Source of the DNA: an uncultured Paracraurococcus sp.
Lineage (GTDB): Bacteria > Pseudomonadota > Alphaproteobacteria > Acetobacterales > Acetobacteraceae
Assembly (NCBI GenBank): GCA_903896535.1
Contig: CAITYE010000069.1
Coordinates: forward strand, 1-40,061
Direction: 5' to 3'
Length of the DNA: 40,061 nucleotides
Part shown: piece by piece, positions 1-40,061 of the stretch
Layout: each line of letters starts with the position of its first letter
Position numbering within the stretch: position 1 is the stretch's first letter
Made by a program: the position numbers and the translations under genes
The notes under the pieces: generated by a model
Databases searched by the model: none
Told to the model about the DNA's origin: nothing
What the model saw: the letters and a program-made list of their open reading frames with translations, nothing else

Positions 1-49
1 CGGGCTGCGGGCGCTGCTGGCGGCCTGGGGGCTGGGGCGGCCCGGCTGA
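1..49 (+). CDS. C-terminal tail of an unidentified plus-strand gene (5' truncated)
   Basis: Frame 2 reads through fifteen sense codons rich in Leu, Gly and Ala and stops at the TGA at 47-49. Every third base is G or C, as expected for a coding end in this genome. Too little is present to identify the product. It would run convergently with the MmgE/PrpD gene, whose stop lies 16 bases further on. The alternative is that the stretch is non-coding. Confidence 0.4.
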   Translation, partial: GLRALLAAWGLGRPG

Positions 50-64
50 GCCGCCCCGCGCTGG

Positions 65-1426
65 CTACTCCGCCGCGCGCGCCAGCGGAATCGGCAGCCC
101 GCCGGGGATGCTCTGGCCACGCCAAAGGCCGGCGAGCAGCGCATCGGCCGCCGGCCGGCCGATCACCGGGGCGACGAGTTCGACAAATTTCTCGTCGAGC
201 TCGGTATCCGAAAGTGGCGCGTCGGGGTCGCCCTTGCGGGTCGGCTGGTAGCGATAGAGCTGGCGGCCGTCAGCGAGGTCGATCCAGACCTTGGCCGCGC
301 GCTGGCCGGGATAGGCATTGGCCAGCTCCGGGTCGAGTTCGACCGAAACCTTCGACATGATCGCGCGGATGCGCGCATCGGCGAGGTTCGCCGGCTCGAA
401 GGCCGCGATCCGCACGCCGCCCAGGACCAGCAGCGCGCCCACCGTGTATTGGGTGGAAAAGCGTGCCTCCTGTTCGGTTCTCACCGCCGGGCGGTCGCAG
501 ACACTCTTGGTCGGGCCATAGCCGCCCACCTTGATGCGGCTGATTTGTTCCGGCGCGAAGCCGTGCTCACGCTGCAGGTCGCGCACTGCATCAAGCGCGG
601 CGAAGATATGGCCACAGCAGCCATGGTTCTTGAAGGTCATCTCGGTGATGCAGACCCGGCTGCCCAGATCGGCCAGGGCCTTGGCCCATTTGCCGGTATC
701 CTCGCTGGTCGCCGCCGCGAAGCCCTTTGGCCCGTGCAGCGCATCGAGCGCCCCGGTCACACCGGCCCGCGCGCCGATCGCCGCCAGCGCCCCGGCATCG
801 GCGGCATGGCCGGGATGCAGCGGCTTTGACATGGAATCGGACAGGAAGGCCTGTTGCAGCCCGCCGGCAAAGGTCGCCGCCGTGGCGATGGCATGGCCGA
901 TCTGGGTCGCATCGCAGCCCAGCGCGACGGCGGTGGAGACGGCGGCCCCGAAGGTGCCGACCGTGCCCGTGGTGTGCCAGTTGATGTAGTGGCTGGGCTG
1001 TACCGCCATGCCGATGCGGCAGGAGACTTCATAGCCCGCGACGATCGCGCGCAGCAGCTGCTCCATCGAGCCGCCCTGCTGCTGCACGGCGGCCAATGCC
1101 GGGGCGATGGTCGGGCAGCCGGGGTGGTAGCCGGCATCCCGGAAGATGTCGTCGAACTCCACCGTATGGCTCGCCGTCGCGTTCAGCAGGGCGGCATGCC
1201 GCAACGGAGAGGCTGCGCCATCGACATAGCAGATGGACCGCCCGGGGCCGCGTTCGGCCGCCAGCGCTGCTGCCAGCAGCGTGGCCGGGGGCTTGGAACA
1301 GCCGGGGATCAGGGCGGCGAACCAGTCGATCAGCGCGCGCCGGGCATGATGCGCCACCTCGGCCGGCAATGGGCCTCGGGCCCAGCCGGCGGCGTGTTCG
1401 GCGAGTGTCAGCAGCGGGTTGTCCAT
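65..1426 (-). CDS. MmgE/PrpD family protein (2-methylcitrate dehydratase / cis-aconitate decarboxylase superfamily)
   Basis: This 453-residue protein has the normal length and layout of the MmgE/PrpD family, whose members dehydrate, isomerise or decarboxylate tricarboxylic and related organic acids. Supporting stretches are the early LIDWFAALIPG segment, NATASHTVEFDDIF near residue 83, the HTTGTVGTFGAA glycine-rich segment near 150, and SKPLHPGHAADAGALAA near 200, which is the family hallmark. The CGHIFAALDAV stretch near 273 starts the C-terminal domain. It is the last gene of a minus-strand operon, starting nine bases after the dehydrogenase stop. Its neighbours (Bug receptor, hydroxyacid dehydrogenase, TPP decarboxylase) point to organic-acid catabolism, but the substrate cannot be read from the sequence. 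Family assignment is firm; activity is open. Confidence 0.9.
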   Translation of the reverse strand: MDNPLLTLAEHAAGWARGPLPAEVAHHARRALIDWFAALIPGCSKPPATLLAAALAAERGPGRSICYVDGAASPLRHAALLNATASHTVEFDDIFRDAGYHPGCPTIAPALAAVQQQGGSMEQLLRAIVAGYEVSCRIGMAVQPSHYINWHTTGTVGTFGAAVSTAVALGCDATQIGHAIATAATFAGGLQQAFLSDSMSKPLHPGHAADAGALAAIGARAGVTGALDALHGPKGFAAATSEDTGKWAKALADLGSRVCITEMTFKNHGCCGHIFAALDAVRDLQREHGFAPEQISRIKVGGYGPTKSVCDRPAVRTEQEARFSTQYTVGALLVLGGVRIAAFEPANLADARIRAIMSKVSVELDPELANAYPGQRAAKVWIDLADGRQLYRYQPTRKGDPDAPLSDTELDEKFVELVAPVIGRPAADALLAGLWRGQSIPGGLPIPLARAAE

Positions 1427-1435
1427 GGCAGCCTG

Positions 1436-2410
1436 CTACGCGTTGCCGCGCAGCACCTCCTTGTTGATGACCACATCTTCATCGAGCCGGTTGTCGAAGC
1501 AGGCGAGGATGCTGTCCGCGCAGGACAGCGCCATGCGCCGCAGGCCCTGTTCGGTCGCCGCCGCGGTATGCGGCGTGATGACGATGTTGGGCAGCTGCAG
1601 CAGCGGATTGCTCTCGACCGCGGGTTCGTCCCACAGCACGTCCACGCCAGCGCCCGACAGGTGCCCGCTGGTCAGCGCCGCGGCCAGGGCCTTTTCGTCG
1701 ACCAGCGTGCCGCGCGCGGTGTTGATCAGCACCGCGCCCTGCTTCATCGAGGCCAGGAACTCGCCATTGATGATGCCGCGGGTCTCGGCCGAGGAGGGCA
1801 GGTGGACGGTTACCACATCGGCCTCGGCGAGGCCGGCCTGCAGGTCCTTTACCGGGATGAAGCCGGCGCCCTTGATGGTGTTCTGCGGGATGTAGGGGTC
1901 GCGCACCAGCACCTTCATGTCGAAGGCCTTGCACAGCCGCGCGACCCGCCCGCCGATGCGCCCGAAGCCCATCACCAGGATGGTCCTGCCGCCCAGATCG
2001 AAGGTCGCCGGCACCGGCGGGTTGCTCCATTGCAGGGCGCGGGTCTGGCGGTCGTAGAAGAAAGTCTGCCGGGCGACGTTGAGCAGCAGCATCATCGCAT
2101 GTTCGGCGACGCAGGCAGCATTGGCATCGGGCGTGACAGTCAGCGGAATGCCGCGTTCGGTCAGCGCCGGCACATCGACCGCATCGTAGCCGACGCCGTG
2201 TCGCGCGACGATCCGCAGCTTCGGCGCATGCGCCAGGAATTCGCGGTTGATCGGCGTTGCCCGCACGATCACCGCATCAGCGTTCGGCATGGAGCGGGCG
2301 ACGGTCTCGGCATTCACCGGGTCCAGCACCTCGACCGTCACGCCGGGGACGGCGCGGAGCTGGGCGAGGGCTTCGGGGTGGACGGGACGCAGACAAACAA
2401 CGTGCGGCAT
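1436..2410 (-). CDS. D-isomer-specific 2-hydroxyacid dehydrogenase
   Basis: The 324-residue protein is a full-length NAD(P)-dependent 2-hydroxyacid dehydrogenase, interconverting a 2-hydroxyacid and a 2-oxoacid in the cytosol. The Rossmann motif MGFGRIGGRVA lies at residues 147-157, with the acidic residue D171 in the NAD-favouring position. The catalytic set is present: Arg233 in NTARG, Glu262 in DEP and His281 in TPHTAA. The substrate-side loop RHGVGYDAVDV is at 70-80. It resembles phosphoglycerate dehydrogenase-type enzymes without the C-terminal ACT domain, so a catabolic role is more likely than serine synthesis. Known (S)-sulfolactate dehydrogenases belong to the same superfamily, which is relevant because a sulfopyruvate-decarboxylase-like pair lies in the same operon. 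Substrate assignment would be inference. Confidence 0.92.
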   Translation of the reverse strand: MPHVVCLRPVHPEALAQLRAVPGVTVEVLDPVNAETVARSMPNADAVIVRATPINREFLAHAPKLRIVARHGVGYDAVDVPALTERGIPLTVTPDANAACVAEHAMMLLLNVARQTFFYDRQTRALQWSNPPVPATFDLGGRTILVMGFGRIGGRVARLCKAFDMKVLVRDPYIPQNTIKGAGFIPVKDLQAGLAEADVVTVHLPSSAETRGIINGEFLASMKQGAVLINTARGTLVDEKALAAALTSGHLSGAGVDVLWDEPAVESNPLLQLPNIVITPHTAAATEQGLRRMALSCADSILACFDNRLDEDVVINKEVLRGNA

Positions 2411-2429
2411 GGCGGTTTTCCTTACGGGA

Positions 2430-2519
2430 TCAATCGAGGCAGGTGCCAGAGACGCGGATGATTTCGGCGAAGGGCGCTGAGGCGAGACCGAAGATCGGGC
2501 GACGGGACAGGCAGACCAT
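2430..2519 (-). CDS. Candidate 29-residue small ORF inside the operon
   Basis: Between the Bug receptor stop (2530) and the dehydrogenase start (2410) an ATG at 2519 opens a 30-codon frame ending in TGA at 2430. A GGGAG ribosome-binding sequence lies about seven bases upstream of that ATG. Most third positions are G or C, as in neighbouring real genes. The peptide begins MVCLSRRPIF and contains two cysteines; I recognise no family. It may be a small protein, a translation-coupling leader for the dehydrogenase, or a chance ORF in a 119-base gap. Confidence 0.3.
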   Translation of the reverse strand: MVCLSRRPIFGLASAPFAEIIRVSGTCLD

Positions 2520-2529
2520 GGCGGGCTCC

Positions 2530-3486
2530 CTAATCGGCGGTGGCGCCGGACAGGCGCACGATCTCAACCCAGCGGGGAATATCAGCCCCGATGAAGTCGC
2601 CGAATTCGGCCGCGGCCTTCGGCAAGGGCTCATTGCCCTGCTCGATCAGCTTGGCGTGCAGCGCCGGGTCCTGCACCGCCCCCAGAATCGCCGCTGACAG
2701 GCGAGAGATGGCCCCGGGCGGCGTGCCGGCCGGCGCCATTACGCCGTTCCATAAGGCCACCTCGAAGCCGGGCAGCGTTTCGCCGATGGTCGGGATACCG
2801 GGCAGCGCGGCAGCCCGCCGCGCCGTGGTGACGGCCAGCGGGCGCAGCTGCCCGGCGGTGACGAAGGCCAGCACCTCCGGCAGGGGGGAGGCGATCATCT
2901 GGATCTTGCCGGCCAGCAGATCGGTCGCCGCCGGCGCACCGCCCTTGTAGGGCACATGCACCATCTCGATCCCCGCCCGCGCGCAGAACAACGCGCCGGC
3001 CAGATGCAGCGAGGTCCCCGACCCGGCGCTGCCATAGAAGACCTGCCCCGGCCGCGCCTTGGCATAGGCGATCAGGCCTGGCAGGTCGGTGACCGGCAGG
3101 GCCGGGTTCACCACGATGAGGTTCGGCACCAGGGAGACGAGCGCGACCGGGGCAAAATCCCGCAGCGGATCAAAGGGCAGGGATTTATAGAGCGCCTTGT
3201 TGGCGCCGATGATGCCGCTGGTCGCCATCAGCAGCGTCTGGCCATCGGGCGTCGCGCGGGCCACGCCCTCGGCGGCGATATTGCCACCCGCGCCGGGCCG
3301 GTTCTCAACCACCATCGGTTGGCCTAGTCGATCGCCGATGGTCTGCGCGACCATCCGGGCCGTGACATCCGTGCTGCCGCCGGCGGCGAAGGGCACCACC
3401 AGCCGGATCGGCTTTTCCGGCGCCCAACCCTGTGCGCGCGCCGCCGGGGCCGCGGCCAACCCGGCCAGCAGCGCGCGGCGCTTCAT
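2530..3486 (-). CDS. Bug-family periplasmic solute-binding receptor (TctC-like)
   Basis: This 318-residue protein is a tripartite-tricarboxylate-transporter-type receptor that binds organic acids in the periplasm. A short signal peptide with twin arginine-like start MKRR and an AARAQG cleavage region occupies about residues 1-19. The mature protein opens with the family signature PIRLVVPFAAGGSTDVTARM, followed by ENRPGAGGNIAAEGVA and the HVPYKGGAPAATDLLAGKIQ stretch that lines the ligand pocket. The ATG overlaps the stop of the upstream TPP-enzyme gene by four bases (3483-3486), indicating translational coupling. No membrane partners (TctA/TctB) lie in the window, so the receptor must borrow them or serve as a sensor. 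Ligand unknown. Confidence 0.93.
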   Translation of the reverse strand: MKRRALLAGLAAAPAARAQGWAPEKPIRLVVPFAAGGSTDVTARMVAQTIGDRLGQPMVVENRPGAGGNIAAEGVARATPDGQTLLMATSGIIGANKALYKSLPFDPLRDFAPVALVSLVPNLIVVNPALPVTDLPGLIAYAKARPGQVFYGSAGSGTSLHLAGALFCARAGIEMVHVPYKGGAPAATDLLAGKIQMIASPLPEVLAFVTAGQLRPLAVTTARRAAALPGIPTIGETLPGFEVALWNGVMAPAGTPPGAISRLSAAILGAVQDPALHAKLIEQGNEPLPKAAAEFGDFIGADIPRWVEIVRLSGATAD

Positions 3487-4091
3487 TGCAGATGCGCCTC
3501 CGGGCCCATGATGGCTTCACGCATGCGGGCCTGCAGGATGCTGGCCTCGCGCGGCGGCAGCACCAGCGGCTGCGGCGCCTCGTCGATCTTGATCACGGCG
3601 AATATCAGCCCCCCCGCACGGATCGCCTGGTGCAGCGCCAGCAGCTCCTCGGCGGTCCGGACCAGGCGGCTATCGGCGATCCCCGCCGCCCGCGCCATGC
3701 CGACCAGATCGACCCCGTGGCGCGTCGCTGTCTCCTGCATGCCGGTCTCGCCGTAATGCTCATTGTCCAGCACCACGATGGCGAGGTTGCCCGGCCGCTT
3801 CACCGCGATGGTGGCGAGCGAGCCGATGCCCATCAGCATCTCCCCGTCGCCGGTCACCACCAGCACCCGGCGTTCCGGCTGCGCCTGGGCGAGGCCGAGG
3901 CCCATCACCGCCGCCGCGCCCATGCCGCCCCAAAGCGGCAGGTTGAGCGGCGTATCGCCGGCCGCGGTGATGTCCCAGGCCGGCGCGCCGAGGCCGCCGA
4001 TCGCCAGCATCCCACCGCGATCCGCCAGCAGCGTCTTCACCACCTCGCGCCGCATCAACTTGCCTGTCGGTCCCGTCTGCATCGGCGTCAC
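3483..4091 (-). CDS. TPP-dependent decarboxylase, beta (TPP-binding) subunit; sulfopyruvate/phosphonopyruvate decarboxylase-like (ComE-like)
   Basis: The 202-residue protein is the small TPP-pyrophosphate-binding half of a two-subunit 2-oxoacid decarboxylase. The TPP motif is complete: GDG at residues 81-83 and the closing Asn at 110 in LDNEHYGETG. LPLWGGMGAAAVMGLGLA at 51-68 is the usual preceding helix. Family knowledge: enzymes of this size split across two genes include sulfopyruvate decarboxylase ComDE, while phosphonopyruvate decarboxylase has both halves fused. Translation most likely begins at the GTG at 4091, whose bases overlap the TGA of the alpha-subunit gene; an ATG three codons later (4082) is the alternative. 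The partner and receptor genes overlap it at either end, so the three are probably made together. Substrate is unproven. Confidence 0.88.
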   Translation of the reverse strand: MTPMQTGPTGKLMRREVVKTLLADRGGMLAIGGLGAPAWDITAAGDTPLNLPLWGGMGAAAVMGLGLAQAQPERRVLVVTGDGEMLMGIGSLATIAVKRPGNLAIVVLDNEHYGETGMQETATRHGVDLVGMARAAGIADSRLVRTAEELLALHQAIRAGGLIFAVIKIDEAPQPLVLPPREASILQARMREAIMGPEAHLQ

Positions 4092-4612
4092 TTCCCGAAG
4101 GTCTTGGCGCCGATCACGCGCTGGCTGATCAGCGTCGCGGTCGGGCGATAGGTGTTGAAGGCAAGCCGCAGCGTGGCATTCACCGTGGGCGCCACATCCT
4201 CCGGCGTTTCGGCGCGCTTCACCAGGGTGCCCATGGCTTCCAGCACGGTCTGGGTGGCATTGCCCATCGGGATCTGGAAGGGATTGAACTCCCCATAATC
4301 GCCACGCATCGTCACGATCATGGGGCAGGGCGTACGATGCGCAATCGGCACCGACAGCATATTGATGCAGTTGCCCACCCCCGAGCTCTGCATCAGCAGC
4401 ACGCCCTTCTCCCCGCCCAGCCAGCCGCCGAAGATCAGGCCGATGCCTTCCTCCTCGGTGGTCAGGGTGGTGACCTTGATGTCGTTATCGGCGAGGCAGC
4501 GCTTGATCAGCCGGGAATGACCGGCATCCGGCACCAGCGCTACCTGCCGGATACCGTGTTCCTTGAACAGGGCGTAGATCTGGTCCGGCCAATCGGCCGC
4601 GGCATCAGACAT
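4088..4612 (-). CDS. TPP-dependent decarboxylase, alpha subunit; sulfopyruvate/phosphonopyruvate decarboxylase-like (ComD-like)
   Basis: This 174-residue protein is the pyrimidine-binding half of the decarboxylase whose other half follows it. Seen in the sequence: VALVPDAGHSRLIKR at 24-38, a glutamate triplet TTEEEGIGLIFGGWLGG at 51-67 that carries the Glu expected to activate the TPP aminopyrimidine, LMQSSGVGN at 73-81, and RGDYGEFNPFQIPMG at 103-117. These match the order of conserved blocks in sulfopyruvate and phosphonopyruvate decarboxylases. I chose the ATG at 4612 because the conserved domain begins about ten residues after it. The longer open frame extending upstream is antisense to eutB. 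It is the first gene of the operon, 84 bases from the divergent eutB start. Confidence 0.88.
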   Translation of the reverse strand: MSDAAADWPDQIYALFKEHGIRQVALVPDAGHSRLIKRCLADNDIKVTTLTTEEEGIGLIFGGWLGGEKGVLLMQSSGVGNCINMLSVPIAHRTPCPMIVTMRGDYGEFNPFQIPMGNATQTVLEAMGTLVKRAETPEDVAPTVNATLRLAFNTYRPTATLISQRVIGAKTFGK

Positions 4613-4696
4613 GGGTTTCCTCGCGCGTCTTGGCTTTATCCAAGCCCCGGCACGCGGCGCTGGCAAGACCGCTTCGCGGCTTGCTAGACCCTGCGC
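4613..4696. promoter_or_regulatory. Divergent intergenic region between the decarboxylase operon and eutBC-arfB
   Basis: This 84-base spacer must contain or overlap the start signals for two operons running in opposite directions. It carries a small dyad, TTGGCTTTATCCAAG near 4629-4643. I cannot make out clear -35/-10 boxes for either direction. No regulator gene lies beside it. Confidence 0.4.
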
Positions 4697-6058
4697 ATGG
4701 CCTTCGCGCACAGCATCGGCGGCACGCTGTACCGCTTTTCGGATCTGCGCACCCTGCTGGCGCGGGCCAGCCCGCCGCGTTCGGGCGATGCGCTGGCCGG
4801 GGTCGCGGCGGCCAGCGCGGCCGAACGGGTGGCCGCCCAGCGCGCGCTGGCCGAACTGCCGCTGCGGCATTTCCTGCATGAGGCGGTGATCCCCTATGAG
4901 GCCGATGAGGTCACCCGGCTGATTCAGGACCGCCACGATGCCGCGGCCTTCGCCCCGGTCGCGCATATGACCCTGGGCGGCTTCCGCGACTGGCTGCTGG
5001 GGGCAGCCGACAGCGCCGCGCTCACCGCCCTGGCGCCTGGCCTGATGCCGGAGATGGCGGCCGGCGTCAGCAAGATCATGCGGCTGCAGGACCTGGTGGC
5101 AGTGGCCGCGAAGTGCCGGGTGGTGACGCGCTTCCGTAACACGATCGGCCTGCCGGGCACGCTTTCGATCCGGCTGCAACCGAACGATCCGGTCGATGAC
5201 CCGCGCGGCGTAGCGGCGGCCATCCTCGACGGGCTGCTGCTCGGCGCGGGGGATGCGGTGATCGGGGTCAATCCGGCAACCGACAATATCGAGACGACGC
5301 GCCGCGTGCTCGACCTGCTGGACATGGTGCGGACCCGCTTCGACATCCCGACCCAGAGCTGCGTGCTGGCGCATGTCACGACCACCCTCCGGGCCATCGA
5401 GCAGGGGGCGCCGGTCGATCTGGTGTTCCAGTCCATCGGCGGGACGGAGGGGGTGAACCGCAGCTTCGGCGTCTCGCTCACGCTGCTGGCCGAAGCCCGT
5501 GCCGCGGCGCTCTCGCTCAAGCGCGGGACGCTCGGCGACAATGTGATGTATTTCGAAACCGGTCAGGGTAGCGCCCTGTCGGCCGAGGCGCATCACGGCT
5601 GCGACCAGCAGACCATCGAGGCGCGGGCCTATGCCGTCGCGCGGGAATTCGCCCCACTGCTGGTCAACAGCGTGGTCGGCTTCATCGGCCCGGAATACCT
5701 CTTTGACGGCAAGCAGATCACCCGCGCGGGGCTGGAGGATCATTTCTGCGGCAAGCTGCTCGGCCTGCCGATGGGCGTTGATGTCTGCTACACCAACCAT
5801 GCCGAGGCGGATCAGGACGACATGGACGCGCTGCTGACGCTGCTGGGCGTCGCTGGCGTGACCTATGTGATGGGCGTGCCCGGGGCGGATGATGTGATGC
5901 TGGCCTATCAGAGCACCTCCTTCCATGACGGGCTCTATGTGCGGGCCGCGCTCGGCAAACGGCCGGCGCCAGAATTTGCCGCCTGGATGGAGCGCATGGG
6001 GCTGGACGCGGCAAGCCACGCCGGCGCCCTGCCGCTTACCCTGCCGGATTTGCGATGA
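4697..6058 (+). CDS. eutB: Ethanolamine ammonia-lyase, large (catalytic) subunit
   Basis: The 453-residue protein is the catalytic subunit of adenosylcobalamin-dependent ethanolamine ammonia-lyase, which turns ethanolamine into acetaldehyde and ammonia. Length equals the family norm. Characteristic stretches are GVNPATDNIETTRRVLDLLD in the barrel, PTQSCVLAHVTT, FQSIGGTEGVNRSFGV, YFETGQGSALSAEAHHGCDQ and VCYTNHAEADQDDMDALL, in that order. The ATG at 4697 is followed by MAFAHSIGGTLYRF, a typical EutB start. The stop overlaps the eutC start as ATGA. No microcompartment, reactivase (eutA), transporter or acetaldehyde dehydrogenase genes are present here, so this is a minimal, non-compartmented form. 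The cell must supply B12. Confidence 0.97.
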   Translation: MAFAHSIGGTLYRFSDLRTLLARASPPRSGDALAGVAAASAAERVAAQRALAELPLRHFLHEAVIPYEADEVTRLIQDRHDAAAFAPVAHMTLGGFRDWLLGAADSAALTALAPGLMPEMAAGVSKIMRLQDLVAVAAKCRVVTRFRNTIGLPGTLSIRLQPNDPVDDPRGVAAAILDGLLLGAGDAVIGVNPATDNIETTRRVLDLLDMVRTRFDIPTQSCVLAHVTTTLRAIEQGAPVDLVFQSIGGTEGVNRSFGVSLTLLAEARAAALSLKRGTLGDNVMYFETGQGSALSAEAHHGCDQQTIEARAYAVAREFAPLLVNSVVGFIGPEYLFDGKQITRAGLEDHFCGKLLGLPMGVDVCYTNHAEADQDDMDALLTLLGVAGVTYVMGVPGADDVMLAYQSTSFHDGLYVRAALGKRPAPEFAAWMERMGLDAASHAGALPLTLPDLR

Positions 6059-6798
6059 CCGCACCGGCCCGCTGGGCGACGCTCCGCCGCTTCACCACCG
6101 CCCGCGTCGCGCTTGGCCGGGCCGGCCATGCGCTGCCGACCGCCGCGCATCTGGACTTCCAGGAAGCCCATGCGCTGGCGCGCGATGCGGTGCATGCCGC
6201 GCTCGACCCCGCACCGGTCGCGGCCGCCGCGGCGGCGCTTGACCTGGCGGTGGTCGCGGTGGCGAGCGAGGCGCCGGACCGGCGAGCCTATCTGCTGCGC
6301 CCCGATCTCGGCCGCCGGCTGCGGGCGGCGGATGCCCAGCGCCTGCCGGCGGCGCCCGGCGCCTTCGTCTTCGTCGTGGCCGATGGCCTTTGTGCGACCG
6401 GCGTTAGTGACCATGCCCCGGCGCTGCTGCGGGCCGCCGTGCCGCTGCTGCGGGCGGCGGGGATGAGCGTCGGTCCGGTGGTGATCGCCAGCCAGGCACG
6501 CGTTGCGCTGGGCGATGCGATCGGGGAGGCGATGGGCGCGGGCATGCTGGCGATGCTGATCGGGGAGCGGCCCGGGCTGACCGCCCTCGACAGTCTCGGC
6601 GTCTATCTGACCGCCGCGCCCCGGCGCGGACGGACGGATGCCGAGCGCAACTGCATCTCGAATATCCGCCCGGCGGGTCTACAGCCGGCGGCGGCGGCGG
6701 TGAAGCTCGCCTGGCTGGCCGGCGCGGCGCGGCGGCTGGGGGAGACCGGGGTTCGGCTGAAGGATGAGCAGCCGGCCACGGCCCTGCCCGCGCCATGA
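6055..6798 (+). CDS. eutC: Ethanolamine ammonia-lyase, small subunit
   Basis: This 247-residue protein is the small subunit that completes the cobalamin-binding site of ethanolamine ammonia-lyase. Supporting blocks are SEAPDRRAYLLRPDLGRRL, VADGLCATGVSDHAPALL, RVALGDAIGEAMGAGMLAML followed by IGERPGL, and RNCISNIRPAGL near the C terminus. These contain the residues that contact the cofactor tail in known EutC proteins. The gene starts inside the eutB stop (ATGA at 6055-6058) and its own stop overlaps the arfB start the same way at 6795-6798, so the three genes are translationally coupled. Length is normal for the family. Confidence 0.96.
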   Translation: MTAPARWATLRRFTTARVALGRAGHALPTAAHLDFQEAHALARDAVHAALDPAPVAAAAAALDLAVVAVASEAPDRRAYLLRPDLGRRLRAADAQRLPAAPGAFVFVVADGLCATGVSDHAPALLRAAVPLLRAAGMSVGPVVIASQARVALGDAIGEAMGAGMLAMLIGERPGLTALDSLGVYLTAAPRRGRTDAERNCISNIRPAGLQPAAAAVKLAWLAGAARRLGETGVRLKDEQPATALPAP

Positions 6799-7217
6799 TC
6801 CGCGTCACGGCCCGCATCTCCCTCAATGAGGATGAGCTGCACGAGGATTTCCTCCGCGCATCCGGCCCCGGCGGGCAGAACGTGAACAAGGTAGAAACGG
6901 CGGTCCAGCTGCGCTTCGATGTTGCCCGCAGCCCGAGCCTGCCCGAGCCGGTGCGGGCACGGCTGCTGGCGATGGGCGGCCACCGGCTGACCCAGGACGG
7001 CGTGCTGGTGATCACAGCCCAGCGCTTCCGTCAGCGTGAGCGCAACCGCACCGATGCGCTGGCGCGGTTGGTGGCGCTGATCGTCGAGGCGGCGAAGCCG
7101 CCGCCGCCGCCGCGCCGCGCGACCAAGCCGACGCTCGGCTCCAAGCAGCGGCGGTTGGAGGGCAAGGCGAAGCGCGGCGACGTGAAGCGCGGGCGCGGCC
7201 GGCCCGCGTCGGATTAG
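6795..7217 (+). CDS. arfB: Peptidyl-tRNA hydrolase ArfB (YaeJ-type ribosome rescue factor)
   Basis: The 140-residue protein resembles a stand-alone release-factor catalytic domain. The GGQ motif lies at residues 26-28 in SGPGGQNVNKVETAVQLRF, and the C-terminal tail from about residue 100 is strongly basic (KQRRLEGKAKRGDVKRGRGR), as in ArfB, where it enters the empty mRNA channel of stalled ribosomes. ArfB hydrolyses peptidyl-tRNA on non-stop complexes without needing a stop codon. The start overlaps the eutC stop, an unusual functional partner. The TAG stop at 7215-7217 is formed by the first bases of a dispersed repeat element, so insertion of that element may have set the present C terminus. 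Confidence 0.93.
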   Translation: MIRVTARISLNEDELHEDFLRASGPGGQNVNKVETAVQLRFDVARSPSLPEPVRARLLAMGGHRLTQDGVLVITAQRFRQRERNRTDALARLVALIVEAAKPPPPPRRATKPTLGSKQRRLEGKAKRGDVKRGRGRPASD

Positions 7218-7319
7218 AGCAAGATGCGTTGCGGCGGGATCGCCGAAGGCGCTGAATCCCGCGACCAAACATAAAGTCAGAGCGGGATGCGTGAGCGAAT
7301 GCGAACGCAGTATCCTCTC
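7215..7319 (+). repeat. Dispersed ~105-bp hairpin element, family 1, copy A
   Basis: This intergenic element begins with TAGAGC and carries an internal hairpin with perfect arms GCGGGAT/ATCCCGC around CGCCGAAGGCG. It ends in a segment containing GCGAATGCGAACGCAG. Read in the same direction, the copy at 28389-28493 is nearly the same over its whole length; a third, inverted copy lies at 15829-15934. The left edge supplies the TAG stop of arfB. The right terminal bases are degenerate (CCTCTCG instead of GCTCTAG). Confidence 0.85.
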
Positions 7320-7349
7320 GACCAGGGACCGTTAGACCAGGGACCGTTC
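7320..7349 (+). repeat. 15-bp tandem duplication
   Basis: The sequence GACCAGGGACCGTT occurs twice in direct succession with a 15-base period, directly after repeat copy A. It lies in the convergent gap between arfB and the MscS gene. No function is evident; it looks like a local duplication. Confidence 0.7.
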
Positions 7350-7404
7350 TGGGCTCGATATTTTCCAGGGCGATCGGTCTTCCGGTCCTGTCACCTGATC
7401 GGCG

Positions 7405-9711
7405 CTATCCGGTCAACGCGGCCGTCGCCGCCGGGCCTTCCAGCATCAGCACCGATTGCGGCGTCTGCATGCGAATGCCGAGTTCATCGAACCGCCGCTT
7501 GATCCGCCCGTTCAACTCCCGTGCCACCGGCCAGCGCTGGGTCGGATCGGTCTTCATCCTGGCCCGCACCGTCAGGCTGGCGTCGTTCAGCTTGTCGATG
7601 CCCCAGACATCAATGTCGTCGCGGAGATGCGGGGCGAGCTTGCTCTCCAGGCGCATTTCGGCGCCGACCTCGCGCAGTGCCTGCAGCACCCGCTCGACAT
7701 CCTCGGTATAGGGGATGGTGATGTCGATGACTGCGAAGGCGAAGTCGCGGGTCATGTTGGTGACGGTGGTCACCGCGCTGAAGGGGATGATGTGCAGGCT
7801 GCCATCGGTGGCGCGCAGCTTGATGGAGCGGATGGAGAGATGTTCCACCACCCCGGTCAGGCCGCCGAGCTGCACCACGTCGCCGACCGCCACCGCATCC
7901 TCCAGCAGCAGGAAGATGCCGGTGATGACGTCCCGTACCAGGGTCTGCGACCCGAAGCCGACCGCGAGGCCGATGACGCCGGCGCCGGCCAGGAGCGGTG
8001 CCACGTTCACGCCGAGCTGGGAGAGGGTATTCAGCACGACGAAGGTGGCGATGACCACGCCGACCACGGTGCGGAGCATCGGCAACAGGGTGCGCATGCG
8101 CGCCCCGGCCGCCGCGTCGCGCTCGCGGCCCATCTTCTCCAGCCGCCGCCGGATCATGCCGTTGGCGATCTCCCATACCAGGAGAGCGAGCAGCAGCGTG
8201 GTGCCGATCGAGAGCAGCGTCTGCACCAGCTGCCAGCCAAGCGCACCGCTCCGGAACCAGTCCAGGCTGTCGAGCCCCCAGGTCTCCAGCAGCAGCACGA
8301 GGGCGCTGCCGCTGAGCGTCAGGGCGAGCAGGCTGCGTAGTAGCGGCGCATAGGGTGCGATGCGCGCCGCGAGCCGGACCTGCGCATCATCGGCATCGGG
8401 CGACGGTCGGAGCAAGCCGCGCAGGCCGCGCTGCGCGGCCTCGTCCAGCAGCCAGGCGCTGATGACGATGGCCAGGGTCAGCAGCGTGCCGATGGTCAGC
8501 GCGTGCAGACCGTTCTCGATCGCCAGCGCCCAGATCGCCCAGGCAGCCAGTAGCCAGGCGATGACGCAGATGTGCCAGACCGCGCCGATCCGGTCGCGGA
8601 TGGCGCGCAGCAGGCGGCGGCTGTCGGAGACGCCCTCGGCCGTCTCCTCGGCGGTCAGCGGTGCCGCGCGCAGCAGATCGGCAACGGGCTGGCGATAGCG
8701 CAGCACCAGCCCGGCCAGCAGCAGCGAGATGAGCAGCAGCGTGACGTTCAGAAGGGCGTCATAGGCCGACCAGGGTATGCCAAGCAGCAGCCCTGTCTCG
8801 GCCAGCGCATAGCCGCCGAGCCCGATCAGCAGGAAGCGCCGCAGCACGACGAGACCATAATCGGCCCCGGCATTAGAAACCGGGATCAGCCCGAGCAACT
8901 GGGAGCCCGGCGCCAGCAGCAGCCGGGCGAAGACGAAGGCGACCCGCGCCGCGACATAGAGCTTGCCAATCGTCAGCCCGACCTGGCCCGTGGTGGGCAG
9001 CGGTGAGAGCAGGCGCAGCGCGCCCATCGCCAGCCCGGCGAAGACCAGGATCGGCAGCAATTCCAGCAGTAGCCAGCCCAGCACCAGGGCCAGCTTGCGG
9101 GACCAAGCCCAACGCGACGCCGGACGCAGCGCCGCCGCCTCCAGCCGTTCCCGCGTCGGGCGCAGCAGCCGCCGGGTGAGGCGTTCGACGAGCAAGCCGC
9201 AGCCGAGCGTGAGCAGCAGCTTCCAGGACGCATCGATCAGCCGGGTGCGCGCGACCGGATCGGCCAGCAGCTGGGCGGCGGCGCTGATCAGGGCGGGCAG
9301 GTCGGCCATGCTGCGGATGGCGACGGCCAGCCCGGCGGCGGCGGTATCGAAGCGGTCGGTGATCGCCGTCCAGAGATGCGCGGTGACGGTGTCAGGCTTG
9401 ATGATGGGCGGCGGCGGCGCGGCGGCTGCCTCGGCTGATGGGGCGGCTGATGGGGCGGCTGATGGGGTGCCTGATGGGATGGTGGTCTGGCCGCGGGCGG
9501 CGGCGGCCAGGGCCTGCAAGGTCCGGATCAGCTCCTGGCGCTTCGCCTCATCCTTCAGCAGCCCGGCCAGGCGTTCCAGTTCGGCTGGCGCCAGGGCGGG
9601 GGCCGCGGCGGGCGCGGACGGCGCCGAGGCAGCGGCGGGTGCGGGCTGCGCGGCGCCGGGCCGCGCCAGCGGAACGGCCAGCAGGAGGAGAAGCAGCAGG
9701 CGAGGCAGCAT
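7405..9711 (-). CDS. Large MscS-family mechanosensitive channel (MscK/YbdG-like architecture)
   Basis: The 768-residue inner-membrane protein has a signal peptide (MLPRLLLLLLLAVPLARPGAAQ) and a Pro/Ala/Ser-rich periplasmic linker with four near-identical 12-base repeats (9433-9480). Many hydrophobic helices follow, then a canonical MscS pore and beta domain. The pore segment LLAGAGVIGLAVGFGSQTLV is followed by GIFLLLEDAVAVGDVVQLGG and the beta-domain stretch SIRSIKLRATDGSLHIIPFS. Such channels release solutes on hypo-osmotic shock. I place the start at 9711, in front of the signal peptide with GGGGGA upstream. The longer frame to 9738 would take its first residues from a palindromic repeat. 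Transcribed towards arfB. Confidence 0.9.
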   Translation of the reverse strand: MLPRLLLLLLLAVPLARPGAAQPAPAAASAPSAPAAAPALAPAELERLAGLLKDEAKRQELIRTLQALAAAARGQTTIPSGTPSAAPSAAPSAEAAAAPPPPIIKPDTVTAHLWTAITDRFDTAAAGLAVAIRSMADLPALISAAAQLLADPVARTRLIDASWKLLLTLGCGLLVERLTRRLLRPTRERLEAAALRPASRWAWSRKLALVLGWLLLELLPILVFAGLAMGALRLLSPLPTTGQVGLTIGKLYVAARVAFVFARLLLAPGSQLLGLIPVSNAGADYGLVVLRRFLLIGLGGYALAETGLLLGIPWSAYDALLNVTLLLISLLLAGLVLRYRQPVADLLRAAPLTAEETAEGVSDSRRLLRAIRDRIGAVWHICVIAWLLAAWAIWALAIENGLHALTIGTLLTLAIVISAWLLDEAAQRGLRGLLRPSPDADDAQVRLAARIAPYAPLLRSLLALTLSGSALVLLLETWGLDSLDWFRSGALGWQLVQTLLSIGTTLLLALLVWEIANGMIRRRLEKMGRERDAAAGARMRTLLPMLRTVVGVVIATFVVLNTLSQLGVNVAPLLAGAGVIGLAVGFGSQTLVRDVITGIFLLLEDAVAVGDVVQLGGLTGVVEHLSIRSIKLRATDGSLHIIPFSAVTTVTNMTRDFAFAVIDITIPYTEDVERVLQALREVGAEMRLESKLAPHLRDDIDVWGIDKLNDASLTVRARMKTDPTQRWPVARELNGRIKRRFDELGIRMQTPQSVLMLEGPAATAALTG
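9433..9480 (-). repeat. 12-bp tandem repeat within the MscS gene
   Basis: Four consecutive 12-base units, GGCTGATGGGGC and near variants on the plus strand, encode a Pro-Ser-Ala-Ala-like repeat in the periplasmic linker after the signal peptide. In-frame units allow length variation without breaking the gene. Confidence 0.75.
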
Positions 9712-9722
9712 TGTCCCCCATC

Positions 9723-9787
9723 CTAGAGCAGGCTTCATTGAGATGGATCACCTTGTGATCGATCTCAATGAAGATGGCCTGCTTTAG
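9723..9787. repeat. CTAGAGC-bounded palindromic element, family 2, copy D
   Basis: This 65-bp element is a long hairpin: arms TTCATTGAGAT/ATCTCAATGAA and inner arms GATCAC/GTGATC around a CTT loop, with a single mismatch between the two arm segments. It is bounded by CTAGAGCAGGC and GCCTGCTTTAG. It lies in the divergent gap between the MscS and MFS genes. Copy E at 22903-22965 has the same plan with a different stem sequence. Confidence 0.85.
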
Positions 9788-9861
9788 TGGATTTCGCCGC
9801 CCTTGGCGCGCCGCCGTGCGGGCGGATGGACGCCCGGCCCGCCGCACGTCACGCTTTGCCC

Positions 9862-11103
9862 ATGCGGGCCTTGCGCGACCCCTCGATCTGGCTGGTGATG
9901 CTGGCCCTGCTTGGCACCCACCTGGCCGGCATGGGGGCTTTCCTCGCCCTGCCGGTGCTGGCGCCGCCGATCGCGGCGGAGCTCGGCCTGCCGGCCAGCC
10001 TCGCCGGGTTCAACACCTCGCTGGCCTATGGCGGGGCGATGCTCTCGGGCCCCTTCACCCAGACGCTGATCCGCCGGCATGGCGGGGTGCGGGTCTGCCA
10101 GGGGGCGCTGGTCGTGCTCGGGTTCGGCATCGCGCTCGCGGTCATCGGCCATCCGCTGGCGCTGATCGTGGCGGCGCTGATCGGCGGCATCGGCCATGGG
10201 CCGCTGACCCCGGCCGGCAGCCATGTCCTGGCGGCGCGCACGCCAGAACGGATCCGCAGCCTGATCTTCTCCCTGAAACAGACCGGCGTGCCGGCCGGCG
10301 CCATGCTGATCGCGGGGATCGCGCCGCTGATCGCCACCGCCTATGGGTGGCGCGCCGGGGTGCTGGCGGTGGCGGTCTTCGCGCTGGTCCTGGCGCTGGC
10401 TTTGCAGCCGCTGCGGGCGGCGCTCGACGCCGACCGCGCACCGCAGGCCCCGGGCGGCGGCGCGCCCTGGCGAGAGGCGATCGCCAGCCTCTCCCTGCTG
10501 CGCAGTGAGCCGCGGCTGCGCTGGCTGACGATCATTGCCTGCTGCCTGAACATCACCCAGTTCACCTTCTTCACCTATGCCGTGGTCTGGCAGGTGGAGG
10601 CGCTCGGCGTGCCGCTGGTGGAAGCGGGCGTCCGGCTGGCGCTGGGGCAGGCGGCGGGCATCGCCGGGCGCATCCTTTGGGCGCTGCTCGCGGATCGGCT
10701 GGGGGCGCTGCCGGTGCTCGGGCTGATCGCCGCGGGCATCGTCGTCGCCTCGCTTGGCCTCGCCAGTGCCGGGCCGGCCTGGTCGGGGGCGGCGATCATT
10801 GCCCTTGCCATCGCCATGGGCGCGACGGCGGTCGGCTGGACCGGGCTGCTGCTGGCTGAAGTCGCCCGGGTCGCGCCGTCCGGGCGGGTCGGGGCGGCGA
10901 CCTCGGCCATGGGCTTTGCCATGGCGTTGACCATGATCGTCTCCCCGGTCCTGGTTGCTCTGGTTATCCGCCTCAGCGGCAGCTACGCGGGCGCCTTCCT
11001 GGCTTGTGCCGTCGCCGCCATGGCGGCCGGCGGCGCGCTCCGCGCCGCCAGGCGGGCGGTACGGCTTGCGGAAATTCGCCCGGGGGGTAGAGGATCGCAA
11101 TGA
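9862..11103 (+). CDS. Major facilitator superfamily transporter
   Basis: This 413-residue protein has about twelve hydrophobic helices, the expected length and pattern for an MFS permease. The N-terminal half has a loop like the MFS motif A at TLIRRHGGVRV, and the halves are joined by a hydrophilic loop around residues 190-215 (LDADRAPQAPGGGAPWREA). I chose the ATG at 9862 (MRALRDPSIWLVML), which directly precedes the first helix; the in-frame GTG at 9787 abuts a palindromic repeat and would add a non-conserved leader. The stop overlaps the next gene's start by four bases. The substrate is not recognisable; distant resemblance to nitrate/cyanate-type and sugar carriers is not enough to choose. 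Confidence 0.88.
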   Translation: MRALRDPSIWLVMLALLGTHLAGMGAFLALPVLAPPIAAELGLPASLAGFNTSLAYGGAMLSGPFTQTLIRRHGGVRVCQGALVVLGFGIALAVIGHPLALIVAALIGGIGHGPLTPAGSHVLAARTPERIRSLIFSLKQTGVPAGAMLIAGIAPLIATAYGWRAGVLAVAVFALVLALALQPLRAALDADRAPQAPGGGAPWREAIASLSLLRSEPRLRWLTIIACCLNITQFTFFTYAVVWQVEALGVPLVEAGVRLALGQAAGIAGRILWALLADRLGALPVLGLIAAGIVVASLGLASAGPAWSGAAIIALAIAMGATAVGWTGLLLAEVARVAPSGRVGAATSAMGFAMALTMIVSPVLVALVIRLSGSYAGAFLACAVAAMAAGGALRAARRAVRLAEIRPGGRGSQ

Positions 11104-11294
11104 AGACGATCCTGACGATCCTGGTTGGCCTCGGCATGCTGGCGACACTCGGTGTGCTGTTGGCCGGGTTGGTCGGGCTGGCACGCGGCGACGAGAACGG
11201 CGCCCGGTCCAATGCGCTGATGCGCTGGCGGGTCCTGTTGCAGGGGGCGACCCTGGTGCTGTTCGCCCTGCTGGTGCTGCTGCTGCGGGCCTGA
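11100..11294 (+). CDS. HIG1-domain twin-transmembrane protein
   Basis: The 64-residue protein has two hydrophobic helices (about residues 3-26 and 44-62) joined by a polar loop with RGDENGARSN, followed by ALMRWRVLLQG. This is the bacterial form of the hypoxia-induced-gene-1 domain, whose eukaryotic relatives bind cytochrome c oxidase and respiratory supercomplexes. Bacterial members are usually uncharacterised inner-membrane proteins. It begins inside the MFS stop codon (ATGA at 11100-11103). Position just upstream of etfBA suggests a link to respiratory electron flow, which is inference. Confidence 0.78.
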   Translation: MKTILTILVGLGMLATLGVLLAGLVGLARGDENGARSNALMRWRVLLQGATLVLFALLVLLLRA

Positions 11295-11308
11295 ACGGGT
11301 CGCGTATT

Positions 11309-11338
11309 TTGACAGGCGCGCGCGCCGCGGCCTATGGA
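11309..11338 (+). promoter_or_regulatory. Possible sigma70-type promoter for etfBA
   Basis: A TTGACA hexamer at 11309-11314 is followed after 18 bases by TATGGA at 11333-11338. It lies in the 106-base gap before etfB, in a local dip of GC content. The -10 box is weak. The call rests on motif position only. Confidence 0.4.
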
Positions 11339-11400
11339 AAGGAGGCCGCGTGCGGCGGCCATAATGCTTCCCCAACAACGCGCAGGAAACGGCAGAGCCG

Positions 11401-12150
11401 ATGAAGGTCCTCGTCCCCGTCAAGCGGGTGGTCGACTACAACGTCAAGGTCCGCGTCAAGGCGGATGGCACGGGTGTCGAGACCGCGAACGTCAAAATGT
11501 CCATGAACCCCTTCGATGAGATCGGGGTTGAGGAAGCGGTGCGGCTGAAGGAAAAGGGAGTGGCGAGCGAAATCATCGCCGTCTCCGCCGGCCCCACCGC
11601 TTGCCAGGAACAGATCCGCACTGCGCTTGCCATGGGCGCCGACCGCGGCATCCTCATCGAGCATGACGGGGTGCTGGAGCCGCTGGCGGTCGCCAAGCTG
11701 CTCAAGGCCATCGTCGCCAAGGAAAGCCCCGAGCTCATTATCCTCGGCAAGCAAGCTATCGATGACGACATGAACGCCACCGGCCAGATGCTGGCGGCGC
11801 TGCTGGGCTGGGCCCAGGGCACCTATGCCAGCAAGATCGAGTCTGCTGATGGCGGCCTTAAGGTAACGCGCGAGATCGATGGCGGTCTTGAAATCCTGCA
11901 GCTGAAGTTGCCGGCGATCATCACCACCGATCTGCGGCTGAACGAGCCGCGCTACGCCTCCCTCCCCAACATCATGAAGGCCCGCAAGAAGCCGATCGAG
12001 ACGGTCAAGCCCGCCGATCTCGGCGTCGATGTCACGCCGCGGTTGACCGTGCTGAAGGTGGAAGAGCCGGCCAAGCGGCAGGCCGGCAAGAAGGTTGGCT
12101 CGGTGCAGGAACTGGTCGACAAGCTGCGCAACGAAGCGAAGGTGATCTGA
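11401..12150 (+). CDS. etfB: Electron transfer flavoprotein, beta subunit
   Basis: The 249-residue protein is the AMP-binding beta subunit of ETF, the cytosolic heterodimer that takes electrons from acyl-CoA dehydrogenases and passes them to ETF-quinone oxidoreductase. It starts with the family opening [16 protein letters not shown], contains the stretch [18 protein letters not shown], and carries the recognition-loop block [20 protein letters not shown], including the conserved Leu that docks into partner dehydrogenases. The length is normal. The etfA start lies two bases after its stop, so the subunits are made in equal amounts. A candidate promoter precedes it. Confidence 0.97.
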
Positions 12151-12152
12151 CA

Positions 12153-13082
<930 letters not shown>

Positions 13083-13103
13083 AAGCTTGGTTTGACGAAA
13101 GGG

Positions 13104-13138
13104 GGCCGCCTGACGCAGGACGTTGGGCGGCCTTTTTT
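13104..13138 (+). terminator. Rho-independent terminator after etfA
   Basis: Perfect seven-base arms GGCCGCC (13104-13110) and GGCGGCC (13126-13132) are followed at once by six T residues (13133-13138). It is 22 bases after the etfA stop and ends 14 bases before the hbd start codon. The upstream AAAGG can extend the stem against the T run. Confidence 0.9.
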
Positions 13139-13152
13139 ATATGGAGCGGAAC

Positions 13153-14031
13153 ATGGCGGAGATCGCGACGCTTGGGGTGATTGGGGCCGGCTTGATGGGC
13201 AATGGCATCGCCCATGTGGCGGCGCTGGCCGGGGTGCCGGTGACGCTGGTCGATGTGAACCCGGCGGCGCTGGAGAAGGCGCTGCAGACCATCGACAAGA
13301 ACCTGGAGCGCCAGACCACCCGCAAGGTGATCGCCGAGGGCGCCAAGGAAGCCGCGCTGGCCCGCATCGTGACGGCGACCGAGACCCGGGCGTTGGCCGA
13401 GTGCGACATGGTCATTGAGGCGGCGACCGAGAACGAGGCGATCAAGGGCAAGATCTTCGCCAGCCTCGTTGGAGTGCTGAAACCCTCGGCCATCCTGGCC
13501 TCCAACACCTCCTCCATCCCCATCACCCGGCTTGGCGCCGCCAGCGACCGGCCGGGCCGCTTCATCGGCATGCACTTCTTCAACCCGGTGCCGATGATGA
13601 AGCTGGTTGAGGTCATCCGCGGTCTCGCCACCGAGGAGGCAACGGTCGCGGCGGTGACGGCGTTGGCCGAGCGCATGGGCAAGACCGTGGTGCCGGCGGC
13701 CGACTACCCGGGCTTCGTCGTCAACCGCATCCTGTGCCCGATGCTGAACGAGGCGATCTTCGCGCTGATGGAGGGCGTGGGCGATGTCCGCGCCATCGAT
13801 GAGGGCATGAAGCTCGGCGCCAATCATCCGATGGGGCCGCTGGAGCTGTGTGATTTCGTCGGTCTCGATACGCTCTATTCGGTGATGAAGGTGCTGCACG
13901 AAGGCCTGGGCGATCCGAAATACCGGCCCTGCCCGCTGCTGGCCAAATATGTCGAAGCCGGCTGGTATGGCCGCAAGACCGGCCGCGGTTTTTACGATTA
14001 CAGCACCAACCCGCCGACGCCGACGCGCTGA
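13153..14031 (+). CDS. hbd: 3-hydroxybutyryl-CoA dehydrogenase
   Basis: The 292-residue protein oxidises 3-hydroxyacyl-CoA to 3-oxoacyl-CoA with NAD(P). The dinucleotide-binding motif [15 protein letters not shown] is at the N terminus. The catalytic region reads [14 protein letters not shown] then [17 protein letters not shown], containing the catalytic His. The C-terminal dimer domain has [18 protein letters not shown] and ends in [13 protein letters not shown], all family hallmarks. I chose the ATG at 13153 because GGAG lies eight bases before it and the fold starts here. A TTG at 13123 lies inside the terminator stem and an in-frame ATG at 13141 has no ribosome site. Position beside ETF fits butyrate or polyhydroxybutyrate-linked beta-oxidation. 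Confidence 0.95.
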
Positions 14032-14155
14032 TTTTTACCCTCAGGCGCCGGGCGCCCTGCTCCGCAGGGCTTGGCTCGCGGCATAGGCCGCGGGCGCCGT
14101 TCGGCGCCTCGGCGCTGCGCGCCGTTGGTGTGGTTTGCCCTCAGGCGCCGGCGCC
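14032..14155. other. GC-palindrome-rich gap with a 100-bp-spaced direct repeat
   Basis: The 13-mer CCCTCAGGCGCCG occurs at 14038-14050 and again at 14138-14150, exactly 100 bases apart, with similar bases flanking both copies. The gap is filled with GGCGCC-type palindromes and a CCCTGC TCC GCAGGG hairpin near 14054-14068. It separates convergent hbd and Bug genes and may act as a two-way terminator. No ORF is credible. Confidence 0.5.
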
Positions 14156-15121
14156 TTACTGCCCGGCGCGGATGCCGGTCGCTGCCGCGACGGACCCCCA
14201 GATCGCATCCTCCTCGCGCAGCCGGGCCTGGAATTCCTCGGGCAGGCTGCCCACCGGCTCGAAGCCCCAGTCACGGATTTTCTGTGCCACCTCGGGCCGC
14301 CGCACCCCGTCATGGATGGCGCGGCCCAGCTTGGCCACGATCTCCGGCGGCGTGCCCACCGGCAGGAAGAAGCCCTGCCAGATCAGCGGCTGGAAATCCC
14401 GGTAGCCGAGCTCGATGAAGCTGGGTACCTGTGGCAGGGCTGCCAGCCGGCCCGGCCCGGTCGTCGCCAGGATGCGCAGCCGGCCGGTGTGCAGCTGGGC
14501 GGAGGCGCTCGAGGTATCGATCATCACGCAGCACAGATGCCCGCCCAGGATATTGGTCAGCAGGCCGGAGCGCATCGGGACATGGGTGATATTCAACCCC
14601 GCCTGCCGGGCGAAGAGTTCCGTGAACAGATGTGAGGAGGAGCCGTGGCCGTAATTGCCCACCGCCACCCCGTCCGGCCGCGCCTTCGCCCAGGCGACGA
14701 ATTCGGCCAACGTCGTGGCCGGCACCAGCTCCGGATTGACCATCAGGATATTGCCCCCGGCATTGAGCTGGCTGAGGCCGACCAGATCGCGCGTCGCCCG
14801 ATAGGGCGTGGCCGGTTCGATATGCGGCAGGGTGATGATCGCTGACGTGGCCGAGAGGATGGTCATGCCATCCGGTTTGGCCCGCGCCACGGTGGTAACG
14901 GCGACGACGCCGCCGCCGGAGGGCATTGGCTCCACCACCACGGTGCGGCCCACCGCCTCGCTGATCAGCTGCGCGACGAGGCGGGAGGGGGCGTCAGTGC
15001 CGCCGCCGGCCGAGCCGGTCATCACCATGCGGATCGGCCGATCCGGCAATTCCTCGGCCAACACGGCAGGCGCGGCGAAGCCGGCCAGCACGGCGAGGAG
15101 CCAGCGCCCCATGGTGGTCAT
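14156..15121 (-). CDS. Bug-family periplasmic solute-binding receptor (second copy)
   Basis: The 321-residue protein is another TctC-type receptor with a Sec signal peptide (about residues 1-22, ending VLAEELP). The mature start is PDRPIRMVMTGSAGGGTDAPSRLVAQ, then VEPMPSGGG, NYGHGSSSHLFTELFARQ and THVPMRSGLLTNILGGHL. It is clearly diverged from the receptor at 2530-3486: the usual VPFAAGGSTD becomes MTGSAGGGTD, so a different ligand is likely. It stands alone, with no transporter membrane subunits and no co-directional neighbours. ATG codons at 15121 and 15112 are both possible starts. Confidence 0.9.
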   Translation of the reverse strand: MTTMGRWLLAVLAGFAAPAVLAEELPDRPIRMVMTGSAGGGTDAPSRLVAQLISEAVGRTVVVEPMPSGGGVVAVTTVARAKPDGMTILSATSAIITLPHIEPATPYRATRDLVGLSQLNAGGNILMVNPELVPATTLAEFVAWAKARPDGVAVGNYGHGSSSHLFTELFARQAGLNITHVPMRSGLLTNILGGHLCCVMIDTSSASAQLHTGRLRILATTGPGRLAALPQVPSFIELGYRDFQPLIWQGFFLPVGTPPEIVAKLGRAIHDGVRRPEVAQKIRDWGFEPVGSLPEEFQARLREEDAIWGSVAAATGIRAGQ

Positions 15122-15268
15122 CGCAGCGTGTCCTCCCCCTGGTCGGCGGCGATTCTACCGCGCCGGGCGCCGCTGGCGTGGGGCGGAAGGCACATCGGTG
15201 CGCGCGGTCCGGCCCTGTCATCGATCGGCATCTCGAATTCGCCGGGCCGCTCCCCTATAGAATAGGCC

Positions 15269-15832
15269 ATGGCCAGCTCCCACCCACCGCGCCCCCCCGA
15301 TGCCGAGATCAGCCGGCACCTCCGGCCGCTGCCGGCGCTGATTTTCAGCTCGCGCTGGCTGCAATTGCCGCTGTATCTGGGCCTGATCGGCGCGCAGGGC
15401 GTCTACGTGTTCCTGTTCCTCAAGGAACTTTGGCATCTGGTCAGCCACGCGCAGAATTTCAGCGAGCAGGAGATCATGCTCGTCGTGCTCGGCCTGATCG
15501 ATGTGGTGATGATCTCGAACCTGCTGGTGATGGTGATCGTCGGTGGTTACGAAACCTTCGTCTCCCGCCTTGGCCTGCAGGGCCACCCGGACCAGCCGGA
15601 ATGGCTGAGCCACGTCAATGCCGGTGTCCTCAAGGTCAAGCTGGCCATGGCGATCATCGGCATCTCCTCGATCCATCTGCTGCGCACCTTCATCGAGGCG
15701 AGCCGGATCGGCCGCGAAGGGGCCTCCATCACTGGCGAGGCAGTGATGTGGCAGACAATCATCCACATGCTGTTCGTCGCCTCGGCAGTGGGGATCGCCT
15801 TTGTCGATCGGCTGACCCAGACGCGACACTAG
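15269..15832 (+). CDS. YqhA/UPF0114-family membrane protein
   Basis: The 187-residue protein has three to four hydrophobic helices and the layout of the UPF0114 (TIGR00645) family of bacterial inner-membrane proteins. Telling stretches are [46 protein letters not shown], and [19 protein letters not shown]. Function in the family is unknown. The TAG stop at 15830-15832 belongs to the CTAGAGC edge of a dispersed repeat, so the end of the protein has been set by that element. It stands as a single gene divergent from the Bug receptor. Confidence 0.85.
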
Positions 15833-15934
15833 AGCATGCTGCGTTCACATGCGTTCACGCAGCCCGCTCTAGCCTTTGTTGGATCGCGCGATGCAGCGCC
15901 TTCGGCGATTCCGCCTCAACGCATCGCGCTCTAG
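15829..15934 (-). repeat. Dispersed ~105-bp hairpin element, family 1, copy B (inverted)
   Basis: This copy is bounded by CTAGAGC and GCTCTAG. Read on the minus strand it aligns with copies at 7215-7319 and 28389-28493, sharing GGAATCGCCGAAGGCGCTG and AACGCAGCATGCTCTAG. Its plus-strand left edge gives the TAG stop of the YqhA-like gene. Confidence 0.85.
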
Positions 15935-16010
15935 GCGCCGCGCGGGCGGCTTTCCGCCCCGCCCCGGCGCATGCGATCCTAGCCCCGGACGGTAGGGGGG
16001 CGGGGGCGAC

Positions 16011-16355
16011 ATGGCACTGAAGACCGAGGATCTGCGCATCGGCGAAGGCGCGATGGCCTTCGCCGGCAAGACGGTGGCGGTCCACTACACCGGCTGGCTG
16101 TTCGATCCGGCCGCCGAGGCGGGCAAGGGCCGGCAATTCGACAGCTCCCGCAGCCGGGACGAGGTCTTCCGCTTCCGGATCGGCGACCGCCAGGTGATCC
16201 CGGGCTGGGAACGGGGGGTGGCGGGCATGCGCGTGGGTGGTGAGCGGCGGCTGATCATCCCGCCCGAATTCGCCTATGGCCGCGAAGGCCATGCCGGGGT
16301 GATCCCGGCCAATGCGACGCTGGTCTTCGACATCGAATTGCTGGGGGCCGCATGA
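16011..16355 (+). CDS. FKBP-type peptidyl-prolyl cis-trans isomerase
   Basis: The 114-residue protein is a single FKBP domain with no signal peptide, so it acts in the cytosol to speed proline isomerisation. Key blocks are KTVAVHYTGWLFD, QFDSSRSRDEVFRFRIG, QVIPGWERGVAGMRVGGERR and LIIPPEFAYGREG, followed by IPANATLVFDIELL. These contain the aromatic residues that line the FKBP pocket (Tyr and Phe near 26-46, Trp in PGW, Tyr in FAYG). The stop overlaps the next gene's ATG, coupling it to a short-chain dehydrogenase. Confidence 0.96.
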   Translation: MALKTEDLRIGEGAMAFAGKTVAVHYTGWLFDPAAEAGKGRQFDSSRSRDEVFRFRIGDRQVIPGWERGVAGMRVGGERRLIIPPEFAYGREGHAGVIPANATLVFDIELLGAA

Positions 16356-17071
16356 GCGCGCTGGCGGGCAGGGTCGCGCTGGTCACCGGCGCCAGCCGCG
16401 GCATCGGTGCGGCGGTGGCGGTGGCGCTGGGCGCTGCCGGGGCGCGGGTCGCGGTGAACTTCCGGCAGGAGGCGGCGGCGGCCGAACAGGTCGCGCGGGC
16501 GATCGGCCAGGCCCTGGCGGTGCAGGCCGATGTCGCCGATTCCAGCGCGGTCGCGGCGATGCTGGCGGCGGTGGAGGACGGGCTGGGGCCGGTCGATATC
16601 CTGGTGAACAATGCCGGCATCGCGCTGATCCGCGGCATCGAGGATCTGACCGAGGCGGATTTCGACGCGACCCTGGCGGTGAACCTGAAGGGCGCCTTCC
16701 TGTGTACCCAAGCGGTGCTGCCGGGGATGCGGGCGCGTGGCTGGGGGCGGATCGTCAATATCTCTTCCGGCGCGGCGCGCGGCGCGGGCGGCGTCGGGCT
16801 GCACTACAATGCCTCCAAGGCGGGGCTTGAGGGGCTGACACGCGGCTATGCGGCGCGGCTGGTCAAGGAGGGGATCACGGTCAACGCCGTGGCACCCTCG
16901 CTCATCGAGACCGATATGGTGAAGGGCGGGCTGGCATCGAGCCCGGCGCGCATCCCCCTCGGCCGTTTCGGCACGGCGGAGGAGGTGGCGCAGGTGGTGA
17001 TGATGCTGGTCGGCAATGCCTATATCACCGGCCAGACCATCCCGCTGTCCGGCGGCATGGCCTTTAACTGA
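16352..17071 (+). CDS. Short-chain dehydrogenase/reductase (FabG-like)
   Basis: The 239-residue protein is a classical SDR oxidoreductase. The cofactor motif VTGASRGIGAAVA is at the N terminus, with NNAGIALIRG in the middle. The catalytic elements are NISSG (Ser), then HYNASKAG with the YxxxK pair. The segment GITVNAVAPSLIETDM follows, then the C-terminal GRFGTAEEVAQ and YITGQTIPLSGGM. It resembles 3-oxoacyl-ACP reductases, but isolated FabG-like copies often act on other ketones or alcohols. The ATG overlaps the FKBP stop as ATGA, and the gene ends seven bases before the convergent ppdK stop. No fatty-acid-synthesis genes lie nearby. Confidence 0.92.
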   Translation: MSALAGRVALVTGASRGIGAAVAVALGAAGARVAVNFRQEAAAAEQVARAIGQALAVQADVADSSAVAAMLAAVEDGLGPVDILVNNAGIALIRGIEDLTEADFDATLAVNLKGAFLCTQAVLPGMRARGWGRIVNISSGAARGAGGVGLHYNASKAGLEGLTRGYAARLVKEGITVNAVAPSLIETDMVKGGLASSPARIPLGRFGTAEEVAQVVMMLVGNAYITGQTIPLSGGMAFN

Positions 17072-17077
17072 AGCGGC

Positions 17078-19747
17078 TCAGGCCGTGCGGTCGGTCCCGG
17101 AGGAGAGCGCGGCCTGCGCCGCCGCCAGCCGCGCCACCGGCACCCGGTAAGGCGAGCAGGAGACGTAATCCAGCCCCGCGCCCTCGCAGAAATGGATCGA
17201 GGCCGGATCGCCGCCATGCTCGCCGCAGATGCCGAGCTTGAGGCCGGGCTTCACCCTGCGCCCCTTCTCGACGGCGATCTGCACCAGCGCGCCGACGCCA
17301 TCGACATCGATCGAGACGAAGGGGTCCTTCGGCATGATGCCCTTCTCGACATAAAGCGGCAGGAACTTGCCGGCATCGTCGCGCGACAGGCCGAAGGTGG
17401 TCTGGGTCAGGTCGTTGGTGCCGAAGGAGAAGAAGTCCGCCACCTCGGCGATGCGGTCGGCGATCAGCGCGGCGCGCGGCAGCTCGATCATGGTGCCGAC
17501 GTAGTATTCCACGTGATAGCCCGTCTCGGCGAAGACCGCCTCGGCCTGCTGATCCACCTGGGCACGGGTGATTTCGAGCTCCCGCCGGGTCGCGACCAGG
17601 GGGATCATGATCTCCGGCACCGGCGCCTTGCCGGTCTCCTTGGCCACCTCCACCGCGGCCTCGAAGATGGCGCGGGCCTGCATCTCGTAGATCTCGGGGA
17701 AGGAGATGCCGAGCCGGCAGCCGCGATGGCCGAGCATCGGATTGGCTTCCGACAGCTCCGCCGCGCGGCGCTGCATGGTCGCCACATCGGTGCCGAGCGA
17801 GGTTGCGACCTGGGCAATCTCGGCTTCGGTATGCGGCAGGAATTCGTGGAGCGGTGGGTCGAGCAGGCGGATCGTCACCGGCAGCCCGGCCATGATCAGG
17901 AATAGGTCGCGGAAATCTTGCCGCTGGAAGGGTAGCAGCCGGGCCAGCGCCTCCCGCCGGCCCCGCTCGGTCTCGGCCATGATCATCTGGCGCACGGCGC
18001 CGATCCGCGCCGGGTCGAAGAACATGTGCTCGGTCCGGCAGAGGCCGATGCCTTCGGCGCCGAACTTTCGCGCCGTCTCGGCATCCAGCGGGGTTTCGGC
18101 GTTGGTCCGCACGCGCAGCCGGCGGACCCGGTCGGCCCATTCCATCAGCGTGGCGAAATCGCCCGAGAGCTGGGGTTCGATCATCGCGACCGTGCCGATG
18201 AAGATTTCCCCCGTCGCGCCGTCCAGGGTGATGACCTCCCCCGCGCGGACGATCTGGTTGCCGGCCATCAGCGCCTGGTTGGCATAGTCCACGCTGACGC
18301 CGCCGGCGCCGGCAACGCACGGCCGGCCCATGCCCCGGGCGACCACCGCGGCATGGCTGGTCATGCCGCCGCGGGTCGTGAGAACGCCCTTGGCGGCGTG
18401 CATGCCGTGGATATCCTCCGGGCTTGTCTCGATCCTGACCAGGATCACGCTCTCGCCCTTGGCGGCCCGCGCCTCGGCCTCATCGGCGTTGAACACCACG
18501 GTGCCGCAGGCCGCACCGGGGGAGGCGGGCAGACCCCGGGAGAGCAGCGTGCGCTTCGCCTTGGGGTCAAGCGTCGGGTGCAGCAACTGGTCGAGCGCGG
18601 CCGGGTTCACGCGCTTGACCGCCTCGGTCTCAGTGATCAGCCCCTCGCGCGCCATGTCGACGGCGATCTTCAGGCTGGCCGCAGCGGTGCGCTTGCCGTT
18701 GCGCGTTTGCAGCATATACAGCCGGTTCTGCTGCACGGTGAACTCGATATCCTGCATGTCCGCGTAGTGCTTCTCGAGCGTCGCGCGGACCCGGACGAGT
18801 TCCTGGTAGGCGGCGGGCATGGTCTTTTCCATGCTGTTCTCGCCCGGCTTGGCGCGGGCTTCGGCCATGGGCTGGGGCGTGCGGATGCCGGCGACGACAT
18901 CCTCGCCCTGGGCGTTGATCAGGTATTCGCCGTAGAAGACGTCCTCGCCGGTCGAGGGGTCGCGGGTGAAGCAGACCCCGGTCGCGCAATCCTCGCCCAT
19001 ATTGCCGAAGACCATGGCCTGCACGTTCACCGCCGTGCCCCAATTGGCGGGGATGTCGTGCAACCGGCGATAGGTATTGGCCCGCGCATTCATCCAGCTG
19101 CCGAAGACTGCGCCGATCGCCGCCCAGAGCTGGGCGTTGGGGTCCTGCGGGAAGGGCGCGCCGGTCACCTCCGCCACCATTTCCTTGTAGCCGTCCACCA
19201 CCCGGTGCCAGTCCTGCGCGGTCAGCTGGGTGTCCTCGTGCACGTCCTTGTCGAGCTTCACATGCTCGATAATTTCCTCGAAGCGGTGGTGATCGACGCC
19301 GAGCACGACGCTGCCGAACATCTGGATGAAGCGGCGGTAGCTGTCCCAGGCGAAGCGGGCATCGCCAGAGGCAGCGGCCAGGCCATCGACGGTGGCATCG
19401 TTCAGACCAAGGTTCAGCACGGTGTCCATCATCCCCGGCATGGAGACGCGGGCGCCGGAGCGGACCGAGACCAGGAGTGGCTTGTGGTGGTCGCCGAACT
19501 TCAGGCCGACGGCCTGTTCGATCCCCGCCATGGCCGCGGCCACCGAGGCGATGAGTTCCGCCGGGTATTGCTTGCCGTGGTCGTAATAATAAGTGCAGAC
19601 CTCGGTCGTGATGGTGAAGCCAGGCGGCACCGGCAGGCCGATCAAGGCCATCTCGGCCAGATTGGCCCCCTTCCCGCCGAGCAGGTTGCGCATCTCCGCC
19701 TTGCCCTCGTTATGGCCGGCGCCGAAGCTGTAGACCCATTTGGTCAT
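17078..19747 (-). CDS. ppdK: Pyruvate, phosphate dikinase
   Basis: The 889-residue enzyme interconverts pyruvate plus ATP plus phosphate with phosphoenolpyruvate, AMP and pyrophosphate. The N-terminal ATP-grasp domain starts at KWVYSFGAGHNEG and LLGGKGANLAEM. The swivelling phosphohistidine domain holds TTRGGMTSHAAVVARGMG with His465. The C-terminal TIM barrel ends in GICGEHGGDPASI, with the catalytic Cys841. The length is normal. I chose the ATG at 19747, the start of the conserved sequence; the frame is open for 21 more codons upstream, but they lack similarity to the family. It serves gluconeogenic PEP supply. It follows glyS with 34 bases between them and may be cotranscribed. Confidence 0.97.
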   Translation of the reverse strand: MTKWVYSFGAGHNEGKAEMRNLLGGKGANLAEMALIGLPVPPGFTITTEVCTYYYDHGKQYPAELIASVAAAMAGIEQAVGLKFGDHHKPLLVSVRSGARVSMPGMMDTVLNLGLNDATVDGLAAASGDARFAWDSYRRFIQMFGSVVLGVDHHRFEEIIEHVKLDKDVHEDTQLTAQDWHRVVDGYKEMVAEVTGAPFPQDPNAQLWAAIGAVFGSWMNARANTYRRLHDIPANWGTAVNVQAMVFGNMGEDCATGVCFTRDPSTGEDVFYGEYLINAQGEDVVAGIRTPQPMAEARAKPGENSMEKTMPAAYQELVRVRATLEKHYADMQDIEFTVQQNRLYMLQTRNGKRTAAASLKIAVDMAREGLITETEAVKRVNPAALDQLLHPTLDPKAKRTLLSRGLPASPGAACGTVVFNADEAEARAAKGESVILVRIETSPEDIHGMHAAKGVLTTRGGMTSHAAVVARGMGRPCVAGAGGVSVDYANQALMAGNQIVRAGEVITLDGATGEIFIGTVAMIEPQLSGDFATLMEWADRVRRLRVRTNAETPLDAETARKFGAEGIGLCRTEHMFFDPARIGAVRQMIMAETERGRREALARLLPFQRQDFRDLFLIMAGLPVTIRLLDPPLHEFLPHTEAEIAQVATSLGTDVATMQRRAAELSEANPMLGHRGCRLGISFPEIYEMQARAIFEAAVEVAKETGKAPVPEIMIPLVATRRELEITRAQVDQQAEAVFAETGYHVEYYVGTMIELPRAALIADRIAEVADFFSFGTNDLTQTTFGLSRDDAGKFLPLYVEKGIMPKDPFVSIDVDGVGALVQIAVEKGRRVKPGLKLGICGEHGGDPASIHFCEGAGLDYVSCSPYRVPVARLAAAQAALSSGTDRTA

Positions 19748-19781
19748 GCGCGGGGCTTTCCTTGCGCGTTGGAGGGCACGC

Positions 19782-21953
19782 TCAGCCCTCGATCTTCGAA
19801 AAATCTGCAACGGTATCGGTGGTGGCGCAAAGTGCGGCCAATAGGCGGAGTCGGTTGCGGCGCAACTCCGGATCAGGATCGTTTACCACAACCGCCTGGA
19901 AGAAATCATCCACCGGCGCACGCAGCGTGGCCAGCATCGCCATGGCAGCCTGGAATTCCTCCGACCCCAGATGCCCGGCGACCGCCTGCGACACCGCCGC
20001 CACCGCACCCGCCAAGGTCTGCTCGGCCCCGGGGGAGAGCAGGGCGGGAGCAACCGCGCCCGTATGCGGCCCATCCTTGCGGTTTTCGATCCGCAGAATA
20101 TTGGCCGCCCGCTTATAGGCCGCCAGCAGATTGGCGCCATCGGCCGTCGCGAGCATGTTTTCGAGAGCGGCGGCCCGGGCGAGCAGCCGGGTGAGGTCGT
20201 CATCGGGCGTCGCGCCGAAGACCGCGGCGACGAGATCGTGGCGGGCGCCTTCGCTGCGGAGCTGGACGCGGAGGCGGTCGAAGAGGAAGTCGAGGATTTC
20301 GTCGCGAACGGCCTCATAAGGACGACCACTCCGAACAACGCCTGTGCTGTCCTGCTCGATACCCGTGGTTTGCTGAAGCTGCGTCCGTAACCCTGATGCC
20401 TGGTCGACCAGAACGTCCATCGAACTGGTGCGCGCCGCCTGTACGGCGTGCCATAGGATTTCGCCAAGGCGGATCCGCAGGGAGTTTTCGCGGACAATCC
20501 GAATAACGCCCAGTGCACTCCGGCGAAGCGCATAGGGATCGCCCGAGCCGGTTGGCTTTTCATCCTGGTCGAAAAACCCCGCCAACTGATCCAGCTTATC
20601 CGCCAGCGCCACCGCCACCGCGACCGGCTCCGTCGGCACCGCATCGCCCGGCCCCATCGGCCGGTAATGCGCGCCGATCGCCTCCGCCACGCGCGGGTCC
20701 TCGCCCGGGTTCCTGCCACGCGGCAGCGCGTAGTAGCGGCCCATCACCCCCTGCAGTTCCGGGAACTCGCCGACCATGCCGCTCGCCAGATCGGCCTTGG
20801 CAAGCTTGGCCGCCCGCGCCGCCAGCACAGGATCGGCGCCGACTTGCGGGGCGATCAGCGCGGCCAGCTTTTCCAGCCGCCGCACCCGCTCCCCCTGGGT
20901 GCCGAGCTTGGCGTGGAACACCACGCTTTCCAGCTTCGGCAGGAATTCCTCCAGGCTCTGCTTCCGATCCTGGTCCCAGAAGAACCGCGCATCCGAAAGC
21001 CGCGCCCGCAGCACCCGTTCATTGCCCGCGATGATCGCCGCGCCGCCATCGGCGGGGATAATGTTGCTCACCAGCGCGAAGCGCGCAGCCGCATGCCCAT
21101 CCGGCGTGCACATCGAAAAATAGCGCTGGTTCACGCGCATGGTCGTGCGCATCACCTCGGGCGGCAGGTCCATGAAGGCGGCATCGATCGAGCCCAGCAG
21201 CGGCACCGGCCATTCCACCAGCCCCGCCACTTCTGCCAGCAGGCCACGGTCGGGGACCACTTCCAGCCCCTCGGCGGCGGCCAGCTGGGCGATCCCCGTC
21301 TCGATCAGCCGCTCGCGCTCGGCCGGGTCGGCGACGACCCGCCGCTCCCGCAGGCCGGCGATGTAGTCGTCAAGGCCACGCACCGCGAAGGGCGCGGTGC
21401 CGGCCATGATCCGGTGCCCCTCGGTCAGGGTCCCGCTGGCCAGCCCGTGCACGGCATCGCCGCCCTCCGCCAGGGCGAAGGGCACCACCGCCCCGTCGAA
21501 GACGCAGAGGATGCGCTGCAGCGGCCGCACCCAGGCGAAGCCGGACGTGCCCCAGCGCATGCTTTTGGGCCAAGGGAAGGCGCGCAGCAGCGGTGGCAAC
21601 CGCTCGGCGATCAGGGCCGGCGCCTCGATCACCGCACCGGGGCGGGCGAGTACCCAGAACTGGCCCTCTTCCTGCAAATCGGCGCGGGTCGCGTTGTGCT
21701 TGCGCAGAAAGCCCTCCAGCGCCGCGTCGGGCGCGCCGAGGCGCGGGCCGCGCTCCTCCTTACCCGCGGTCTCGGCGCGGGCGGCCATCTCGCCCACGGC
21801 CGCGATGCGGCGGGGGCCGAAGAGCGGGCGCGGCGCTGTCGTCATCAGCGGCGCCAGCGCCTTGAACAACAGCCCACAAAAATCCTCGGCGGCGCGGGCC
21901 TGCATGCGCGCGGGGATTTCCTCGGAGAAAAGTTCAATCAGCAATTCGGGCAT
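19782..21953 (-). CDS. glyS: Glycyl-tRNA synthetase, beta subunit
   Basis: The 723-residue protein is the beta subunit of the bacterial alpha2-beta2 glycyl-tRNA synthetase. It begins MPELLIELFSEEIPARMQ, the standard GlyS opening. It contains KSMRWGTSGFAWVRPLQRIL, a GLVEWPVPLLGSIDAAFMDL block, VNQRYFSMCTPDG, and FFWDQDRKQSLEEFLPKLES. The latter stretch VALADKLDQLAGFF lies in the HD-like domain, and the C-terminal anticodon-binding region has FFQAVVVNDPDPELRRNRLRLL. The ATG at 21953 is two bases after the glyQ stop. The longer open frame upstream overlaps glyQ and is not used. The pair forms a tight operon. Confidence 0.97.
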   Translation of the reverse strand: MPELLIELFSEEIPARMQARAAEDFCGLLFKALAPLMTTAPRPLFGPRRIAAVGEMAARAETAGKEERGPRLGAPDAALEGFLRKHNATRADLQEEGQFWVLARPGAVIEAPALIAERLPPLLRAFPWPKSMRWGTSGFAWVRPLQRILCVFDGAVVPFALAEGGDAVHGLASGTLTEGHRIMAGTAPFAVRGLDDYIAGLRERRVVADPAERERLIETGIAQLAAAEGLEVVPDRGLLAEVAGLVEWPVPLLGSIDAAFMDLPPEVMRTTMRVNQRYFSMCTPDGHAAARFALVSNIIPADGGAAIIAGNERVLRARLSDARFFWDQDRKQSLEEFLPKLESVVFHAKLGTQGERVRRLEKLAALIAPQVGADPVLAARAAKLAKADLASGMVGEFPELQGVMGRYYALPRGRNPGEDPRVAEAIGAHYRPMGPGDAVPTEPVAVAVALADKLDQLAGFFDQDEKPTGSGDPYALRRSALGVIRIVRENSLRIRLGEILWHAVQAARTSSMDVLVDQASGLRTQLQQTTGIEQDSTGVVRSGRPYEAVRDEILDFLFDRLRVQLRSEGARHDLVAAVFGATPDDDLTRLLARAAALENMLATADGANLLAAYKRAANILRIENRKDGPHTGAVAPALLSPGAEQTLAGAVAAVSQAVAGHLGSEEFQAAMAMLATLRAPVDDFFQAVVVNDPDPELRRNRLRLLAALCATTDTVADFSKIEG

Positions 21954-21955
21954 GG

Positions 21956-22825
21956 TCAGGCCGCCGCCTTCTCGCCGGCGATCCAGGCTTCGCAGCAGCC
22001 CTTCGCCAAGGTGCGGACCCGGCCGATATAGGCGGCGCGTTCGGTCACGCTGATGGCCCCGCGGGCATCCAGCAGGTTGAAGCGGTGGCTGGCCTTGATG
22101 CATTGGTCATAGGCCGGCAGGGCCAGTTTCTGGGCGAGCAGAGCCTCGCATTCTTCCTCTGCATCGCGGAAATGCCGGAACAGTTTTTCGGTATCGGCAT
22201 GGGTGAAGTTGTGGTGGCTGTATTCCACCTCCGCCCGATGGAATACCTCGCCGTAGCTCACGCCCTGGCCGTTGAAGTCAAGATCGAAAACGTTCTCAAC
22301 GCCCTGGATATACATCGCCAGGCGCTCAAGCCCGTAGGTCAGCTCGCAGCTTGGCACCGCGCAGGGGATGCCGCCGACCTGCTGGAAATAGGTGAACTGC
22401 GTCACCTCCATGCCGTCGCACCAAACCTCCCAGCCCAGCCCCCAGGCGCCCAGCGTCGGGCTTTCCCAGTCATCCTCGACGAAGCGGATGTCGTGCACCG
22501 CTGGGTCAAGGCCGATCGCCCGGTAGCTGCCGATGAGCATGCTCTGCGGATCGGCCGGGGAGGGCTTCAGGATCACCTGGTACTGATAGTAGTGCTGCAG
22601 CCGGTTCGGGTTTTCCCCATAACGGCCATCGGCCGGCCGGCGGGAGGGCTGCACATAGGCCGCCTTCCAGGGTTTGGGGCCGAGGGCGCGGAGCGTCGTC
22701 GCCGGGTGGAAGGTGCCCGCGCCCACTTCCATGTCGTAGGGCTGGAGGATGAGGCAGCCTTGCGCCGCCCAATAGGCGTGCAGGCGCAGGATGAGTTCCT
22801 GGAAGGAGGGAGGGCGGGACGACAT
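21956..22825 (-). CDS. glyQ: Glycyl-tRNA synthetase, alpha subunit
   Basis: The 289-residue catalytic alpha subunit charges tRNA-Gly. Nearly every block is textbook Gly[92 protein letters not shown] and [15 protein letters not shown] chose the ATG at 22825 ([11 protein letters not shown]); the frame stays open far upstream through repeats that cannot be coding. The start codon sits inside a perfect ten-base-arm hairpin (22820-22845), so initiation may depend on RNA folding. Followed by glyS after two bases. Confidence 0.97.
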
Positions 22826-22845
22826 GGCAGGGTTTTGCCATGTCG
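22820..22845 (-). promoter_or_regulatory. Perfect inverted repeat enclosing the glyQ start codon
   Basis: Arms CGACATGGCA (22820-22829) and TGCCATGTCG (22836-22845) pair perfectly around a six-base GGGTTT loop. The glyQ ATG (22823-22825) is inside the proximal arm. In the mRNA the hairpin would bury the start codon and most of the leader directly before it. It could act as a translational switch or be the site of a dimeric regulator. Confidence 0.6.
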
Positions 22846-22857
22846 GGCGGCGGGAAC

Positions 22858-22906
22858 CTAGAGCACCCGTTCTGGCGGCCCGGCGACGGCGACGGGCCGG
22901 CTCTAG
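22858..22906. repeat. Short CTAGAGC-bounded palindrome
   Basis: The 49-bp unit starts CTAGAGC and ends GCTCTAG, with internal GGCCCG/CGGGCC arms around a CGACGGCGA-containing loop. It shares its right CTAG with the next element. It lies 33 bases upstream of the glyQ start and is probably in its leader. Confidence 0.65.
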
Positions 22907-22965
22907 AGCAAGAGATCCGTTCTGATGGAGCACCGCGTGATCGATCAGAACGGAGGCTGCTCTGG
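22903..22965. repeat. CTAGAGC-bounded palindromic element, family 2, copy E
   Basis: This 63-bp hairpin has arms CCGTTCTGAT/ATCAGAACGG and a central GGAGCACCGCGTGATCG. It parallels copy D (9723-9787), where the centre is GGATCACCTTGTGATCG and the arms are different but still pair. Ends are CTAGAGCA and GCTCTGG. Confidence 0.8.
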
Positions 22966-23096
22966 CGGGGTTTCGCCTTGCTTCGTCGGATAGGGCATGA
23001 TAGACTTTTATTCTTATGTCATGCACCGCTCGGTGCCGCCCCGCTCTTTGAAACCCGCATCTGTCCCACCCCCTTTCCCCGCCCCCGGGGCGGAGC

Positions 23097-23395
23097 GGGG
23101 ATTTGTCCGAAACTCTGCAAAGCACCGCTGGGCGCGGCTTTTCGCCGCCAGGCCCGGCAATGCGTCTGGCGCCTGCCCTCCCCCCCCCCCGGGGGGGGCG
23201 GGCTGGGGATTTGTCCGAAACTCTGCAAAGCACCGCCGGCCACGGCTTTTCGCCGCCAGGCGCGGCGATTCGTCTGGCGCCTGCCCACCCCACCCCGGGG
23301 GCGGGCTGGGGATTTGTCCGAAACCCGGCAAAGCGCCGCCGGCCATGGCTTTCCGCTGCCAGGCGCGGTGGCGCTCCCGGCCCTGCGCCCCGGCG
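23097..23395 (+). repeat. Three-copy ~105-bp tandem repeat with C/G homopolymer tract
   Basis: Units begin with GGGGATTTGTCCGAAAC at 23097, 23205 and 23308. Each continues with GCAAAGC, CCGCC and GGC..TTTTCGCCGCCAGGC..GGC, then GTCTGGCGCCTGCCC in the first two; the third is more diverged at its end. Between units 1 and 2 lies C11 (23180-23190) followed directly by G8 (23191-23198). A degenerate partial unit may precede the first copy. Confidence 0.85.
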
Positions 23396-23431
23396 GATGA
23401 CCGGCCCGCCCGGCCATGTCATGCTCTCGCC

Positions 23432-24619
23432 ATGGCCCAACCCGTCCCGCCGGCCGGCCCACCGGGGCTGGCCACGCTGGGCTTTGCCGTCGGCGCGGTC
23501 GGCCTCGCCACCACCCTGCCGCTGCCGCTCTATGGGGCCTATGCGGCGCAGGGCGGGTATGGCGCCGGGGCGTTGGCCCTGGCCTTTGCCAGCTATGCTG
23601 CGACGGTGATCCTCGCGGCGCCCCTCCTTGGGCCGCTGCCGGACCGCATCGGGCGCCGACCCTGCGTCCTGGTCGCCCTGGTGCTGGCCGCCGCTTCCAC
23701 GCTGCTGCTGAGTCTGGCGCCCGGCATCCCGGCCCTTGCCGTGGCCCGGATGGCGCAGGGCATCGCCATGGGCTGCGTCACCGGCGCTGCCGCGAGCTGG
23801 GCGGCCGAGCTCGCGGGCGGCGGCACCGCGGGGGTCGAGCGTGGCGCCCGGGTGATCGCCCGGGCGACCATCGGCGGCTTCGGTGTCGGCGGGTTGCTGA
23901 CGCTGCTGGCGGTGATCCTTTGGCCGGCGGGGCTGCCGCCTGTGACCTTCCCCGCGCATTTGGCCTTCTGCGCCCTGCTGCTGGCCCTGGTCCGGCGCCT
24001 GCCGGAGACCTTGGCCCGCCCGATCGGCGGCGCCTGGTTGCGCCGCCCGGCCTTCCCACCTGGCACCTGGCCCACCACCCTGGCGATCTTCCCGGCCTGG
24101 GGCAGCACCGGGACGGTGCTGACCAGCGTGCAGCGGACGCTGGCCGAAGCCGGCCTGCCGCTGGCCGGGCCGGCGGCGGCCTGCGCCATGATGCTGGTCG
24201 GCGTGCTGGCGCAACAGGCCGTGCGCGGGGTGCCACCGCGCCGGGCCGTCCCGCTCGGGCTCGGGCTGCTGGCCCTGGGCCTGGGACTGACCATCTGGGG
24301 CACGCTCGCCGCCCGGCTTTGGCCGCTACTGGCTGGCGGCACGCTGGTCGGCATCGCCACCTATGCCTTCATCTATCCCGGCGGCCTGGCGACGGCGGCG
24401 GTCGCGGCGTCCGGTGAGGAGCGATCGCGGGCGGTCGCCGGCTATTTCGTGATCGCCCATCTGGGCTTCAGCGTGGTGCCGCTGGCGGTCGGGCTGGCGG
24501 TTGATGCGCTGGGTGCGGCGCCGGCGCTGGCGGGGCTCTGGTGCATGGTCGCGGGCGTCGCGGCGCTGCTCGTCCCGCGCCTCCTCCGGCGCGGCGCGGC
24601 TATTTCTCGCAGCGGATGA
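23432..24619 (+). CDS. Major facilitator superfamily transporter
   Basis: The 395-residue protein has about twelve hydrophobic helices. MFS motif A is seen as [17 protein letters not shown] between helices 2 and 3, and [20 protein letters not shown] in helix 4 resembles drug- or solute-exporting carriers. The start at 23432 ([18 protein letters not shown]) lies just before helix 1; the open frame extends upstream through the tandem repeat, which is not coding. Its last 20 bases overlap the convergent protease gene. The substrate is unknown and there is no neighbouring regulator. Confidence 0.88.
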
Positions 24620-25643
24620 ACAGCGTGCTGCGCTGGGCGATATCGCCGATATCAGCGGCGCTGCGTTCCGCCCCGGTGCTGGCGGCCAGGCGCGGCGGCG
24701 CCCCGGCGCGTTGCAGGAAGGCCAACGCGGCCTCTCCCTTCACCGCGAAATTGACGTTCTGCGCGATATCGCCGGTGCGCTGCGCGACGCGCTGGGCATT
24801 GAGCTTGGAGACGACGACGCCGGTCACATGACCCTGCATATCAAGCATGGGCCCGCCGGAATTGCCGGGCTGCACTTCGGCGCTCACCTGAAAATGAATG
24901 GGGTTGTCGGCCAGCCCGGCCAGACCATTGATCTCGCCCCGCGTCAGCTTGGGGTCGGAGGAGAGCAGCCCGGCCAGCGGGAAGCCGAAGACCACCACCC
25001 CCTCTCCCCGGCGCACCGCCGGACCCTGGCGGAAGGCCAGCGTCGGGCCGGTGAGACCGGGCACGGAGAGCAGCGCGAGGTCGAGTTGCTGATCGACCCG
25101 CGCCGGCGGCACGGCGCCGAGCCAGCGCCCATCCGGCGCCTTCAGCAGCACCCGGTTGCAGCCATCGACGACGTGGTGGTTGGTCAGCACCCGTTCTGGG
25201 GCCACCAGGAAGCCGGTGCCGGTGGAGGCGCGGGCATTCGAGTTCGGCCGCTGCTGTTCGACCGCCGGCGCCGCGGCTGGCGCGGCCGGCAGCGGCGCCG
25301 GGCGGGCGGCGCTCGCCATGCTCACCTCCCGCTCGGCGCAGATGTCGCGGTCGCGCACCGTGCTCTCCCGCCCATCGGCCAGGACCAGGCGCAGATCGAA
25401 GCGGCAGCCGGCGGCCTCCGCCGGCTGGATACGAAACGCGCCGCCGGCGGGCAGGGGGCGTTCTGCGGGCAACAGGCTGCGCCCCCAGTCATTGCTCGCC
25501 CCGCGCGGCGTGCGGACCGCATAGAGCCCGACCGCCGGCGCATCGGTGCGGTTGACGACGCGGAAGGGCTCCGCCTCGGCATGGGCTGGGGCAGGGTGCG
25601 CCAGCGCAAGGGCCAGCAGCAGGAAGGCGGGTTGGAGCTTCAT
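24600..25643 (-). CDS. Secreted trypsin-like serine protease with an N-terminal accessory domain
   Basis: The 347-residue protein has a Sec signal peptide (residues 1-22, ending PAHAEAEP). A beta-rich accessory domain spans about 26-107, with VVNRTDAPAVGLYAVR, NDWGRSLLP, and paired cysteines at 80 and 102. A Pro/Ala linker (113-128) leads to a HtrA-like chymotrypsin fold. The catalytic triad is visible: His157 in LTNHHVV, Asp188 in QQLDLALL and Ser262 in PGNSGGP. There is no PDZ domain after the protease. I set the start at 25643, in front of the signal peptide, rather than the ATG at 25679. The gene is convergent with, and overlaps, the MFS gene and is divergent from copA. The target is unknown. 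Confidence 0.9.
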   Translation of the reverse strand: MKLQPAFLLLALALAHPAPAHAEAEPFRVVNRTDAPAVGLYAVRTPRGASNDWGRSLLPAERPLPAGGAFRIQPAEAAGCRFDLRLVLADGRESTVRDRDICAEREVSMASAARPAPLPAAPAAAPAVEQQRPNSNARASTGTGFLVAPERVLTNHHVVDGCNRVLLKAPDGRWLGAVPPARVDQQLDLALLSVPGLTGPTLAFRQGPAVRRGEGVVVFGFPLAGLLSSDPKLTRGEINGLAGLADNPIHFQVSAEVQPGNSGGPMLDMQGHVTGVVVSKLNAQRVAQRTGDIAQNVNFAVKGEAALAFLQRAGAPPRLAASTGAERSAADIGDIAQRSTLFIRCEK

Positions 25644-25649
25644 GGGCCC

Positions 25650-25668
25650 CCATGTCGGGAGAACATGG
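25650..25668. promoter_or_regulatory. Dyad CCATGT-N7-ACATGG in the protease/copA divergent region
   Basis: A perfect six-base inverted repeat with a seven-base spacer lies seven bases upstream of the protease start and about 80 bases before copA. Its size suits a helix-turn-helix dimer. I could not recognise a CueR-type MerR box here, so binding by a copper regulator is not claimed. Confidence 0.3.
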
Positions 25669-25746
25669 CCGCCAGTCAATCATTACCGAGCGAGACGACG
25701 GTTTTCGGGCGGGCGATACTGGCCTCGACACCCCATCTGGAGGCGT

Positions 25747-28152
25747 ATGCCCGAAGCACCCTTTCCGGCCACCGCGACCCTTGCCCTGCCGATCGCCGGC
25801 ATGACCTGCGCCGCCTGCGCCAGCCGAGTGGAGCGCGCCTTGCGCCGGGTTCCCGGCGTGGGCGAGGCACAGGTGAACATCGCCACGGAAACCGCCACGA
25901 TCACCGGCGGGCCGCCCCTGCCGGCGTTGATCGAGGCGGTCGAGGCCGCCGGCTACCAGGTGCCGCAGGCCGCGCTGGAACTCGGGATTGGCGGCATGAC
26001 CTGCGCCACCTGCGCGCTGCGGGTCGAACGGGCGCTGCGGGCCGTCCCTGGGGTGCTGTCGGTTTCGGTCAATCTCGCGGCCGAGACCGCCGCGCTCCGC
26101 CTGCTTGTCGGCACGCCCGAAGCGGCGTTGGCCGGCGCCGTGGCGCGGGCCGGCTATCAGGTGCGGCAGGCCAGCGAAGCGGCAACCAATGCGCCGGCCG
26201 AAGCGCTGCGCGAGAAGGCCGATCTGGCGCTTGCCGCGCTGCTGGCGGCGCCTTTCCTCATTGGCATGCTCGGCATGCCTTTCGGCCGCGCCTGGATGCC
26301 GGCCCCCTGGCTCCAATTCGCCCTGGCGCTGCCGGTGCAGGTCTGGCTCGGACGGCGGTTCTACCGGGCCGGCTGGTCGGCGCTGCGCGCGGGCACCGGC
26401 AATATGGACCTGCTGGTCGCGCTCGGCACCTCGGCCGCCTTCCTGCTCTCGACCTGGATGCTGCTCCGCCATGGCGCAACGGCGGGGCATGGGCATCTGT
26501 ATTTCGAAGCGAGCGTCACCGTCATCCTGTTCGTCCTGCTGGGGAAATGGCTTGAGGCACGGGCGCGACGGGCGACCGGGGCGGCGATCCGGGCGTTGCT
26601 CGACCTGCGGCCACGGACCGCCCGGCGGCTCGATGCCGGGGGCGAGGAGAAGGACGTGCCGGCGATCGCGCTCAGCCTCGGCGACCGCATCGTCGTCCGT
26701 CCTGGCGAGCGCATCGCCGCCGATGGCCTCGTCGAAAGCGGTGAGGCTGGCGTCGATGAAAGCGCACTGACCGGCGAGAGCCGGGCGGTCGAGAAAAGCT
26801 CCGGGGCGAAGGTCGCGACCGGCACCATCGCCCTCGATGGTCGGCTGGTCATCCAGGTCACCGCGGTGGGCACCGAGACCGTCCTCGCCCGCGTCGCGGC
26901 CCTGGTCGCTGCCGCCCAGGCCAGCCGTGCGCCGGTCCAACGGCTGGTCGACCGGGTCAGCACGGTCTTTGTGCCGGTGGTGATCGGCCTCGCCCTGCTG
27001 ACCGGGCTCGGCTGGTTGCTGGCCGGGGCGGGGCTGGAAGCGGCGATCATGCATGCGGTGACGGTGCTGGTCGTCGCCTGCCCCTGCGCCCTCGGCCTTG
27101 CCACGCCGGCGGCGATCATGGCCGGTACCGGCGCGGCGGCGCGGGCTGGGATTTTGCTGCGCGACGCCGAGGCGATCGAGCGGGCCGGAGGCATCACGCT
27201 GGTTGCCTTCGACAAGACCGGGACACTCACCGAGGGACGGCCGGCGCTGGTCGCGGCGGAGCCCTCGGCGAGCCTCGATCGTGCCGGGCTGCTGCGGCTG
27301 GTGGGCGCCTTGCAGCAGGGGAGCGAACATCCGCTGGCGCGCGCCGTGCTGGCCGAGGCCGGGACGGGGCTGCCGCCGGTCGAGGCGTTCCGCGCCCTGC
27401 CCGGCCGTGGCGTCGAGGGACAGATCGAAGGCCGCAGCCTTCGCTTGGGGAGCCCAAGGCTTCTGACCGAGAGCGGCCTCGATCCGGGCCCCCTCGCGGC
27501 GGCCGCGACGGCGGCGGCGGCCGGGGGCCGCAGCCTCGCCTGGCTGCTGGAGGTGGCGCCGGCGCCCGGCGTGCTCGGGCTGCTCGCCTTCGAGGACCAG
27601 GCGAAGCCGGGTGCAGCGGGGGCGATCGCCGCGCTGCGCCGCATGGGCATTCACCCGGCGGTACTATCCGGCGATGGCGCGGCGGCGGTGGCGAGCCTTG
27701 CCGAGCGACTTGGCATCTCGGAGGTCGCGGCCGAGGTGCTGCCAGCTGATAAGGCGGCGCGCGTGGCTGCGTGGCAGGCCGCCGGGGCGCGCGTTGCGAT
27801 GGTCGGCGACGGGGTGAACGACGCCCCGGCGCTGGCTGCCGCCGATCTCGGCATCGCCATGGGAACGGGGACGGATGTGGCCATCCAGGCCGCCGCCATC
27901 ACCCTGTTGCGCGGCGATCCGGCCTTGGTGCCGGCGGCGCTGGAGGCAACGCGGCGAACGCTTGCCAAGATCCGGCAGAACCTGTTCTGGGCCTTCGGCT
28001 ACAACCTGCTTGGCCTGCCGCTCGCTGCGGTCGGGCTGCTGACGCCGGCGCTGGCCGGCGCGGCGATGGCGCTGTCCTCCGTCTCGGTGCTCGGCAACGC
28101 ATTGCTGCTTGCTCGCTGGCATCCCACCTCTCCCCCAGCAAAGGAAGCCTGA
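25747..28152 (+). CDS. copA: Cu(+)-exporting P-type ATPase
   Basis: The 801-residue P1B-ATPase pumps Cu(I) out of the cytosol. Two heavy-metal-binding domains come first, with GMTCAAC (Cys21, Cys24) and GMTCATC (Cys86, Cys89). The pump core follows: TGES at 342-345 in the actuator domain, the transmembrane metal site CPC at 445-447, phosphorylated Asp489 in DKTGT, the His-Pro pair at 528-529, and GDGVNDAP at 687-694. The last helices have YN (752-753) and MxxSS (774-778), the Cu(I)-specific signature, so copper or silver rather than zinc or cadmium is the substrate. GGAGG lies just before the ATG at 25747. A copper chaperone gene follows at once. Confidence 0.97.
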   Translation: MPEAPFPATATLALPIAGMTCAACASRVERALRRVPGVGEAQVNIATETATITGGPPLPALIEAVEAAGYQVPQAALELGIGGMTCATCALRVERALRAVPGVLSVSVNLAAETAALRLLVGTPEAALAGAVARAGYQVRQASEAATNAPAEALREKADLALAALLAAPFLIGMLGMPFGRAWMPAPWLQFALALPVQVWLGRRFYRAGWSALRAGTGNMDLLVALGTSAAFLLSTWMLLRHGATAGHGHLYFEASVTVILFVLLGKWLEARARRATGAAIRALLDLRPRTARRLDAGGEEKDVPAIALSLGDRIVVRPGERIAADGLVESGEAGVDESALTGESRAVEKSSGAKVATGTIALDGRLVIQVTAVGTETVLARVAALVAAAQASRAPVQRLVDRVSTVFVPVVIGLALLTGLGWLLAGAGLEAAIMHAVTVLVVACPCALGLATPAAIMAGTGAAARAGILLRDAEAIERAGGITLVAFDKTGTLTEGRPALVAAEPSASLDRAGLLRLVGALQQGSEHPLARAVLAEAGTGLPPVEAFRALPGRGVEGQIEGRSLRLGSPRLLTESGLDPGPLAAAATAAAAGGRSLAWLLEVAPAPGVLGLLAFEDQAKPGAAGAIAALRRMGIHPAVLSGDGAAAVASLAERLGISEVAAEVLPADKAARVAAWQAAGARVAMVGDGVNDAPALAAADLGIAMGTGTDVAIQAAAITLLRGDPALVPAALEATRRTLAKIRQNLFWAFGYNLLGLPLAAVGLLTPALAGAAMALSSVSVLGNALLLARWHPTSPPAKEA

Positions 28153-28153
28153 C

Positions 28154-28360
28154 ATGGCCAATGCGGAAATCACCCTGCAGGTGCAGGGCATGCGGTGCGG
28201 GCATTGCGAGAAGGCGGTCACCGCGGCGATCAAGGCCCGCGATCCGGCCGCCGGGGTGCGTGTCGATCTGCCGCAAGGCATGGTCCACGCGATAACCCGG
28301 CTGCCCCGGGCCGAGCTGGCTGCGGTGATCACCGAGGAAGGCTACCAAGTGGCGGCCTGA
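28154..28360 (+). CDS. Heavy-metal-associated domain copper chaperone (CopZ-like)
   Basis: The 68-residue protein is one HMA domain of ferredoxin-like fold. The metal site is GMRCGHCEKAV near residues 12-22, where the usual CxxC is CGHC. It probably carries Cu(I) to CopA. The ATG at 28154 is two bases after the copA stop. An in-frame upstream ATG at 28109 lies inside copA and adds a non-conserved extension. The His within the metal loop is a common variant. Confidence 0.92.
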   Translation: MANAEITLQVQGMRCGHCEKAVTAAIKARDPAAGVRVDLPQGMVHAITRLPRAELAAVITEEGYQVAA

Positions 28361-28388
28361 GGCGCGACCGGTGCCACGTGGCTTTCGG

Positions 28389-28493
28389 CTAGAGCGGGAT
28401 GCGTTGAGGTGGAATCGCCGAAGGCGCCGAATCCCTCGACCAAACAAAGGTTTGAGCAGGATGCGTGAGCGAATGCGAACGCAGCATGCTCTA
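28389..28493 (+). repeat. Dispersed ~105-bp hairpin element, family 1, copy C
   Basis: This is the best-preserved copy, bounded by CTAGAGC and GCTCTA, with terminal inverted repeats TAGAGC-N4-TGCGTT and an internal hairpin centred on CGCCGAAGGCG. It nearly matches copy A at 7215-7319 in the same direction. Its right edge (28491-28493) forms the TAG stop of the convergent aminotransferase gene. Confidence 0.87.
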
Positions 28494-29627
28494 AAGCAGG
28501 GCCGGCAACCGTTGCGCCAGCGCCTCATACTCGGCCGGTTGGTTATAGGCAGCGGCCGAGACCCGCAGCCAAAGGCCGCCCGCAAGCGCATGTACCGGCG
28601 TGTCGATGCGCGCAGCCAGCAGCCTTTTGCGGCACGCCATAGCAGCGATGTCCGTACCCGGCCCGGGCAGGCGGATCGCGGCCATGCTGCCCGCCATCTC
28701 CGGCCGGGCCGCGACTTCCGTGCCTAGCCGCGTGGCGAGCAGCGCGCCGGCCGCGCGCGCCATCGCCCGGTTGCGCTCCATCAGCGCTGTCCCGCCCAGC
28801 TTCGCATGCGCTTCGATCGCTGCCCCGATTGCCAGAAAGGCGGAGGGGTCGCGGGTTCCGGTCCAGTCCAGTTCCGTGACGATCCCTTGGCCGAGACCGT
28901 GCGAGATGACATGGGCATGGGTTTGTGCCCGCCGCGCCGGCGCGGTCCAGAGAAAAGCGCACCCCTTCGGTGCGAGCAGCCATTTGTGGCAATTACCGGC
29001 ATACCAATCGGCGCCGAGCGCTGTGAGGTCGAGTGGCACCTGCCCCGGGGCATGCGCGCCATCGACCAGCACCGGCACGCCGCGTGCCCGACACAGCGCG
29101 ATCAGCGGGGCGATCGGCAGCACCAGTGCGCTCGGGGAGGTGATGTGGTCGAGGATGGCAAGCCGGGTCCGTGGGGTCAGCGCAGCCTCGAGCGCGGCGA
29201 TCAGCCCGGCCGTGTCGGGGCGGGGAAAGGGGATCGGCACCTCGATGAGGCGCGCCCCGGCACCGCCGGCGATATGCCCCGCCGCTTTCTGTACGGCGGC
29301 ATAGCCATGGCTCAGCACCACCACTTCTTCGTCCGGGGTGAAGCGGAGGCTCCGCAGCACGGCGTTGCAGCCGGCCGTCGCGTTCTCGATGAAGCCGAGG
29401 CCTTCGGCATCGGCGCCGAGGAAGCCGGCAAGCTGGCTTGCGGCGCTCCGCAGGGCGCTTGGCAGTTCCATCGTCATGAAGCGGGTGGGCTGCGCCTCCA
29501 GCCGGTCGCGCCAGCCTTGCTGGGCGGCGATGACGGCCCGTGGAGTCGCGCCGAAGGAGCCATGGTTCAGCGTCAGCCAATCGGGATCGAGGCAAAAGGC
29601 GGCGCGGGCGGCGTTTGGATCGAACAT
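28491..29627 (-). CDS. Class V aminotransferase (isopenicillin-N epimerase / cysteine desulfurase-like)
   Basis: The 378-residue protein is a PLP-dependent fold-type I enzyme. It starts with LTLNHGSFGATPRAVIAAQ, typical of the isopenicillin-N-epimerase-like subgroup. It has GFIENATAGCNAVLRSL at the cofactor phosphate site and LVDGAHAPGQVPLDL with the PLP-ring Asp. WYAGNCHKWLLAPKGCAFLW holds the Schiff-base Lys in HKW. The reaction cannot be fixed: relatives epimerise, remove sulfur or cleave kynurenine-like substrates. No antibiotic biosynthesis genes lie nearby, so the epimerase name should not be taken literally. The stop codon is provided by a dispersed repeat element. Transcribed divergently from the YqaA-like gene. 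Confidence 0.9.
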   Translation of the reverse strand: MFDPNAARAAFCLDPDWLTLNHGSFGATPRAVIAAQQGWRDRLEAQPTRFMTMELPSALRSAASQLAGFLGADAEGLGFIENATAGCNAVLRSLRFTPDEEVVVLSHGYAAVQKAAGHIAGGAGARLIEVPIPFPRPDTAGLIAALEAALTPRTRLAILDHITSPSALVLPIAPLIALCRARGVPVLVDGAHAPGQVPLDLTALGADWYAGNCHKWLLAPKGCAFLWTAPARRAQTHAHVISHGLGQGIVTELDWTGTRDPSAFLAIGAAIEAHAKLGGTALMERNRAMARAAGALLATRLGTEVAARPEMAGSMAAIRLPGPGTDIAAMACRKRLLAARIDTPVHALAGGLWLRVSAAAYNQPAEYEALAQRLPALL

Positions 29628-29674
29628 CGCCGACCAGGGAAGGCGGTGGTGGGTCGCGGCGCAAGGGGGGATGA

Positions 29675-30115
29675 ATGACCACTTTGGCGAGCCTCGCCGG
29701 CCTTTTCTGCTTCGCCTTCGGTGCGGCCACCCTGTTGCCGCTGCAATCGGAACCGCTGCTGATCGGGCTGCTGCTGGGAAGTTCGATCCCGCCCTGGTTG
29801 CTGGTGGCCGTGGCGAGCCTCGGCAATCTGCTGGGCGCGGTGGTGAACTGGTGGCTTGGCCGGCAGGTACACCGGTTCCGCGACCGGCGCTGGTTCCCGG
29901 TGGGTCGCGCGGCGCTGGCCCACGCCGAGGGTTGGTATCGCCGTTGGGGGTGCTGGTCGCTGTTGTTGAGCTGGGTACCCCTGCTCGGCGATCCGCTGAC
30001 CGTCATCGCGGGGGTGCTGCGGGAACCGCTGCCGGTCTTCCTGCTGCTGGTCGGCATCGCCAAGACGCTGCGCTACGTGGCGGTGGCCGCCATCACCCTC
30101 GGGCTGTTCGGCTGA
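29675..30115 (+). CDS. Small DedA/YqaA-like membrane protein
   Basis: The 146-residue protein has four hydrophobic helices and the YqaA-type shortened SNARE-associated/DedA plan. Visible features are FAFGAATLLPLQSEPLLIGLL with the acidic residue in the re-entrant loop, VASLGNLLGAVVNWWLGRQV, and the second loop LLSWVPLLGDPLTVIAGVLR, where GDP replaces the more common longer motif. DedA proteins support membrane lipid and proton-gradient homeostasis; YqaA itself is uncharacterised. GGGGGG lies seven bases upstream of the ATG at 29675. It precedes coaBC by 53 bases and may share a transcript with it. Confidence 0.85.
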   Translation: MTTLASLAGLFCFAFGAATLLPLQSEPLLIGLLLGSSIPPWLLVAVASLGNLLGAVVNWWLGRQVHRFRDRRWFPVGRAALAHAEGWYRRWGCWSLLLSWVPLLGDPLTVIAGVLREPLPVFLLLVGIAKTLRYVAVAAITLGLFG

Positions 30116-30168
30116 GCGCTGCAAGGGGCCGATACCAGCCGGCGCCGATCTGTTCTAAGCTATCGGCG

Positions 30169-31356
30169 ATGTTGGTGGATCGCCAAATCCTGCTCATCGT
30201 CTCAGGCAGCATCGCTGCCTACAAGGCGCTGGAGCTTGTTCGCCTGCTACGAAAGTCGGGCGCGACGGTGCATGCCGTGCTGACCGCGGGCGGCGCCCGC
30301 TTCGTGACCCGGGAGGCGCTGGCCGGCATCACCGGGCAAAGGGTGCATGACGATCTCTGGGCCGCCGAGGCGGAGATCGGTCATATCCGCCTGGCGCGCT
30401 TGCCCGATCTGGTGGTGGTGGCGCCAGCCTCAGCGGACCTCATGGCGAAATATGCCCATGGGAGGGCCGATGATCTCGCCAGCACGATCCTGCTGGCGAC
30501 CCGGGCGCCGGTCCTGATCGCCCCGGCGATGAATCCGGCGATGTGGGAGCATCCGGCGACGCGGGCCAATGCGGCGACGCTCGCCGCCCGGGGCGTCGCC
30601 TATGTGGGCCCGGCGAGTGGGCCGATGGCCGAGCCCGAGAGCGGCCCTGGCCGGCTGGCAGAGCCGGCCGAGATCATGGTGGTGATCGAGGCGCTGCTGG
30701 CGCCGCCAGCACGGCCATTGGCAGGACGGCACGCGCTGGTCACCTCCGGGCCGACGCATGAACCGATTGATCCGGTGCGCTACATCGCCAACCGCAGTAG
30801 CGGCAAGCAGGGCCATGCCATCGCTACGGCGCTGGCCGCACTCGGTGCGACGGTCACGCTGGTGGCCGGCCCTGTGGCGCTGCCCGATCCACCCGGGGTG
30901 ACGACGGTGCATGTCGAGTCGGCGCGGGAGATGCTGGCGGCTTGTGAAGCCGCTTTGCCGGCTGATATCGCGGTGATGGCCGCCGCGGTCGCTGACTGGC
31001 GGGTGGCGCATGAGGCGACGCAAAAGCTGAAGAAGGCGGCCGGGGCAGCGGCGCCGACGCTGACGATGGCGCTGAACCCGGACATCCTGGCTGGTATCGC
31101 GCAGCATCGCCTGCGGCCGCGTCTGGTGATCGGCTTCGCGGCGGAAACCGAACGGGTCGTCGAGCACGCCATCGCCAAACGACAGCGCAAGGCCTGCGAC
31201 TGGATCGTCGCGAATGACGTATCCGGCGATGTCATGGGCGGCGATGCGAACCGGGTACAGATCATCACGGCGGACGGAGTGGAGGAATGGCCGAAGATGC
31301 CGAAAGGGGAAGTTGCGATGCGGCTCGCGGGTCGCATTGCCGAGGCTTTGGCATGA
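30169..31356 (+). CDS. coaBC: Bifunctional phosphopantothenoylcysteine decarboxylase / phosphopantothenate-cysteine ligase
   Basis: The 395-residue enzyme performs two consecutive steps of coenzyme A synthesis. The N-terminal FMN-dependent CoaC half has VSGSIAAYKALELVRLL, the catalytic His in GHIRLARLPD, APASADLMAKYAHG and the substrate clamp PAMNPAMWEHPAT. The C-terminal CTP-dependent CoaB half starts at LVTSGPTHEPIDPVRYIAN and continues RSSGKQGHAIA, AAVADWRVAHEATQKLKK, IGFAAET and NDVSGDVMGGDANRV. Both halves are complete. I chose the ATG at 30169 because the first beta strand follows it at once; the frame extends upstream through the YqaA-like gene. The stop overlaps the next gene's ATG. 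Confidence 0.97.
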   Translation: MLVDRQILLIVSGSIAAYKALELVRLLRKSGATVHAVLTAGGARFVTREALAGITGQRVHDDLWAAEAEIGHIRLARLPDLVVVAPASADLMAKYAHGRADDLASTILLATRAPVLIAPAMNPAMWEHPATRANAATLAARGVAYVGPASGPMAEPESGPGRLAEPAEIMVVIEALLAPPARPLAGRHALVTSGPTHEPIDPVRYIANRSSGKQGHAIATALAALGATVTLVAGPVALPDPPGVTTVHVESAREMLAACEAALPADIAVMAAAVADWRVAHEATQKLKKAAGAAAPTLTMALNPDILAGIAQHRLRPRLVIGFAAETERVVEHAIAKRQRKACDWIVANDVSGDVMGGDANRVQIITADGVEEWPKMPKGEVAMRLAGRIAEALA

Positions 31357-31649
31357 TCGGGCGTGCCTTGCCGCTACTGGTCCTGCTGGCGGGGTGCGGG
31401 ATGTTCGGGCCGAAGAACACCGATCCGGCGGCAATGGAGCTGACCGCCGAGCAGCGGGAATGCCGGGCCGAAGCGCGCGGTAGCCCGCAATACCGGGCCT
31501 TCGACCAGCAATGGAACCCGATGAACAATGTGAACTGGGAACGGGTGATGGCGGAGCGTCAGGCAGTTGAGACGCGGCTTTATCGCGACTGCCTCCGTGC
31601 CCGCGGCCTTGCAATGCCTGGCGGCGTCGAAGCGGTGCGGTCGCGCTGA
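31353..31649 (+). CDS. Small lipoprotein of unknown function
   Basis: The 98-residue product starts MIGRALPLLVLLAGCGMFGPK, a clear lipoprotein signal with LAGC at residues 12-15, so Cys15 should be lipidated. The mature part is short, polar and likely helical (LTAEQRECRAEARGSPQ, WERVMAERQAVETRLYRDC), with two further cysteines. I recognise no named family. Its ATG overlaps the coaBC stop (31353-31356). It ends 22 bases before the convergent sensor-kinase stop. The second residue after Cys15 is Met, so export to the outer membrane is possible. Confidence 0.82.
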   Translation: MIGRALPLLVLLAGCGMFGPKNTDPAAMELTAEQRECRAEARGSPQYRAFDQQWNPMNNVNWERVMAERQAVETRLYRDCLRARGLAMPGGVEAVRSR

Positions 31650-31671
31650 GAGGTGGTCCGCGGCAAGGCGC

Positions 31672-33870
31672 TCAGCTGCCGCCGGCGGCGATAGCCTCGG
31701 GGGTGACGGCAGCAAGCAACGCACCAATCCGCTTGACCAGGGCCGCTTGTTCATAGGGCTTGCTCAGCACCTCAAACGCATGGGTGCTGGAGAAGGCGCC
31801 GCGCCCGGCATAGCCCGTGGTAAGCAATACCGGCAGGCCCGGCCGCAACGCGCGGGCGGCTTCGGCCAGGGCAATCCCGTCCAGGCCGCCTGGCATGATG
31901 ATATCGCTGAACAGCACATCGAAGGGCTCACCCCGGCGGATGCGATCGAGGGCCTTCGCGCCATCCGGCATGGCCGTCACCTGCAAGCCGGCATCCTCCA
32001 GCATCTGGCTGGCAACCTCGCGGACCTCTGGATCGTCCTCGACCAGCATGACCCTTGCCCGGGCCGGTGGCGCAAGCCACCCGGATTCCGCCGGGGCGGC
32101 GTGCCGCTGCGGCGTCGGCGCGTCGCTTTCCGGCAGATAGAGCGTGACCCGCGAACCGATGCCGGGCGTGCTCTCCAGCCCCACATGGCCACCGAGCTGA
32201 CGGACGAAGCCGAAGACCTGCGACAAGCCGAGGCCGGTGCCGCGCCCCGGTGGTTTGGTCGTGAAAAATGGCTCGAAAGCGCGCTCCTTGACTGTGCGGT
32301 CCATGCCGAGACCGGTATCCTTGACCGACACGGCGATGAACTGGCCTGGCAGGGCATCGGGGTTGTCTTGCAGCAGGACAGCATCGAGGCGTGCCCGACG
32401 GGTCTCCAGGGTAATCGTCCCGCCCTCAGGCATCGCATGCCGTGCATTGGTCACCAGATTGAGCAGAGCAGTTTCTAACTGCCCCGCATCGGCGCGGCAT
32501 GGCGGCAGGTCCGGCTCCAGGACGAGAACGAGTGTCTGTCCCTCACCGATCGCACGGCGCATCAGCGGTGCGAAATCCTGCACCAGGGCATTGGCGTCGA
32601 GGCTTACCGGATCGAGTTTTTGCCGGCGGGCGAAGGCCAAAAGGCTGCGGTTTAGGCTGGCACTGCGGTTCACCGCCTCTCGCATTGCGCCCAGCAAGCG
32701 CCCCGCGCGTGCGTCCATATCGGGGCCAAGATGCCGTTCGAGCAGATGAACCGTCCCCAGAATGGCGGTCAGCAGATTGTTCGAATCATGCGCAAAGCCG
32801 CCGGTCAGCCGCCCGAGGGCTTCCATGCGTTGTGCCTGGGCGATGCCGGATTCCGCTGCCTCGCGTCGTGCTGCCTCGACATGCAAGGCTTTCAGGGTCG
32901 CCTGCTCCGATCGCCACCGGCGGCAGGCGAGAAGCGTGGCGAAGCTAAGCCCGCTTGCCGCGGCCAGGCAGATCAGCGCGGTGATAAGCGCATTGTGCCA
33001 CCAGGTCGCGAAGATCCGATCCAGAGGGATCACCGCCGTGACCAACAAAGGATAGCGACCGATTTGCCGGAAGGCGGCGAGGAATTCCTGCCGCGCGCCC
33101 AGGCGGACCAGCCTTAGGCCGACGTCCTCGGGGGCGGGGCCGCCGATCGCGTCGGGCAGCAGGGTTTCCGCGAAGGTGCGTAAGCTCTCGATTTCCGAGG
33201 GCTGGGCAATGAGAATTTGACCGTCCGTGCGCATCAAGGCGAATGGCACACGGCCGTCGATCGTCAGGGTCCGCCAGTAGTCAAGAAAATAATCTGGCAG
33301 GATCGAGCCCGCGGCGGCCCCTAGGAAGGCGCCATCGGCACTCTCGAGCCGCCGTGCGATGACAAAATTGAGCACTCCGGTCTGTGGCCGGTGCAGCGAT
33401 GTACCGAAGGAAACCTGCGCGCCGCCCGCCAGCGCCGCGAACCAATCGCGACCGGTGATCCGGACCGGCGAGGCTGGCCAGGCATCGCTCCGCAGCAACA
33501 CCTCGCCCGTGGCGTCCGCGTATTGCAGCGCCGAGATATGCGCGAAGCGCTCGTCCATCGCCCGTAGCCAATCATGGGTCGCGGCGCCCTGGGCCAAAGT
33601 CTCGGTCCAGCCTAGGCCATGGATGCGGTCGGCCATGCGATCGAGCAGGAGTAAATCCGTCTCGATGACGTTGCGGGCATGGTCTTTGGCGACGGCGGAT
33701 AGCCGCGCGGCGTCTGCATGCGCCTCAGCGAGCAGGCGGCGATGGTCGAGATAGGTCAAGATCACCAGGAAGGCGAGCGGCACGAGGAGGGATACGACAC
33801 GCATCGCGCGGAGCGAGGTCGGCAGGCCTGCGCGCCTGCCCAAAAAAGTTGAGAACCACGAAGCTGCCAT
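31672..33870 (-). CDS. Hybrid sensor histidine kinase with dCache-like sensor and receiver domain
   Basis: The 732-residue membrane protein has a helix at about 24-41 and a second at 292-315. They enclose a periplasmic sensor of about 250 residues that looks like a double Cache domain (GRDWFAALAGGAQVSFGTSL; NFVIARRLESADGAFLGA). The kinase follows: His361 in GFAHDSNNLLTAILG, N box with NLVTNARHAM at 471-480, G1 DTGLG at 518-522, and G2 GTGLGLS at 544-550. A C-terminal receiver has Asp656 in FSDIIMP and Lys704 in LSKPY. With no output domain, phosphate must pass to another protein. It lies downstream of glnD after a 240-base gap. The signal is unknown. Confidence 0.93.
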   Translation of the reverse strand: MAASWFSTFLGRRAGLPTSLRAMRVVSLLVPLAFLVILTYLDHRRLLAEAHADAARLSAVAKDHARNVIETDLLLLDRMADRIHGLGWTETLAQGAATHDWLRAMDERFAHISALQYADATGEVLLRSDAWPASPVRITGRDWFAALAGGAQVSFGTSLHRPQTGVLNFVIARRLESADGAFLGAAAGSILPDYFLDYWRTLTIDGRVPFALMRTDGQILIAQPSEIESLRTFAETLLPDAIGGPAPEDVGLRLVRLGARQEFLAAFRQIGRYPLLVTAVIPLDRIFATWWHNALITALICLAAASGLSFATLLACRRWRSEQATLKALHVEAARREAAESGIAQAQRMEALGRLTGGFAHDSNNLLTAILGTVHLLERHLGPDMDARAGRLLGAMREAVNRSASLNRSLLAFARRQKLDPVSLDANALVQDFAPLMRRAIGEGQTLVLVLEPDLPPCRADAGQLETALLNLVTNARHAMPEGGTITLETRRARLDAVLLQDNPDALPGQFIAVSVKDTGLGMDRTVKERAFEPFFTTKPPGRGTGLGLSQVFGFVRQLGGHVGLESTPGIGSRVTLYLPESDAPTPQRHAAPAESGWLAPPARARVMLVEDDPEVREVASQMLEDAGLQVTAMPDGAKALDRIRRGEPFDVLFSDIIMPGGLDGIALAEAARALRPGLPVLLTTGYAGRGAFSSTHAFEVLSKPYEQAALVKRIGALLAAVTPEAIAAGGS

Positions 33871-34110
33871 CCGCCACTATCCCGTTACGCCGTGCAGAAT
33901 GTTGGCGGCGAGCGCTGCTCGCAACCACACTTTTGCATCGCTCACGGTATTGCGAACGGCGACGGCTCTTTGCGTCGAGCAGATCGTGGCTATGTCAACA
34001 TGACTGCAATCGGTCGAACTACAATTGGGTCGAACGGAGTGGGCCTTGGGTCGCATCGCCTTGGCGCGATCTATCCGGCCGGACGATGCCGAGCCGTTGG
34101 ATAGCGTAAC
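33871..34110. other. 240-bp gap upstream of the sensor kinase
   Basis: This is the least GC-rich gap in the right half of the window. It holds the inverted repeat GCGAGC-GCT-GCTCGC (33908-33922) and the direct repeat GGTCGAAC at 34012-34019 and 34028-34035, sixteen bases apart. It should contain the kinase promoter. Short ORFs across it lack ribosome sites and family resemblance. Confidence 0.45.
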
Positions 34111-36927
34111 TTAAGCGAGGGAGGCGGCGGCCCTGCTGGGCCGGGCGCTTGCCCCGCCGCCTTCGCCTTGCGGTGGCGCCAGGGCGGCGTCGAGTGCCTT
34201 GCGCAAGCTGTTCAACTTGCGTTCATTCTCGATCTTCAGGCCGAAGACGTCCTTGACATAGAACACGTCAACCGCCCGTACCCCATAGGTGGTGATATGC
34301 GCGCTGGCGATCTGCAGTCCCTGGTCGCTGATAGCCGCGGTGACATCGTGGAGCAGGCCCGGCCGATCGCGGCCGTTCACCTCGATCACCGTATAGGTGT
34401 TGGAGGCGACGTTATCGAAGACCACACGTGGTGGCACCGTGACGGCCCGCAGGCGGGCAGGTTCACGTCGGACCTTGCGGATTTCCTCGCGCAGCCGCAG
34501 CCGCCCGGAGAGTGATTGTTCGACCAGCACCGCCAATCGGGCAAGACGGTGCGGTGCATCGAACGCACCATCGGTGATGTCCTGCACCCAAAAGGTATCT
34601 AGCGCCATGCCGTTGGTCAGCGTGTGGATACGGGCATCGACGATCGACGCGCCGGCGACCGCCAATGCGCCGGCGATCCGACTGAACAATCCTGGGTGGT
34701 CGGCGGCGTAGACCGTCACCTCTGTCACCGCCCGGGCTTCCAGGACCCGGGTGCGGACGGTGAGAGGCGCCTTGGTCGCCTCTGCTTCGCGGATCAGAGC
34801 GGCGTGCCGAGCATGAGTGTCGGCATCGAAGGATAACCAGTAGCCGGGATAGCCGAGGCCGAGGAAGTGCTGCTGTTCCGCCTCCGGCCAGCTGGCCAGC
34901 ATCGCTGCTGCTGCTTCCCGCGCCCGCGCCACCCGGACATCACGTTCGGGTACCGAAAGGCCGCCGGCCAATACCTCGGCGACGCGCCAATAGACTTCCC
35001 GCAACAGGGTCGCTTTCCAGCCGTTCCAGACCTTGGGGCCCACTGCACGCATATCGCAGACCGTCAGCACCAGCAGCAGCCGCAGCCGTTCCGGGGACTG
35101 CACCAGATCGGCGATGTCGAGGATGGTCTTGGGGTCCTCGATGTCGCGCTTGAAGGCGGTCTGGCTGATCAGGAGATGATGCAGCACCAGCCAGGAGACG
35201 GTCTCCGTCTCCTCCGGCGTCAGGCCCAGGCGGGGGCCGAGCTCGCTGGCGATGCGCGAGCCGAGTTCGGAATGGTCGCCGCCGCGACCCTTGGCAATGT
35301 CGTGCAGCAGGGTCGCCACATAAAGCGCCCGCCGCGATTGCAACTGGCTGATCAACTCGGAGGCGACCGGGGTGACCTCCATCAGTTCCCCGCTCTCGAC
35401 CCGCTGCAGCACGCCGATCGCTTCGATCGTATGCTCGTCCACCGTGAAGACGTGGTAGGTGTCGAACTGCATCAGGCCGACGATCGGTTGCCAGTCCGGG
35501 ATATAGCGGGCGAGGAACCCGGTTTCGTTCATCAGCCGCAGCCAGGTGGCGGCGTCGCGGCCAGTCATCAGGTCAAGAAACAGCTCGCAGGATTCCGGCT
35601 CACCGCGCAGCTTCGTGGCGTGATGAGCGTTCCGTATCAGCGCCCGCACCGCCAGCGGATGGATATCCAGCCGACGGTCACGCGCCGCTTTCAGGATACG
35701 CAGCATCAGGACCGGCTCGGTCGAGAAATCCCGGTTCGGCGGCGCGGCGACGAGCTTGCCGTCGGCGAGCGCGAGGCCGGCCGCAGCCAGTGCCGCATCG
35801 CCCTGCCGGCGGACCGCTGGTGGGCCCAGTGCCGCGCGCTCGATCGCCGGCTCCAGCACTCGGGTCAGTCGCAGCACATCGCGCACCGTCAGGAAAAGGT
35901 GCTTCATGAAACGCTCGACACCATCCTGCCGGCCGCGCGGCATGTAGCCCATGCGGGCGCCGACCACCGGCTGGAAGTCAAAGGTCAGCCGTTCCTCAGC
36001 CCGGCCGGCGACGTAATGCAGGTGAAAGCGGACGGTCCACAGGAAATTCCAGGCGCGGCGGATGGCGCGCGCCTCGTGTTCCGTCAGCAGCCCGCCGCCG
36101 GGGCTGTCGGCGCCGACGAGTTCGGGCATGCGCTGCGTCCCGAAGGCGTAGCGGGCGAGCCAGTAGAGGGTCTGCAGGTCGCGCAACCCACCGCGACCTT
36201 CCTTGATGTGTGGCTCCACCAGATAGGGGCTGTCGCCGTAGCGGGCGTGCCGCGCATCCCGCTCAGCCCGCTTGGCAGCGAGGAAGGGGCGCAGGCCCCG
36301 GTCCAGCCGGGCCTTGGTGAAGGCTGCCTGGAAGCGATCGAAGATCGGTCGCTCTCCGGCCAGGAAGCGGGCATCGACCAGGGCCGTCAGAATGGTCGCG
36401 TCCCGGGCCCCCTCCTCCTGACAGTCGCGGGCGGAGCGCGTGGCATGCCCCACCTTCAGCCCGAGATCCCAAAGCAGGTAAAGGACGAATTCAACGATCC
36501 GCTGCGCCCTGGGCCCGGCACTCGAATCGACCAGGAACAACAGGTCGATATCCGAATAGGGCGCCAGCACGCCGCGGCCATAGCCGCCGGTCGCTACCAA
36601 GGCGAAGGCCGGCTCCGCGGCCTCGGCCGGGTTTTTCGCGGGGACCATCGCCAGGGCATAGGCGTGGATCGCCAACATCATTCCATCGGTGAGCGACGCC
36701 AGCCAGCGGGCGGCTGCCAAACCGCTGACCTGGTGCGCCTCAAAGCCCTCCTGAACCTGTCCCTGAAACTGGCCGAGATGCGTCCGCAGCAGGCCAAGCG
36801 CCGTGTCGCGCGGCACTGGGCCGGAGGTCAGGGCGGCGATCAGTTCCTCGGGCACCGCCGCGGCTTCACCGCGCTGGGCTCGGTCGGCGCGTGCCGCGCT
36901 TCCGGACAGGGTAGTCGAACGGGTCAT
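34111..36927 (-). CDS. glnD: [Protein-PII] uridylyltransferase / uridylyl-removing enzyme
   Basis: The 938-residue GlnD reads the glutamine level and adds or removes UMP on PII proteins. Domains in order: nucleotidyltransferase with GGYGRG (114-119) and SDIDLL (125-130); the EPHIKEGRGGLRDLQTLYW linker (238-256); an HD hydrolase domain with LLHDIAKGRGGDHSELG (540-556) and HH at 583-584; and two ACT glutamine-sensing domains starting near 736 (TVYAADHPGLFSRIAGAL) and 845 (TVIEVNGRDRPGLLHDVT). All catalytic blocks are intact. The ATG at 36927 lies 20 bases after the mutS stop, so the two are probably one operon, an order I recall from other alphaproteobacteria. The N-terminal 25 residues are low complexity. 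Confidence 0.97.
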   Translation of the reverse strand: MTRSTTLSGSAARADRAQRGEAAAVPEELIAALTSGPVPRDTALGLLRTHLGQFQGQVQEGFEAHQVSGLAAARWLASLTDGMMLAIHAYALAMVPAKNPAEAAEPAFALVATGGYGRGVLAPYSDIDLLFLVDSSAGPRAQRIVEFVLYLLWDLGLKVGHATRSARDCQEEGARDATILTALVDARFLAGERPIFDRFQAAFTKARLDRGLRPFLAAKRAERDARHARYGDSPYLVEPHIKEGRGGLRDLQTLYWLARYAFGTQRMPELVGADSPGGGLLTEHEARAIRRAWNFLWTVRFHLHYVAGRAEERLTFDFQPVVGARMGYMPRGRQDGVERFMKHLFLTVRDVLRLTRVLEPAIERAALGPPAVRRQGDAALAAAGLALADGKLVAAPPNRDFSTEPVLMLRILKAARDRRLDIHPLAVRALIRNAHHATKLRGEPESCELFLDLMTGRDAATWLRLMNETGFLARYIPDWQPIVGLMQFDTYHVFTVDEHTIEAIGVLQRVESGELMEVTPVASELISQLQSRRALYVATLLHDIAKGRGGDHSELGSRIASELGPRLGLTPEETETVSWLVLHHLLISQTAFKRDIEDPKTILDIADLVQSPERLRLLLVLTVCDMRAVGPKVWNGWKATLLREVYWRVAEVLAGGLSVPERDVRVARAREAAAAMLASWPEAEQQHFLGLGYPGYWLSFDADTHARHAALIREAEATKAPLTVRTRVLEARAVTEVTVYAADHPGLFSRIAGALAVAGASIVDARIHTLTNGMALDTFWVQDITDGAFDAPHRLARLAVLVEQSLSGRLRLREEIRKVRREPARLRAVTVPPRVVFDNVASNTYTVIEVNGRDRPGLLHDVTAAISDQGLQIASAHITTYGVRAVDVFYVKDVFGLKIENERKLNSLRKALDAALAPPQGEGGGASARPSRAAASLA

Positions 36928-36947
36928 CCCCTAAAGCCTAACGCCTG

Positions 36948-39596
36948 TTATGCTCCAGGAATAGCTCCATCGAGCAGTGCTTTGAGACGGTACAGCGCGT
37001 CTTGCGCCGCGCGCGGCGTGAGTGTGTCGGGGTCGAGACTGGCGAGCTCGGCGATCGCGGGATGTGCGGCCGCCGCCGCGGGTGCAGCGGGAGGTGTTGC
37101 GAAGAGCGGCAATTCGTCAGAGAGCGGATCGAGCCCCCGGGCGCGGGCCTCCAGCGCTGCCAGAACCTGCGCAGCGCGCGCCAGGACCGGCCGCGGCACG
37201 CCGGCAAGCCGCGCCACATGCAGCCCCCAGCTCCGCTCGGCCGCGCCGGGGCCGACGCTATGCAGGAACACCACCTCGCCCTGCCATTCCCGCACCCGCA
37301 TGGTCGCCGGTACCAGCTCCGGCAGCTTGCCGGCGAGGGCTGTCAATTCGTGGAAATGCGTCGCGAAAATCGTCCGGCAGCGGATACGGTCGTGCAATGC
37401 TTCGAGCACCGCCCAGGCGATGGCCAATCCGTCCCAGGTGGCGGTGCCACGCCCCACCTCGTCCAACACCACCAGGCTACGCGGGCCGGCAAGGTTGAGG
37501 ATAGAGGCGGTCTCGGTCATCTCGACCATGAAGGTGGAGCGTCCTCCGGCGAGGTCGTCGGCGACGCCGACCCGGCTGAATAGCCGGTCCACAAGGCCGA
37601 GCCGGGCGCTGTCGGCCGGCACAAAAAGACCTGCCTGAGCGAGCACCACCAGGAGAGCGTTCTGTCGCAAAAAGGTCGATTTCCCGGCCATGTTAGGCCC
37701 GGTTAGCAGGCAAATGCGCCGGCCGGGTGAGAGATCGCAATTATTCGGCACAAAAGCTGGGCCGCGGGTCCGAGCGAGCGCTGCCGCCACGACCGGATGA
37801 CGCCCGCCAATGATCTCGAAATCGGCTCGGTCGCTGATCTCCGGGCGGCACCAACCGGCTTCGGCAGCCAGTTCGGCGGCGGCGGCGTGCAGGTCGATTT
37901 CGGCCAGCGCGGCCGCGGCGGTGGCGATGCCGGGCCCGGCGGTGCGGCAGAGATCACGAATATGCCGAACGATCGCCTTCTCCCGTCGAGCCGCCTGTTC
38001 TCCCGCCTCGGCGATTCGGCGGTCGAGGCCGGCCAGCGCCGCGCAGGTAAAGCGATGCATATTGGCCATGGTCTGGCGATGGATGGGCGCAAGATCGCCT
38101 ACTGCCTCCCGGGGCGCCTGCCGAAGCAGTGCTTCACCGGCGCTCGCCGGCACCTCCGCCAGATACCCGAATTGTTGGTGATGCCGGATCTTCAGGCTGG
38201 CCACCCCCCAGGCTTGGGCGAGTTCGCGTTGCAGCGCCGCGATCGCGCCTCGGGCATCGTCACGCAACCGGCGCAGGGCATCGAGTTCGCCATCATAGCC
38301 GGGCGCGATGAGCCCAGGGTCCTCAAGCCGTGCCGGCAGTGTCTCGGCCAGCGCGCGGGATAGTTCTGGCGCCGGATCGGCTGCGGGCCGCAGCGCGGTG
38401 GCGGCCGCAACCAGCAGCGGCGGCAGTGAGGCAAAAGTGTCGGTGGTAGCGAAGCGCTCGGCGATGATTGCGGCTCGGTTGAGCCCGTCGCGGATCGCCG
38501 CCAGGTCGCGCGGCGTGAAGCGATCGAGCGCGAGCCTGGCCAGGGCGCGAGCCATGTCGGGCGTCCCACGCAACTCACTACGGATCGCCGCCCGCCGCTC
38601 TGCCCCGGTCAGCAGCGCCGCCACCGCATCCTGGCGCGCCGCGATGGGGGCGATTTCGGCCAGCGGCGAGGCGAGGCGTTCGGCCAGCAGCCTGGCGCCG
38701 GCGGCAGTCACGGTGCGATCGATCGCGCCCAGCAGGCAATCCCGCGGGCCGCTGCGTTCGCTGCGGAGGATCTCCAGGCTGCGCCGGGTCGCGGCATCCA
38801 TCTGCAGCAGGCCGCGGTCGCCGCGCGGCGTGGGGCGGGTGAGATGGGCGAGGGCGGCGCCATTCTGGGTGGCGCGAACGTAGTCGAGCGCCATGGCCGC
38901 CGCAGAGATTTCCTCACTGCTGAACTGCCCGAACCCTTCAAGGGACGCCATTCCATAAGCTGCGGCGAGGCTTCGCTCGGCATCGCGCGGCGGTGTCCCG
39001 GCCACGGCACCGATGAGGTCGAGCGACGCGGGGGCAAGGATTTCTGCAGGCTCCAGGCGGGCCAGCAGGGCCGGCAGTTCGGCCGGCGTGATGCGTTCGG
39101 TCTCGAACGCGCCGGTCGAGAGATCGAGCCAGGCGGCGCCGATGTGTCCTGGATACGGGGCCAGGGCTAGCAGCCAGGCCGGGCGCGCGGCTTCGAGCAG
39201 GTTGTCCTCAGTTACGGTACCCGGCGTGACGAGGCGGACCACCTCTCGGCGGACGGCTGGTGCTTTGCGGCGCTTCGCCTCCTCGGGCGTCTCCATCTGT
39301 TCGGCGATGGCGACCCGGAAGCCGCGGCGGATCAGCCGGGCGAGATAACTTTCATGGGCATGCACGGGGACGCCGCACATCGGCACCCGGCGGCCCTGAT
39401 GTTCGCCGCGGAAAGACAGAGCGATATCAAGCGCGGTCGAGGCAGCCTCGGCATCGGCGAAGAACATCTCGTAGAAATCGCCCATGCGGAAGAAGACCAG
39501 GGCGTCGGGGTGCCCGGCTTTCGCAGCGAACCATTGCGCCATGGCCGGCGACGCGCCGGCGGCGGAGAGCGGCGTGGCAGAGGCCTGATCGTCCAT
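36948..39596 (-). CDS. mutS: DNA mismatch repair ATPase MutS
   Basis: The 882-residue protein recognises mismatches and short loops and recruits MutL. The mismatch-binding wedge is FYE at 41-43 in RMGDFYEMFFADAE. Domain II follows, then the lever/clamp region. The ATPase has Walker A GPNMAGKST (633-641), STFMVEMTETASIL (687-700), Walker B LVVLDEVGRGT (708-718) and the ATHFHEL block at 745-751. The C terminus (about 830-882) includes a Pro/Ala linker and a helix resembling the tetramerisation region. I chose the ATG at 39596, with GGGAGG seven bases upstream; the frame runs further upstream but overlaps the malic-enzyme gene. Followed by glnD. Confidence 0.97.
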   Translation of the reverse strand: MDDQASATPLSAAGASPAMAQWFAAKAGHPDALVFFRMGDFYEMFFADAEAASTALDIALSFRGEHQGRRVPMCGVPVHAHESYLARLIRRGFRVAIAEQMETPEEAKRRKAPAVRREVVRLVTPGTVTEDNLLEAARPAWLLALAPYPGHIGAAWLDLSTGAFETERITPAELPALLARLEPAEILAPASLDLIGAVAGTPPRDAERSLAAAYGMASLEGFGQFSSEEISAAAMALDYVRATQNGAALAHLTRPTPRGDRGLLQMDAATRRSLEILRSERSGPRDCLLGAIDRTVTAAGARLLAERLASPLAEIAPIAARQDAVAALLTGAERRAAIRSELRGTPDMARALARLALDRFTPRDLAAIRDGLNRAAIIAERFATTDTFASLPPLLVAAATALRPAADPAPELSRALAETLPARLEDPGLIAPGYDGELDALRRLRDDARGAIAALQRELAQAWGVASLKIRHHQQFGYLAEVPASAGEALLRQAPREAVGDLAPIHRQTMANMHRFTCAALAGLDRRIAEAGEQAARREKAIVRHIRDLCRTAGPGIATAAAALAEIDLHAAAAELAAEAGWCRPEISDRADFEIIGGRHPVVAAALARTRGPAFVPNNCDLSPGRRICLLTGPNMAGKSTFLRQNALLVVLAQAGLFVPADSARLGLVDRLFSRVGVADDLAGGRSTFMVEMTETASILNLAGPRSLVVLDEVGRGTATWDGLAIAWAVLEALHDRIRCRTIFATHFHELTALAGKLPELVPATMRVREWQGEVVFLHSVGPGAAERSWGLHVARLAGVPRPVLARAAQVLAALEARARGLDPLSDELPLFATPPAAPAAAAAHPAIAELASLDPDTLTPRAAQDALYRLKALLDGAIPGA

Positions 39597-39710
39597 CACC
39601 TCCCTGTTAGCGCAGCGCGACCCGCTTCGCATCCGCGAACCACCATGCTTCACGCCGGCGTCCGGGGCTGCAACACTGCAAGCCACTCTGGGGAAACGGA
39701 ACCAGCGACC

Positions 39711-40061
39711 ATGGACGAAGCCAGCAAGAGCGGCCCGACTGCGGCGGCAGCGCCAGATACGCGCACCGCGCGGGTAACGCCCGAGGAGGCGCTGGCGCTG
39801 CACGCCGAGGGGCGGCCGGGCAAGCTGGAGACCCGGCTGATCAAGCCGCTGGTCACGGCGCGCGATCTCAGCCTTGCATATAGCCCTGGTGTCGCGGAGC
39901 CCTGTCTGCACATTCATCGCGATCCTGCGCTGGCCTATGACTACACATCGAAAGGCAATTTCGTCGCTGTGGTCTCCAACGGCACCGCGGTGCTCGGCCT
40001 CGGCAATCTTGGCGCCTTGGCCTCCAAGCCCGTGATGGAAGGCAAGGTGGCCTTATTCAAG
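39711..40061 (+). CDS. maeB: NADP-dependent malic enzyme, N-terminal part (cut by window end)
   Basis: From the ATG at 39711 the frame is open for 117 codons to the last base of the window. The product has a 20-residue Ala/Thr-rich leader, then [59 protein letters not shown] and [15 protein letters not shown]. These are the opening blocks of MaeB-type malic enzymes, including the catalytic Tyr in AYSPGVA and the metal/substrate-side SKPVMEGK. Family members usually carry a C-terminal phosphotransacetylase-like domain, which would lie outside the window. The enzyme turns malate into pyruvate and CO2 with NADPH. Divergent from mutS across about 114 bases. Confidence 0.93.

Follow-up and report, generated by a model that had tools for sequence, protein, structure and literature searches.

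A five-gene Acetobacteraceae operon with a split TPP decarboxylase, distinct from sulfolactate catabolism and possibly serving a 2-hydroxy-dicarboxylic acid

The stretch of DNA analysed here (40,061 nt, hereafter the window) carries five intact genes, all on the minus strand at 65-4612, which encode a split TPP decarboxylase, a periplasmic receptor, a D-2-hydroxyacid dehydrogenase and an MmgE/PrpD protein. Judged from its sequence, the operon is very unlikely to be a system for sulfolactate catabolism. Quite possibly, it encodes some of the steps by which a 2-hydroxy-dicarboxylic acid is broken down, the likeliest candidate being a 2-hydroxyglutarate with a branch or substituent; we infer the substrate class, the order of the steps and their direction. 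Loci in relatives point to branched succinate-type acids as what the route yields.

Gene layout and the split decarboxylase

The first gene (4088-4612) encodes P0001 (174 aa), the ComD-like alpha subunit of a TPP decarboxylase of the heteromeric type, assigned from TIGR03845, RhiE 9iz3_A and its clade placement. Downstream lie the ComE-like beta subunit with a TPP-binding GDG...DN motif (P0002, 3483-4091; PF02775, TIGR03846 and motif residues), a Bug/TctC periplasmic solute-binding receptor (P0003, 2530-3486; PF03401 at 228 bits, and gene order in relatives), an NAD-type D-2-hydroxyacid dehydrogenase (P0004, 1436-2410; PF02826/PF00389, TIGR01327 and 1wwk) and an MmgE/PrpD protein, a predicted dicarboxylate epimerase (P0005, 65-1426; PF03972/PF19305, residues and a predicted model). 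Pfam and NCBIfam profiles confirmed the families of all five proteins. The coordinates also bear out the tight packing on one strand described in the original prediction, in which the genes overlap by four bases at each of the first two junctions: alpha and beta overlap at 4088-4091, provided that beta starts at the GTG at 4091 and not at an internal ATG, and beta and the receptor gene at 3483-3486. Gaps of 119 bp and 9 bp separate the dehydrogenase gene from the receptor and MmgE genes, respectively. Because the window begins at the first base of its contig, the stretch 3′ of the MmgE gene is missing from view.

In the beta subunit, which matches PF02775 above its cut-off, the cofactor motif comprises G69-D70-G71 followed by D97-N98 (numbering begins at the called start, MRREVV). 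Two glutamates of the alpha subunit, E53 and E55, are conserved in sulfopyruvate decarboxylases too. With the Glu in alpha, GDG...N in beta and two small adjacent subunits, the pair belongs to the heteromeric TPP decarboxylases of the ComDE/RhiEF superfamily, and these motif residues are conserved across groups. The nearest solved structure to both subunits is the phosphonopyruvate decarboxylase RhiEF (PDB 9iz3/9iz4; PMC12141560), likewise a heteromeric TPP decarboxylase, with RhiE 9iz3_A the best match for alpha; however, the similarity is weak (E about 1e-10 to 1e-11), and the operon has no phosphonate genes. The predicted structure of ComD was poor (pLDDT 62) and was left out of the analysis.

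Could these subunits be an ordinary sulfopyruvate or phosphonopyruvate decarboxylase, with the downstream enzymes of sulfolactate or phosphonate catabolism encoded elsewhere? The superfamily is the same, RhiEF is the closest solved relative, and a phosphonatase gene scores above its cut-off in the window's genome. A TctC receptor and a D-2-hydroxyacid dehydrogenase also serve sulfolactate degradation, and the ComDE of bacterial sulfolactate/DHPS degradation (the ComDE-Xsc pathway) is likewise a split TPP decarboxylase with GDG and Glu on different subunits, directly preceded in one locus (L200) by a D-2-hydroxyacid dehydrogenase gene. Nevertheless, we regard this reading as very improbable. 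P0001 scores 115.1 bits against TIGR03845 (cut-off 147.95) and P0002 119 bits against TIGR03846 (cut-off 221.5), while the two reach only 56.6 and 92.9 bits against the phosphonopyruvate decarboxylase profile TIGR03297 (cut-off 312.5). The tree placement of the decarboxylase had been named beforehand as a possible refutation of a separate pathway; both subunits fell outside the clade formed by ComDE of Xsc-bearing genomes, with all Xsc-linked rows on the opposite side of a split with SH-aLRT support of 98. Identity to ComD is about 28-32%, the alpha-subunit motif C-K-Q-L of Xsc-linked proteins is D-A-G-H here (D-A-G for C-K-Q), and the window's operon includes MmgE/PrpD. Xsc is present in 10/10 genomes whose ComD passes the cut-off, whereas neither the window's genome nor any of 20 other ortholog-bearing genomes has an Xsc above cut-off (21/21 without). 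The sulfolactate route was rejected on the sub-cut-off scores, the separate clade and the absence of Xsc, and the phosphonate route because phosphonatase is patchy (just 6 of 14 operon-bearing genomes have one above cut-off) and its genes are not linked to the operon. Scores, tree and genome survey thus agree with the original prediction of a pathway related to sulfolactate degradation yet distinct from it and lacking Xsc.

Conservation among relatives

Co-occurrence was assessed in 299 genomes of the order Acetobacterales, 71 of which have a ComD ortholog. A dehydrogenase ortholog is found in 62 of these 71 (adjacent in 60) and an MmgE ortholog in 66 (adjacent in 53); ComD, dehydrogenase and MmgE occur together in all 53 MmgE-adjacent genomes, i.e. 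53/71. Association of ComD with the dehydrogenase and with MmgE gave Fisher p values of 8e-42 and 5e-45 with relatedness ignored. The arrangement is far beyond chance; part of the linkage seen in relatives comes from shared descent and does not count as independent evidence. The expectation that the genes would be adjacent in other genomes was therefore borne out for ComD, dehydrogenase and MmgE, while the Bug gene proved optional, with roughly half of the named loci lacking it; the complete five-gene set was found only in Acetobacteraceae/Roseomonadaceae. As observed in the original prediction, no TctAB lies beside the TctC receptor gene, and TctA is encoded only elsewhere in the genome, in two copies. 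Searches of the open-access literature turned up no account of ComDE together with MmgE, ethanolamine ammonia-lyase, or TctC plus a hydroxyacid dehydrogenase.

The Arg/Glu/His triad of P0004 is read from its sequence only; the subfamily closest to the protein is that of phosphoglycerate dehydrogenase (TIGR01327, where 272 bits fall short of the cut-off of 454), and its best PDB sequence match is 1wwk. This proximity to phosphoglycerate/hydroxypyruvate-type enzymes, together with seven genomes that have ComDE and the dehydrogenase without a nearby MmgE, would suit a decarboxylase acting on a monocarboxylic 2-oxoacid (hydroxypyruvate or a branched 2-oxoacid), with MmgE as a separate passenger function. 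We think this rather unlikely, given the MmgE ortholog in 66 of 71 ComD genomes and the repeated linkage of several MmgE subfamilies to the decarboxylase clade, which suggests repeated functional coupling of MmgE and the split decarboxylase.

The MmgE/PrpD protein and the methylsuccinate neighbourhood

All characterised MmgE/PrpD enzymes act on a 1,4-dicarboxylate, and seven substrate and catalytic residues have been described for methylsuccinate isomerase, Msi (PMC12290011). P0005 belongs to this family: it matches both MmgE/PrpD Pfam domains (PF03972 and PF19305) and retains all seven residues (H87, E90, H101, Y147, H151, K201 and K266), including those that coordinate the 1,4-dicarboxylate. 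Among NCBIfam equivalogs for PrpD, 2-methylcitrate dehydratase, it matches only NF042438, at 32.6 bits against a cut-off of 950. It also lies outside the Msi clade, in another subfamily, with only 32% identity to the P. aeruginosa protein and no Mcd in the window, and its substrate may therefore not be methylsuccinate. By sequence and by fold (predicted model, pLDDT 82), its closest solved structure is iminodisuccinate epimerase (PDB 2hp0/2hp3, with 2hp0 nearest to the model), which has the same seven residues save a D in place of E90; however, identity is 28%, and the substrate of that enzyme is an aspartate-derived iminodiacid. Other members of the P0005 subfamily adjoin genes for enoyl-CoA hydratase and an NDP-forming CoA ligase.

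In Acetobacteraceae, Burkholderiales, Rhizobiales, Rhodobacterales and Deinococcus, the decarboxylase clade adjoins genes for an Mcd-type acyl-CoA dehydrogenase and an Ict-type CoA-transferase, and several of these loci also carry MaoC, CitE and MmgE. Genes of the itaconate/methylsuccinate cluster Ict-Ich-Ccl-Mcd-Msi (PMC12290011), whose MmgE/PrpD isomerase shares the seven residues of P0005, flank the clade in Mesorhizobium, Variovorax, Bosea, Sinorhizobium, Haematobacter, Sphingobium and Deinococcus. The Mcd-type proteins of chromosomal loci are 63-74% identical to the Mesorhizobium copy (65% for that of P. aeruginosa), and the MmgE proteins of Mesorhizobium and Variovorax fall in the clade of the P. 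aeruginosa methylsuccinate-cluster protein (support 100/100), to which they are 61-62% identical. Decarboxylases of the window's group and those linked to Mcd have their active-site signatures in common; they differ by one fixed position in ComD and none in ComE, and share 21 positions that differ in Xsc-linked ComDE. Aldehyde dehydrogenase genes lie within 7-8 kb of the decarboxylase in 12 of 14 annotated plasmid loci and accompany it on Burkholderiales chromosomes too; outside the window's group, the decarboxylase is found near other 2-hydroxyacid oxidising enzymes, e.g. FMN-dependent ones. In contrast, the cluster as described (PMC12290011) has no ComDE-like enzyme, and the window has no Ict, Ich, Ccl or Mcd and a different MmgE subfamily. 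Neither aldehyde dehydrogenase nor CoA-transferase is encoded in the window, in which the sequence beyond MmgE is cut off by the end of the contig, and the window's genome has no clear itaconyl-CoA-hydratase ortholog (best match 36%, L295, beside a 36% CaiB).

For the route to a substituted succinate that we favour, the Bug receptor would capture an organic acid, to be imported by a TctAB permease encoded elsewhere, and the dehydrogenase would form a 2-oxoglutarate-type acid by oxidising a 2-hydroxyacid. Loss of carbon 1 as CO2, catalysed by the split TPP enzyme, would then give a succinate-semialdehyde-type aldehyde, which an aldehyde dehydrogenase encoded elsewhere would convert to a substituted succinate. 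MmgE/PrpD, by a two-base His/Tyr mechanism, may interconvert the stereoisomers of this 1,4-dicarboxylate so that a stereospecific CoA-activating enzyme could take it. The sequence from 2-hydroxyacid through 2-oxoacid to aldehyde given in the original prediction remains likely in the light of the stand-in oxidising enzymes and the frequent aldehyde dehydrogenase of distant relatives. Its placement of MmgE/PrpD first, acting on the imported acid, is less well supported: since MmgE accompanies the methylsuccinate route in relatives, and this route would come after the decarboxylase and aldehyde dehydrogenase steps, P0005 is more likely a product-side epimerase.

An oxaloacetate-type variant would keep the original step order: MmgE would begin by epimerising a (substituted) malate, from which the D-specific dehydrogenase would form an oxaloacetate-type acid, and the ComDE-like enzyme would decarboxylate this to a malonate-semialdehyde-type aldehyde. 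Sulfopyruvate and phosphonopyruvate have their direct carboxylate analogue in oxaloacetate, an epimerase acting on 1,4-dicarboxylates makes sense ahead of a D-specific dehydrogenase, and near the decarboxylase there is a gene annotated oxaloacetate decarboxylase/aldolase in Shinella and an aconitase gene in Bosea/Shinella. We consider it unlikely all the same: the substrates known for the MmgE/PrpD family do not include malate, and a 2-oxoglutarate-type substrate better explains the methylsuccinate linkage of relatives. A malonate-semialdehyde route through MmsA was rejected, as no methylmalonate-semialdehyde dehydrogenase (TIGR01722, E <= 1e-100) was matched in 16 genomes including the window's.

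A further precedent is LumK/LumL of riboflavin catabolism, a 20 + 23 kDa heteromeric TPP enzyme that decarboxylates a quinoxaline carboxylic acid (PMC12746152). As described there, it resembles the window's enzyme in that two small subunits, both TPP-binding, make up the decarboxylase in a 1:1 ratio, but its pathway and neighbours differ. Decarboxylation of an aromatic or heterocyclic acid, or carboligation, within a broader aromatic pathway would fit the carboxymuconolactone decarboxylase-family genes beside some relatives; it appears improbable, however, as ring-cleavage and ring-hydroxylating genes are neither in the operon nor conserved alongside it, and MmgE and a hydroxyacid dehydrogenase fit aliphatic acids.

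Returning to the 2-oxoglutarate-type reading, we tentatively extend it to the whole clade, which would be a large and so far unrecognised one; current annotations call its genes sulfopyruvate or phosphonopyruvate decarboxylase, TPP-binding protein or, in places, aldehyde dehydrogenase. Its members may be branched 2-oxoglutarate decarboxylases which, with an aldehyde dehydrogenase, would form an undescribed upper pathway from branched C6 hydroxy-, oxo- or amino-dicarboxylates to methylsuccinate-type acids, the window's operon being the Acetobacteraceae version. If so, soil bacteria would themselves be producing methylsuccinate; where the substrate of the methylsuccinate pathway comes from in the environment was, until recently, described as unclear (PMC12290011). 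The model, if true, would make these genes the decarboxylase step for branched dicarboxylates and connect an orphan enzyme clade of Alpha- and Betaproteobacteria and Deinococcus to that pathway. Under their present annotations, such genes can be counted wrongly when sulfonate and phosphonate cycling is surveyed.

Divergent ethanolamine ammonia-lyase genes

Diverging from the operon on the plus strand, and absent from the earlier description, are eutBC (4697-6798). They encode the large and small subunits of ethanolamine ammonia-lyase, EutB (4697-6058; PF06751 and PRK15067 above cut-off) and EutC (6055-6798; PF05985 and PRK05465 above cut-off). Divergent eutBC genes occur in 28 of the 52 loci of the window's decarboxylase group. 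Some genomes that keep the operon have lost them, and we therefore read the pair as an inherited neighbourhood and not a pathway; a link to ethanolamine was rejected on this ground, and EutB is probably not part of the operon's pathway. The 84-bp intergenic region (4613-4696) likely holds the promoters of both the operon and eutBC, as judged from the coordinates.

Gene content and conservation of the operon

All five genes predicted to form an operon on one strand were confirmed as intact, each on the minus strand: a ComD-like alpha subunit (4088-4612) and a ComE-like beta subunit (3483-4091) of a split TPP decarboxylase, a Bug/TctC receptor (2530-3486), a D-2-hydroxyacid dehydrogenase (DH, 1436-2410) and an MmgE/PrpD protein, P0005 (65-1426), with four-base overlaps at the first two gene junctions. 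The window starts at base 1 of its contig (G000:C69), and the operon is seen up to the 3′ side of MmgE only. On the opposite strand, 84 bases upstream and divergent, lie eutB, eutC and an ArfB-like release-factor gene (4697-7217). Roughly half of related loci keep this trio beside the operon, and ethanolamine ammonia-lyase has no obvious connection to the operon's pathway. A short-chain dehydrogenase of ~250 aa occurs in 15 of 52 related loci (L128, 7127-7879; L118, L120, L133 and others), on the operon's strand and either directly upstream of ComD or beyond eutBC. The same genome also carries another ComDE-like pair, only distantly related (29% in ComD; L085, G000:C440, 2921-4060), with two Bug receptor genes and a VOC-family gene on its flanks.

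An ortholog of ComD (≥64% identity) was identified in 71 of 299 genomes of the order. MmgE orthologs are present in 66 and DH orthologs in 62 of these 71, and both are rare in genomes lacking the ComD ortholog (20/228 and 8/228, respectively); many genera are represented, and the co-occurrence p-values take no account of relatedness. ComD, DH and MmgE are adjacent in 53 of the 71 genomes, so the grouping put forward in the original prediction recurs elsewhere for these genes; operon loci vary in whether they include the Bug gene, and likewise eutBC. Across 80 named loci, the ComD-ComE-DH-MmgE set was found only in Acetobacteraceae, Roseomonadaceae and unclassified relatives.

Separation from the ComDE of sulfolactate degradation

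The operon had been proposed to serve a route related to sulfolactate catabolism but lacking Xsc. Both decarboxylase subunits score below the curated sulfopyruvate-decarboxylase cut-offs. Among 385 genomes of the class, ComD exceeds its cut-off in 10, and Xsc exceeds its own in all 10 of these, whereas Xsc above the cut-off was found in 0 of 21 genomes with the window's ComD ortholog. In an eleventh Xsc-bearing genome ComD falls just under the cut-off, yet it lies within the same clade as the 10. A tree of concatenated alpha and beta subunits places the window's set outside the Xsc-linked clade (SH-aLRT 98), and a C-K-Q motif conserved in the alpha subunit of Xsc-linked ComDE is D-A-G in the window's protein. 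Together, the cut-offs, the tree, the motif and the missing Xsc make it very unlikely that the window's enzyme is the ComDE of sulfolactate degradation. On this point the original interpretation stands; as a whole it is partly supported, and we refine it here.

Two Xsc-linked loci have the gene contents of the known route, in line with published descriptions (PMC11382572): L200 has a D-2-hydroxyacid dehydrogenase immediately upstream of ComDE, and L207 encodes an HpsN-like protein (hisD family) and an FMN-dependent 2-hydroxyacid dehydrogenase.

Relatives of the decarboxylase in other bacteria

The most informative contexts of the decarboxylase clade came from annotated plasmid records. In Mesorhizobium ciceri, genes for MmgE, CoA ester lyase, MaoC, CaiB CoA-transferase and acyl-CoA dehydrogenase are followed by ComD-ComE-aldehyde dehydrogenase; Mesorhizobium sp. 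AR02 has an identical arrangement, and variants occur in Sinorhizobium sp. RAC02, Haematobacter, Bosea sp. F3-2, Sphingobium, Variovorax and two Deinococcus. The neighbours of the Mesorhizobium type are genes of the itaconate/methylsuccinate cluster (PMC12290011); the reference used here was a P. aeruginosa record carrying that gene set. By tblastn, Burkholderiales and a second Acetobacteraceae decarboxylase group likewise have an acyl-CoA dehydrogenase of the methylsuccinyl-CoA dehydrogenase (Mcd) type (63-74% identity) next to the decarboxylase, and an aldehyde dehydrogenase is annotated within 7-8 kb of the decarboxylase in 12 of 14 annotated plasmid loci. When 20 decarboxylases of the window's operon group were compared with 25 associated with Mcd or its cluster, the alpha subunits differed at one fixed position (T129 to V) and the beta subunits at none; these two sets share 21 fixed positions that differ in Xsc-linked ComDE.

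Several other arrangements were observed. In the second Acetobacteraceae group (L072-L080, L195; ComD identity 50-58%), an RND efflux pair often lies downstream of the decarboxylase, and genes for Mcd-type acyl-CoA dehydrogenase and CoA-transferase are often found facing it. Downstream of close ComDE relatives in L145, L148, L151 and L172 (Burkholderiales, plus one Roseomonas) lies a carboxymuconolactone decarboxylase-family gene, in most cases together with a 3-hydroxyisobutyrate/tartronate-semialdehyde-reductase-like gene. L181 (Bosea sp. 117, 2498-14639), which encodes tricarballylate dehydrogenase TcuA (over the cut-off), and L265 (Shinella, 643-15101) both carry aconitase, an MmgE of another subfamily and a Bug receptor.

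The MmgE/PrpD protein and a proposed pathway

P0005 retains H87, E90, H101, Y147, H151, K201 and K266, whose counterparts in methylsuccinate isomerase are His88, Glu91, His102, Tyr148, His152, Lys202 and Lys266, the Tyr acting as second base during epimerisation (PMC12290011). These seven residues are kept in nearly all of 35 ortholog sequences, and the predicted model (pLDDT 82) is nearest to iminodisuccinate epimerase (TM 0.81). The MmgE proteins of Mesorhizobium and Variovorax form a clade with the one from P. aeruginosa (61-62% identity, support 100/100); those of Bosea/Sphingobium, Shinella/Bosea 117, Deinococcus and the window's group belong to other subfamilies. It therefore appears that this decarboxylase became paired with MmgE/PrpD on several occasions, involving distinct MmgE subfamilies. 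Around the P0005 relatives of Pseudoroseomonas, Martelella, Agrobacterium and Sinorhizobium meliloti, genes for Bug, D-2-hydroxyacid dehydrogenase, enoyl-CoA hydratase and NDP-forming CoA ligase occur in varying mixes, which fits a CoA-dependent dicarboxylate route, not specifically methylsuccinate.

Whereas the genes, their conservation, the separate clade, the retained residues and the linkages are established by the analysis, the pathway is inferred: DH would oxidise a 2-hydroxy-dicarboxylate to a 2-oxoglutarate-type acid, the split TPP enzyme would decarboxylate this to a semialdehyde, an aldehyde dehydrogenase (encoded within the cluster in other genera and presumably elsewhere in the window's genome) would yield a substituted succinate, and MmgE would interconvert the stereoisomers of that product. 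We prefer a 2-oxoglutarate-type substrate for the decarboxylase to an oxaloacetate-type one because it explains the aldehyde dehydrogenase and methylsuccinate genes that accompany the enzyme, and because an MmsA-type dehydrogenase (E ≤ 1e-100) had no match in 16 genomes. The proposed pathway makes a testable prediction that extends past this one operon. The best match to itaconyl-CoA hydratase in the window's genome is only 36%; the lower pathway in Acetobacteraceae may therefore be a different one. In plasmid clusters L258, L259, L263, L270 and L271, the decarboxylase is accompanied by PxpA (5-oxoprolinase), urea-amidolyase-family, aminotransferase or biotin-carboxylase genes, and we speculate from the PxpA and aminotransferase neighbours that a substituted glutamate or pyroglutamate is the outer substrate there.
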